Assembly (NCBI GenBank): GCA_023512835.1
Contig: CM042092.1
Location: 47,458,400-47,522,399 of the forward strand
DNA from: Taxillus chinensis
Taxonomy: Eukaryota; Streptophyta; Magnoliopsida; Santalales; Loranthaceae
DNA length: 64,000 nucleotides
Direction: 5' to 3'
Below, piece by piece: positions 1-64,000 of this stretch. Within the stretch, counting starts at the first letter, position 1, and each line of letters starts with the position of its first letter. The notes under the pieces were generated by a model, which made no database searches, was not told the DNA's origin, and saw nothing but the letters and a program-made list of their open reading frames with translations. A program made the translations under genes and the position numbers.

Positions 1-640
1 AGAGATGACGTGGAGGTAGCATAACCAAGCATTTATAACAGCTGTTGGCCTTCTTTCGGAAGATTGCCCGTCTCGAGACTTGCATTTAATGGAACGTCAT
101 TATTCCTCCTCAAAAACACACGATGTAAGATAATACTTTGATTATCGCAGTTTGAGAGTTCCAAGAGTCAGGAGGAATTGAACAGATGATCATTCGGATT
201 AAAAGATATCCGTAGTAAAAGCATCCGGATGAAGAACAGACGATGTCCGTAGAAACAGATGCTGTAAGAGAAAAAGAGATTCCTTTGTTGTCTTGAAGTC
301 AAAGAGAAATGAAGTACCACAACACTTCAAATCCGAGACTTCAGATAAGATATATCAGTGAAAATGCAAAGAGAATCCGAACCTGTAGCTTCACAAGGAT
401 AAACTAATAGAACAAAAAACTTAACAGGTTAGGATTAGTACGAATATGAACACAGTCTAAATAAAAACAGTATAATCCGAAGTAATGAGAAACAGAACTT
501 ATGTATGAAAATTGAAAGCGAGAGACACATACATACGAGTTAGCGATCATGTTTACTGAAATCAAAGCATATGTCAGATAAGAAACACATAAGTTCACAT
601 TGGTCAACATAACGAAACCGTCATGCTGAACGACATAGCT

Positions 641-708
641 AAGATTAATTAACTGTATATGATTTACTCAAATTAAGATTAATTAACTGTATATGATTTA
701 CTCAAATT
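641..708. repeat. exact 34-bp tandem duplication
   Basis: The unit 641-674 is repeated without change at 675-708. It is AT-rich and begins AAGATTAATTAACTG. Element B (around 56614-56640) has only one related copy, so the duplication is specific to A. Confidence 0.95.
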
Positions 709-882
709 AAGATTCATGAGTGAGAATGGATTAAAGAACACATGCTAATCACTATCAATTGATTATCCGATTATGATGCACAGTTGAAGAAACAAAAACA
801 TCCAAACATGCCACAATTCTGATTCAACAATGCATGCCTAGTCAGATCCAGAAGTGAGAGTTTAGACGAAGGAGCATCTGGG

Positions 883-1070
883 ACATATCAGGGGGTCATT
901 ACTTAAGTAATAAATGAAGCTTTGGCTCCCCCTTAGATCATGTGATCCTCTCAGTGATAAACTTCCTCTTAGATAGACAACCAGGAAAGAGGTCACGAGA
1001 CATATAAGGGGGGGTATTACTTGGGTAATAGATAAAGCATTTTCTCCCCCTTAGATCATGCGATCCTCTC
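883..1070. repeat. two copies of a purine/pyrimidine-tract block
   Basis: Copy 1 (883-952) and copy 2 (1000-1070) each contain a G5-8 run, then ATTACTT(A/G)(A/G)GTAATA, then CTCCCCCTTAGATCATG and GATCCTCTC. The period is about 117 bp. On the element's sense strand each block ends in an AAGGGGGAG purine run, the form of a polypurine tract. Related degenerate blocks occur in element B at 56820-57070. Confidence 0.8.
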
Positions 1071-1511
1071 GATGGACATTTCCTGCTTAATATTTAGATC
1101 TTGAGAAATTGATGTATATCCTTTAGGAAACTCCACTTCAGAAGCTGAGCAAACTGCAACTGTATTTTCATCCACCAGGCATTCTGAGCTAACCTATTTC
1201 ATTTCTTCAACCAGGCGTGTTAATAGTGCAATCAGTATGAAAAAGCATTGAACATGTGGGGATAAATGAAAATTGGAATCATGAAATCCTAAGGAGGTTG
1301 TATTAATATATCTTTAATTATGTTAGCTTAAATGACTTCAGTCAGGAAATGCAAGCATCCTCCCATTTATGAAAGTATGGGAATCTTATCAGAAACATAA
1401 TGCATGACACAAGTAACAATGATCAGCATGAAGTACAGTAAGTGTCTAACACTCATCATAAAGCATGATGCTTGTTCTGAAAGATATACTATTGGATGAA
1501 TAAATTAGAAG

Positions 1512-2494
1512 CTATGCAGCAAGCTCAAGCATACCTAATTTTAAGAGAAGTTCAGAGAATCTTGCATCAAGTAGGAGCTTGGTGAGTATGTCTACGAGTT
1601 GATCATCCATAGCAATATGTTCGAGAGATATGTGCTTTTTGAGAACATGATCTCGGATGAAGTGATACTTGACTTCAATGTGCTTTGTCTTTGGATGCAT
1701 GACCGAATTGTTGCTGATGGCAATCGTACTAGTGTTGTCGCAGTACAGTGGAACAGATGTCATGTTGAACCCATAATCAGTAAGTTGACTTTGCATCCAG
1801 AGAAGCTGTGCGCAGCAACTTCCAGCAGCTATATATTCCGCCTCAGCAGTAAAGGTTGATACGGAATTCTGCTTCTTACTAAACCATGAGATTAGTCTGT
1901 TTCCAAGGAACTGGCAAGTACCACTAGTGCTCTTCCTGTCGATGCGACACCCGGAAAAATCAGCATCTAAATATTCGAATAAAGAGAAATTGGACTCCTT
2001 TGGATACCAGAGTCCCAAATTCACTGTCCCTTTGAGATACCACAATATCCATTTTACATGAAGCATGTGTGACTCTTTAGGATTCGCCTGATATCTTGCA
2101 CAAATGCACGTTGCAAACATAATATCCGGGCGACTTGCTATAAGGTACAACAATGATCCTATCATCCCTCTGTATTCAGTCACATTTACTGATTCTCCGC
2201 TAAGATTAGGATCTAACTTTGCACTGACTGGCATGGGAGTCTTCACGGGAATTGAGTTTTGCATTCCGAACTTCTTGATTAAGTCTCGTGTGTACTTCGC
2301 TTGGTTGATGATTCCATCCTTCATTTGTTTAACCACTATTGCAAGGAAGTACGTTAATTCTCCCATCATGCTCATTTCAAATTTGCTAGTCATCAACTTC
2401 GCAAACTCTTCACAAAGCTTCGGATTTGATGATCCGAAAATGATGTCATCCACATAGGTTTGTACGATCAGAGAATGATCTTTCACTTTCCGTA
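1512..2494 (-). pseudogene. pol: copia pol: RT C-terminal part and RNase H (element A)
   Basis: The open frame 2486-1512 (324 aa) starts just before the RT catalytic motif YVDD (residues 12-15). It continues through the RT thumb and the copia connection region ([16 protein letters not shown]). RNase H follows with [11 protein letters not shown], the AEAEYIAA motif, CDNTS and KHIEVKYHFIRDHV, ending 'GMLELAA'. It is truncated only because E1 entered the RT: the N-terminal half resumes at 11787, and reading across the 5-bp target duplication restores the frame. A small defect near the PVTKQMKDGIINQ segment loses a residue relative to B. The product would copy element RNA to DNA in virus-like particles. 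Confidence 0.9.
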
Positions 2495-2661
2495 GAAATT
2501 GTAAGGACCCGTGTTTTGAGTTAGTCGCAGTCTTGCCTTCTGAATGGGAACTTTCTAGATTTTGGACCTAGTAGATGGCCTCAAACAATTGTCGTGCAAG
2601 AACAAAAGTTGCTTAGAATGAGGTCCCCTACCTACTACAGAAATTTCAGAGCATTTGGAGC

Positions 2662-2790
2662 TGCACGTGAATTCACCCATTTCACGTGCAAGCATATTTT
2701 TGCTTTTCAGGCCTCTACAGGATGCAAGGAGGTTTGGGGTAATGTTTGAGTGCATTTGGGGCTGCACGCCAATTGGGGAATTGGCGTGCA
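2662..2790 (+). other. two hairpins in E1 U3
   Basis: Hairpin 1: arms TGCACGTGAA (2662-2671) and TTCACGTGCA (2681-2690). Hairpin 2: arms TGCACGCCAATT (2763-2774) and AATTGGCGTGCA (2779-2790) around GGGG. Each is followed by an ATTTTTGC motif. The same pair is present in the E1 3' LTR and in both E2 LTRs, and sequence-diverged but still paired equivalents lie at 39372-39503. Function unknown. Confidence 0.85.
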
Positions 2791-2918
2791 AATTGGCGTG
2801 CAGACTTATTTTTGCATGGTTACCGGTTTTGTCATTTTAATGATTTTTCCCTAAAGGACCATGTTGAAATTATGAGTATTTTGCCCTGTATGGAAGCGGG
2901 AAGGTGGTAGTTTGTGTG

Positions 2919-2999
2919 ATCAAAACTAAGTCGTTTTGATCCTGGGTTTCACTAAATCAAAACTACGTCGTTTTGATGTGTGTGGTGTCTATATAATGG
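2919..2999 (+). promoter_or_regulatory. E1 promoter: paired palindromes and TATA box
   Basis: Two 22-bp near-palindromes of form ATCAAAAC...GTTTTGAT (2919-2940 and 2956-2977, centre ACTACGTCGT in the second) precede CTATATAA at 2990-2997. A TTTAGGG telo-box-like run and a (GA)n leader follow. The same arrangement occurs in both E2 LTRs and in the solo LTR at 39189-40868, which supports function as an LTR promoter. The binding factor is unknown. Confidence 0.7.
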
Positions 3000-3052
3000 T
3001 GTTGAGGCTTAGGTTTAGGGTTTAGGGTTTTCTATTTGTTGTTGCAGCCGCC

Positions 3053-3093
<41 letters not shown>

Positions 3094-3170
3094 GGGAACC
3101 TTCGGATCTTGGCTGTAGAGGTTCGCGTGGGTGGTCGGTGTATCGTAGAGGCTAGAGCAGAGGACTTTTG

Positions 3171-3180
3171 CAAGGTAGGG
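3171..3180 (+). promoter_or_regulatory. splice-donor-like site in E1 leader
   Basis: CAAG|GTAGGG with the exon end at 3174, about 180 nt after the TATA box. Candidate acceptors are TTCTTTTGCAG ending at 4053 inside the LTR, and AATAG at 4841 or GGTAG at 4845, just before the gag ATG. Matching donor-like sites occur in all other gypsy LTR types here. Confidence 0.5.
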
Positions 3181-4405
3181 ACTCCGTTCTTCTCAGTTTT
3201 CTCTGTCCTAGGGTATCTGTCCTATACATGCTTATATATATATATGTAAATCCATATAGGTGTGATCTCCTATATGGATGTTGGCCTTCAATGGCATATT
3301 GGTTGATTTGATGCTTGGGAGTGGACTGGAAATCGTTGGGTTGTCCATGCCCACTAGGTGTTTGATAAAATGTTTGTGTGGCTACGTTCACTATGTGTTT
3401 GATAATATTCCTGCGTGGTTGTTGTATGTTGCGTGTTTGGTTTTAAGCCTGTGAGGCTGGTATATGTTGTTTGTAACCGAATATGTCGGCCGTGTGAACC
3501 TTGTTTGTGATATACTATGTTGAGCAGCACTGCTGTTTTGTATTAAGTTGAGATGTGTTATTAAGCCGTACTTTTGTAACTGATTTTATTGTTGTTGGAG
3601 ATTAATCACCCAAATGTGATGGGATTGAGCTGAGTTATGGGCCAGGCATGATAACTGGACCCCTTGAGATTTGGCCAGGACTGCGGTCCTGAGTCTCGGT
3701 GTAGCACTCACGACGGTGGGCTAAGTCTACACCCATTCCTGAGGGTAGGTATGGCGCCCGAGGAGGTGGTTGACCATACCTGACTCGGGTGGAAAATGTT
3801 GCATTGGTGTCCATGCAACATTCGCCTGGATGTGGTATGTCATGTCGCCGTGGTGGCGGGGTGTCCTCTGCCCTCCAGTGTGGCTCAGGTAAAAGGTGTG
3901 TTACTGGGTGATGTTTGCTGCTTTAGCTTTAGGCACGACACGAGCACAAGCATACACTTGTCATGCATACTGTTGAGTGAGACGGGTCTGGGGAGATTAG
4001 ATCCCTACTGAGCTATGGTTTGCTCACCCTTCCTATAAATTGTTCTTTTGCAGGGTTTAGCAGGTGGTAGGTGAAGGGGCTGTGGTGATAGGCCACTGAG
4101 GCTGAAGACTATGTTGGTTTTCATTGTTTTGTTATGGATTTCTATTTTTATGTATGGGATTATTTGTAAACAGTATTCTGGTTTAAATGGGAACTTTTCC
4201 CCATTGAGTTATATTGAACTTTGAGCCCCTTTTTAAATGAAATGAATTGAGTTGTGGTTGTTATTTAATTATTGTTTGTGTGCATGGTTTGGGAGTAGGA
4301 GCATGCCCGTGGCATGTTAGCCTGGTTGTACAGGTTTGGGACAGCACCCGCGTCATAAGTCCTTTTAGGTGCTTGCAAGTGAAAGGAAATTGGGGTGTGA
4401 CAATA

Positions 4406-4417
4406 TGGTATCAGAGC
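4406..4417 (+). other. E1 primer-binding site
   Basis: TGGTATCAGAGC, complementary to the 3' end of plant initiator tRNA-Met, lies 3 nt after the 5' LTR end. Confidence 0.95.
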
Positions 4418-4848
4418 GATAGTTCATGGTCTAGTGGACCTAGGGTAGTGGGGAGGGATAATTGCTTTTGAGACCCTTGGGAGGCAGTGTAGGACACGCC
4501 TGATCACCGTGGTTCTATCTGATTTTCTGGGGTGTACTCAGGGGCAGTTAGACCAAGGAGTAGGACATTTGCATTTGGGTTGGGATGCATACATGCATTG
4601 GCATTAGGGCACTAGTTTAATTTCAATATGAGTATTATGATTTGACATTGAAATTTGTTGCTGTGAAATTCTGTGATTTCCTGTGAGACTTGTTGCTATG
4701 GATTGTTACTATGAATCGCTACTGTGCAATTTTGTGATTTACCTGTATGTTTACATGAAAAACGTTGCTTGAGTACCTCATGGCCCATGGGGATGAGGGT
4801 GTATAGAGCTGAGATGCTGACACTAGTTCTGTTTAAAATAGGTAGACT

Positions 4849-5990
4849 ATGCCTCCTAGGAGAGTAACCCGAGCTACCCCAGCTGTAGAGGATGAATCTT
4901 CTGCACGTGCTGGACAGGAGAGAGGACAGCGAGTAGAGGGCGATGATCCCCTGGAGCGGATCATGGCCCAAGTCAGGGCCTTAAGTGAGAATGTTCAGGG
5001 AATGCATGAGGATCTCAGGGGGGAGATCCTAAACGAGGTACGTCGGGAGATGATGGCACGACAGCCAGTGCCACCCTCTCCACCCCGTGAGGCAGGACCG
5101 TCGCGTAGGCAGGAAGTGCCGGTGAGGCGAGATGAGGATGATGTGGTGACGTGGTTTTGAAAGGAACACCCACCAAGGTTCAAGGGAGGAGCTGAACCTC
5201 TAGGAGCAGAGCATTGGCTGCGGCAGATCGAATATGTATTCTCCTTCCTCCGACCCCAGGAGGAAGACAAGGTGAGGCTGGCAGTCCGACAGTTGGAGGA
5301 GGAGGCATTGGAGTAGTGGCTTAGCATTTCAGGAAGCCGAGACATGGAGACCATGTCCTAGAATGAGTTCCTCCAGTTGTTTCATGAGGAGTTCTTCCCA
5401 GAGTCGTTGCGGTGGCAGAAACGGGAAGAGTTCAGTAGTCTTAAGCAGGGATCGCGTACGGTGGCAGAGTATGAGCGAGATTTTCGAGGGCTGAGTCGGT
5501 TTGCCCCAGAAGCAATCTCAAGGGAGGACTTGAAGGCCCATAAGTTTACCATGGGACTCAAACCTGCCCTGAAGCAAAGAGTAGAGATGCTGCGACTGAA
5601 GACTTATGCTGAAGTCGTGGACACAAAGAAAGATTCCGGGAGAGAGGATTAGAAGAAGGAAGACAGGCTCACCAGGAGCGGCTGGGACAGAGTATGCGCG
5701 ACAAGCAGGGGGAAACCAAGAGGCAGAGGATTGAGCCTGGGAGTGGGACTCTTCCCAAGGACAGGAGCCAAGCTTCAATGGCCCCACCCAGATCCCATTA
5801 CTTTGGAGGACAGGGAGGTTCTGCTGGGAACTTCCCAAGCGGGTGTACCTGTTGTGGACAGGCAGGGCACGTCAAATGTGAGTGCCCCAAACAGCACTTG
5901 AAGTGTCATAACTGTGGGAAGATAGGACACGTCAGTAAGGTGTGTTTCAGCAGGGGAAGTAGCCGGGGAGCTGGAAGTTTTGCACAAGGA
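4849..5990 (+). pseudogene. gag: gypsy gag (E1), interrupted by stops and a frameshift
   Basis: Starts MPPRRVTRATPAVEDESS, the usual N-terminus of these gags. The capsid-type segment (EEFFPESLRWQKREEFSSLK, 5382-5441) follows. Two CCHC zinc knuckles ([14 protein letters not shown] at about 5847 and [14 protein letters not shown] at about 5910) complete it; the first of these has Cys spacing CX2CX4HX4C. In-frame stops fall at 5158 (TGA), about 5313 (TAG) and 5358 (TAG), and a one-base shift near 5640 moves the frame to that of pol. Two TAG stops sit where related copies have Trp, implying G-to-A changes. Gag would form the virus-like particle and bind RNA. Confidence 0.85.
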
Positions 5991-6189
5991 AGCAGGGGTG
6001 AGACCCCATTTCAAGCCCCAACTCCGAAGCCAGCACATTCGTGGCAAGCCAGTCAGGCTGGTTCCAGTCACACTAGACCACAGGGGGAAAGGCAACCACA
6101 AGGAGGTTCGGAGGGGCGTCCCAGTGGACTCCAAGCAGGAACTAAAGGAAAGGCGAGCGAGGCCAGTGGTGGGGCAAGCCAAGGCAGAG

Positions 6190-8110
6190 TGTTTGCGCTT
6201 ACCTCAGCACTAGCAGAGATGGAGGATTTACCATCACCCTCCGAGGAAGGTGGAGCCGGACCTTCTGTAGTTCGAGGTACTATTTTAATATCTCGCACTG
6301 TTGTTGCGGTATTGTTTGATACCGGAGCCTCGTGCTCCCTGATTGCTAAGTCCTTGGTTGAGAGCCTTGGACTTGATTGTGTGGAGGCTGATAGACCTCT
6401 GAGGGTCGAGTCACCAATGGGAGGTGTGGAGTCGATCCACCGAGTGTGTCGTGAGTGTGCGCTTACGATAGGTGATGTTGAACTCTCTTTCGATCTAAAC
6501 GTGATGCCAATGAGGACCTTTAGTTTGATTTTGGGGATGGACTGGTTGATGGCCTTTCAGGCTAAGATTGATTGTTATAGACGACGAGTGACGTTTACTT
6601 CACCCACAGGATCCTCCTGTACCTTAGTGGGTGAATGGGATAGGAATGCTGGGAGAGCTGGACCGACGAGGGAGCTATGGGGCAATATTACCCACAGACT
6701 TGCCACTCTAACCTTTGAGGAGGGAGGTAACGTGGAGAAACGGGTGTGGCCGGATGTTGCTGAGAATTTCCAGGATGTTTTTCCTGGGGAGTTGATGGAG
6801 TTGCCTCCGAACAGAAGTATCGAGTTCACGATTGAACTTCTGCCAGGGGTGGGACCCATCTCACAAGTGGCATACCGGATGGGACCTGCCGAGTTGTGGG
6901 AGCTTCAAAAGCAAATAAAGGAACTAGGAGATAAAGGTTTTATGCGCCCTAGTACCTCTCCTTGGGGTGCACCAGTTTTGTTTGCTAAGAAGGCAGATGG
7001 TTCGTTGCGGCTTTGTATTGATTACCGGAAGTTAAATCAAGTGACGGTAAAGAACAAATACCCTTTACCGCGGATCGATGATCTACTTGACCAGCTGAGT
7101 GGAGCACGATGGTTCTCAAAGATTGATCTGCGTTCGGGATATCATCAATTGAGGGTCCGAAGCGAGGACATTCCTAAGACAGCCTTCAGGTGCAGATACG
7201 GCCACTATGAGTGGTTAGTGATGCCTTTTGGGCTCACAAACGCACCGGCAGTCTTCATGCATCTGATGAATCAGGTATTTGCCCCATACCTAGATTCCTT
7301 CGTGGTGGTATTTATTGATGACATCCTCGTGTACTCTAAAACCCGAGCTGAGCATGAGGAGCACCTGACCGTGGTGTTGCAGACACTACGAGATCATCAA
7401 TTGTATGCTAAATTTAGCAAGTGCGACTTCTGGATGCAAGAGGTGCATTTTCTTGGGCATGTAATATCTACCAAAGGAGTTGGAGTGGACCCAACCAAGA
7501 TTGAGTCCGTATCATCTTGGAAGAGGCCCGCAAATGTTTTTGAGATCCGCAGTTTCTTGGGTCTGGCAGGATATTACCGGCGTTTCGTGGAAGGGTATTC
7601 CCGGTTGGCGGTGCCCATGACAGCCCTTACGCGGAAGGGGGCCAAATTCGAGTGGACGGACAAGTGTCAACAAGCTTTTGAAGAATTGAAGACTCGTCTA
7701 ACAACTGCACCGGTGTTGAGTCTACCACAGGAGGGGGTGCCATTTGAAGTGTATTGCGATGCGTCTCGCGTTGGACTGGGGTGTGTCCTGATGCAGGAGC
7801 ACAAAGTCATAGCATATGGCTCGCGACAACTGAAGTCCCATGCGCAAAATTATCCAACGCACGACCCGGAGTTAGCAGCAGTTATTTTTGCCCTAAAGTC
7901 TTGGTGATATTACCTGTTGGGGGAGAAATTCGTGGTATACACTGACCACAAAAGCCTACAGTATATCTTCACCCAGAGGGACCTAAATTTGAGACAGCGG
8001 AGATGGGTAGAGTACCTGCAAATGTTTGACTTCACGCTCTCCTACACGCCTGGGAAAGGGAATTTAGTTGCTGACGCGCTAAGTAGAAAGGGAAAAGCTG
8101 AGGTTTCCAT
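6190..8110 (+). pseudogene. pol: gypsy pol: protease, RT and RNase H (E1)
   Basis: The aspartic protease has DTGA at 6318-6329. RT shows the [15 protein letters not shown] motif ([12 protein letters not shown]), PFGLTNAP and the catalytic FIDD at 7311-7322, then [11 protein letters not shown]. RNase H begins [11 protein letters not shown] (about 7750) and ends [16 protein letters not shown]. The frame is continuous from 5694 except for a TGA at 7905-7907 inside RNase H, just before YYLLGEKF. That is a C-to-T change if CGA was ancestral. The gag-pro-pol frame is fused, as in many plant chromoviruses. Confidence 0.9.
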
Positions 8111-9647
8111 GAGAGAATGGAAAATGATGGAACAGTTAGCAGTGCTTCAGGTACAGCCTGATTTTCACGGTGCGGAAGCAACCCTCTGTCCTATCACTGT
8201 GATACCAGAGTTATATCAACGCGTCCGTGATGGACAGTTGGGGGACGTGGACTGTGAAGTGATCCGGGCCCAGATAGAGGCCGGAGAGTTGTCAGAAGAC
8301 TGGACAGAAGTAGTTGAACATGAGTTGAAATTTCGGAGGCGTCTGATAGTACCGCCTCCCATGCGTGAGGATGTGCTGAGGGAGTTTCATCATTCCCGTT
8401 TGGCTGTGCACCCAGGAGGAACAAAAATGTATCATGCCGTTCGAGCACAGTTCTGGTGGCCGGGACTGAAGCGGAGTGTAGCAGAGTTTGTTTCCAGGTG
8501 CCTTACTTGTCAACAAGTGAAGGCAGAGCATCAACGACCGGCTGGTCAATTGCAGCCTTTGCCCGTAGCTGAGTGGAAGTGGGAGCATATTACCATGGAC
8601 TTTGTGACAGGACTTCCTACCACTTCCGAGCGGAAGGATATGATTTGGGTCATCGTAGACCGATTAACTAAATCGGCCCATTTCTTGGCAATTCGGGAGC
8701 GAGACCCTATCGGCACATTAAGCCAATTATATGTTGATGCGATTGTCTGATTGCACGGAGTGCCCTTGTCTATTGTTTTAGACAGGGATGCGCGGTTTAC
8801 ATCTCGGTTTTGGGGAGGTTTGCAAGAAGCCTTCGGAACACGACTTAATTTGAGTACTACTTTCCATCCTGAAACTGATGGTCAGTCGGAGAGGACCATT
8901 TAAACATTGGAAGACTTGTTGAGAGCCTGTGTACTAGATTTTGGAGGATCATGGGCTTCTCACCTTCCTCTGGTGGAGTTTGCCTATAATAACAGCTACC
9001 AGTCCTCTATTGGGATGGCCCCGTTTGAGGCATTGTATGGTCGCCCATGTCGGTCTCCATTATGTTGGGCAGAAGTTGGAGAGACAGCTATGTTAGGACC
9101 TCAATTTGTCCAAGAGGCTACAGCGAAAGTACAGCTGATTCGGCAGCGTCTTCTTACAGCTCAGAGCAGACAAAAGTCTTATGCGGATTGCCGACGCTGA
9201 CCGTTAGAGTTTTTGGTAGGAGACCACATATTCCTTCGTGTTTCTCCACGGAGAGGGCATAAGAGATTTAGAAAAGGGTCCAAGTTATCTCCACGATACA
9301 TTGGACCGTTCGAAATTTTGAGCAGAGTTGGACCTGTTGCTTATAGGTTGGCATTACCACCTAGTTTGAGCAGAGTTCATGATGTTTTCCATATATCCCA
9401 GTTGCGGAAATATCATCCCGATCCCACCCATGTGTTGGATTGGAGTACTCTGGATCTTGAAGCAGATGTGTCAGTTGTTGAGGCACCCATCCGTATTTTC
9501 GATAGGCGAGAGAAGCAACTGCGAGGTAAGACTATTCCATTGGTTCGGGTGTTGTGGAAACACCGAGGGATGGAGGAAGAGACTTGGGAACGTGAGACTG
9601 AGATGCGTGCTCACTACCCTGATTTGTTCGAGGACAAACAACCCTGA
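8111..9647 (+). pseudogene. pol: gypsy pol: integrase and chromodomain-like tail (E1)
   Basis: The HHCC zinc-binding domain is seen as HHSRLAVHPGGTKMYHAVR through CLTCQQ (about 8383-8515). The catalytic core has TMDFVTGLP, LDRDARF and DGQSER. The GPF/Y module is [13 protein letters not shown] (about 9280-9318). A chromodomain-type tail lies at about 9489-9620, ending LFEDKQP with stop at 9645. Stops at 8748 (TGA), about 8901 (TAA) and 9198 (TGA) break the frame; each is at a codon where related copies have Arg (CGA) or Gln (CAA). The tail would be expected to steer insertion into heterochromatin. Confidence 0.9.
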
Positions 9648-9821
9648 CGAGGGGAGAAAGGCAAACATCAACATAATCAGGTATTTGCCCAACTGATTAG
9701 GTGACCTGAGAGTATTTCTTTTGTGTGTATTTTCATGCAGTGTGTATTAATTTGTGTATTCATTGGTTGTTATTGCTGTTTCCTTCCATGCCACATTTTC
9801 TTTTCGAGGACGAAAAGTCTT

Positions 9822-9834
9822 AAGGGGGAGAGGA
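9822..9834 (+). other. E1 polypurine tract
   Basis: AAGGGGGAGAGGA directly abuts the 3' LTR. It is preceded by TTCGAGGACGAAAAGTCTT, which resembles the pol terminus at 9626-9647. Confidence 0.95.
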
Positions 9835-11786
9835 TGTAAGGACCCGTGTTTTGAGTTAGTCGCAGTCTTGCCTTCTGAATGGGAACTTTCTAGATTTTGG
9901 ACCTAGTAGATGGCCTCAAACAATTGGCGTGCAAGAACAAAAGTTGCTTAGAATGAGGTCCCCTACCTACCACAGAAATTTCAGAGCATTTGGAGCTGCA
10001 CGTGAATTCACCCATTTCACGTGCAAGCATATTTTTGCTTCTCAGGCCTCTACAGGATGCAAGGAGGTTTGGGGTAAAGTTTGAGTGCATTTGGGGCTGC
10101 ACGCCAATTGGGGAATTGGCGTGCAAATTGGCGTGAAGACTTATTTTTGCATGGTTACCTTGGTTTTCTTATTTTAATGATTTTTCCCTAAAGGACCATG
10201 TTGAAATTATGAGTATTTTGCCCTGTATGGAAGCGGGAAGGTGGTAGTTTGTGTGATTAAAACTACGTCGTTTTGATCCTGGGTTTCACTAAATCAAAAC
10301 TACGTCGTTTTGATGTGTGTGGTGTCTATATAATGGTGTTGAGGCTTCGGTTTAGGGTTTAGGGTTTTCTATTTGTTGTTGCAGCCGCCGCAGAGAGAGA
10401 GAGAGAGAGAGAGAGTGTGTGAGGGAACCTTCGGATCTTGGCCGTAGAGGTTCGCGTGGATGGTCGGTGTATCGTAGAGGCTAGAGCAGAGGACTTTTGC
10501 AAGGTAGGGACTCCGTTCTTCTCAGTTTTTCTCTGTCCTAGGGTATCTGTCCTATACATGCTTATATATATATATATGTAAATCCATATAGGTGTGATCT
10601 CCTATATGGATGTTGGCCTTCAATGGCATATTGGTTGATTTGATGCTTGGGAGTGGACTGGAAATCGTTGGGTTGTCCATGCCCACTAGGTGTTTGATAA
10701 AATGTTTGTGTGGCTATGTTCACTATGTGTTTGATAATATTCCTGCGTGGTTGTTGTATGTTGCGTGTTTGGTTTTAAGCCTGTGAGGCTGGTATATGTT
10801 GTTTGTAACTGACTATGTCGGCCGTGTGAACCTTGTTTGTGATATACTATGTTGAGTAGCACTGCTGTTTTGTATTAAGTTGAGATGTGTTACTAAGCCG
10901 TACTTTTGTAACTGATTTTATTGTTGTTGGAGATTAATCACCCAAATGTGATGGGATTGAGCTGAGTTATGGGCCAGGCATGATAACTGGACCCCTTGAG
11001 ATTTGGCCAGGACTGCGGTCCTGAGTCTCGGTGTAGCACTCACGACGGTGGGCTAAGTCTACACCCATTCTTGAGGGTAGGTATGGCGCCCGAGGAGGTG
11101 GTTGACCATACCTGACTCGGGTGGAAAATGTTGCATTGGTGTCCATGCAATATTCGCCTGGATGTGGTATGTCATGTCGCCGTGGTGGCGGGGTGTCCTC
11201 TGCCCTCCAGTGTGGCTCAGGTAAAAGGTGTGTTACTAGGTGATGTTTGCTGCTTTAGCTTTAGGCACGACACGAGCACAAGCATACACTTGTCATGCAT
11301 ACTGTTGAGTGGGACGGGTCTGGGGAGATTGGATCCCTACTGAGCTATGGTTTGCTCACCCTTCCCATAAATTGTTCTTTTGCAGGGTTTAGCAGGCGGT
11401 AGGTGAAGGGGCTGTGGTGATAGGCCACTGAGGCTGAAGACTATGTTGGTTTTCATTGTTTTGTTATGGATTTCTATTTTTATGTATGGGATTATTTGTA
11501 AACAGTATTCTGGTTTAAATGGGAACTTTTCCCCATTGAGTTGTATTGAACTTTGAGCCCCTTTTTAAATGAAATGAATTGAGTTGTGGTTGTTATTTAA
11601 TTATTGTTTGTGTGCATGGTTTGGGAGTAGGAGCATGCCCGTGGCATGTTAGCCTGGTTGTACAGGTTTGGGACAGCACCCGCGTCATAAGTCCTTTTAG
11701 GTGCTTGCACCAACCCCTGCACCCTTCGGGTGCGGGCATGGGCAGTCATTACCCGTTTCCAAGTGAAAGGAAATTGGGGTGTGACA
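9835..11786 (+). repeat. E1 3' LTR (1952 bp)
   Basis: Same organisation as the 5' LTR (palindromes at 10256-10277 and 10293-10314, TATA following). It additionally keeps a 51-bp block at about 11710-11760 containing the hairpin GCACCCTTCGGGTGC. Relatives of this block stand near the ends of the E4 and E2 LTRs, so the block is ancestral and was lost from the 5' LTR. Confidence 0.95.
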
Positions 11787-12300
11787 GAAATAGTATGGTG
11801 TCTATCTTCCCTTTTCTGAAATTGTGTTCGAGCCAGAATTCTGACAGTGTGTCATACCAGGCTCTTGGAGCTTGCTTCAATCCATATAAGGCTTTCCGTA
11901 GTTTATATACCATATGTTCAGCCTTGTGTTCAATGAAACCTGGAGGTTGTTCAACATAAACCTCCTCTTGAAAATCTCCATTTAGAAAAGCACTCTTGAC
12001 GTCCATTTGATAAACTGTAAAGTTTTCATAGGATGCATACACTAGGAACATTCGGATCGCCTCAAGTCTAACTACTGGAGCAAAGGTTTCGTCATAATCA
12101 ATGCCTTCTTCTTGACGATATCCTTTGGCTACCAGTCTTGCTTTGTTCCGGATTACTATTCCATCAGTATCCTTTTTGTTCTGGAACACCCATTTAACTC
12201 CAATGACTTGTTGCGACCTCGGCCGTGGTACTAATGTCCACACGTCATTCCTCTTGAACTGATTAAGTTCTTTTCACATTGTGTCTATCCAATTTGAATT
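11787..12300 (-). pseudogene. pol: copia pol: RT N-terminal half (element A)
   Basis: The frame 12243-11792 reads [20 protein letters not shown], then [38 protein letters not shown] and [14 protein letters not shown]. This is the canonical opening of a copia RT. It stops at the E1 insertion, and the remainder is at 2494-1512. The last few codons before the insertion read into E1 if extended, so frames running into 11749-11786 are artefacts. Confidence 0.92.
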
Positions 12301-12942
12301 CTAAAGGGCTTCATCCACCACCTTTGGCTCTATCGGTGATAGAAAACAAGAATAGAGACACAAGTTGGAGGTGGCTGCCCTCGTTCTTACTCCAACAGTA
12401 GGATCACCAATCACTTGATCTGATGGGTGGTTTCGAGTCCACCTATAGTTCTACACAAGTGGTGGTGAGTAATCAATGATTTGAAGCTCTGCCAGATCAG
12501 GTGGATCTTGTACATCGGCTAGTTGAGCTTCTTCTGGGCCAGTTGTATCCGTATGATGAACAGTTCCAGAAGTACTTGGAGGTTCTTCGGCACTGTGACT
12601 TTCAGTATTAACTGGTCCGGATGGACTTGAAGTTTCTCTGGTGTTATGAATATCCATATCAATTTGTCCGGAGTTGAGTGGAAGTCCTGAGTCCGAATCT
12701 TCTGAAGCATCATCAGTAGCATTTGTTCTTGCTTCACCGGTACTAGGTGATTCATCAGGAGTTGTGGCAGGAACATGTCTGAACTGAGAATAGTCAATTG
12801 TGTCCATATGATCCTGCACAATTGGATTTGAAGATCCTACACTTGACCAATCAAGTTAAGATTCATCAAAATCAACATGGATAAATTCTTCAACTGTTAA
12901 ACGTTTTCTGTTGCAAGTACGATAAGCCTTGCTGTGTAACGA
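12301..12942 (-). pseudogene. pol: copia integrase-RT linker (element A)
   Basis: The frame 12819-12451 (122 aa) is rich in Ser, Thr, Pro, Asp and Glu with no folded domain (for example DASEDSDSGLPLNSGQ). It is homologous to the linker of element B at 59301-59340 and 59317-59520. Such acidic linkers lie between integrase and RT in Sireviruses. Confidence 0.75.
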
Positions 12943-13673
12943 CTATCCGACAAAATCGGATTTTGGCTCAAATTTACTCCGGGCCTCTTTGCTGTTGTTT
13001 AACACATAGTAAACACACCCAAAAGCTTTAAAATGAGAGATTGATGGCTTCCTACCTCTCCACATCTCATAGGGTGTTTTCATGGTAACCTTATTGATAA
13101 GAGTTCTGTTCTGAACATAGCATGCAGTGGACATAGCTTCAGCCCATAGACTGAGAGGAAGCTTTGCCCCTGCTAACATTGATCTACCAGCTTCGAAAAA
13201 AGTGCGATTCTTACGCTCAGCAACTCCATTTTGTTGTGGAGTCTTGGGTGCAGAGAAGTCGTGTTGAATGCCCTGTTCAGAACAATATGATCTCATATTA
13301 GGAAAGTCAAATTCCATACCATGATCACTCTTGATGCATTTAATGCTCAGTTCTTGTGAATTGCTTATCCAGTTGAAGAGATCTATAAGATGTTCAAAGG
13401 TTTGATCCTTTGATTTCAGGAACATCACCCATGTATACCTGGTGAAGTCATCGATAACCACTAGGGTATATCTCGCACCGGCAAGAGAAGCAATAGAAGA
13501 CCACAGAGGTCCATATGAAGAAGTTGCAAAGGAGCAGTTATTGAATTAACTGATTTGCTCTTAAAACTATGCTTGGTCTGCATGCCGAGTTGGCATTCTC
13601 GACAGAGAGTGTCTCTGGAGTATTTATGTTTGGGCAGACCATTCATCAAGTGAAGCGACGCTAGTTTAGACAA
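12943..13673 (-). pseudogene. pol: copia integrase (element A)
   Basis: The HHCC segment is in 13673-13461 (KHKYSRDTLCRECQLGMQTK), followed by a break. The core at 13461-12943 has MVIDDFTRYTWVMFLKSK, KCIKSDHGMEFD and PQQNGVAERKNRT (the D, D and E positions), then the MKTPYEMWRGRKP module. Stops at the ends of both pieces show decay. The protein would insert cDNA into the host chromosome. Confidence 0.88.
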
Positions 13674-14230
13674 AGTCTTAAAATTTAAATGAGCACAATG
13701 CTTGTGTCACAACCAACTTTGTTCATCTTATGCTTTAGTGAGGAAGCATACAGGGTCAGAAGAATTATTTCTTAAGACCACTGAGTATATGTCCCCATCT
13801 CTTAATCCGGATAACTTAATATCTCCGGATATGTTTTCCCTAACTGTGCAGGTGTTGGACATAAAGGAAATAGTAAATCCTTTGTCACATAAATTACTAA
13901 CACTCAGCAGATTATGCTTCAAACCTTCGACTAGTGCAACCTTAGTTATTGATATACAGCCGTTGGTTAAAGTGTCATACCCCATAGTCTTACTTTTGCT
14001 AATCACTCATCATATGTTCGGAGCATCCACTATCGAGGATCTACTTGCTTTGATTGATCTTTAACTTCAAGTGGTCCGGCAATGAATTCCAGAGATGCTC
14101 CTGCAAGAAAACAGTTTACACTTTTGGTGCCCAAACTTGTTTCGGGTGGTTAGGAGAAACAACAGCATTGTCAACAGTTCCGGATTTTACTTTGTTAGGA
14201 ACTTTAACTTTTCAGGTTGACTTTACTTTG
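13674..14230 (-). pseudogene. pol: copia protease and pre-integrase region (element A)
   Basis: At about 14020-14040 the minus strand reads IVDSGCSEHM, the copia aspartic-protease signature (DSG). The frame 14006-13728 continues with GLKHNLLSVSNLCDKGF, the pre-integrase region. Several breaks are present. The upstream part, 14040-14230, is decayed with no clean frame. Confidence 0.8.
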
Positions 14231-14466
14231 TTAGCGTGAGTTGCTTCTTTTAATTGGGTTTTCTTGGGAGAGATACTCCTTTGAGATTTTGATTTTGATT
14301 TGCCAAGAAAACCCTTTTTGATTTTGTTCCCTACGGCCTAATCCTTTCCGATTGGGTGACGCGCTCTTGGCCCTAGATGCGTCAACCTTAGCCTTTCCTT
14401 TGTTTCTGGGTGCTACAGTTTTGGCTTTAACTGCAGCAGCCTTCCCTTCATCTTTAGGTACGGGTG
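14231..14466 (-). pseudogene. Lys/Ala-rich gag-pol linker (element A)
   Basis: The minus frame reads PVPKDEGKAAAVKAKTVAPR and continues Lys/Ala-rich. It is cut by E2 at 14466; frames that extend to 14524 run into the E2 LTR. The sequence continues at 22978-23210, where a second PVPKDEGKA unit is encoded. The gene therefore had a tandem PVPKDEGKA repeat at the insertion point. Confidence 0.75.
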
Positions 14467-15637
14467 TGTCACGCCCCGGATTTCCAACCCGAGGAAACCG
14501 GTACGTGACTCCCCATTCACCCACACGGAGGGCAATGGGGTTGGATTACTGGATGCCACACAAGCAAGTCTAACAATTACAATAAATCAAATAAGCCACA
14601 TCTTTATTTAATTCCAAAACATCAAAGGTTCACAAAACAACCAAGTCCCTGATTACAGTTCAATCCCTTAGTACATTCCCCTCCCTGGGGTTACATAAAT
14701 CATAAAAGTACATTACCGAAATGAACAATAAAGTGGAGAGGGTCTTCCACCTTGGTGTATCCACCTAACGCCTGTAAGTCCCCTGGAAAACAAACAAACA
14801 CGGTAGGAGGGGTGAGCAACCACGCCTCGAGGGATCATGTCTCCCCAACCCATCCCATGTTCCTAGCATCTACATGCCATGTGTACAAGTGCGGTGTCGT
14901 GATACAATAATTTCAACAAACATAATAACAACCACATCAACAATTTACAATCTTCCACCGCACACGCAGCTAACACTTTAACCACAAGTGATTTAACCGC
15001 CTCTTTCCGTAGCCAAGTGATTTAACCGCCTCTTCAGGCCAAGTGATTTAACCGCCTCTTCAGGCCAAGTGATTTAACCGCCTCTTCAGGCCAAGTGATT
15101 TAACCGCCTCTTCAGGCCAGATACCACGATCAAGCACACAACACACATGGTCACTCAAGCATACAACCAAACACTTGGTGTGCACCCGTTCACAAGCGCA
15201 CAAACCCAACCATTCGGGCCATAGAGCAAACATCCAGCATACATACATACACTAAACCACAAGTCCAGTCACACGGACATATTACCAAACACTTAATGGG
15301 CATATACACACGATAAGTTCACACGGGCATTTCATCAAACATGTAGCAGGCATGTCATACAGGCATTTTATCAAACACTTTTCATGCATCACACAAACAC
15401 CGAAACACCAAAATCGCCATTAAGGTCAACATTCATATAGGAGGTCACACCTATATGAAGTTACATATAAATAATATAACAATATAACTCATATTCGCCC
15501 TAGGACCCTAGGACGGAGGAGGATTTAGGAAGAACGGAACCCCTACCTTGAAAACGTCCTCCGGCTCTTGCTTCCACGCTAGACGTTGTCTTCCCCACGC
15601 ACGACGCTCCGGCAAGAAGCCGGCGGCTCTCCTTCCT

Positions 15638-15678
<41 letters not shown>

Positions 15679-16364
15679 ACGCGACGGAAAAGAACCCTAA
15701 CCCTAGAACAAGGAGTCTCCTCATCCTTATATAGACCTCCCATTATCAAAACGACGTAGTTTTGATTAAGTGAAACCCATGATCAAAACGACGTAGTTTT
15801 GATTACACAAGCTACAACCTTTCCGCATCCATACACACCAAAATACTCACTATTCAACCTGGTCCTTTGGAAAAAGATGATTAGAATAACAAAACCAAGG
15901 TAACCATGCAAAAATATGCCTGCACGCCAATTTAACGCCAATTCCCCAATTGGCGTGCAGCTCCAAATGCACTCAAACTTTACTCCAAGTCTCCTTGCAT
16001 CTTGTAGAGGCCCGAGAAGCAAAAATATGCTTGCACGTGAAATGGGTGAATTCACGTGCAGCTCCAAATGCTCTGAAATTTCGTGGTAGATAGAGGACCT
16101 CATTCAAGAAACTTTTGTTCTTGCACGCCAATTGTTTGAGGCCATCTACTAGGTCAAAAGTGAGCTCCAAGATCAGCCAAAACAGCTTTAAAACCGCTCA
16201 GTAACGCATAAGATCTTCCTAGGGCATAAATGTACGCTATCGCTCGACACATGCACCTCTCAAAAGTCCCCTCTTGGGCTCATCTCTTACCTTAAACTTG
16301 TGTACCAACATCCAAGGTGTTTGTGGTTAACTCCTTACACACGGGTTACACACGGGTCATTACA
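14467..16364 (-). repeat. E2 3' LTR (left copy)
   Basis: Starts TGTCACGCCCCGG on the plus strand and ends GGGTCATTACA. Palindromes at 15744-15765 and 15782-15803, a CT microsatellite at about 15641-15677 and a 26-bp minisatellite at 14984-15118 are inside. Near-identical to 21073-22977. Confidence 0.95.
14984..15118. repeat. 26-bp minisatellite in E2 left LTR
   Basis: About five units of CAAGTGATTTAACCGCCTCT followed by TCAGGC. Each carries the mini-hairpin GCCTgaagAGGC when read on the element's strand. The first unit is partly diverged. Confidence 0.9.
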
Positions 16365-16377
16365 TCCTCTCCCCCTT
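16365..16377 (-). other. E2 polypurine tract
   Basis: The plus strand reads TCCTCTCCCCCTT, i.e. AAGGGGGAGAGGA on the element strand, identical to E1. It directly abuts the left LTR. Confidence 0.93.
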
Positions 16378-16669
16378 AAGACTTTTCGTCCTCGAAAAGA
16401 AATGACATCCGAGAAAAAACAAACACAAGCTACCCATTTGCCACACGGCAGCTACAACACCCAAATGGGTCATACACCGACATTGTACACAATAGCACAT
16501 AACATAGTGTCACCACATTCCATAACCACATGCATCACAATCTATGGAAACACATCCACATGTCACAAATATCCATCACAAGCACATTTCATTAACACAT
16601 TCAATATAAATTAAAGTCACAAGTCGAAAGGAAATACAAATACACCAGCCAACAGCCACCCCTCCACCC

Positions 16670-16906
16670 TTAAGATTGTTCGTCCTCGAACAACTCGGGG
16701 TTGCTCACGATCATGGTTCCGCTTTCCATATTTCCGCCATAGGACGTGTCGTCCGCGAAAAAGACCATACACTTTCCATAATGCACATGCTGATGACATC
16801 GTCCACAACCATTCACATACCCGCGAATGAAGATATCACACAATAACACACATGAAGGCACGTACCCACAGACCCAATACAACACAAGCATGATAAGGAA
16901 ACACAT
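16670..16906 (-). pseudogene. pol 3'-end remnant in E2
   Basis: The frame 16906-16670 ends NPELFEDEQS and a stop. This is the same C-terminus as E3 pol (HPELFEDEQS) and close to E1 ([10 protein letters not shown]). The preceding residues have no similarity to a chromodomain, so only the last codons survive. A purine run follows the stop, as at the PPT. Confidence 0.65.
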
Positions 16907-19673
16907 ATTCTAATCTCACCAACAACCCTTGTTCTCCTCACCTAACACATGTCACAAGTATTCACGTCACGACGGTGTACGACGTATACGCCCATCCCCA
17001 ACACGTACGTTTAACAAATCACATAAGTCACGGACCAACTCACATCATAAACACCACTACAAGGAACAAGGCATAAACAAAACACTACGACACGTTTAAC
17101 GTTCCACCGCCCGGTCGCCAATACCATACAAACGCGGCCATTGGGAGTTTCCTCACACCCGTCCCACCTTTAGTAGACCTTTCGTCCCCGAAAAGGGAAA
17201 CCAAATAGTAAACAACGCGATAAGATCAAAGCAACACATAAGGCAGTCATTACCACAAATGTTGGAGATGCCAACTCGGGGCACGATGGGACCAACACTC
17301 CACAACGTAAAATACCCAACAATTGGGATTTGAAGTCAACGCGGCCCGAGACCCATAGGTAGACCTCACCCCAACAAGCAAGCACAATGAGGTCACAATG
17401 AAACACAAACAAATAGGATAGCATTATGCAAACCACAATCACATTCCCACACAGGAGCTCATCTCAAGACGACCATCATCAACTGCAAAACCACCTCACT
17501 CAAGTAAGGAACATTGAAACCCCACCAACGGCAATGGGGACGCAGAACGGAATACAAGCCTAGACATAGAAACACGAGAATGGAGTGTGCCCTTAACCAC
17601 TCGGTTGCGGTCACCCTGGCGCCCAACGAAGTCCAAGGATGCACTAAAAACGAGAAATGCGGCACCACACACACAACCATGGTAAGACCAAAACCCACTA
17701 TCGGGCATCACTAATCACCGACTTTGAGAGCGACCTCCTTGATCACGGCCAAATAGAGATCGCCAAGGTCCCACATTGCCTTCACAACTAAGGCTTACCG
17801 TACGGCCCAAGAGATGATGCCTGACCAAGTCGGCGGACGGACCACACGATAGGAATCCCTTGACGCCGAGTAGCTGTGAACAACATAGTCCCCCCCCACA
17901 CCGAAAACTCTCCTATCCAACCTGACCACAATGGAATCCTCATGTCACCACTCACAGGTCACAAGAAAATCCCTTGCCTCCAAGACATACTCCACCTCAT
18001 GGCCCACCAACACCGCTATATCAACTATCAACACACCAAAGAAAACACTCAAATGGACCAAGAAATACTCGGGCTCAACCGCGACTTAATATGGTCCTGC
18101 AATTCCTCCTGGGTAGGCACAAGAAACGAGGCATGCAAACTCCTTATTCGGGACATTCATGTAGCTCCCAAACACACCAACACTTTGATGGCGTGGACCA
18201 TCTCACTTACCGCATCAAAACGCACACAAAAGACTTTCAAGAAGAACATATGTAGCATGAGGACCCCATGATAGCCGCGGGACAAAGTCTCCCCCAAAGG
18301 GGTAGCATTAATACCCCTTACAAGCAAAACTCACCTCGACTCCATTTAGTGAATCACAACGCATCAATACTTTCACACTTTAACTTAGCATGCCATCACA
18401 TGTGACAAGGAATAACATCAACATTACACATAACACCCCTCTTCATCCCACACCGCACATAATATGTGCATGCATCACCTCTTACTCCTCTGCATATGAA
18501 TGCCACGAGGCCCACACATAAGAACTTTGCTACTCCTTTAGCACATATGTAACACTCACAACAAAACAAAGCAACCACAACACACGAAATAAACTACGTG
18601 TAGAACACATGTAAGAGAGGACATACTAGTCCCCACCTCCTCGCCTCTTTTAAGCCTATTACCCACACGACATGGATTAACGGAATGGTCCCACCACCAG
18701 GAGTACATCCTCAACCCCTCGGAAGGTGTCTCCCAATTATGAGGAAAAACCCAAACAAGGCCTGCCCAATCTCACTCGCTTGCTGCTTGCACCGATTGGG
18801 TTCACTGGGCACGATCCTATAAACTCACTCGTAACCTAGTTCCGGAACTCATCACCTTTTTTTATACATACGCAAACCCATTTCACCACATATCCTATGA
18901 ACATTACCCAAGGTCTTTCACACACCACCAGCATGACATGTGGTCAATGTTTGGCCGCCCAAGAATTTGCAGCCATTTCCATAGGACACCCATAAGAATC
19001 TTAAAACCACATACCACTCTTGCCAATCAATTTAGATTTCAATGACTCAAGGGTGGGTTATACTAGTGGCAATTTCCTTCCTCAACCTTGACACTTGGAA
19101 AGGTTACCAAAAGAACATCCTTCTTAAGTAGCACATCTACGAAACCTCTACTCACAAGAAAACACATTTATTACTCAAGGTTGCCACGAGTGGGGTCACA
19201 CACTACCCACAAGCCACTAACTCATGCCTCCGGCTTCCTAGGCTAGCTAGGCCAGGTAATCTCACCTACGCTAGAGTATTAGGGGTAACACGGTAACATT
19301 TATTACTTTCCTCACACACGGGCGCCCAAAATTGACTACCACACAAAGATACAATTAACACTTTAGACCATATTAAAACCACCAACTCTTTCCAACAACC
19401 GTTTATAACCATTAGTAATTTATTAGTCTTTTGGTATTATATGTATATTTTTTATTTATTTTACTCATTTATTCTCCAGGGTCCCAACTACGTCCATCCA
19501 AAATGGTAACTCAAACGACCTTCAAGCCTCACCTAGCATAAAATAGTGGCTCAAGAGCCCACCCAAATAAAATATCCCTCTATCACAAGTGTCTTAATTA
19601 AATTGCTAGAAACGCAACAATCAAAGGTTCACCACCTCACCTAATCCAGACGAGACTCAACCGATCACTATCA
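16907..19673 (-). other. E2 interior without recognisable coding sequence
   Basis: About 2.8 kb where RT to integrase would be expected. Frames up to 131 codons (e.g. 17876-18271 plus) show no domain and are not conserved as frames in E5. A third pol-end/PPT-like motif sits at 17161-17196 (CTTTCGTCCCCGAAAAGGG). The DNA is collinear with 61270-64000 of E5 in reverse orientation. Origin unknown. Confidence 0.7.
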
Positions 19674-21058
19674 TTAAAGGAATATGATACCACCACTAAA
19701 CAAAATCTTAACACGCAGAATCAAAATCGTACCCTTGACTAAGGAAAGTTCGCATGCTCTTCTCCTAGCCTCACTTGAATTTTGCTTTATTCCTAGCTCG
19801 TTGGGCCGGCTTCTAGCACCAAGACTTGCTTTACCAAAACAGGGTCTTGGAGATGTCCTACTTTTCCATAGACGCGACACTAGTACTTCTTCCTGATACT
19901 CTTTTCCAATGTCCCGGTTGTCCACGCAAGAACAACCCCTTTGGGAAACTGGTCTCTACCTCTTGAGCCCCTTTCTCGCTGATCGGGACAACTATGCTTC
20001 AATTAATCTTCACCCAAGATCCCCCGATGATGTGGGTTGATAGCTCTCGACGTACCTCGCTCTTAATCGGTTGTCGAATCTCATCCTTCACTCTTAAATT
20101 ACCAGGCTTAAGATGCCAACCCTGCCATGATTATATCATTACTTACATCCTGCGGCTCTCCCACTTGCCCAGATGGGGGGCGGGCTTTTTCTTACCTCAA
20201 TATCGTACCGGTCACAATTTTCGGAGACATTGGCTCCACGAAAAGGCAGCGCTCTAGGTTATCACTCAATAATCTCAATACCATTACCGGCTAGGCATTC
20301 GAACTATAACTAACCTCAAAACATGCATTATCACCACACAAATTCATGGATGCACATCACAAACTATACAAGTTCATACCCTTACAACAAGTTCACACCT
20401 TTACATTGCCCATATAATTCATACTTAAGTGGATATCTCATCGTTTTGAACACAACATCGCTTCCTCCACACAACACCATACAAAGGCACATACTCAATC
20501 ATTCACGGACACCAACATTATTGTATTTTATTTTATTTTATTTTTGTTCGTTCACATTTCACAAGCTTCACGTTCACAAACGCTCAATTTCAATACCACA
20601 AATTCTTTTCCATGTTTTCATGCTCGAATCATCACAAAATTTCGAGTTGCACAATTGAAACTTTATCACGTTCAACCATTTATCCATACAATTACACACA
20701 CCGCACACATTTTAGTTCTCATTAAACCACATTGCCAAACAGAATTCCACAAGCACACGGCTCAAGTTGTCATAAAATCGAGTTAATCGAGTTGCACGGT
20801 TCTCACCTTATCACATTATTCATATTTTTCTTTTATCACAATTATTTTTTTTTTCAGGTATCCACACCTTCACATACAACAACCAATGCAACTAGTGCCC
20901 TAATGCCAATGCATGCAAATCCTACCACAAGACCGGACTACCCCAAGTACACCTTGGAGGCTCCAAGAGGACCGTGTTGATCGGGCACGTCCCTCCGGGC
21001 TCCTCCAAAGGACCCAAGATAACCAAGTCCGCCCACTACCCTAGGCCAACTAGACCAT
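19674..21058 (-). pseudogene. decayed gag/protease traces and leader of E2
   Basis: The frame 19925-19674 contains VKGTILILRVKILF, a degraded form of the [16 protein letters not shown] strand that precedes the protease DTGA in E1. In the matching part of E5 two degraded zinc knuckles are readable. 20260-21058 is an AT-rich leader with no ORF of note, ending at the PBS. Confidence 0.6.
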
Positions 21059-21069
21059 GCTCGATACCA
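21059..21069 (-). other. E2 primer-binding site, one base short
   Basis: The plus strand GCTCGATACCA equals TGGTATCGAGC on the element strand, one base less than TGGTATCAGAGC. E5 retains the full site. Confidence 0.85.
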
Positions 21070-21589
21070 TATTGTCACGCCCCGGATTTCCAACCCGAGG
21101 AAACCGGTGCGTGACTCCCCATTCACCCACACGGAGGGCAATGGGGTAGGATTCTTGGATGCCACACAAGCAAGTCTAACAATTACAATAAATCAAATAA
21201 GCCACATCTTTATTTAATTCCAAAACATCAAAGGTTCACAAAACAACCAAGTCCCCGATTACATTCAATCCCTTAGTACATTCCCCTCCCTGGGGTTACA
21301 TAAATCATAAAAGTACATTACCGAAATGAACAATAAAGTGGAGAGGGTCTTCCACCTTGGTGTATCCACCTAACGCCTGTAAGTCCCTGGAAAACAAACA
21401 AACACGGTAGGAGGGGTGAGCAACCACAGGCTCGGTAGGGATCATGTCTCCCCAACCCATCCCATGTTCCTAGCATCTACATGCCATGTGTACAAGTGCG
21501 GTGTCGTGATACAATAATTTCAACAAACATAATAACAACCACATCAACAATTTACAATCTTCCACGCCACACAAGCTAACACTTTAACC

Positions 21590-21747
21590 ACAAGTGATTT
21601 AACCGCCTCTTCAGGCCAAGTTATTTAACCGCCTCTTCAGGCCAAGTGATTTAACCGCCTCTTCGGCCAAGTGATTTAACCGCCTCTTCGGGCCAAGTGA
21701 TTTAACCGCCTCTTCGGGCCAAGTGATTTAACCGCCTCTTCAGGCCA
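21590..21747. repeat. 26-bp minisatellite in E2 right LTR
   Basis: About six units of the repeat described at 14984-15118. The copy number differs between the two LTRs of the same element, so it changed after insertion or during reverse transcription. Confidence 0.9.
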
Positions 21748-22256
21748 GATACCACGGTCAAGCACACAACACACATGGTCACTCAAGCATACAACCAAAC
21801 ACTTGGTGTGCACCCGTTCACAAGCGCACAAACCCAACCATTCGGGCCATAGAGCAAACATCCAGCATACATACATACACTAAACCACAAGTCCAGCACG
21901 GACATATTACCAAACACTTAATGGGCATATACACACATAAGTTCACACAGGCATTTCATCAAACATGTAGCGGGCATGTCATACGGGCATTTTATCAAAC
22001 ACTTTTCATGCATCACACAAACACCAGAACACCAAAATCGCCATTAAGGCCAACATTCATATAGGAGGTCACACCTATATGAAGTTACATATAAATAATA
22101 TAACAGATATAACTCATATTCGCCCTAGGACCCTAGGACAGGAGGATTTAGGAAGAACAGAACCCCTACCTTGAAAACGTCCTCCGGCTCTTGCTTCCAC
22201 GCTAGACGTTGTCTTCCCCACGCACGACGCTCCGGCGGCAAGCCAGCCGCTCTCCT

Positions 22257-22300
<44 letters not shown>

Positions 22301-22342
22301 CCGGAAAAAGAACCCTAACCCTAGAACAAGGAGTCTCCTCAT

Positions 22343-22421
22343 CCTTATATAGACCTCCCATTATCAAAACGACGTAGTTTTGATTAAGTGAAACCCATGA
22401 TCAAAACGACGTAGTTTTGAT
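22343..22421 (-). promoter_or_regulatory. E2 promoter: TATA box and paired palindromes
   Basis: On the minus strand, palindromes at 22421-22400 and 22384-22363 (ATCAAAAC...GTTTTGAT) precede CTATATAAGG at 22352-22343. A telo-box-like CTAGGGTTAGGGTT (22322-22311) and a GA-rich leader follow. Confidence 0.7.
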
Positions 22422-22977
22422 TACACAAGCTACAACCTTTCCGCATCCATACACACCAAAATACTCACTATTCCAACCTGGTCCTTTGGAAAAAGATGAT
22501 TAGAATAACAAAACCAAGGTAACCATGCAAAAATATGCACGCCAATTTGAACGCCAATTCCCCAATTGGCGTGCAGCTCCAAATGCACTCAAACTTTACT
22601 CCAAGTCTCCTTGCATCTTGTAGAGGCCTGAGAAGCAAAAATATGCTTGCACGTGAAATGGGTGAATTCACGTGCAGCTCCAAATGCTCGAAATTTCGTG
22701 GTAGATAGAGGACCTCATTCAAGAAACTTTTGTTCTTGCACGCCAATTGTTTGAGGCCATCTACTAGGTCAAAAGTGAGCTCCAAGATCAGCCAAAACAA
22801 TTTAAAACCGCTTAGAACGCATAGCATCTTCCTAGGGCATAAATGTACGCTATCGCTCGACACATGCACCTCTCAAAAGTCCCCTCTTGGGCTCATCTCT
22901 TACCTTAAACTTGTGTACCAACATCCAAGGTGTTTGTGGTTAACTCCTTACACACGGGTTACACACGGGTCATTACA

Positions 22978-23210
22978 TCCCTTCATCAGCCTTCCCTTCA
23001 TCTTTAGGTACGGGTGCTACTACTTTGGATTAGCAGTAACAGCCTCTCTTCCACAGTCATAAACTATGGTGTCACTTGAAATGAAACCATCCAACGGTTT
23101 AGATGTACTGACAGGATAAAGGTTGGTTAGTTTCGGAGTGAAATCTGAGGGATACTCAGTAGCTTGTGTGGAGGTTGAATAGGTAGCTCCTGATGAATAG
23201 GTAGCTCATG
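22978..23210 (-). pseudogene. gag-pol linker of element A, continued
   Basis: The minus strand reads SSGATYSTSTQATEYPSDF, later SKPLDGFISSDTIVYDCGRE, then a PVPKDEGKA unit before the E2 boundary. Two stops interrupt it near 23023. No zinc knuckle is visible. It ends at the orientation switch near 23210. Confidence 0.6.
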
Positions 23211-23240
23211 TGGCCATGTCTTCATCAGGAGCTACCTATT
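23178..23240. repeat. 20-bp perfect inverted repeat at orientation switch
   Basis: Arms at 23178-23197 and 23221-23240 are exact reverse complements with a 23-bp spacer. Left of it copia sequence reads on the minus strand, right of it on the plus strand. The left arm is itself part of a short direct repeat (AATAGGTAGCTC at 23178 and 23196). Confidence 0.95.
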
Positions 23241-23950
23241 TCGATGACTATCGGAGAACATGGAGTTAGAAGGCCAAAGACGGATACTGAACTTACCAAT
23301 GACGAAAGAGCCTAGCAATGTGCTAGCGAAAAGGCTCTGGCATACGTAACATCGTCTTCGGACTCCAAAGATTTCACGGACGTCTAAGGCTGAACGACAA
23401 CGAGAGCTGTCTGGGATAAACTAACAATCCTCTATGAGGGAAGTCAGTCCCAAATGCAGAACGTCATTTGTGCTTTCAGACAGAACTTTGAGAGCTTCAA
23501 TCATAAACCTGGCGAATCCCTCGAGAGCATCTACCGGAGGTTCGGCAAGCTAATTCTTGAGCTGAAAACTGTCAATGAGCATTATACGCAATTCCAAATC
23601 ATTGACAAGTTTTTCCGCTCGTTGCCGGATCGCTACTACTCCAAGTAGCTCTAGATGCAAGCGGACAAGAACTGGCAGTATGTTGTCCCTGAAGAACTAT
23701 ACGGAGAGCTACGGACTCATGAGGTCAGGTTCAAATACACTGACCGAGATGAGAAAATAGCTTGAAAAGAAAAGGGGGTAGCTTTCAAAGCTACGGAATG
23801 TCTTAGCATACAACGGAATGATGATATGGAAGAGTTAGAGAACTCTGACTCTGACGCTGAAGAAGAAATAGCTCTTCTGGTCAAATACTTCGAGTGATTC
23901 CTGCAGAAAAGCAGAAAAGGATTCAGAAGAGGCTCCTCATCATCATCCAC
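23216..23950 (+). pseudogene. gag: copia gag (UBN2-type), degenerate
   Basis: From about 23285 one frame can be followed with stops. It reads SEKALAYVTSSSDSKDF, then WDKLTILYEGSQSQMQNVIC, FRQNFESFNHKPGESLESIY and LPDRYYSK. Later segments are ELRTHEVRFKYTDRDEKIA and an acidic NSDSDAEEEIALLVKYFE. This matches the copia capsid family in order and spacing. Stops at several positions and a shift near 23270 make it non-functional. It ends in a Ser run at the E3 insertion, just before the expected zinc knuckle. The ATG at 23216 lies inside the inverted-repeat junction and may not be the native start. Confidence 0.75.
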
Positions 23951-26028
23951 TGTCACGCCCCAGATTCCGAAACCCACAGAACCAGGAACGTGACTTCCCC
24001 ATGCCCACTCTGGAGGTCAAGGGATTGTAGACTGATCTATTCCTATCCAATACTACAACGGGGGTAGCATTGCACATACCAATGATCCAAATACAACACG
24101 CAATCAACCAATAACCATCAGTGCAGTCAATATGACTGAATTCAATCCACCCATAAACACAGATTTACAATGTCCAGCTATCCAAGTTAATACAACTGTC
24201 ATGGACCCGTGTCCGGAAAGTAAATAATCAAACCAATAACTAAATCCATGAAGAGGAATCCCACATAATGAGGTCCCAACCTGCTCCACTATGACTCCAA
24301 CGGCTACCCCCTACAACCTGTAGGAAAATAGAAACAAAGTAGGGTGAGCACGAGAGCCAGTAGGTGATCCCTATCTCCACCAACCCCTCACATAAAACCT
24401 TAAGTCTACATGAGCAGTGTATACTTGTGCATGTGTAGTGTCCTACTCTATCACAGAGTACCTACGTTCAACAAACGGAACATATTATCTCACACCAAAT
24501 CTCGACGGATCTCAATCTTTCCCCAAGGAGCCATATGTGGGACCCATGGTGTCCCTGTTGACAACCGGCCACATAATGGGACCTGAGATAACCAGCCACG
24601 TAGGGGACCCGTGGCAACTTGCCAGCCCTATGTGGGACCCGCAGTTATCTCCAACAATCCCCACCACCAAAAACACCACCAACTCATGCAATAAATTAAA
24701 CAGCAGGTGTTAAATTAAATGCTCAATATACATATAAGATATTTAAGAGTTTACATCCAGACCGATAATGTGCCACAAATAACAAGTATAACACCAAGTA
24801 TTGCAGATTTCAGATAACATTAATAACTTAAAATTTCAACATCAAGCCCAGGTAACACCCTTTATATTCATTATCTATCTACTTACCTCTAATAATATCT
24901 AATTACTTATATATTTAATTATTATTACTTCTTCACCTATAGTATATTAATATATATATATTTTTATAAATATTCATATATCTGTATTTATATATATATT
25001 ATCTATATATGTACTTATACATGTATTTATATAATATATACATATATATATATATATTTATATATAAAAAGAAAAAAAAGAAAACCGGCCCATTTGGAGG
25101 GCCGGTCTTTGCGTCATCTTGCCAGCCCATTAGAGCTGGCGCTGGTCCCGGGGGCGGCAAGGTGGCCGCCCCCTCCCCTCACGCCGTCCACGCCCACGAG
25201 GCACGCGGACGGGACTCCAGGCGGTGGGTCGCGCAGGGCGTACGACGCGGCGTGCGGCGCCCGACGGAGCGCACGGGTCGCGCGATGCGCGAGGCTGTGC
25301 CGCGGGCGGCAGTGGCCGCCTTCTCCTCCTTCCACCTCCTCTGCGCGGGACGCGTCCCCTCCATCCCACTGTCAGTGCAAGGCAGGCGGCGACGACGTAG
25401 GTGCGGCCGCCGATCTCCATCCTTCCCAAGCCGGCAAGCAGCGCACGCCTGGTCAACGTAGCGACGACATCATCGTGTCTTCCTCCCCCTCCACGCCATA
25501 CGTTAGATACCTATTTAACTATACGTATATTCATATACCTATATACATGTATAATCAAAACTTCAACACGAACCCTCAAATCCTGCGTTCAAACACAAGG
25601 TGGAAACAAGGAAACACCTACCTGAATCAGGGATCTGTAGAACTGCTTCAAACTTTCGGCTATTCTCTTGTCAAGTTCTGTGCACAACGTAGGGTTTCTA
25701 CCCCAACTCTTCCTTTTATATAACCATTTATCAAATTTAATAATAATCATAATACACTCAATAATAATACTAATAATAATCCAAAGACTTAAATACTCAT
25801 CTCAATTTATAATAACAAAACATATTAACATAATTATTAATAATAACGTGATAATAACTATAAACACAAAATGTTGAAACAATTATGATAATAATAACGC
25901 ATAATAAACCCGTATATTAAAATGATATCAGAAATAACTCAACGCTCATGCTAAGGCCACGTTGTCGGAGAAAACATTCCAACTCTATTCGGACAGCTTC
26001 CAGCCTTACTTTGGTACGAGTTTCTACA
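23951..26028 (-). repeat. E3 3' LTR (left copy)
   Basis: Starts TGTCACGCCCCAG and ends GAGTTTCTACA. It contains an AT-rich block (24880-25080) followed abruptly by a GC-rich block (25083-25482), then AT-rich DNA again. TATA (minus) is at about 25712-25724. Confidence 0.95.
25083..25482. other. GC-rich island in E3 left LTR
   Basis: CpG-dense DNA opening with hairpin ACCGGCCC/GGGCCGGT (25083-25106) and a GCCAGC/GCTGGC hairpin (25121-25140). Long frames on both strands overlap here (e.g. 25094-25723), which is a base-composition effect. They are not conserved in the right LTR. Confidence 0.75.
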
Positions 26029-26063
26029 TCCTCCCCACCTTAGGACTTTTCGTCCCCGAAAAG
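26029..26063 (-). other. E3 polypurine tract
   Basis: On the element strand CTTTTCGGGGACGAAAAG is followed by TCCTAAGGTGGGGAGGA, which abuts the LTR. The same block is repeated at 26197-26231, where it forms the end of pol. Confidence 0.88.
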
Positions 26064-26208
26064 ACAAGCCATCCACTACGACGCCGACAAACAAGGTAAC
26101 CAACAGCACAACAATTCACACGCAATCCAAAAAGATTAAATCATAAGCACAAACACAACAAGGTTAACTACCTCAATGCATGATGAAGATCTTGACATCC
26201 TCCCCACC

Positions 26209-27693
26209 TTAGGACTGTTCGTCCTCGAACAGCTCGGGGTGAAGAGCACGCATCTGAGTCTCCCGCTCCCAGGTCTGCTCCTCCAAATTACAATGGCGCC
26301 ACAAAACTCGGACCAACGGAATCGTTTTGCCCCGCAAGACCTGCTCCCGCCGATCTAAAATCTGAACTGGTGCCTCTACAATGGAACTATCATCTGCTAG
26401 CTCTATCTCACGCCAATCAAGCACATGGGAAGGATCCGGGTATTATCTTCGCAACTGAGAGACATGAAAAACATCATGAACACGAGCCAACTCGGGTGGT
26501 AACTCCAATCGATAGGCAACCGGTCCCACAGCTGCAATGATAGGAAAAGGACCCACAAATCAAGGTGAGAGCTTGGAACCGTGCCCAAAGCGTCTGTGCC
26601 CTCGTCGTGGCGAGACTCGCAAGAAGACGCGATCCCCTACGACGAATTGAAGCGGTCGCCGCCGTCTGTCAGCATATGATTTCTATCGACTCTGGGCTGT
26701 CAACATCCGCTGCCGGATCACTTGAACCAAGTCTGTAGTCTCCTGAATCATATCGGGACCCAAAACAACTGCCTCTCCTGCCTGGGCCCAACACAAAGGG
26801 GAGCGACAAGGTCGTCCATACAATGCCTCATATGGCGCCATCCCTATCATAGCCTGATAGCTGTTATTGTAGGAAAACTCTACCAAGGGAAGGTGAGCCT
26901 CCCAACTACCACCAAAATCCAACACACAGGCACGATGCATATCCTCGAGGATCTGAATAGTGCGTTCAGACTGGCCATCTGTCTGAGGGTGGTAAGCTGT
27001 ACTCAAGTTCACTCGGGTGCCCAATGCACGCTGTAACTGTCGCCAGAACTGCGAAGTGAACCGAGCATCCCTATCAGAAATGATCGATAATGTCACACCA
27101 TGCAATCGTACTATCACATCAATATAACGCTGTCCCAAGGTCCGGACCGGATCGGTCTCGCGAATCGGAATAAAGTGGGCAGATTTCGTCAAACGGTCGA
27201 TAACAACCCAAATGGTATCATGACCTCTAGAACGAGGAAGCCCTGTGACGAAGTCCATAGTCACATGATCCCACTTCCACTCCAGCACAGGTAATGACTG
27301 TAACTCACCAGCAGACCGCAAATGCTCAGCCTTGACCTGCTGGCATGTCAAACACCGTCAAACAAACTCCGCAATGGCTTTCTTAAGGCCCGACCACCAG
27401 AACTGTTATCGTACCGCATGGTACATCTTCGTTCCTCCAGGGTGAACAGCCAAACGAGAGTGATGGAATTCCCGTAGAACTGTCTCCCGGAGAGAAGATG
27501 GAACTATCAATCGACCTCGATAGCGCAACACATGGTCGGAATCCTCTGTCCAATCTGTCGAAAGTACGGCGGTCTGAATCTGATCCCGAAGGACCTCACA
27601 CTCGACATCCCCCAACTGACCTTCAATAACCTGACGCCGCAACTCAGGCACTGCTATAACCACACTCAACATACCCTGTACTGCTCCCTGCAT
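26209..27693 (-). pseudogene. pol: gypsy integrase and chromodomain-like tail (E3)
   Basis: Zinc-binding part HHSRLAVHPGGTKMYHAVR at 27480-27410; core [21 protein letters not shown] and [14 protein letters not shown] in 27351-26683. The tail 26424-26209 reads [19 protein letters not shown] and ends HPELFEDEQS. Stops at 27406, 27352, 26683 and near 26580 and 26450 interrupt one continuous frame. They fall at codons where sister copies have Gln or Arg, i.e. C-to-T changes. Confidence 0.9.
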
Positions 27694-27696
27694 TGG

Positions 27697-29319
27697 CTAC
27701 AACCTCAAAACAGCTAATTGCCCCATCATCTCCCATTCCTTGATAGCACAGAGAGCCACTGTGGCCTGACTCTTCCGGCTCAAGGCATCAACTACTACAT
27801 TTCCCTTCCCAGGTGTATACTGAAGATCAAACTGAAACTGCTGCATATACTCCACCCAATGCCTCTGTCGGAGATTCAAATCCCGCTGAGAAAATATGTA
27901 CTGCAAACTCTTGTGGTCAGTAAATACTACAAACTTCTCCCCAAGGAGATAGTGTTGCCAACTCTTCAATGCAAAGATCACTGCAGCTAGCTCCAAATCG
28001 TGCGTGGGGTAATTTTTCTCATGGATCCTCAATTGACGGGATCCATAAGCAATTACCCGCCCTTCTTGCATGAGCACGCAACCCAATCCAACATTAGAGG
28101 CATCACAATAAACCTCATAGGGTACACCCTCCTGGGGCAGGACCAGGATAGGTGCTGAAGTCAATCTGGCCTTCAGCTGACTGAAAGCCTCCTCACAAGC
28201 ATCCGACCAGTCAAATCGTACTCCCTTTCGGGTCAAACCAGTCATCGGTGCAGCTAAACGAGAGAAGTCCTTAACGAACCTCCTATAATAACCTGCCAAC
28301 CCTAGAAAACTTCGAATCTCAAAAACGTTCGTTGGGCGCTACCATGATATCACGGCCTCAATCTTGCCAGGATCCACCGTGATACCCTCTGATGATACCA
28401 CATGCCCTAAAAATTTCACTCGCTGCAGCCAAAAATCGCACTTCGTGAACTTTGCGTACAGTCTATGGTCCCTCAACATCTGCAACACCACATGTAAATG
28501 CTTCTCATGCTCGCTCTCTGTTTGGGAGTAAATCAAGATATCATCAATAAAGACCACCACGAACTGATCAAGATAGGGTGTGAAAATCTGGTTCATTAGT
28601 CCCATAAACACCGCTGGGACATTAGTGAGCCCAAAGGGCATCACTAGCCACTCATAATGGCCATATCTGCAACTGAAGGCTGTCTTTGGGATGTCTGACT
28701 CCCGCACACGCAACTGATGGTATCCAGATCTCAAATCAATCTTGGAAAACCAACGGGCACCCCTGAATTGATCAAATAAGTCATCGATCCTCGGTAGGGG
28801 GTATCTGTTCTTCACTGTCACCTAGTTCAACCGTCGGTAGTCAATACACAACCGAAGCGAACCATCTGCCCTTTTGGCGAATAACACCGGAGCACTCCAA
28901 GGCGAACTACTCCGTTTAATAAAACCACACGCCAAAAGACCGTTAATCTGCCTCTTGAGCTCTCGAAGCTCAACTGGTGCCATCCTATATGCTGCCAATC
29001 TGATAGGTGTTGTCCCGGGTAGCAACTCTATCGAGAAGTCCACCTCTCTCTCTGGTGGTAATTCAACAAAGTCCTCGGGAAACACGTCGGGAAACTGATC
29101 CACCACCTTTGGTAACGCCATCTTACCCTCCCGCTGGGAGTCGACAAGTGTCAAACTGGCCAACTGATGGGTTACATCACCCCATCCTTGCCTCAAAGGC
29201 CCCAACTTGCATGCATCATCAGACCATTCACCCACAAAAGTACCTCGAATGCCCTCAGGTGTGAGGAAGGTCACTCTTCGCCTGTAACACTCAATCACTG
29301 CCTCCATACGGGTTAACTA
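27697..29319 (-). pseudogene. pol: gypsy RT and RNase H (E3)
   Basis: [13 protein letters not shown] (end of the 29307-28822 piece), then [12 protein letters not shown] and the catalytic FIDD in [12 protein letters not shown] (28821-28339 piece). RNase [37 protein letters not shown] and [17 protein letters not shown] (28299-27697 piece). All pieces share one frame; stops at 28822, 28339 and 27697 stand where E1 has Gln or an equivalent. Without those stops the frame would be open. Confidence 0.92.
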
Positions 29320-30946
29320 GTCCATACCCAAAATCACGTCAAAGGCATCAAAGTGCATCACAAATAGGTTACACTGGAGGTCAACACCTCCGAGAGAAAC
29401 CTCACATCCCGTACAGACCCTATCAATCACCACCAGGCCCCCTACGGGTGTATCGACCACAAGGGGCTGATCAACAATAGTACAATCCAACTCTAATCCC
29501 TCTACGGTGGAGTGTGCAATAAAAGAGTGTGTAGCACCAGTGTCAATCAAGACAGTACAAATAGTACGTGAAACCAAAATCGTACCTCTCACCGCAGCTG
29601 GCCCCTGACTCGCCTCGTCAACTAGTGGAACTTCTGCCTCTCTATCAGTGATAGCATAGTTCCTCCCCTTCTGCACACTGCCGCTGGCCCGTCTCGTCGT
29701 AGCTCGATCATTTTGTCCCTTCTGAGCCTGGGCCTCCTGCTGAGGCTGTTGTGTAGCAGGTCGTCCCTGTATTGACTGTCCTGACTGAGCTGGTCTCTGA
29801 TATGGAGCCCCGCTCCTCTGGCCCTGGTCACGAGGTCGATGAGGCCCCGCAACACTAGCTGAGCTGGCAGAAGGACACTCTCCTATCCTGTGTCCCAGTC
29901 CCCCACATCGAAAGCACTTCAACGGGTTGCCATTCTTCCGCCTACAATCCGCCTCCTTGTGTCCCCGAAGTCCACAAGATCGACATGTCCCCAAAAACCG
30001 TGAGGTAGAACTGCTGCCTGAGTTCCCCGTATGTGAGAATTTGGGCACCGGCCTCTTGTCCCCCTGTCCCTCAGACTGCTCCTCTCTTGGCCTCTTTTGG
30101 CTAGGCCCTGATGAGCTCCCTGGTTTCTGAGTCCTGATTTGGTTTAAGTCCCGCTCTCCAATAAGTGCCTTATTGACCGCGTCACTGTACGTAGTCAATT
30201 CCATCATATTTAATCCCCTCCTGAGTGAGGGTCTCAGCCCATCTATGAAATCCTGGGTCTTATTAGCCTTAACCCTCCATGACTCTGGGGCAAATCTCCC
30301 TAGCTCAGTGAAAGCAGTGACATACTCGTCACGATCCGATCGCCCTGCGCTCCAGTGTATAGTACTCCCGTCGCCTCGTCTTCTGCACAGAGCGAGGGAA
30401 ATACTCTGTGTAGAAGAGCTCCACGAAGTCCTCCCATACCATCGGGCTTTCGTGAACATGCTTCACAGCGTCCCACCACCTACGGGCCCCACCTACTAAG
30501 AAATGCGTGGCTAAGCGGACCTTAGCCTCCTCGGGCACCTGGATCAGCTCGAAGATGTCCTCTGTCCATTTGACCCATTCCTCGGCCTCATCGGGTCTCG
30601 TATTCGCCTCAAACTTTGTCGGTTTCTGCTTCAGGAACCGACTCATCCAGTCGATCGGTACTGCAGGCGGGACTGCCGTGACTTGTGGCTGGCTCTCCTC
30701 TAAAACCTCCTGCTGTTGTTCCTGCTGAGGCTGCTGCTGCTTCCTCAGTTCCTCCTGCATCACTTCTCTGGCCACCTCCCTCATGGTACCCTGTATGGCA
30801 CCCTGGATTTGGCTCAGTATTTGAGCCCCAATCTGAGCAGCAATATCTGAACCCAAGGCAGGTACTGGAGAACTCTGCTCTCCTTGTGATTCGGACTGAA
30901 TGGATAGCTCCTCTGCTAGACCTTGAGCCCTAGTCTTAGGTGCCAT
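29320..30946 (-). pseudogene. gag: gypsy gag and protease (E3)
   Basis: The start is MAPKTRAQGLAEELSIQS at 30946. An upstream in-frame ATG at 30961 is less likely, because an acceptor-like TGCAG ends at 30948. The Gag segment reads WVKWTEDIFELIQVPEEAKV, with a frameshift near 30350. Zinc knuckles CRSCGLRGHKEADC and CFRCGGLGHRIGEC follow. The protease has VLIDTGATHSFIA, and the frame stops at 29317 (TAG for Trp) after DVILGMD. A Gln-rich stretch lies at about 30715-30755. Confidence 0.9.
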
Positions 30947-31354
30947 TCTGCACCAACACATATCAACAATATCTATTAACTACTGCGCACTAGTCAAACA
31001 ACCAAATTATGTGGTCATTCACTTAGACTCCCTAGGTTTTAATTAGCACAATAACATTGTCAATTTAAGCACAGTCAATCACCCAAGAGAAACAAACCAC
31101 AGATAGCCAATTGTATATTCAATACAAGCACATCATTATAGCAGCATTAGCAGATAATTTCTAGTGCCTAGATATGCACACGATCACACAAGATGTATGT
31201 ACCCAACCCAAATGCTTCCTAAGATGGTCTGATCGACCCTCAGTCAACCCAGAACACCTATAAGGACTGCGTTGATCAGGCGCCCTCCCTATAGTCTTCC
31301 AAGCTTCTAAGTGTCTATCAACCACCCCTCTCTAACTTAGGTCCACTAAACCAT

Positions 31355-31366
31355 GCTCTATTACCA
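31355..31366 (-). other. E3 primer-binding site, mutated
   Basis: Element-strand TGGTAATAGAGC differs from TGGTATCAGAGC at two positions. It lies 3 nt from the 5' LTR. Confidence 0.8.
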
Positions 31367-31369
31367 ACT

Positions 31370-33466
31370 TGTCACGCCACAGATTCCGAAACCCACAGAA
31401 CCAGGAACGTGACTTTCCCATGCCCACTCCGGAGGTCAAGGGATTGTAGACTGATCTATTCCTATCCAATACTACAACGGGGGTAGCATTGCACATACCA
31501 ATGATCCAAATACAACACGCAATCAACCAATAACCATCAGTGCAGTCAATATGACTGAATTCAATCCACCCATAAACACAGATTTACAATGTCCAGCTAT
31601 CCAAGTTAATACAATTGTCACGGAGCCGTGTCCGGAAAGTAAATAATCAAATCAATAACTAAATCCATGAAGAGGAATCCCACATAATGAGGTCCCAACC
31701 TGCTCCACTATGACTCCAACGGCTACCCCCTACAACCTGTAGGAAAATAGAAACAAAGTAGGGTGAGCACGAGAGCCAGTAGGTGATCCCTATCTCCACC
31801 AACCCCTCACATAAAACCTTAAGTCTACATGAGCAGTGTATACTTGTGCATGTGTAGTGTCCTACTCTATCACAGAGTACCTACGTTCAACAAACGGAAC
31901 ATATTATCTCACACCAAATCTCGACAGATCTCAATCTTTCCCCAAGGAGCCATATGTGGGACCCATGGTGTCCCTGTTGACAACCGGCCACATAATGGGA
32001 CCTGAGATAACCAGCCACGTAGGGGACCCGTGGCATCTTGCCAGCCCTATGTGGGACCCGCGGTTATCTCCAATAATCCCCACCACCAAAAACACCACCA
32101 ACTCATGCAATAAATTAAACAGCAGGTGTTAAATTAAATGCTCAATATACATATAAAATATTTAAGAGTTTACATCCAGACCGATAATGTGCCATAAATA
32201 ACAAGTATAACACCAAGTATTGCAGATTTCAGATAACATTAATAACTTGAAATTTCAACATCAAGCCCAGGTAACACCCTTTATATTCATTATCTATCTA
32301 CTTACCTCTAATAATATCTAATTACTTATATATTTAATTATTATTACTTCTTCACCTATAGTATATTAATATATATATATTTTTATAAATATTCATATAT
32401 CCGTATTTATATATATATTATCTATATATGTACTTATACATGTATTTATATAATATATACATATATATATATATATTTATATATAAAAAGAAAAAAAAGA
32501 AAACCGGCCCATTTGGAGGGCCGGTCTTTGCGTCATCTTGCCAGCCCATTAGGGCTGGCGCTGGTCCCACGGGCGGCAAGGTGGCCGCCGCCCCCTCCCC
32601 TCACGCTGTCCACGCCCACGAGGCACGCGGACGGGACTCTAGGCGGCGGGTCGCGCAGGGCGTACGACGCGGCGTGCGGCTACGACGCGGCGTGCGGCCC
32701 GACGGAGCGCGCGGGTCGCGCGATGCGCGAGGCTGTGCCGCGGGCAGCAGTGGCTGCCTTCTCCTCCTTCCACCTCCTCTGCGCGGGAAGCGTACCCTCC
32801 GTCCCACTGTCAGCGCAAGGCAGGCGGCGACGACGTAGGTGCGGCCGCCGATCTCCGTCCTTCCCAAGCCGGCAAGCAGCGCACGCCTGGTCAACGTAGC
32901 GACGACATCATCGTGTCTTCCTCCCCCTCCACGCCATACGTTAGATACCTATTTAACTATACGTATATTCATATACCTATATACATGTATAATCAAAACT
33001 TCAACACGAACCCTCAAATCCTGCGTTCAAACACAAGGTGGAAACAAGGAAACACCTACCTGAATCAGGGATCTGTAGAACTGCTTCAAACCTTCGGCTC
33101 TTCTCTTGTCAAGTTCTGTGCACAACGTAGGGTTTCTAGCCCAACTCTTCCTTTTATATAACCATTTATCAAATTTAATAATAATCATAATACACTCAAT
33201 AATAATACTAATAATAATCCAAAGACTTAAATACTCATCTCAATTTATAATAACAAAACATATTAACATAATTATTAATAATAACGTGATAATAACTATA
33301 AACACAAAATATTGAAACAATTATGATAATAATAACGCATAATAAACCCGTATATTAAAATGATATCAGAAATAACTCAACGCTCATGCTAAGGCCACGT
33401 TGTCGGAGAAAACATTCCAACTCTATTCGGACAGCTTCCAGCCTTACTTAGGTACGAGTTTCTACA
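31370..33466 (-). repeat. E3 5' LTR (right copy)
   Basis: Differs from the left copy by scattered substitutions and an 18-bp tandem duplication (32663-32680 and 32681-32698, TACGACGCGGCGTGCGGC). The GC-rich island is at 32500-32920. Confidence 0.95.
33054..33165 (-). promoter_or_regulatory. E3 TATA box and splice-donor-like site
   Basis: On the minus strand a TATATAAAAGG-type box at 33162-33150 is followed after about 95 nt by ATTCAG|GTAGGTG (exon end 33060). Candidate acceptors are TTCCTACAG with its G at 31737 (inside the LTR) and TTGGTGCAG with its G at 30948, one base before the gag ATG. Confidence 0.5.
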
Positions 33467-33471
33467 TCCAC

Positions 33472-36120
33472 GAATCCCCAAAATCCAACACACATGCTCG
33501 CAGCATATCCTCCAAGGTCTGGATCATCCTCTCAGACTGACCATCCGTCTCATGATGAAAAGTTGTACTCAAGTTCAGCTTTGTCCCCAAAGCCTCCTAC
33601 AAACCTGCCCAAAAGCGGGATGTAAACCTTGCATCCCTATCCGATACAATAGATAAGGGCACCCCGTGCAACCTCACGATCTCACTGATATACAATTGGC
33701 TCAAAGCCCCAATGGGATCCCGCTCCCTTATTGCTAGGAAATGGGCTGATTTTGTTAGCCGATCCACAATAACCCAAATCATGTCCTTCCTCCGCGAGGT
33801 AGGTGGAAATCCTGTCACAAAATCACTCGTAATGTGATCCCATTTCCACTCTGCCACTGCTAAGGGCTGCAACATATCCGCTAGACACTGGTGCTCCACC
33901 TTTACCTATTGGTAAGTAAGGCATGCAGAAACAAACTCTGCCACATCCCTCTTCATCCCAGGCCACCAAAAATGTCTCCGAAAAGAATGTTACATCTTGG
34001 TGCCTCCTGGATGAACAGCAACTCTGGACTGATGGAACTCCCTCATCATATCCCTACGAAGAGGAGACGCCACAATCAGACACCCCTGAAAGGTCAAGTC
34101 ATGGTCAGGACCCTCGTCATAATCTCCCGCTAGCTCCCCAGCTATAATTCATGCAGGGAGTGCCTCGCACTCAATATCCCCCACTTGTCCCTCTCGGACA
34201 CGCTGATATAACTTGGGCACCATAACAATAGGACTCAAAACCATTCCTCTCTCAGAGTTACTAGGCTGGAGCTGCAATATAGCCAATTGCTCCATCAATT
34301 TCTACTCTCTCATAGCCACCTCGGCCTTGCCCTTTCTACTCAGAGCATCTGCCACAACATTCCCTTTGCCAGGGGTATATGCAAGGGTAAAATCAAACGT
34401 CTGTAGATACTCTATCCACCGACGCTGTCTCAGGTTCAAATACTTATGGGTAAGGATATAATGAAGACTCCGATGGTCTGTATACACCACAAACCTGTCC
34501 CCCAGAAGATAGTGCTACCAACTCTTTAAGGTTAAGATCACTGCTGCCAACTCTAAATCATGCGTGGGGTAGTTCAATTCATGAGGTTTCAACTGCCTCG
34601 ACCCATACGTAATCACATTGCGTTCCTGCATCAGCATACACCCCAAGCCTACTGGACGCATCACAATATACCTCATAAGGCACCCCCTCGCGTGGTAGCC
34701 TCAACACTGGCGCGGTAGTCAACCAAGCCTTCAATGTCTCAAAAGCCTACTGTCACTTATCAGTCCACTAAAATTTGACCCCCTTCCAAGTCAATGCTGT
34801 CAGAGGCGCCGACAAACAGGAGAACCCCTCCACAAAGCGCCAATAATACCGTGCCAAGCCCAAAATGCTCCTGATCTAAAACACATTCACTGGCCTCCTC
34901 CACGATGATACTGCCTCAAACTTAGCTGGGTCCACTCGGACTCCTCTAGCTGATACCATATGGCCAAGGAAATGCACCTCCTGCATCCAAAAGTCATACT
35001 TACTAAACTTGGCATATAACTGATGCTCCCTCAAGGTCTGCAAGATTACTACTAAATGTTCCTCATGCTCCAACCTAGTCTTAGAGTACACAAGGATGTC
35101 ATCAATGAATACCACCATAAAGGAATCCAAGTAAGGAGCAAACACCTAGTTCATTAACTGCATAAATACTGCTGGTGCATTAGTGAGCCGAAAAGGCATC
35201 ACCAACCACTCATAATGCCCATATCGACACCGAAAAGTGATCTTGGGGACAGCCTTCTTCCTGACTCTCAACTGATGATACCCTAATCTCAAATCTATCT
35301 TTGAAAACCACTGGGCCCCACTCAACTTATTAAACAAATCATCTATCCGAGGCAATGGATACTTGTTCTTCATCGTTACTTGATTCAGTTTTCTGTAATC
35401 AATACATGACCGCAATGTCCCATCTGCCTTCTTGGCAAAAAGTACTGGTGCTCCTCACGATGAAGTACTCGGCCGAATAAATTTCTTGCCCTCCAGCTGC
35501 TCTACCTGTTTCTATAGCTCTCTCAACACTGTAGGCCCCATCCGATAGGCCACTTGCGAGATAGGCCCTACCCCCGGTAGTAGCTCAATGCAAAACTCTA
35601 TACCCCTCTCAGGTGGTAAATTCCACAACTCCGTTGGAAACACGTCTTGGAACTGGTCCACGACCACTGGCCACACTCTCTTCTCTACATGCCCCTCGGT
35701 GAATGTGAGTGCTGCCAATCTATGGGTAATGGCACCCCACTGCTCCACCATCGGTCCAGCTCGACTCGCCTTGCGATCCCATTCACCCAACAAGGTACAA
35801 GGAAGCCCTATCGGTGACACAAAAGATACCCGGTCTATAACAATCAATAGTGGCTTGGAAGGTTCTCAACTAATCCATGCCTAATATCAAATCAAATACC
35901 CTTAAAGGCATTATATAGAGGCCAAAGGACAACTCTACATCACCCACGGTGAGAATATACTCGTGACACACCTGTCGCACCTCGTAGATACCACCCACTG
36001 GTGATTCAATAGACAATGGCCTCTTAGCCGCACCACTCTCTAAGCCAAGGCTATCCACTATAGACTCAGCAACAAAGGAACATGATGCACCCGTATCAAA
36101 TAAAACAGATAGAAGTGTTC
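33472..36120 (-). pseudogene. pol: gypsy pol (E4): protease to partial integrase, heavily decayed
   Basis: Readable pieces: protease C-terminal part at 36058-35870 (protease core decayed at 36110-36060), RT start at 35847-35512, RT palm at 35415-34876 ([20 protein letters not shown]), RNase H end at 34490-34302 ([28 protein letters not shown]) and integrase core at 33899-33597 ([22 protein letters not shown]). Many stops and shifts lie between pieces. The sequence is closest to E1 among the elements here. Confidence 0.85.
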
Positions 36121-37532
36121 AAAAAAATCAAAACCGTACCTCGTACAACTGAAGGTCCTGCCCCGCCCTCGGTGGTTGAGGATGGAACCTCTGCCTCCTC
36201 CTGCGGTGTCATGGTTAAGGCAAACACTCTGCCCTAAGCTGTACTACCAGTAGCCTCGCTCCTCTATCCTCTCTCCTTTATACGGATCCCACTCTGGGCC
36301 CCTCCACCTCCCTGTGGCTGCCTCTCTGGCCTCCCCTGAGGTCTAGACTGACTGGAACCTGCCCGACCGCCCTACCACTAACGGGCTGGTCTCTCCACTG
36401 GAGCTCTAAACTAGATGTCACCTCGGATACTCTGTGCTACCCCTCCAGCACCACTCGTACTGCCTCTGCTACAACACACTCTGCTTAAGTGCCCCTCTAG
36501 CCCATAACTGCGGCATGTCAAATGTCTCCGGGGACACTCCCATTTCCATTGTCCTGGAACCTCACAACACAAACAACCTCCTGGTGGACTGCCTGTCGAA
36601 CCCCCCTGTCTCCCCCTAAGGTAGGACCTCGCTGGCACCACTGGGGCCTGACTCCTCTCTCTGGAGCTGCCCCCAAACTCTATCTTGGGCCTCTTGGAAT
36701 TAGATCCACTCTGAAGCTGTCATCCCTGATGGGCCTGTCTCCCCTCATCGAGATCCCACTCAACAATACGGGCCGTCTCCATTGTCTCTAAATATGTCCT
36801 CAGACGGAACGCCTTAACTCTCTGCTTGTGGGCAGGCCTCAGACCTAAGGTAAACTTATGGGCCTTTAGGTCATCCTGCGCCACAGTCTCCGGAGCAAAC
36901 CTACTTAGGTTCCTCCCACTCATACTCTGACACTGTCCTCGACCCCTGCCTCAGATCGGCGAACTCTTCCCTCTTCTGCCACCTCACGGACTCAAGGAAG
37001 AACTGATCATGAAATAACTAAAGGAACTCATCCCATAGCATCATCTGTACATCATGGCTCCTAGTAACACTAAGCCACCACTCTAGGGCCTCACCCTCCA
37101 ACTGTTTCACTACCCATCTCACCTTATCCTCCTCCATGGTAGGAGAAAGGAGAATAGGTGCTCAATATGCCTCAACCAGTGCTCCGCGGCCACTGGATCA
37201 CCTCCTCCTTGGAATTTACTCGGTTGTTCTTTTCGGAACCTCGTGACCACGTCCTCATTAACATCTCAGGTCTCCACTACCTCGCATGGAACCCTATCCT
37301 CACGCTGGGACTCCTCTCTGGGTGGTGGTGGAACCACCTGCTGTGCTGCCAACTCACGGCATACCGCTTCCCTAACCTCGTCCCCCATACTTTCGCTCAG
37401 CGCCCCCACTTGGGCCACAAGTTGTTCCAATAACTCATTTCCCCCGGCGAACTACCCCGTATCCGGCCCCACATGGATGGAAGACTCATCACTAACTGCC
37501 TTAGACGCACGTAGAACTCTCAACGGAGGCAT
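36121..37532 (-). pseudogene. gag: gypsy gag (E4), decayed
   Basis: Starts MPPLRVLRASKAVSDESS at 37532, matching the E1 start. The capsid remnant LSRFAPETVAQDDLKAHKF is at 36905-36850, and zinc-knuckle remnants with lost Cys/His residues are at about 36600-36460. A strong acceptor-like pyrimidine tract ending TGTGTAG (G at 37538) stands five bases before the ATG. Confidence 0.8.
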
Positions 37533-37914
37533 TTTCACTACACAAAGAAACAAAGGTTCAATCTCTATTGCATCTCCATCACATGGGTGAATCACACATA
37601 TGGCACATATCACATATGGCTCACACAAAAACACACAAGTCACACAATGCACATATATAAGCTGTCACACAGGCACACATATCTATATTGTCACACAGTT
37701 CATCATATCATCACATATAGCATATTAAATCAGTTTCACATTCTTAATGCAAACTAGTGCCTATCTATGCATGCACACCTACACCATAACTGATTACCCC
37801 TAGTACACCTCAGAGACTCACAAAGGACCATGTTGATCAGGCACGTTCCTCTATGCTCCTCAAAAGAACTCAAGAGTAATCAATCACCCCACAACCCTAA
37901 GCCAACTAGACCAT

Positions 37915-37926
37915 GCTCTGATACTA
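37915..37926 (-). other. E4 primer-binding site
   Basis: Element-strand TAGTATCAGAGC, one mismatch to TGGTATCAGAGC, two bases from the LTR. Confidence 0.88.
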
Positions 37927-38385
37927 TCTGTCACGCCCCGGATTTCCGACCCGCAGAAACCAGTTAGTGAATCCCCATGCTCGCACCCGAAGGGACAAGG
38001 GGTTGGTGAAAACACCGAGAAAGGGACCTTAGCATGGGTGCCGTCCCTAAACCATATCACACATATACATAAATCTCATTCCAAAGCACAGTACAAACAT
38101 ACATTCACACATGTTCTTTCCCCCGCTAGGTTACATCATTGTTTTCATAATCCAACAAAACAAATAAACACACATAAGGCCTTCACCTCTGGTAAACCTC
38201 CTAGCTCCTGTAAGAACCTGAAACAAATGAAAACAAACACAACAGGAGGGGTGAGCAACCACAGCTCAGTAGGGATCATGTCTCCCCAATGCATCCCAAC
38301 TCATTAACTAGTGTAGGCATGCGCTCGTGTAATGCTACATATACATTACCAACTCAATCATGTACACATGCATTCAAATACATAG

Positions 38386-38682
38386 AAGGCCTCCCAGGTA
38401 ATCACAAACATTGCCTCTCAGACACCATGTTGCCCCCTAGGCACAATATTGCCCCTCGGGCACAGCATTGCCTCTCAGGCACAATATTACCTCTCAGGTA
38501 CAGTATTACCTCGCAGGTACAGTATTACCTCTCAGGTACAGTATTACCTCATAGGTATAGTATTACCTCTCAGGTACAGTAGCCTTTTAGGCTTCAAACA
38601 AATCTCACCTCTCAGGCCCTCAACAGTAGCCTCCCAGGCTTAATAAGGTAGCCTCGCAGGCCTACCTGACCACTCAGGTTCA
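38386..38682. repeat. about 20-bp minisatellite in E4 LTR
   Basis: Degenerate units of CCTCTCAGGTACAGTATTA and variants such as GCCTCTCAGGC, more than ten copies. Each has a CCT...AGG mini-palindrome, as in the E2 and solo-LTR minisatellites. Confidence 0.9.
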
Positions 38683-39188
38683 CATACTCTCTTTGTATCA
38701 GAGACCAGTCTTCACAACTCTATCCTCAAGTCATGACCAAGAGAGAGGATTTTTGTAGAAGCTTTTTTCTTGAAATAAAATGTCCCGGCATTGGCTCTCC
38801 ATACCATAACTAAGATAATATGATTTTTAGGGATTTTTCTAAGAGGTCTAACCTAGGTGTGCAAATGGTTACCTCGGACCAAAACTCGAAATTTTTGGGA
38901 TTTTGCACTAATTCCCAATTTTCACATTTTGAAGGAGTGGAATTTGATTTTGTAATATTTTTCTTTGAATCCAATTGGGGGGTATTTCATTATTTACATT
39001 GTAACTTACGTATAATACTTCAATGTAGAGAGACTTAATGGTTACAATGTAAATGGGTCCAATCACCCTGTCCACATACACTGGCAACTGCACTGTCCAA
39101 CTGCTCGAGACACCCTGCTTGAGACACCTTGCTCAAATCTCTACTCGACCCTGCTCGACGCTCTAGGCTCGAGCAATATGCTCGAGGC

Positions 39189-40868
39189 TATAATGACTCG
39201 TGTTTTGGGATGTGAGGAGTTAGTCGCAGTTTTGCCTTTTGGGTGGTAATTGTCAGGTTTTTTGTGAGTTTTATTTCCACACACATTAACTAGAATACCT
39301 TGTTTATTGATGAGCAAGCAAGAGGCAGGAGATGAGCCCAAGAGGACACTTTTAGAAGGTGCACGTGACAATGCACGTGACAATGGCTTGTCACGTGCAG
39401 TGATGTTTTTGCATGGGAGCCGTCCAGACTTAGTTTTAAAGCTTGTGGCAAAATCCTAGGGCATTTGGAGCTTGCACGTGACAATGGTCTTTGTCATGTG
39501 CAACCATGTTTTTGCACCATATTCTTCATTTTGTCATTCTGATAATCTTTTCCTAAAAGACCATGTTCGAATTATTGGTATTGTGTCCTGTGTGGGAGTG
39601 GAGTGGTTATTATATGTTTCATTTATCAAAACTACATCATTTTGATGGTGGGTTTCATTTATCAAAACTATGTCGTTATGATAAGTGAGGTGTCTATATA
39701 AGGAAGAGGAGCTCTCTTTGTTTTAGGTTTAGAGTTTTTGTTGTTAACCGCCGCAGCTGTCGTAGAGGGAAAGAGAGAGAGAGTTTCTGATCGTTGCTGT
39801 TGGGGTGACTCGCATGGGTGGACGACGTCTAGCGTGGGAGCAAGAGCAAGGGGAATCTTCCTGAGGTAGGGGTTTTGTCTCTTTTAGTAGCCATTCTGGG
39901 ATTAGGCCCTATAGTAGACGAAATCGTAGATTGTTATTGTTAATATATATATATATATATATGTAAATCCATATAGGTGTGATCTCGTATATGGATGTTG
40001 GCCTTCAATGGCATATTTTGTTTGGATATGATGTTGACTCCGGGGTCGAGGGATTTCAGGTTCGTTCTCAGGGCAGAGGACCCTGGGGGCCGTTGGGGCG
40101 TCTGCGCTGTTCGTTTTATGGTTGGATTCATTAGGATTAGTTCTGTGGTAGGGCCGCATGGAGAAACCTTGCGGTTTCCAGGGGAGTTTTGGTTGTGAAT
40201 TTAATATGTGGATATGCTAATTGTGATATGCGTGATGACTGTAGATTTCATGTGTTAGATGAGGTCATGTAAATGCTTATCACTGTGCTGTGCTTGTATG
40301 TGTGGCTGATTGTGAGCCTGTGTGGCTGATTGTGGAGCCTGTGTGGCTGATTGTGAGCCTATGTGGCTGTGGACGTGGGCCTGTGTGGCTGTGGAGCCTG
40401 TGTGGCTATGGTTGTGGAAGCCTTTGTGGCTGTGGAAATAGTTGTACTTGTTTGTAGCTCATGTGTGTGTTAACATTGAATAATGTGGGTTATAACCTGA
40501 TTATATATTAATGCCACGACACTGCACTTGTGCACGTACTCATGTAGATGCTAGGAGCATGGGATAGGTTGGGGAGACATGTTCCCTACTGAGATGTGGT
40601 TGCTCACCCCTCCTACTGTGTTTTATTTAACCCCAATGGGGAGATGTTGTAAAAGGATTTTTAAATTAATAAAGTATTGTGGTTTTCCCGATGGACAGCT
40701 ATTGTGGTTTGAATGCAAAACAAAATATATGATTTTATTTTTTTGAATATCTGTTGAGGATGTTGTGATATCCCAAGAGGAATGTTGTACCTTAACCCCT
40801 AATCCATCTGCGTGGGTAAAGGGGAGTCACAAACCGGTTTCCTCGGGTTGGAAATCCGGGGCATGACA
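39189..40868 (+). mobile_element. gypsy solo LTR inside E4 LTR
   Basis: Bounded by the target duplication gaggc (39184-39188 and 40869-40873). The start TATAATGACTCG has TA in place of TG; the end is GGGGCATGACA. Its layout matches the E1 LTR: two hairpins (39372-39399 and 39472-39503), palindromes, TATA (about 39694-39702), donor-like CTGAG|GTAGGG (exon end 39865) and a minisatellite (40299-40436). Formed by LTR-LTR recombination of a full element. Confidence 0.93.
40299..40436. repeat. minisatellite in solo LTR
   Basis: About six degenerate units built on GTGTGGCTGATTGTGAGCCT, each with a GCCTgtgtGGC mini-hairpin. Confidence 0.88.
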
Positions 40869-41683
40869 GAGGCTCCTTGCTCGATGCTCTGCTCGACACT
40901 CTGCTCGTAGCAAGCCCCGAGCAATTCCCTAGTCACGAACTGTCGACTGCATTCTTCCCAGTTTCATCCCAAAACCCAGTTATACCCGTTAAATCTCCAT
41001 TTTTAAGCACTAATTCATCCCACAAATGGCTTTCTAACTCATCTTAGCTATCTTAGGCTACTAAACAACATCAATTCATACCAAAACAACAAAAATCGAG
41101 TTTCTCAAACTCTAGGGTTCATACTTCCAATTCCACGAATTGGGAGTTAATTCACATGTTTTAGCTACTCTAGCAAGCATAATCAACGACATAGGATGAG
41201 AAGAACGAATCCCTACCTCGCCTTTGGTCGCTTTGAGCTCCGGATCATCAATTTCGCTTTCCCCTTCTCTTTCTCTCTCTTATTATCTTTCTCTCTCTAG
41301 AAAGGCAAGCACGTATGATACTTAGGGATTTGGGTGTTCACTGCCCTATTTATACTTTTCCACATTTAATTCATTAAAATATCAAAATTACCCTCACAGG
41401 GTCTTGACTCCAAATCAAGCCCAATTACTGTTAAAATGCTCCGTTTGAGAAGTATATCACTGTACTAAGATCTGTTTTTCCAAATAAGACCACAAATACA
41501 AAGTCACTCGACCACACCACAAAAATCCCAAAATTACCCTTTCGGGGCTCCGATTCCAAATCGGGCCCACTCACAGTCAAAACTCTCTATTTGACACATA
41601 CGTCATCGTACTAATATTCACATCCCTCGATGTGCACTTCATCACATGGTTAACTGCCAGAACCCCAGACATGGGTCATTACA

Positions 41684-42690
41684 TGGCACACACGATGGCT
41701 CGTCCTCCTACCGCTCCTCGGTGATCTACCAAAATCGGGGAGAAAGTGTCATATGATCCTCCTACACCTTCCTCAGCTCGTGCTGAGAAGTGGCCTGCAT
41801 CTTCACTGCTTCCGTGAGTTACTATCCCCAAATGCAGTCGTTTCTCTCAGCCCAGGTCCTCCAGTGTAGCTCCTCCTTCGACCTCTCCATCCGCGGCTGA
41901 CACCTTCCTCCCATCATGCATGGATCGTGATCCACATGATGAGGACGATAGTGTTTTCAACGAAATGACGAAGTATGCCGCGTCCAATGCCGAGCAAAGA
42001 TGTCTATCTGATTTGTACCCCTTCTCTCTTGGAGACACTAAGACTCTATGTTTTGAGAAGGGTCTGTTTACGATAGAAGACATAGACAACTTCTTTCGGG
42101 TAGTTAAGATGGAGATGAGGTTATTTCCGTCTCTGTACAAGGATGGACACTTGTTTGACGTCTTGCCATGTTGGTCTGAGGGTTATCTTCCAGACATAGC
42201 CCACATCGGGACCTTCATCGACGGAACTGCTGAGGATAGCAAACCTTGGAAAAATCTTTCAACTATCCTTATTCCATACCGAGTCATGATGCCGCACTTC
42301 ATGCTAGTTGCTTTTCTGATTCCGTCCAAGAAGATAATCTTAATTGATTCTCATCAAGTTATGGAGAACAATATTAGAAAGAATCAATGGGAACCATTGC
42401 ATCTTCGACTGACAGAAGTCGTAAAGCAATCCGGACTTTATGAAGAAATGGGCCAAACTCCTTTGGCTCCAACTGAAAAGCTGAAGGTGGTGGTCTGGAG
42501 CAAGAAGTAAGTGCCACAACAGCCCGATGGAGATAGCTGTGGAGCCTTTGTGTGTTTTTTCATCAAGTCATTCGTAAAGGTGGAAAAAAACTGGAACAAC
42601 ATCTGCAACTATACAATGGAGCAGACAATGGAGCTTAGAGAGAAGGCAGCAACAATGATCTTCAAGTATAGAAAGCCTTATGTGCCTTAA
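41684..42690 (+). pseudogene. third ORF of element C: C-terminal part with Ulp1-like protease
   Basis: Cut at its start by E4. The frame is followed from about 41686 with TGA stops in the linker (CGGTGATCT, CCGTGAGTT). It is open from 41920 for 196 codons, and after a TAA at 42508 continues to the true end PYVP and TAA at 42688. Candidate catalytic residues: His in MMPHFML (residue 126 from 41920), Asp in LIDSH (residue 143), then past the stop Gln and Cys in QQPDGDSCGAF. The His-Asp spacing of 17 and Gln-Cys spacing of 6 are those of yeast Ulp1. Homologous along its length to 53048-54112, at roughly half identity by eye. Not a free host gene: PPT and LTR follow directly. Confidence 0.82.
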
Positions 42691-42826
42691 TGTAAAATTT
42701 CATATCAAGGCTGAATTGTACTGATGTTGCTGACTTAATGGATATGGAAGTTATCTTTATTCTGTATGTTATTATTTTGCTTCACTTACTAGATCAGATT
42801 ACATAGGGTTTTGGCATATCCATAAT

Positions 42827-42836
42827 TGGAGGAGAT
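42827..42836 (+). other. element C polypurine tract
   Basis: TTGGAGGAGAT directly precedes the LTR start TGTTGGATC. It is located 137 bp after the stop of the Ulp1-like ORF, as in element B. Confidence 0.8.
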
Positions 42837-44268
42837 TGTTGGATCAAACTTAGAATTTGGATGATGCGGATAAAACCCTATGTAATTTGATTTGAGACAT
42901 TGCATGTTTTATGTTTAGTTGTTGCAAAAGATATGATCTTAATCCGGACCTGCACTCGTGAGAACAAATCTGAGGACAAGATACATAATCCTGATCCGGA
43001 CAAGAGTGAGTGTCCTCAAACACTTGGTAAATAACCAAGTCCTCACTTCATATGGAATAAGGATCATTCGTGCAGACTAAACACATAAAGCTACGGACTA
43101 AGGAATCTACGTCTAACCTTTAAACGGACTAAGTCAAATAGATGTAGAGTAAGAATCCTAGTCAAACAACTAGCACGGAGTAAGAAACAATTATCGCGGA
43201 ATAAAAGGCTAAATCTTCCACTCAAGCAGACTAAGGACAAGAAGACATGGAGTAAGAAATCCGAGTCTTTCATACATGTGGAGTAAGGAACGACTTGTGC
43301 GGAATAAGGACCCAAGTCCTTTGTTCGCACGGAGTAAGGAAAAGAGATTACGGAGTAAGGAATCCGACCTTTTACTCATGCGGAGTAAGGATGCGCTAAT
43401 ATGGAGTAAGCCATCCTGTCCTTTCAACTCATGCGGAGTAAGGAACTCTTGCGGAGTAATGAAGTGCTGATATGGAGTAAGCTCTCTGGACTTCTCCTTT
43501 ATACGTAGTAAGGAAGCGCTGACACAGAATAAGGATTCCAGTACCAAACTAACACGGAGTAAGCAATCAATGATACGGAGTAAGGATCCGAGCTTCATTA
43601 ACACGGAGTAAGAAACTTTACGATGGATTAAGAAGACATTACTTCAACTTATTTCTTCGCACTCAAAGCAGTCAATTCGCTGCGTCCCGATGTAAGACAA
43701 ACTCATTGATAACCTAAAGCATCTTACACGTGGATCGTACGGATATGTGGACACAACTTTAACTGCACTTGGGAACTCACAAAGACTATTGTGCTTTACA
43801 AACCCAAGATGTTGAGCTCCACATCCGCAGCATTCAAGGTAGAGAGAATTCCGAGGAACAGTCAATGTTGCACGTTGCTCGGAAGAACAAGTTCCAAGGA
43901 TGTTCCCAACAAATGGCTATATATATTAGACCTTGTATATTTTCATAAGTATTGATGCAGTTCTTGAGCACTTAAGTGAATAAGAAAATCTCATGTACAA
44001 GAGCCAATAAAGATAATAGCTGGGTAGTGTGTAAGTAACTAAACAAAGTGTAAGAGATTTGTTCAGTAGATCGAAAAGATTTACAAGCTTTAATCTGCTT
44101 CTATTTTATTGTAATTATCTCTTGATAATAAAATAACATACTTCCACTATCTGGTTATCTTCTGCATTGATTGTTTCTCTTAACCAGATAAGTGTTGTGC
44201 CGGAGTTAGACAAGAGTTTTGATAAAAGCATATTCACCCCCCCCCCTCTAGGCTTCTAGGGACCAACA
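42837..44268 (+). repeat. element C 3' LTR (1432 bp)
   Basis: Begins TGTTGGATCAAAC and ends GGGACCAACA. The downstream flank is ggact; the matching upstream duplication is lost. A C-run (about 44237-44246) lies near the end. It contains the degenerate repeat block 43091-43640. Confidence 0.92.
43091..43640. repeat. CGGAGTAAGGA repeats in Sirevirus LTR
   Basis: At least fifteen copies of a CGGAGTAAGGA core at irregular 20-45 bp spacing, many preceded by CATG or ACA and followed by short divergent spacers. The same array, reversed, is in the LTRs at 48190-48720 and 52220-52700. Frames of up to 131 codons here come from the repeat and are not genes. Confidence 0.9.
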
Positions 44269-47200
44269 GGACTAATTAATAACTACCTAACGAATCTGAG
44301 ATAGGAGTTAATGCTTTAGCTGGGATAGATCTCATATATGAAGTAAATATTCCTACGGACCTCAATATGAAAGATTGACTCCGTCCGGAATGTTCTAAGA
44401 TAGTGGTTGATTGCAGAAAAACAACACTGAGAGTAGACTAGTTGCTTGTACTGGATTTGTTTGAACAAGAGTACATGATTGATCGTTCAATGTTATTCTT
44501 GTTCTATGATCAACATGGCGCACAACACTTGGAGGAATTCTCTCCTTGTCTCTCTTTCTATCATTGGAACTCTCAAGTTGATTCTCAAAAGTTATTTCTT
44601 TAACGCATGTCAGAATCCTATATCTTGTGTTTTATGTGTTCCCTATTTTTTAGAGAGAGGTTTTTCACGTGAATATCTCGTTAAGTGTGTGAGTGATATA
44701 TTTTAAGGTTATAGTGCTCGTGCGCCTTGTCATCCATCCCGACAATCTGACTTCCTATCACTTGAAATGCGTACATATAAGGGATGGGCTGATCTGCTCT
44801 GATTCGGCAGATCTGTTGCCCATGTTGTTTAGTTGCATGCCCATATTGATACAGTCGATCTTAGCTGTTCATTCGTTGATGGTAGTTGGCAGTCATTAAT
44901 GTGACATTAAATGCGCTCAACTGCTCCGAATGGCATAGGTTTACTGTACAAACCCTACTTGATGATTTCACTAAGTGGAATGCTTAGGGTTGTGAGTTAG
45001 CCTTGAAGGTATGTGCCTTGAAGGTTTGATAACTCGAAGATTTGCCTCGTAGATTTGGGTAGAGCCTTATTTCAGTTGTACGATGAAACTTCGTGCTTTG
45101 ACAGCGTTAGCTCCTACAAGTCTTCGAGGCTAGTAGTTCTCAGATGAAAATAGGCTAACTCTAAAATGTTGTCTTCGACTTTACGAGTCTGTTACCTCCG
45201 CAAAGGTGCTTAGAGTGGCATTGCTACAAGCATACTGAGTAACTACTAGCTACGATTCTTCGACTCTATATCTTCGAGTCTCCGAGGATGGCAGAACACA
45301 GATTGGCTTAAGTCTAATGATTCACTCTACGTTTAGTGAGACTTAGACTCTTCGAGTCTATGACTCATTTTTGCGACTGTTTGAGTGACTCTCACGTAGA
45401 ATGCATATAGCCTTTACCTGTTGACTTAGCTGCGAGTCTTCGACTCAGTTTGCTTTAGATGACTAAGTTGTTCTTCAACCTTTCCATTCTTTTGGCCTAC
45501 GAACGTATGTTAGGTCTTTGACCCTATGAGTCTCTGACTCTTTTTGACGAGTACTTAGTCTATCTTTTGACTTAGTGCAAACTGAGTCTATGTCCCTACG
45601 AGTCTTCGACTCTACGGCCCTGACTCTTCAACTATAGTTCTTCAGCTATGAGTCGCTTTGGTCTTGGTTACTGACAATTTCTTTTCATTAACTGTCTATG
45701 ACTCTACGAGTCTCAGTTACAATTACTTTTGTTTGTTACATGGGTGAGACTTAGGCTCTTCACTTCAACCTTTGAGTCTGTGAGTCTCTATACGATTTAC
45801 AAATGACAAATACTACTTGCGACTTCAACTCTTCGACCTTATGAGTCTACAAGTTTACTTATCAATTTATATTCTATCAATTATTGTTTAGGGCATCTTT
45901 GGGGACTCTCCAATTTCGCACACTTCGGGTCTTTGAGTCAGTTACAATTCTCTCACTTTTTAGTTATAACTCTTCGACTCTGCGAGTCTATAAGTCTTTT
46001 GTTATGTAGTGATAGTTTACTATTCTTTGAACTTCGACTCTACGACCCTGATACCTTCATATCTTTGAGTCTCCAGACTTAGACTATTATTGGCAGCTTC
46101 ACCAAATCATGTGATTCCCAACATGGACAGTGATGTGGTCATCGATGTAAGTGTTTTGATACTAGTTGGGCCCAGTTTGGAGCCGGAACCGGAGCCTTAG
46201 AGGCTGATTTGTTGACTTTCAAAGGTATCATGGTTAACCTTGTGTGTGAGCTATTATTTGAGGATGTGATCATCTGGATACTGACGTGCTCGTTAGTTTG
46301 AGTGTTTTGACTATAATTAGGTTCAATTTAAAGTTCGTGACGCCGGGAAGTCATTTATGGTTTTTGGGTGTTACTAATTAAGGAATACCTAGAAATATAA
46401 ATAGCTAGAGGAGAGAGAGAGAATGGAATTGCGTTCAATTAGCTTGTGTGTGGAGGAGAGCTTGGAGTTTAGAGCCATGGTTTGGTGATTTTCGACTATT
46501 TGATCCATGATAGTACTTCTAGTTAGGTGTGATATTCCCAAGATCCAAACAAAATCGTATAGGTATATGAGTATGTATATAGAGAGGGGGGTGAATCTGT
46601 ATATTTAAAACTAATTCTTTAGTTTTAAGGAGTAGTTTACTTATCAGAGATATTCTGACAGATGTGGTTGTTGTTTGGGTGGTATTTTAATGTTTTGTGC
46701 AAGATCAAGTTAACAATAGGTGTGTATGGGAAATAAAAGACAAAGACACACGATTTACGTGGTTCGATTAATGTGATCTACTCCACGGTAGTGAGGGTGT
46801 ACCTACATTGAGTCCAATCCACTATATGCTTTTAATATAATAGGGTCTTGCCCTTGTTACAATAGGATTAACTCTATTCTCTTTTAAATGCAAATACAAA
46901 AATAGTATTACTTCAGTACTCACTCATTATGGTGAACTGTTTGGCGTAACCTGCTCCTGCGTGTTTAACTATTTGCACTTCTTGACCTTTAACCACTCAT
47001 TTGCCAAACTCACTATTTGTTCATTGAATGTACGAGAGATGTAGCTAGATGAACTCACTATTATCTTTCTCAATTTTCTTCTCTCTGTTTTTGCAGTACG
47101 AACTACTCTACGTCCCTTGTATATCTTTAAATACTTTGCGTGTATTCAGAAAATATTCTGACGCTTCTTTAAAGTATGGCATATGCTTTTCTTTTATAGG

Positions 47201-47572
47201 ATGACCATTGCATGAGACCCTTATGCTAGGGTTGGACATGTTCTACCTTATGATTTCCATCATTGAAACATATTATTCCAGTTGTCTTTTGTGAAAGGAC
47301 TTCGTACTGGTTCATTCAGTTGATCCTAAAGTCATCCCTACACAAGGCTCGCACAAACCATTAAAGAAAAGAAAAACATAGAGTCGCCACCAAACATATT
47401 AGAGGTGTGATGGGCACCTAGAAAAAGAAAGGTCTACTGTTCCAGAGAATTAGGTTCGAGAGTCGCTTACGTATGAGGAAGGAAAAAAACTCTTGCACCC
47501 CCACAACGCCCACAATTGGTACTTAATCTTGATCTATGGGTGTTTGCTTGCATTATTCAAAAAGAAGTTATT
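44269..47572. other. non-coding repeat-rich region, no gene seen
   Basis: No frame above 75 codons and no domain. 45040-46090 is a degenerate repeat. 46380-46440 has a GA run after AAATATAAATAG, a possible decayed LTR promoter. 46730-46800 includes ACGATTTACGTGGTTCGATT, a type of sequence common in plant LTRs. 47385-47520 (AGAGTCGCCACCAAAC, GGTTCGAGAGTCGCTTACG, GCACCCCCACAACGCCC) resembles the 3' region of Tat/Ogre-like gypsy elements. These are memory-based resemblances. Confidence 0.5.
45040..46090. repeat. degenerate GACTC/GAGTC repeat
   Basis: Dozens of short motifs such as CTTCGACTCTACGAGTCT and TTCGAGTCT...GACTCTTCG recur at irregular spacing. GACTC and GAGTC are complements, so local foldbacks are frequent. 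No clear fixed period. Confidence 0.7.
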
Positions 47573-47577
47573 TTTAT

Positions 47578-48964
47578 TGTTGGTCCCTGGGAGCTTAGAG
47601 GGGGGGGGGGGGGAGGAGGTGAATAGGCTCTAATCGAAAACTCTTTCTTCGTCTCTGGCTCAGCACTTATCTGGTTAAATGATAAAATCAGTGTGGAAGA
47701 TAACCAGATAGTGAAAGTATTTTGTTTTATTATCAAGAGATAAATACAACAAAACAGAAGCAAATTAAAGCTAATGAAGCTTTTCGATCTACTGGAAACT
47801 CTCTTACACTCTGTTTACAATGACTCACACACTAGCCAATACAATCTCTAAAAACTCTTATACATGTACGCCCCTATGAAAATATACAAGTCTTAATATA
47901 TATATATATGCATCTGTTGGAAAACATTCTTGGAACTTGATCTTCTGAGCACAGTGTACCACTTAGTTTTTCTCATAAATGATTCTGCTTTAATTGCTGC
48001 AGATGTGGAGCTTGAGATCTTGGGTCTTTAAACTTTGAATTGCTTCATATGTCCCAAGTGCAATTAAAGCTTTGTCCACATCTCCGTGTGATCCACGTGT
48101 AAGATGATTTAGGTCTTCAACGAATTTGTCTTACATTGGGACACAGCGAGCTGATGACTTTAAATGCGAGGCCGATAAAGTGAAGCAGCGTCTTCTTAGT
48201 CTGTTGTAAAGTTCCTTACTCCGTGTTAGTGAAGCTCGAATCCTTACTCTGTCTCAATGGTTGCTTACTCCGTATCAGTTTAATACTAGAATCCTTATTC
48301 TGTGTCAGTATTTCCTTACTCCATATAAACGAAAGGTTCGGAGGGCTTAGTCCGTATCAGCGCTTCCTTACTCCGCACGAGTAAAAGGTTCGGATTCCTT
48401 ACTCCATATCTTCCTGTCCTTACTCCGTGCGAATAAAGGCCTTGGGTCCTTATTCCGTACAAGTCGTTCCTTACTCCGCATGAATGAAAGACTCAGATTC
48501 CTTACTCCGTGTCTTCATATCCTTCGTCCGTTTGAGTGGAAGACTTAGCTTTTTACTCCGTGTCTTCATATCCTTCGTCCGCTTGAGTGGAAAACTTAGC
48601 TTTTTACTCCGCGATAGTTCTCTCTTACTCCGTGCGAGATGTAGACTAGGATTCTTATTCCGTATCTTTTTAACTTACTCCATTTAAGTGTAAGACGTGG
48701 ATTCCTTAGTCCGTAACTTTAAGCATTTGATCTGCACGAGTGATCCTTATTTCGTATGAAGACTTGGTTATTTACCAAGTGTTTGACGACACTCACGTTG
48801 GTCTGGATCATGATTATGTATCTTGTCCTTAGCTTTGCTCTCACGAGTGAAGGTCCGGATTAAGGTTATATCTTCAGCAACAATCAAGAATAAAGATACA
48901 AGGTCTCAAATCAAATTACATAAGGTTTTATCCACATTATCCAAATTCTAGGCTTGATCCAACA
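47578..48964 (-). mobile_element. Sirevirus-like solo LTR
   Basis: TGTTGGTCCCTGG to GATCCAACA, 1387 bp, flanked by the target duplication tttat (47573-47577 and 48965-48969). Same family as 42837-44268 and 51604-52907, with the TCCTTACTCCG repeat at 48190-48720. It sits in the Tat-like non-coding DNA. Confidence 0.95.
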
Positions 48965-48969
48965 TTTAT

Positions 48970-51397
48970 ATATTTTAAATTTTTCGGAGAAGGAAGTTTT
49001 TAGCATCTAGGCCTTAAAACAAAAGAAAAATTAAAGCAAATAAAAAAGAAATACATTCTAATTTTAGAAAAAGAATGTGGATCTAGGCCCATGTGACAGT
49101 ATTGTATTTTTCTTTAGAAAACAAAAGTAGTATTTCCTTTTCTAGAAAAGAAGATAAAAACAATTTAAATTCAAATATGAAAATACTATCACAATTGATA
49201 TTGACCCAAGTAGACTAGGATATGAGCATTTAGGGCTCAAACCTCATGACCGCCCAGGCCTTGTTTTAATTTTTCTAGAAAATATGTTCTTTTGATTGTC
49301 CTTTTTTATTTTTGAAAAAAAGAAAAGAATGAGAGTTAAAACGGAAACCGTTTCAATTTAAAATATTTGAGAAAAGAAGTTTTAACAGTTTAAATATTAA
49401 GAAATTAAAGAGAAAAACCTAGTGGTTTTTTTGTGACCGAACTTGGAGATCTTCCTTCAAAAGTCTTCCTGAAAACAAAAAGGTTAAAAAGAAAAATGCA
49501 GCTTTCCTTCCCTGCTTTAAGTCTTCAATTCCCACATTTCCAGAATGCTTCCTCCTTGGTTTGGAATGTCTCATTTTAGGCGCTTGAAGATAAGTATATC
49601 TCTCTCCGTTTTTTCCTCTCAAAAATACCAGGATATTCTCTCTCTCAGCCTTTTTATGCTCTCCAAAATAATTTTCTCTTCTGATCCGTGATAATTGATG
49701 CCTTTAGAGGTTTATTGATAACCTATTTAGAGGAATTTTAGACAGTATCTGTTGGCTAGGTATTAATTGCATTCTTATATTTCCGATAAGTCAAATGGAT
49801 GTCCCGAGACCTCATTATGGCTCCCTGTTCCTGCATCTGAAAATAAATTCTCAAATAAATAATTTTCTTGGAATCATTATGGCTCCATGTTCCTGCATTG
49901 GTGGATAAGGGCTGAATGTATTTCCGAAGTATTAGCGCTGTTGGGAATTAATGGCTATGCAATCCCCATGGGGATTTTATTCATTTAATTATGGCACCTC
50001 CCTGTCTCTATGCTTAAAAATAGAGTCCCAAAGTACTGTTATTAATTAATGCACTTGGAAAAAGGATTTTTAGAGTCTCGATGCGTTGGAGCCGCTTCCA
50101 GGTTGACAGAGGAGTAGTCTTTGGAGTTATTCCGGATCATTGACTAGGTTTGACCTCCGGATCTGAGCTTATTCTGGATCAGCGGGCTTATTCCAGATCA
50201 TTGACCATGTTTGACCTCTGGATCTGGGCTTATTCCGAATCAGTGGCCTTATTCAGCATCAGTAGGCTTATTCCGGATGATTGACCAAGTTTGACCTCCA
50301 GATCTGGGCTTATTCCGGATCATTGACTAGGTTTAACCTCCGGATCTAGGCTTGTTCTGGATTAGCGAGCTTATTCCAGATCATTGACCAAGTTTGACCT
50401 TCAAATCTGGACTTATTCTAGATCAGGACTTATTCCAGATTATTGGGCCTTTTCCGTGTCATCCATACTCCAGATTTGACCAAGTTTGACCTCCAAATTT
50501 TGCGTTTCCCTAAAAAAATTCGTGTGTGGGCTCAACCGTTAACTAGTGACTCTACTTGGGCTTCTTTGTACTTCTCTTATTCGGACTTGCTGTGTAAGGG
50601 GAGTGTCTTTGTATATATACTGGGCCAAGGAGAAGCAAAACTGTCAATGTGGGACAAACACGCATGTGAAGAACCAAAATTTATGGAAAATAAGGCAGAT
50701 TTTTGGGAAAACTTCAAAAATTCATAACTTTCTCCACAAAGATCAGATTGAGGCCAAATTTAACTTGTTTTCCTCGCAATTCTGTCATCTATCTTCAAAA
50801 ATTGGAATCACTCAAAAAGGATCATCCATGTAGGAGAAAAGTAGGAAACACCGCATTGAGGTACATGACAAAGTAAGCATTCTTCCCGTCAGAATCAAAA
50901 AATCATAGTTAATTGCACAGAACTTGGATTATCCTCAAATTGGTTGGAAATGATAGATAAAGATGTTGTCTAACCAATTCAATTGACTTTGTTCAATTCC
51001 AACAAGTATTGAGGAAGTTATTGGCAAAATAGCGGGCTACACACCAACTGTCCAATTCAACTTCGTACAAAACTTGGTACTTTTGTCATAATCTTTTCAT
51101 TTCTTCTCGGAATCAAGTGTGTTCAAGTGCATTGTTCTCAAAATGTTATCCTCTATGACTTAGTGCTTGTCTTGGGGCATTTAAAGGTTTCCCAAAGTGG
51201 TCCTTCACCGAGTGTGGTTGTGATGTAACCCGGTCAAAATAAGGTTCAACAGCTGCCCCTATTTGTGCATTGTTTGTATACAAATAATGTGCAAAGATAA
51301 CCAGATACCCATTTTGTAGGGTTAGATCTCTTTGGTATTTTTTCCTATAAGAGTTGATTCCTTGGAGCTTGGCATTGCTGTGAAATTGAGGTGACAT
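48970..51397. other. non-coding region, no gene seen
   Basis: AT-rich, low complexity at 48970-49420. A 42-bp minisatellite lies at 50127-50495. CAACAGCTGCCCCTATTTG at 51249-51267 recalls sequence near the PPT of Tat-like elements. Together with 46100-47572 this may be one decayed LTR element into which the solo LTR inserted; I could not fix its ends. Confidence 0.5.
50127..50495. repeat. compound minisatellite, 42-bp and 19-bp units
   Basis: Five 42-bp units (TTATTCCGGATCATTGACTA then GGTTTGACCTCCGGATCTG and a short end) alternate irregularly with 19-bp units of the type TTATTCTGGATCAGCGGGC. The last units fade at 50400-50495. Confidence 0.88.
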
Positions 51398-51603
51398 TGT
51401 CACGCCCCGGATTTCCAACCCACAAAAACCGGTTAGTGAATCCCTATGCCCGCACCCGAAGGGACAAGGGGTTGGTGAGAACACCGAGAAAGGGACTTTA
51501 GCACGGGTGCCGTCCCTAAACCATATCACACATATACTAAAATCTCATTTCAAAGCACAGTATAAACACACATACATACATGTTCTTTCCCCCACGGGGT
51601 TAC
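51398..51603 (-). repeat. gypsy LTR fragment interrupted by element B
   Basis: The 206 bp from TGTCACGCCCCGG match the start of the E4 LTR (37929 onward), including CACCCGAAGGGACAAGGGG. It stops at GGGGTTAC, where element B begins. The remainder should lie beyond the right end of the window, with gttac as the probable target duplication. Confidence 0.88.
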
Positions 51604-52907
51604 TGTTGGTCCCGGAGAGCCTAAAGGGGGGGGGGGTGAATAGGCTCTCTAAAAATCTTTCTCTCTCTTAATGGCTTAGACACTCACTCTAGTTAAATGG
51701 ATAAAATCAGTGCGGAAGATTAACCAGGTAGTGGAAGTATGTTGCTTTATTATCTGAAGATAATTACAACAAGGCAAAACAGCGTTTTAGCTGCACAACA
51801 CTCTGTTATAGATACACACACTTGGCAGAAAGTCTCTGTCTCTTGGATCTTTACAAGATATACGCTTATAAGTGTATAAGTACAAGTGAGCATGCGCGCA
51901 TTTTTAATTTACATTGCTTCAGGCATATATATAGACACCTTAGAAATCTATCTTGGAACTGCATTTTCTGAGCAGTGTAAAGCATTGAAGTTCTTCATCG
52001 GAAAATGCTAAAGCTTTAACTGCTGCGGATGTGGAGCTCGAAATATTGGAAGCATAAGTTGTAATGAATTCTTTGCTTGATTCCAATTGCATTTGAGACC
52101 GCATCCACATCTCCGCGTTATCCACGTGTAAGGTAATTTAGGTCTACAACAGGTTTGTCTTACATTGGGACGAAGCGAGCTAATTGTAATTAATGCGGCT
52201 TGTAAATGATGAAGCAGCGTCTTCTTAGTCCGTCATAAGGTTCCTTACTCTGTATCAGCGAAGCTCAGATCCTTACTCCGTGTCAGTGGTTGCTTACTCT
52301 GTGTGAATGAAGTCCTGGAATCCTTGTTCCGTGTCAGCGCTTCCTTACTCCGCATGAGTAGTGGTTCGGAGAGCTTACTCCGCATCAGCGCTTCCTTACT
52401 CCGCATGAGTAATGGTTCAGATTCCTTATTCTGCATTTGATGTCCTTACTCCGCAACAATTGTCCTTGCTCTGTTCAAATGAGACTTGGATTTCTCAGTC
52501 CGTGTCTTCCTTTTCTTTAGTTCAGTGGAGTGACAATTTCGATTCTCTCTTCACAACAGGTCTCTCTTATTCCGTGCGAGTGGTAGACTTCGAATCTCAT
52601 TCCATATCAATTGACTTAGCCAAATTGAGAATTAGACACAGGTTCCTTAAGTCGTTTTGTCAAGTATTTAGTTCGCACGAAAAGTCCTTACTCCAGATAA
52701 AGACTCGGTTATGTACCAAGTGAATGACGATACTTATCATGATCCAGATTAGGATTATGTATCCTGTCCTTAGCTTTGTTCTCACATGAGTAGGTCCGGA
52801 TTTAGAGTTAACTCATCTGCACAGACTTAATGGTAAACATGAAACATCTCGAGTCAAATTACATAGGGTTTGTTCCGCATTATCCAAATTCTCGGTTTGA
52901 TCCAACA
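51604..52907 (-). repeat. element B 3' LTR (1304 bp)
   Basis: TGTTGGTCCCGGAG to GATCCAACA. The G-run at 51627-51637 is the counterpart of the C-run in the C LTR. TCCTTACTCCG repeats at 52220-52700. Confidence 0.93.
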
Positions 52908-52917
52908 ATCTCCCCTA
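52908..52917 (-). other. element B polypurine tract
   Basis: The element strand reads TTAGGGGAGAT immediately before TGTTGGATC. It is 140 bp downstream of the Ulp1-like ORF stop. Confidence 0.82.
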
Positions 52918-53047
52918 ATATGGATATGCCAAACCCTTTGTAATCTGATCCGGTAAGGCAGCAAGAAATAACACAGAGGTAAGGATTAAGGAGAACAGTT
53001 TCACTCAGATACAATAGGAATACATTAAGCCTTAGTACAGATATAAA

Positions 53048-54112
53048 TTATGGTACATACGGCTTACTATATTTGAAGATCATCCTTGCTGCATGCTCTC
53101 GTAGTGCCATTGTCTGCTTCTTGGAGAACTCGATGATATTTTTCCAGTCATCATCGAAGGAGGTAATGGATTTCAAGAAGTAGCAGACAAAGGCTCCACA
53201 GTTGTTTCCATCGGGTTGCTGGGGTACATTCTTCTTGTTCCGGATCGTCCCCATGAGTACTTCATCCTGACCAAGAGGCGGTAGATTCAAGTCTTCATAG
53301 AGAGAACTCTGTCTGATTGCATCCGACAAGGTTCGAACAAGACTCCTCATCTGATTCTTTCTAATCGGGCGGTCAACAACCTGATGAGAATCCAGAAGCA
53401 AAATTTTCTTCTCTTTGATCAGGAAAACAGTCAGCATGAAATGTGGGGAGACGACCCGGAAGGGAATGAAAACGATGGACAGAGAGGTCCATGGTTGGCT
53501 GTTCTCTGCTGTACCATTGATGTAGGATAGAATAATGTCCACAGCAGGAAACTGGTTTTCAACCCAGCAAGGAAGAATATCAAAATCAAGGCCTTCCTCA
53601 AGTAAAGAGGGAAATAGCCTCAACTCCATTTTTACCGCCAGAGCATAGTTGTCGATGTTGTCAGTGGAAAATTGTCCCTCCTCAGACAGTATGGTCCGGA
53701 TATCTTGAGGTTCGAAGGGGGACAAGGCAGACACACATCGGCGCTTGGCAGTGGAGGAGGCATAGGCCTTGGCCGCAGCAAGAATGCTCCCATCAGCATC
53801 ATCCAGATGCAATTCCTCGTATGATGGGAGGAAGGTGATGGCACCAGATGGAATAGCAGGAGTGGGAGAGCTGGTCTGGCCAGTGGAGAAACGGCTGCAT
53901 TTAGGCACGGGAAGGCCCGGAGGAAGAGCAGGTGCAGACCGTTTGCGAGAGGCAACGCCAGCAGTGGAAGGAGGGGAAGGATCAGATGATTTCTCCCCCG
54001 GTTTGGTAGATCGACGAGAGTGGGAGGGACTGGCCACGACTTGCGTTAAGTCCGCAATAGAGGTAGACAAGTCAGAGAAAGACGTGGCAAGCCGCTCAAG
54101 CTTTTGATCCAT
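53048..54112 (-). CDS. Ulp1/C48-like cysteine protease domain of third ORF (element B)
   Basis: Open for 354 codons. Residues 1-30 continue a helical stretch that reads further upstream in this frame (LDRLAEDSRLQTQALSDHV at about 54220-54165). Residues 31-95 are a Ser/Pro-rich linker with the basic cluster SRKRSA. Residues 110-350 are the protease-like domain, with probable catalytic His224 (SPHFML), Asp241 (LLDSHQ), Gln299 and Cys305 (PQQPDGNNCGAFVC). The 17-residue His-Asp and 6-residue Gln-Cys spacings match yeast Ulp1. By family it would cleave SUMO or a related isopeptide, or process an element protein; substrate unknown. The methionine at 54112 is probably internal: the frame upstream of it belongs to the same protein, joined by a shift near 54240. 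Confidence 0.85.
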   Translation of the reverse strand: MDQKLERLATSFSDLSTSIADLTQVVASPSHSRRSTKPGEKSSDPSPPSTAGVASRKRSAPALPPGLPVPKCSRFSTGQTSSPTPAIPSGAITFLPSYEELHLDDADGSILAAAKAYASSTAKRRCVSALSPFEPQDIRTILSEEGQFSTDNIDNYALAVKMELRLFPSLLEEGLDFDILPCWVENQFPAVDIILSYINGTAENSQPWTSLSIVFIPFRVVSPHFMLTVFLIKEKKILLLDSHQVVDRPIRKNQMRSLVRTLSDAIRQSSLYEDLNLPPLGQDEVLMGTIRNKKNVPQQPDGNNCGAFVCYFLKSITSFDDDWKNIIEFSKKQTMALREHAARMIFKYSKPYVP

Positions 54113-55866
54113 GGAGAGAGAGGTAGAGGAGAAGGCAGAAAGAAGCTCGGCACCGATGGCCCGGACATGGTCGGAAAGAGCCTGGGTCTGAAGACGACTG
54201 TCCTCAGCAAGGCGATCGAGTTGGCTAAGAAAGCAGCCTCAGAGAAAATCGTGGCAAAAGAGGCGCGCCCCAGACCAAAGGCGGGAGCAGGTGCGGGCAG
54301 GGCAGGTGCGGGCAGGGCAGAGTCGGCAGCAGCAGGAGAGGACGGTGGTTGTACAGCAGCAGCAGCAGGAGGGGCGGCAGATCCACTTTGACCGGAGAGG
54401 TCAATGGTAGGGATATCCGTAGGATAAGAGGGACCAGCCTCAGCAGGGACAGGTGTCCATGCGTCATGGGCAGGCCCAGAAGAGGCAGCAGCTGGAGATG
54501 CGGCCGTTAGGAGCGACAGCGTGACAAAGCCGTGATAGCAGTTCCAAATAAGCATTTCCTCCGGGGTCTAGGTGTGTTGAGCATAAAACACCCAAAGGGT
54601 AGGTTCTGGGATGTCAGCAGTAATGGCAAGGCTGAAACGCAGCCAGCAATCATTCAGTATGTCGGTGGAGAGATGGTCGAGATAGTCCTGGATGGCTGGA
54701 GAGTGAGCGCAAGAGGCTTCCGGAAGAACAGCAGCAACAGCCGCTGTGACCGGAGAGATGGGTGCGGGAGCATCAGGAGCAGCAGCAGCAGCGTCAGCAG
54801 GAAGAGATACAGGGACATCAGCAAGAGAGACGGATGTGGAAACCTCATGGAAGGGCGGCTAAGAGGGCCCTGCAGCAGTAGACGGGTCAGCCCGACCGCT
54901 GTGCAGCGAACTGCAGGAGCGTGCCGGAGCGGCAACAGACCGGATGCGGGAGTGAACTGACCGGAGAGTAGAACTAGCTTCGTGGCCCGAGCTGGCAACA
55001 GGCTCACCAACAGAACTCGCTTGCTGTTCTGAAGCGACAGCAAGGGCACGGGAGACTGGAGGGCGGCAAACGGTGAGGGTCCCGTCGGCAGTAAGATGGC
55101 AGAAGTAGTAGGACACCGGAAAGGGAATCACCAGTTCACCCTGGAAGTGCACGGGGTGAAGATGACGGAAGATTTGGGACAGAATCCGTCCAAAAGATGA
55201 GTTCCGTTTCCCATTCCACAACACCCAGAAGAGAAAGTTGCCCTAGTCAAGTGGCAGTGACTCAAAAACCGCATACATCGCTAGTAGGAGATCGTACGGA
55301 ACCGAGTCGTGAGCCGTGGAGCGAGCCAGAAGACACCGGCTGAGTATGGTGGCCATACAGCGGTGAGGACCATGGAAGGACTTCATTTTGTACTCCTTCA
55401 CCTTATTAGGACACCCCATGAAAGCAGCCGTGGCAGCAGCGTTTGGTCGAATGTCATCGCCAGCAGGAAGATTGAAAACATCCCGGATCACCTGAAGCGT
55501 GATCTTGATAGTTTCCCCTCGAACCACAGAAAGGATAAACTCCTCAGTGGAGGTGGAGTGGTGATGGAAGGCCAGGACATCCGACACTAGAAGATTGGCC
55601 GGGGCAGAGACAAGCGTGAAAAGGTTTATGTGCTCGAGTAGATGGCAAACCTCGTGGAGCCATGCTGGAGGATCAGAGATTCCGGACCAAACGACAAGAT
55701 GGCCAGGAACAACACCATAGAGAGCTTGGGATGCTATTGAGAGTGAAAGGGTGAGGAAGAAGGAGAGAAGAGCTTTGCCGGAACAGGTGCGCCGAGGATT
55801 TAGGGTTCCGAGAGTTGGTAGCGATAACCACGGTTGACATCGATGGTGTGGTATAAGTAGGATCAT
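54113..55866 (-). pseudogene. N-terminal part of third ORF (element B)
   Basis: One frame runs from ATG 55866 to about 54240 with three TAG stops (55245, 54861, 54570), then shifts into the Ulp1-like frame. The first 207 codons hold a segment with VVRGETIKITLQVIRDVFNL and, later, RSTAHDSVPYDLLLAMYAVF. This pattern resembles the putative plant transposon protein/Athila env-like family (Transposase_32 type); I hold that assignment loosely. An Ala/Pro/Ser-rich linker (codons about 270-520) follows, with low-complexity PAPALPAP and AAAAVQPPSS. At least one stop replaces a likely Trp (LPLD-stop-GN), i.e. G-to-A. Confidence 0.7.
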
Positions 55867-57504
55867 TTCCGTGGAAGCAAGTGGGTCTCGAGTTTAAGCG
55901 AAATGAACAGTGAGCTACCCGACTTCCTTATGTCATTAGAAGTGATGGATTAGCGTCGTCGAATAGATCTATGACGTGGCGGCTGTGCTAACCATTTAAC
56001 GATGACAGCTGTAGGCATACTTTCGGGTTTTTGAAAAGATAAGTATCGGGCTTGATGCGTGCATTAAATGAATCATCATTAGCCCTCCTCAAAAATAAGC
56101 GATGAAAGATAATTACTTAGTTTATCGCGAATTGAGATTTCCAAGAGTCAGGAGGAAATAAACCGACATTCATCCGGAGAAGGATAATCCATATAAAGAA
56201 CATCCGGATGATACTGACTAACTGTAATCATGATAACAGAGTGTTGAAAAGAGATGATTCCTTTGCGGTCTTGATGTCGAGGGAGTATGAGGTACCACAA
56301 CACCTCAGAATTCTGAGACATTTGATACGATAGAGCAATAAAGTGCAAAGAGAATCTGAACCTGTGACATAACAAATAGATGCTTTGAAGAGCAAGTCTC
56401 GTCAGGTTCGGGTTAGTTCGGATAAACAATATAAGAGCATAACGCACAATCCATACTAAGAAGAAACAGAACTTATGCATAAAAAGTTAAGTGCTAGACA
56501 CATACAAACGAAGTGAAAGCCATCATACTGAAATCAATGTATGTGTGAGATAATTAACACATAAATCCAATAGGTCAACATAGCCAATCCTTCATACTGA
56601 CAATGAGAGCAAAGATTAATTAGATTTATATGACTTCATCCATTAGAGAATGTATGAGTAAAAATGGAAGGAAGAGCACATGATGTATGATGTTACAACC
56701 GACTGTCATGCCTAAAATGCTAGGAAGAGGAAGATAACAGCCAAGCAATCCGCAATTCCGATTCAACAGTGCAAATCCAATCAACTTTATGAGTGAGAGT
56801 TATAGGGCGGAACATCCAAGACATATCAGAGAGGCATTACATAATAATAAGCATTCTCTTGCCCTGTAGTCATGCCTTTTGCTGAAACAGGGGGCCTTAC
56901 TTAAGATTTAATGAAGTATTCTCTCCCCCTGAGATCAGTGAATCATTTTGATGCGATCTTCTCGAGGATGACTCCCCCTCAGATAGACAGCCAGGAAAGA
57001 GGTCATGAAGTACGAATCCGAGGGTTTTACTTAAATAATAGAGAGAGCAATTTCTCCCCCGTTGACTTTTAGAGCCTGTCAAGACGTTTCCTATTTAACA
57101 TGAATCGTGAGAAACTGCTGCCTATCCTTGATTTACTTCACTCAAGCAGCTGATTGGCAGACACAGTGAATTTCCACTTTCAATCCGAGCTATCCCAAAT
57201 CATTTCTCAACCATGCATCTTAGATATTTCAGTCAGTCATTAAATCATAAGACATGTGATGGAAGATGAATTGAATTCATGACATCAGAATAGGATTTGT
57301 GTCATATAAATTTAATTATGTTTACTTGATTAACTGTCAGTCCGGATAAGCAAGCATCCTCCCAGCTGAACTTAGTGAGAAATATCAGAGCATTTACACG
57401 ATTAAAGTAAGATAGTTAAACATGAAGTTCAGTATCTATCACTAACCACGAAGTACAACAATGCATGTTCTAAAAGTAACTACTGATGGATAACAGGTGA
57501 GAAG
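55867..57504 (-). other. post-pol non-coding spacer of element B
   Basis: Collinear with 1-1511. No ORF of note. 56820-57070 carries several CTCCCCCT or CTCCCCCG tracts (AGGGGGAG on the element strand) set in related 60-120 bp blocks, which look like extra polypurine tracts. Confidence 0.75.
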
Positions 57505-59301
57505 CTATGCAGAAAAGTCAAGCATACCTAATTTGAGAAGAAGTTCAAAAAATCTTACATCAGGTAGGGGCTTTGTAAGTATATTCGCCAGTTGATCTTC
57601 AGTAGCAACATGTTCCAGGGATATGTGATTTTTAAGAACATGATCGCGAATGAAATGATGCCTGACCTCAATATGTTTTGTCTTTGGATGCAAGACGGGA
57701 TTATTGCTGATAGCAATAGCACTGGTATTGTCACAGTAGAGTGGAACAGATGTCATGTTGAAACCGTAGTCAGTAAGTTGACTTTGCATCCAGAGAAGTT
57801 GTGCGCAGCAACTCCCAGCAGCTATATATTCCGCTTCAGCAGCAGATGTTGATACGGAATTCTGCTTCTTACTGAACCAAGAGATCAATCTGTTTCCAAG
57901 GAATTGGCATGTACCACTGGTGTTTTTCCTGTCTATGCGACACCCGGCAAAATCAGCATCAGAATATCCGGATAAGGCGAAGTTGGACTCTTTTGGGTAC
58001 CAGAGTCCCAAATTAATTGTCCCTTTAAGATACCTTAATATCCGTTTTACGTGAAGCATATGTGACTCTTTGCGATTCGCCTGATATCTTGCGCAGATGC
58101 AAGTTGCAAACATTATGTCCGGGCGACTTGCTGTAAGGTACAGCAAGGATCCAATCATCCCTCTGTACTCAGTCACATTCACTGATTTTCCATCAACATC
58201 TGGGTCTAACTTGGCACTGACTGGCATTGGAGTTTTGACGAGAGATGAACCTTCCATACCAAACTTATGGATTAAGTCACGAGTGTACTTAGCTTGGTTG
58301 ATGAAGATCCCTTCCTTCAGTTGTTTGACCTCAATCCCAAGAAAGTAGGATAGTTCTCCCATTATACTCATCTCAAACTTTCCAGTCATCAACTTAGCGA
58401 ACTCATCACAAAGTTTCGGATTAGTTGATCCGAAAATGATATCATCCACGTAGATCTGTACGATCAGAGTATGTGTCTTCTCTTTCCGTAAGAATAGCGT
58501 GGCGTCAATCTTCCCTTTTTCTAAGTTGTGAGCAAGTAAGAATTCCGAAAGTGTATCATACCAGGCTCTTGGAGCTTGCTTCAATCCATACAAGGCTTTC
58601 CTTAGTTTGTAGACCAGATGTCTAGCCTTTGGTTCAACGAAGCCTGGAGGTTGTTCAACATATACCTCCTCTTGAAGGACTCCATTTAGAAATGCACTCT
58701 TGACATCCATTTGATAAACTTTAAAGTTTTCGTATGAAGCATATGCCAGGAACATTCTGATTGCCTCAAGTCTGGCTACTGGGGCAAAAGTTTCGTCATA
58801 GTCTATTCCTTCTTCTTGACGATAACCCTTGGCTACCAGTCGGGCTTTGTTTCGGATTACGATTCCGTCCGTATTAAGTTTGTTCCGGAACACCCATTTA
58901 ACTCCAATGACTTGTTGAGACTTTGTCCTTGGTACAAGAGTCCACACATCATTCCTTTTGAACTGATTCAACTCTTCCTGCATGGTGTCTATCCAATTTG
59001 AGTCTTGAAGAGCTTCTTCCACCACTTTTGGCTCTATTTGCGACAAAAAGCAAGAGTAGAGGCACATGTTGGAGGTGGCTGCTCTTGTTCCAACACCAAC
59101 AGTAGGATCACCAATCACTTGTTCTTGAGGGTGGCTTTGAGTCCACCTATAGTTTTGCGCAAGTGGTGGTGAATACTCAATGATTTGAAGCTCTGTCAGA
59201 TTAGGTGGTCCTTGTTCGTCCACTGATTGAGCTTCTTCAGGGCCAGTGTTATTAAAATTAACAGGTTCTGGAGTATTTTGAGGTTCTCCATTGCTGTTCA
59301 T
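57505..59301 (-). CDS. pol: copia reverse transcriptase and RNase H (element B), open frame
   Basis: 598 codons without a stop; the frame start at 59301 is internal to the polyprotein. Residues 1-115 are the acidic linker. RT follows: [50 protein letters not shown] and the catalytic YVDD in [13 protein letters not shown]. The connection has [19 protein letters not shown] and [16 protein letters not shown]. RNase H has [37 protein letters not shown] and [14 protein letters not shown], ending GMLDFSA. The [10 protein letters not shown] and GELSYFLG motifs are of the Sirevirus type. It is the best-preserved coding stretch in the window, suggesting B is the youngest copia copy. Confidence 0.93.
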
Positions 59302-59316
59302 TTCCGTATCAACTGG

Positions 59317-59829
59317 TCAGAATGGACTGGAAGGTACTCCGGTATTTTGAATATCCGAAAGAATATATCCGGAGTTATGTGGAAGTCCCGAGTCCGATTC
59401 ATCTGTAGCATCATCTGCATCATATCTTCGTTCTTCATTGGTGCCACATGGTTGGTTAGTAGAGGTGACAGGAACATTCATAAACTTTGAGTAATCAACA
59501 TTGTCATCTTGATCCTGCACATTAGAACTTGAAGAACCAACTTTCGACCAATCCATGTTAGTTTCATCAAAAGTCACATGGATAGATTCTTCAACTTTGA
59601 AGAGTTTTCTATTGAAAACCCGATAAGCCTTGCTATGAAATAAATACCCAACAAATATCCCATCATCGGATTTTGGTTCAAATTTATTCCGGGATTCTTT
59701 TCTATTGTTCAGTACGTAGCAAGTACACCCAAAAGTCCTGAAATGTGAAATAGAAGGCTTTCGGCCTTTCCACATCTCGTAGGGTGTTTTCATGGTTAAT
59801 TTATTTATAAGAGTCCTGTTCTGAACATA
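59317..59829 (-). pseudogene. pol: copia integrase C-terminal part (element B)
   Basis: The frame 59793-59317 opens MKTPYEMWKGRKPSISHFRT and continues with the post-core module FNRKLFKVEESIHVTFDETN and an acidic linker. A TGA separates it from the RT frame; the corresponding codon in A is GGA, so this is a G-to-T change. E5 cuts the gene at 59829, in the sequence coding for QNRTLINKLT. Confidence 0.88.
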
Positions 59830-59872
59830 TGTCAGGCCCCGGATTTCCGACCCGGGGAAACCGGTACATGAC
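59830..59872 (-). repeat. 43-bp LTR end in inverted orientation next to the E5 PBS
   Basis: TGTCAGGCCCCGG...GGTACATGAC is the minus-strand form of the gypsy LTR terminus (compare 14467-14509). A plus-strand element should have the reverse complement here. The preceding copia sequence ends GAACATA. Confidence 0.85.
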
Positions 59873-59876
59873 TATA

Positions 59877-59888
59877 TGGTATCAGAGC
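59877..59888 (+). other. E5 primer-binding site
   Basis: TGGTATCAGAGC, exact, plus strand, four bases after the inverted LTR end. Confidence 0.95.
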
Positions 59889-60959
59889 ATGGTCTAGTTG
59901 GCCTAGGGTAGTGGGCGGATCTGGTTATCTTGAGTCCTTTGGAGGAACCTGGAGGGACGTGCCTGATCAACACGGTCCTCTTTGAGCCTCTAAGGTGTAC
60001 TTGGGGTAGTCCAGACCTGAGGTAGGATTTGCATGCATTGGCATTAGGGCACTAGTTGCATTTGTTGTCTTTGTGTGATTGTGTGGGTAACCGAGATAAA
60101 GCATGTGAGAGAAAATATGAAGAACATGTTTTAAATTGTGCAACTCTGATTAACTCTGATTTTATGATAACTTGGGTTGTGTGCTTGTGGAATTGCTGTT
60201 TGTGCAATGTGGTTTAATGAGAACTGAAATGTGTGCAGTGTGTGTAATTGCATGGATAAATGGTTTGAACGTGATAAAGTTTCAATTGTGCAACTCTGAA
60301 ATTTTGTGATAATTCGAGCATGAAAACATGGAAAAGAATTTGTGGTATTGAAACTGAGTGCTTGTGAACGTGAAGCTTGTGAAATGTGAACGAACAAAAA
60401 ATAAAATAAAATAAAATACATTAATGTTGGTGTTTTGTGAATGATTGAGTATGTGCCTTTGTATGGTTTTGTATGGAGGAAGCGATGTTGTGTTCAAAAC
60501 GATGAGATATCCACTTAAGTATAGATTATATGGGCAATGTAAAGGTGTGAACTTGTTGTAAGGGTGTGAACTTGTATAGTCTGTGATGTGCATCCATGAA
60601 TTTGTGTGGTGATAATGCATGTTTTGAGGTTAGTTATAGTTCAGAATGCCTAGTCGGTAATGGTATTGAGATTATTGAGTGATAACCTAGAGCGTTGCCT
60701 TTTCGTGGAGCCAATGTCTCCGAAAATTGTGACCGATACGACTATTGAGGTAGCAAAGAAGCCCGCCCCCCCAAGCTAGGCAAGTGGGAGAGCTGCAGGA
60801 TGTAAGTAATGAGGTTGGCATCTTAAGCCTGGTAATTCAAGAGTTGAAGGATGAGATTCGACAACTGATTAAGAGCGAGGTACGTCGAGAGCTATCAACC
60901 CACATCATCGGGGGATCTTGGGTGAAGATTAATTGAAGCATAGTTGTCCTGATCAGCAG

Positions 60960-61270
60960 AAAGGGGCTCAAGAGGTAGAGACCGGTTTCCCAAAGGGGTT
61001 GTTCTTGCGGTGGACAACCGGGACATTGGAAAAGAGTATGGCAGGAAGAAGTACTAGTGTCGCGTCTTGTGGAAAAGTAGGACATCTCCAGACAGCCTAT
61101 TTTGGTAAAGCAAGTCATGGTGCTAGAAGACTGGGCTCAACGAGCCAGGGATAAAGCAAAATTCAAGTGAGGCTAGGAGGAGAGCATGGCGAACTTTCCT
61201 TAGTCAAAGGGTACGATTTTGATTCTTGCGTGTTAAGATTGTTGTTTAGTGGTGGTATCATATTCCTTTA
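60960..61270 (+). pseudogene. degraded gag zinc knuckles and protease strand in E5
   Basis: Two overlapping frames read CSCGGQPGHWKRVW (a CCHC knuckle missing its second and last Cys) and SCGKVGHLQTAYF (a knuckle whose last Cys is Tyr). They are followed near 61205 by KGTILILAC, the remnant of the strand preceding the protease active site. The rest of protease is gone. Confidence 0.65.
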
Positions 61271-64000
61271 ATGATAGTGATCGGTTGAGTCTCGTCTTGG
61301 ATTAGGTGAGGCTGGGTGAACCTTTGATTGTTGCGTTTCTAGCAATTTAATTAAGACACTTGTGATAGAGGGGTATTTTCGTTGGGTGGGCTCTTGAGCC
61401 ACTGTTTTATGTTAGGTGAGGCTTAGAAGGTCGTTTGAGTTACCATTTTGGAAGGACGTAGTTGGTGACCTACTAGAGAATAAATGAGTAAAATAAATAA
61501 ATATATATATATTGATACCAAAAGACTAATAAATTACTAATGGTTATAAACAGTTGTTGGAAAGAGTTGGTGGTTTTAATATGGTCTAAAGTGTTAATCG
61601 TATCTTTGTGTGGTAGTCAATTTTGGGCGCCCGTGTGTGAGGAAAGTAATAAATGTTCTTGTCTCACCCCTAATACTCTAGCGTAGGTGAGATTACCTCC
61701 TGGCCTAGCTAGCCTAGGAAGCTGGAGGCATGAGTTAGTGGCTTGTGGGTAGTGTGTGACCCCGCTGTGGCAACCTTGAGTAATAGAAATGTGTTTTCTT
61801 GTGAGTAGAGGTTTACGTAGATGTCTTACTTAAGAAGGATGTTCTTTTGGTAACCTTTCCAAGTGTCAAGGTTGAGGGAGGAAATTGCCACTAGTATAAC
61901 CCACCCCTTGAGTCATTGAAATCTAAATTGATTGGCGAGAGTGGTATGTGGTTTTAAGATTCTTATGGGTGTCCTATGGAAATGGCTGCAAATTCTTGGG
62001 TGGCCAAACATTGACCACGTGTCATGCTGGTGGTGTGTGAAAGACCTTGGGTAATGTTCATAGGATATGTGGTGAAATGGGTTTGCGTATGTATAAAAAT
62101 GTGATGAGTTCTGGAACTAGGTTACGAGTGAGTTTATAGGATCGTGCCCAGGTGAACCCAATCGGTCGCAGGCAAGCGAGTGAGATTGGGCAGGCCTTGT
62201 TTGGGTTTTTCCTCATAATTGGGAGACACCTTCCGAGGGGTTGAGGATGTACTCCTGGTGGTAGGACCATTCCGTTAATCCATGTCGTGTGGGTAATAGG
62301 CCTAAAAGAGGCGAGGAGGTGGGTGCTAGTATGTCCTCTCTTACATGTGTTCTACACAGTAGTTTATTTCGTGTGTTGTGGTTGTTTTGTTTTGTTGTGT
62401 GTGTTGCATATGTGTTAAAGGGGTATAGCAAAGTTCTTATGTGTGGGTCTCATGGCAGACATATGCAGAGGAGTAGGAGGTGATGCATGCGCATATTATG
62501 TGCGGTGTGGGATGAAGAGGGGTGTTATGTGTAATGTTGATGCTATTCCTTGTCACGTGTGATGGCATGCTAAGTTAAAGTGTGAAAGTATTGATGAGTT
62601 GTGATTCACTGAATGGAGTCAGATGTGAGTTTTGCTTGTAAGGGGTATTAGTGCTACCCCTTTGGGGGAGATTTGTGTCTTGCGGCTATCATGGGGTCCT
62701 CATGTTACATATGTTCTTCTTGAAAGTCTTTCGTGTGCGTTTTGATGCGGTAAGTGACATGGTTCACGCCATCAAAGTGTTGGTGTGTTTGGGAGCTACG
62801 TGAATGTCCCGAATAAGGAGTTTGCATGCCTCGTTTCTTGTGCCTACACGGAGGAATTACAGTGACCATATTAAGCTGCGGTTAAAGCCTGAGTATTTCT
62901 TGGTCCATTTGAGTGTTTTGCTGGTGTGTTGAGATAAAACGTAATAGTTGATATAGCGGAGTTGATGGGCCATGAGGTGGAGTATGTCTTGGAGGCAAGG
63001 GATTTTCTTGTGACCTGTGAGTGGTGACACAGAGGATTCCATTGTGGTCAGGTTGCATATAGGAGAGTTTTCAGTGTGGGGGGGAGGGGGGACTATGTTG
63101 TTCACAGCTACTCGGCGTCAAGGGATTCCTATCGCGTGGTCCGTCTGCTGACTTGGTAAGGCATCATCTCTTGGGTTGTACGGTAAGCCTCAGTTGTGAA
63201 GGCTGTGTGGGACCTTGGCAGATCTCTATTTGACCGTGATCAAGGAGGTCGATTCTCAAAGTCGGTGACTAGTGATAGCCCGATAGTGGGTTTTGGTCTT
63301 ACCATGGTTGTGTGTGTGGTGCTGTATTTACTATTTTTAGTGCATCCTTGGACTTCGTTGGGCGCCAGGTTGACTGCGACCGAGTGGTTAAGGGCACACT
63401 CCATTCTCGTGTTTCTATGTCTAGGCTTGTACTCCGTTCTGCGTCACCATTGGCGTTGGTGGGGTTTCAATGTTCCTTGCTTGAGTGAGGTGGTTTTCGC
63501 AGTGATGATGGTGCTGCTGAGGTGAGCTCCCTGTGTGGGAATGTGATTGTGGTTTGCATAATGTTATCCTCTTTGTTTGTGTTTCATTGTGACCTCATTG
63601 TGCTTGCTGTTAGGGTGAGGTCTACTTATGGGCTGCGGCTGCGTTGACTTCAAATCCCAATTGTTGGGTATTTTACGTTGTGGAGTGTTGGTCCCATCGT
63701 GCCGCGAGTTGGCATCTCCAACATTTGTGGTAATGACTGCCTTATGTGTTGTTTTGATCTTTTCGCGTTGTTTCCTATTTGGTTTCCCTTTTCGGGGACG
63801 AAAAGTCTAAAGGTGGGACGGTTGTGAGGAAACTCCCAACGGCTGCGTTTGTATGGTATTGGCGACTGGGCAGTGGAACGTTAAACGTGTAGTAGTGTTT
63901 TGTGAGTTGTTCATTGTGGTGGTGTTGCTGTGAGTTGGTCTGTGACCTAGGTAATTGGTTAAACGTGTTGGCAATGGGAGTATATGTCTTACATCATAGT
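61271..64000 (+). other. E5 interior without recognisable coding sequence
   Basis: Reverse-collinear with 17040-19673 of E2 at high similarity. A pol-end/PPT-like motif is at 63787-63822 (CCTTTTCGGGGACGAAAAG then TCTAAAGGTGGGACGG). Frames (e.g. 63196-63525, 109 codons) have no domain and are not kept intact in E2. Confidence 0.65.

Follow-up and report, generated by a model that had tools for sequence, protein, structure and literature searches.

The window, a 64,000-nucleotide stretch of Taxillus chinensis DNA (contig CM042092.1), contains a retrotransposon, element B, which carries a third open reading frame (ORF3) on the minus strand between the end of copia pol at 57505 and the 3' LTR (Table 1). 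A sequence-only reading of this DNA had regarded B as a copia element, which was borne out by the RVT_2 and SH3_retrovirus matches in pol. Repeats suggest that another element interrupts B upstream of the integrase part at ~59.88 kb, and no 5' LTR of B was found up to 7.6 kb past the window. ORF3 of B is broken by three in-frame stops and one frameshift, as that reading had described and as our open-frame reading confirmed. Its first frame consists of the open pieces 55893–55246, 55242–54862, 54858–54571, and 54567–54049 with the three stops between them, and a fifth piece at 54238–53051 lies in another frame. B has no usual start codon at ~55736; this start was set by the first conserved Met of two uninterrupted copies (L031 and L033), from which each encodes 911 residues. 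The pol end at 57505 had been placed correctly, but the proposed ORF start at 55866 lies upstream of the position given by the uninterrupted copies. Similarly, an LTR does follow the ORF, but the edge assigned to it at 52917 takes in the polypurine tract, and the LTR itself begins at 52907. The N-terminal part had also been called transposon-like. Transposase_32 (PF20167) matched relatives weakly (best E 1.4e-4, always under the cut-off) and was not found in B itself by the Pfam profile search.

Table 1. Features of element B and of a sister element in the window (positions are those of the window).
Feature	Position	Strand	Remarks
C-terminal integrase part of pol, B	59317–59871	−	SH3_retrovirus E 1.2e-26
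Copia reverse transcriptase/RNase H part of pol, B	57505–59316	−	RVT_2 E 2.4e-75
Pol–ORF3 linker with two Sirevirus-type polypurine octamers AGGGGGAG	55960–57504	−	octamers start at 56979 and 56930 (minus)
ORF3 of B	53048–55736	−	bounds from comparison with uninterrupted copies
N-terminal domain of ORF3	55069–55736	−	shared with lineage II (E 3e-25; 28% over 225 columns)
Helical, coiled-coil-like stretch ahead of protease domain	54014–54238	−	from sequence; coiled coil judged by eye
Peptidase_C48 (Ulp1-like) domain	53075–53512	−	PF02902; residues 243–388 of last open piece
Predicted catalytic residues, B	His 53441–53443, Asp 53390–53392, Gln 53216–53218, Cys 53198–53200	−	
Terminal polypurine tract, adjoining 3' LTR	52908–52918	−	
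3' LTR of B, TGTTGG...CCAACA	51604–52907	−	1304 bp
Array of LTR motif GGAGTAAGGA, B	52242–52452	−	five of the LTR's six matches, at most one mismatch
Diverged sister copy of ORF3 C-terminus, broken	41707–42687	+	49.5% amino acid identity; His, Asp, Gln, Cys kept
LTR of sister element (approximate bounds)	42700–44000	+	15 matches to GGAGTAAGGA motif

The C-terminus of ORF3 was compared with the C48 family, for which a profile search had been proposed together with the idea of a Ulp1-type domain. PF02902 matched it with 38.4 bits (E 1.6e-9), well above the curated cut-off of 20.7, and the idea was thereby upheld. The same profile exceeded its cut-off in all three uninterrupted copies read from the lineage of B (lineage I; 33.7–40.8 bits) and in both ORFs of a second lineage (lineage II; 50.3 and 52.1 bits). 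In the last open piece of B, the predicted catalytic residues are His 266, Asp 283, Gln 341, and Cys 347, which gives the expected spacings of 17 and 6 that are present in both lineages. This spacing pattern alone is not beyond chance (one match in the 82 open stretches of the window versus a mean of 0.45 in 20 shuffles), so that the evidence consists of the profile match, the copies, and selection. When a profile of seven sequences was compared with solved structures, Ulp1 and SENP1 ranked first (E 2.5e-5 and 3.2e-5), and the Ulp1 catalytic residues lined up in the alignment. A Foldseek search using a low-confidence model gave 11 matches in the PDB with E ≤ 0.001, every one of them to SENP1/2/5 or Ulp1. 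These matches indicate that ORF3, at the so-called envelope-like position, probably encodes a Ulp1-like protease, whose target may be SUMO or another ubiquitin-like tag.

Among 39 copies (L002 and c02 are one copy, as are L007 and c07, and neither is counted twice), the catalytic His was kept in 37, Asp in 38, Gln in 39, and Cys in 33. Since Cys is the least conserved of them, and since most of the displayed lineage I copies have Phe next to His versus Trp in Ulp1, the fold could have been kept as a non-catalytic module that binds SUMO or another tag. All four residues are, however, complete in the three uninterrupted lineage I copies and both lineage II ORFs, which makes this improbable; the C48 domain likely has an enzymatic role that is conserved. 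Adenovirus and African swine fever virus have proteases related to C48, and ORF3 might in the same manner process Gag or the polyprotein, Gag processing having been suggested for it. Viral proteases of this fold do appear among the VIA rows, and the sister copy in the window gave a weak second match to the adenovirus endoprotease profile PF00770 (E 0.056). The best sequence matches are nevertheless Ulp1 and SENP1. Moreover, pol seems to bring its own protease-type region, which makes Gag processing by ORF3 appear less likely, on modest evidence: a Pol_BBD beta-barrel domain in copy c22, and in copy c07 the motif LDSGCSGHM, which we take to be the copia protease site and which a simple pattern matched in one of four copies. 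We therefore consider a processing protease rather improbable as well.

The ORF3 piece of B matched 105 places in the genome at 84–100% identity; this number and a second one, 150, are scored matches from 10,494 and 4,308 first-look candidates, respectively, and not copy numbers. A 3' LTR follows the C48 domain in all of the ten sampled copies, ~140 bp past ORF3. The copia reverse transcriptase was located upstream on the same strand in nine of them, at the standard distance in seven, and was absent from one, while the span from 5' to 3' LTR was complete in four and measured ~13 kb. RVT_2, rve, and copia-type Gag domains are present. It is almost certain that the anatomy is that of a copia element in which an ORF3 ending in C48 lies between pol and the 3' LTR. 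Uninterrupted ORF3s exist among the copies read, and family members with pol but lacking ORF3 may exist as well.

Lineage II exhibits the layout of lineage I with a third ORF of 997 residues, which is homologous to that of lineage I across the N-terminal and C48 parts. Its C48 domain is 31% identical to that of the B lineage (one copy), and ORF3 identity between the two lineages is 22–31%, while RT/RNase H is 77.5–79.4% identical in the three loci where it was seen. At least two deep lineages hence carry ORF3. In 1-kb windows upstream of eight further PF02902 matches, two contained RT/RNase H, two the lineage II linker or ORF3, and four neither. An RVT_1 stretch was seen on the opposite strand in the lineage II locus L058.

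ORF3 is kept by purifying selection, as estimated from its coding sequence. The dN/dS between B and three sister families was 0.28–0.29 by the Nei–Gojobori method and 0.24–0.28 by the Yang–Nielsen method (the latter covering five of nine aligned pieces), and that of C48 between two lineage II copies was 0.24. Among C48 variants of the 39 copies, the synonymous to nonsynonymous ratio was 35:42 for those common to at least three copies and 36:98 for single ones (p 0.007; those found in precisely two copies are not counted), and it was 8:6 versus 15:70 when C>T/G>A changes were removed (p 0.003). Mutator-like and CACTA elements are well known to have captured Ulp1 (PMC2836005, PMC2528002), so that the domain could be a host fragment without function, or a Mutator or CACTA element nested in one ancestor. 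A chance insertion had indeed been named as a case that would overturn the sequence-only reading. It is already contradicted by the same place in the sampled copies, by two lineages whose ORF3s differ to the above extent, and by dN/dS of about 0.25–0.3; furthermore, no transposase domain occurs among the open stretches of at least 200 residues scanned in L057 and L058. This explanation is very improbable.

The LTRs contain arrays of short motifs. With one mismatch allowed, GGAGTAAGGA occurs 6–12 times in five lineage I LTRs and 11 and 15 times in two sister LTRs, where shuffled LTRs gave an expectation of 0.02–0.10. It is mostly preceded by C in lineage I. The LTR of B has no match in reverse orientation, and the 10.3 kb between the LTRs of copy c47 are free of the motif. 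Tandem Repeats Finder reported no array in the LTR of B, whose motif units are ~74% alike. Two lineage II LTRs lack GGAGTAAGGA at the same tolerance and contain GACTCGTAG 14 and 10 times instead. The arrays therefore differ between lineages, one sister LTR being the exception.

Sireviruses (SIRE/Maximus copia elements), which abound in plants and make up ~21% of the maize genome (PMC3599292), share with these elements the gene order and a third ORF after pol, known as the envelope-like gene or eORF-3'F (PMC2829016, PMC3414828, PMC6317226). A tRNA-Met-type primer site, several AGGGGGAG octamers, gag-region CCHC motifs (two in three of the four complete copies, one in the fourth), and the coiled-coil-like stretch are also similar. 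Two octamers lie between pol and the 3' LTR in B and one to three at the usual place in nine of ten copies; those of copy c02 (two) are further upstream in a displaced linker. These extra exact octamers of lineage I precede ORF3, whereas 89% are placed after it in Sireviruses (PMC2829016). In the terminal tract of lineage I, T replaces the first A of the octamer that is expected 10 bp upstream of the 3' LTR in a Sirevirus: TGGGGGAG stands in nine of ten copies, with a second deviating base in c42 and in B. A variant octamer has been reported for two Sireviruses. The exact AGGGGGAG stands directly before the 3' LTR in both lineage II loci with three more close upstream, after ORF3, which together with one before ORF3 gives five octamers per locus (n = 2). 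Since a simple pattern for the Sirevirus LTR repeat motif with its CGG-CCG core gave no match in the LTR of B, which has other arrays instead, we use the term Sirevirus-type for lineage I and do not class it as a proven Sirevirus.

Ever since SIRE-1 (1998), the name envelope-like has been applied to the gene that follows pol, without a proven function or origin (PMC3414828, PMC6317226). Transmembrane and coiled-coil domains are described as common features of such genes (PMC3414828); as far as the consulted portions of the accounts go, no domain common to most is reported and the function is questioned (PMC2829016, PMC3414828, PMC6317226). The third ORF described here differs from these accounts in ending in an identifiable Ulp1-like protease. 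It could still encode a true envelope-like protein that serves entry or spread between cells and has a protease domain by accident, given its position after pol, the name of its Sirevirus counterparts (PMC3414828), and one stretch whose hydropathy comes up to the classical value of 1.6 (1.66–2.08 in three lineage I copies). That stretch is marginal and gives little support to the "env" label once proposed: it lies inside the conserved N-terminal domain, the best value in a lineage II copy is 1.5, and the middle part of ORF3 is rich in Ala, Pro, Ser, and Thr. An envelope role is accordingly highly unlikely.

Countering silencing, which the sequence-only reading had also suggested, would be the most likely use of ORF3, and we tentatively favor a nuclear mechanism for it. 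The protein would work inside the nucleus, with conjugates of SUMO or of a similar tag as its substrates, and would serve to keep the element's own copies expressed. Its N-terminal and variable parts might direct it to the LTR short-motif arrays of its own lineage, where the protease could strip tags off bound silencing proteins. A retrotransposon would here have arrived at the logic of the VANC and Kaonashi (KIU) proteins, which belong to the VANDAL Mutator-like elements. Both are extra element-encoded proteins with conserved and variable parts, in some cases with Ulp1 (PMC13317346, PMC5735166), as in some VANC genes (PMC13317346), and the VANC targets are often tandem repeats of motifs differing between related elements (PMC5735166). 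Non-coding short-motif arrays that differ between relatives are similar in the elements described here, a likeness of arrangement only. In contrast, VANC and KIU belong to a DNA transposon, have DUF1985, and have a demonstrated anti-silencing activity, which is inferred for ORF3. DUF1985 was not detected when six relatives were scanned over their N-terminal domains (E up to 10), nor in three whole lineage I ORFs at E up to 1 or the L057 ORF at E up to 0.01.

Alternatively, the Ulp1-like protease may act on the element's own tagged proteins (integrase, Gag) or on import factors, aiding nuclear entry, stability, or integration rather than countering silencing. Anatomy and selection fit this equally, the coiled-coil-like stretch could bind partners, and retrotransposition of Ty1 responds to changes in the SUMO system (PMC8585004). 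It would leave the lineage-specific LTR arrays unexplained, though these are perhaps unrelated, and we regard it as rather unlikely. In favor of the anti-silencing mechanism, the authors of that yeast study propose that Ty1, a copia element, becomes active when some unknown factors are less SUMOylated (PMC8585004). A bolder form, doubtful but worth stating, is that ORF3 of this Sirevirus group would be a fast-evolving nuclear counterpart of VANC and not an envelope, which reads the LTR array of its own lineage (GGAGTAAGGA in I, AGACTCGTAGA in II), unsilences it by the Ulp1-like protease, and co-evolves with it; envelope-like genes of other eudicot Sireviruses may then be diverged forms. A common plant retrotransposon group has, at the supposed envelope position, a conserved third gene under selection with a recognizable enzyme, and the puzzling envelope-like gene becomes testable in terms of the tag cleaved, the location, and the effect on silencing. 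If true, an LTR retrotransposon would make use of Ulp1 as Mutator-like elements do, which would point to SUMO or a related tag as a recurrent battleground between plant genomes and transposons.

Ulp1 is also carried by plant Mutator-like and CACTA elements, Ginger1, and nematode NeSL/Utopia, none of which is an LTR retrotransposon. Unlike in ORF3, it is fused to the transposase in Ginger1 and is N-terminal in the reverse transcriptase protein of Utopia-1_TSP and nematode NeSL. No report of Ulp1 in copia was found in the main-text literature consulted; one review, in its consulted portions, treats Ulp1 and Sirevirus separately and does not place Ulp1 in copia. A survey of 121 angiosperms described extra domains in Gypsy only (PMC9289625). 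A parallel in kind is offered by Phalaenopsis Gypsy elements with an ORF for an AlkB-like RNA demethylase, which are likewise LTR retrotransposons with a conserved extra enzyme, although they are Gypsy elements found in two orchids, whereas the present one is copia (PMC9289625).

The pol gene of element B, a copia retrotransposon on the minus strand of the window, carries RVT_2 and SH3_retrovirus domains (Pfam) and is followed by a third open reading frame (ORF3) of about 930 codons. Its condition agreed with the sequence-only reading: four open pieces in one frame are split by three stops, and a fifth lies in another frame. The Ulp1-type protease proposed for the last 240 residues of ORF3 was recovered with PF02902: the fifth piece holds a Peptidase_C48 (C48) domain scoring 38.4 bits (E = 1.6e-9; cut-off 20.7). 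The His/Asp/Gln/Cys spacing first taken as its sign is present, but it would arise by chance on its own and was therefore not used as evidence for C48. Three uninterrupted copies (L031, L032 and L033), chosen for open frames, were fetched, and two of them encode 911 residues from a common first Met. ORF3 comprises an N-terminal domain of ~220 residues, an Ala/Pro/Ser/Thr-rich part (these make up 52% of residues 251–520), a helical, coiled-coil-like stretch, and C48. The suspected transposon-like nature of the N-terminal domain was reduced to a faint likeness to Transposase_32 (PF20167), which matched three of six relatives with a best E of 1.4e-4, always below the cut-off. DUF1985 was not found in the N-terminal domains of six relatives (E ≤ 10), in three whole ORFs of lineage I, the lineage of B (E ≤ 1), or in the ORF of locus L057 (E ≤ 0.01). 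The "env" label was not sustained; ORF3 is hardly an envelope protein, as it holds no convincing membrane segment.

A search of the genome that contains the window, 521 Mb in 264 contigs, with the 396-residue C-terminal piece gave 105 scored matches among 10,494 first-look candidates, a count of matches and not of copies. Their identity was 84–93%, the window itself apart, and the matched part was stop-free in 21 of the 105, the window's match included. Every fifth match from rank 2 to 47 was then sampled with 16 kb around each (n = 10), so that C48 was present by selection. The 3' LTR, which was no selection criterion, lay ~140 bp beyond ORF3 in all ten, and reverse transcriptase (RT) was located upstream on the same strand in nine (seven at the standard distance, two displaced); it was not found within the 16 kb of the tenth. 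ORF3 with C48 is thus a family trait. Four sampled copies span ~13 kb from 5' LTR to 3' LTR, one with a shortened 3' LTR, and have after the 5' LTR a primer site of type AGTGGTATCAGAGC, which we take to be that of tRNA-Met. Target duplications with one mismatch flank two of them (TCATG/TCCTG and ATGTT/GTGTT); the third showed no recognizable duplication, and the fourth was unreadable. Their LTR pairs differ by 2.6–3.8% (35/1355 to 52/1379), which at the grass substitution rate of 1.3e-8 places insertion roughly 1–1.5 million years ago. Sister families share 45–69% identity with B, one of them lying in the window (41707–42687). All four catalytic residues are present in the sister C48 copies of the window and c42d, both in broken frames, while c12d lacks Cys; among 39 lineage I copies, His was retained in 37, Asp in 38, Gln in 39, and Cys in 33.

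A genome search with PF02902 gave 150 scored matches (again not a copy number) among 4,308 candidates, of which 149 reached at least 42.6 bits, above the score of element B. Two loci of a diverged lineage II, L057 and L058, contain long ORFs of 1059 and 844 residues ending in C48, the former encoding 997 residues from its Met. Upstream of the L058 ORF, and on its strand, lies a copia RT/RNase H with 77.5% identity to that of B; the fetched part of L057 begins downstream of the expected RT place. The L057 protein shares 28% identity with lineage I over 225 columns of the N-terminal domain and 31% over 170 columns of C48, and L058 C48 shares 24% over 256 columns; His, Asp, Gln, and Cys again occur at the lineage I spacings. 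The C48-bearing ORF3 hence predates the lineage split, unless it was exchanged between the lineages. In both loci AGGGGGAG directly precedes the TGTTGG of the LTR and recurs three times between ORF3 and LTR and once before ORF3, an arrangement close to that described for Sirevirus (PMC2829016). The additional exact polypurine octamers thus differ in position: those of lineage I precede ORF3 (56930–56979 in the window, and in copies), whereas those of L057 and L058 mostly follow it, a difference that may hold a clue to past movement of ORF3 or of the tracts. Narrow windows upstream of eight further matches contained RT/RNase H in two, linker/ORF3 of lineage II in two, and neither in four, so that not all 150 matches are claimed as copia elements. 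The best match of the genome (L055, contig C191:94603–95094, minus strand, 81–84 bits) lies in a 697-residue open stretch whose BLASTP likeness to B is limited to 12 residues, and is a different Ulp1 protease, perhaps of host type.

For the C-terminal piece, comparison of B's family with three sisters yielded a dN/dS of 0.28–0.29 (Nei–Gojobori) or 0.24–0.28 (Yang–Nielsen). Shorter pieces gave 0.17 (c12d), 0.22 (c42d, partly out of frame), and 0.27 (c17); values for the N-terminal domain were 0.17 and 0.27. These figures also cover neutral decay after insertion, which should inflate them. Two lineage II copies gave 0.31 overall and 0.24 for C48. C48 variants of the 39 lineage I copies were further divided into those shared by at least three copies, which mostly arose in active elements or recurrently, and single-copy ones, mostly later decay; those found in just two copies were not counted. 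The synonymous-to-nonsynonymous ratio was 35:42 for shared and 36:98 for single-copy variants (Fisher p = 0.007), and 8:6 and 15:70 without C>T and G>A (p = 0.003), a removal that also eliminated all six stops among the shared variants. The middle region of ORF3 gave p = 0.045 and 0.09. In an earlier version on sets of 16, 16, 15, and 8 copies, in which two copies sufficed for a variant to count as shared, p was 0.049 (C48), 0.11 (middle), 0.0004 (N-terminal domain), and 0.0002 (RT).

With its anatomy, family, and selection observed, the favoured reading of ORF3 is as an anti-silencing factor of its own element, a mechanism that as a whole we consider possible rather than probable. The protein would act in the nucleus, bind motif arrays in the LTR, and cleave a tag from tagged proteins, by which silencing of the element would be lifted. 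This reading draws on those arrays, on VANC of the Mutator-like VANDAL elements, which demethylates its own family via specific, often tandemly repeated sequences (PMC5735166) and in some cases carries Ulp1 (PMC13317346), and on yeast, where the copia element Ty1 has been suggested to become active when SUMOylation is lowered, although in that case the trigger is that host Ulp1 is lost or released from the nuclear pores (PMC8585004). Allowing one mismatch, GGAGTAAGGA occurs in a single orientation 6–12 times per LTR in five lineage I LTRs, and 11, 15, and 2 times in three sister LTRs; it was absent from the internal 10.3 kb of c47 and from two lineage II LTRs, which hold GACTCGTAG 14 and 10 times. 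Exact 10-mer repeats exceeded shuffles in four of five LTRs, that of c22 being the exception, and Tandem Repeats Finder detected no array in B's LTR. Three points speak against anti-silencing: DUF1985, a domain of VANC proteins, was not found; the arrays may belong to the promoter; and the Kaonashi proteases of plants, likewise of VANDAL elements, were judged unlikely SUMO enzymes (PMC6117577). Processing of Gag by ORF3 is less likely than anti-silencing, as pol has a protease-type region of its own, represented by Pol_BBD in c22 and by LDSGCSGHM in c07, though a simple pattern for the motif matched only one of four copies.

Ulp1 is already known in Mutator and CACTA (PMC2836005, PMC2528002), Ginger, and NeSL/Utopia elements. 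According to a plant LTR survey, 74% of SIRE elements have a third ORF. That survey sorted these ORFs into 19 groups of little or no mutual similarity and asked whether they function at all; its main text mentions neither Ulp1, C48, nor SUMO (PMC6317226). The origin of the envelope-like gene was described as unknown and its function as unproven (PMC3414828). A screen of 4,811 Copia consensuses from 121 angiosperm genomes, filtered at five consensuses per species, listed 15 extra domains, all in Gypsy-type and not Copia-type elements (PMC9289625). Our literature search for Ulp1 with Sirevirus, covering main texts and few subscription papers, found no work linking them; prior notice of Ulp1 in copia is possible.

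Features located in the window
Feature	Position	Strand	Remark
ORF3 of element B	about 55736 to 53048	minus	bounds from uninterrupted copies
3' LTR of element B	52907 to 51604	minus	
Element C	1551–2543 and 11785–13119	minus	copia pol ~80% identical to B
LTR element splitting element C	about 2500–10864		LTR pieces ~2500–3532 and ~9835–10864, 96–99% identical
LTR element	14467–22980		LTR pieces in 14467–16367 and 21073–22980, 95–99% identity
Likely LTR pair	23951–32996		pieces in 23951–25558 and 31370–32996, 97–98%
206-bp repeat	37929–38134 and 51398–51603		91% identity; ends exactly at outer edge of B's 3' LTR
Two LTR-like stretches	42638–44269 and 47607–48964		one group, opposite orientation; one behind sister ORF3 copy
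Short tandem array	50122–50426		unit ~61 bp

Beyond the window, element C continues into an ORF3 N-terminal domain (45% identity), and no C48 was detected in 6 kb of sequence fetched there. The internal part of the 14467–22980 element recurs inverted at 59885–63809, where such an element seems to interrupt B. Since the 206-bp repeat abuts its 3' LTR, B itself seems to have been inserted into a copy of that repeat.
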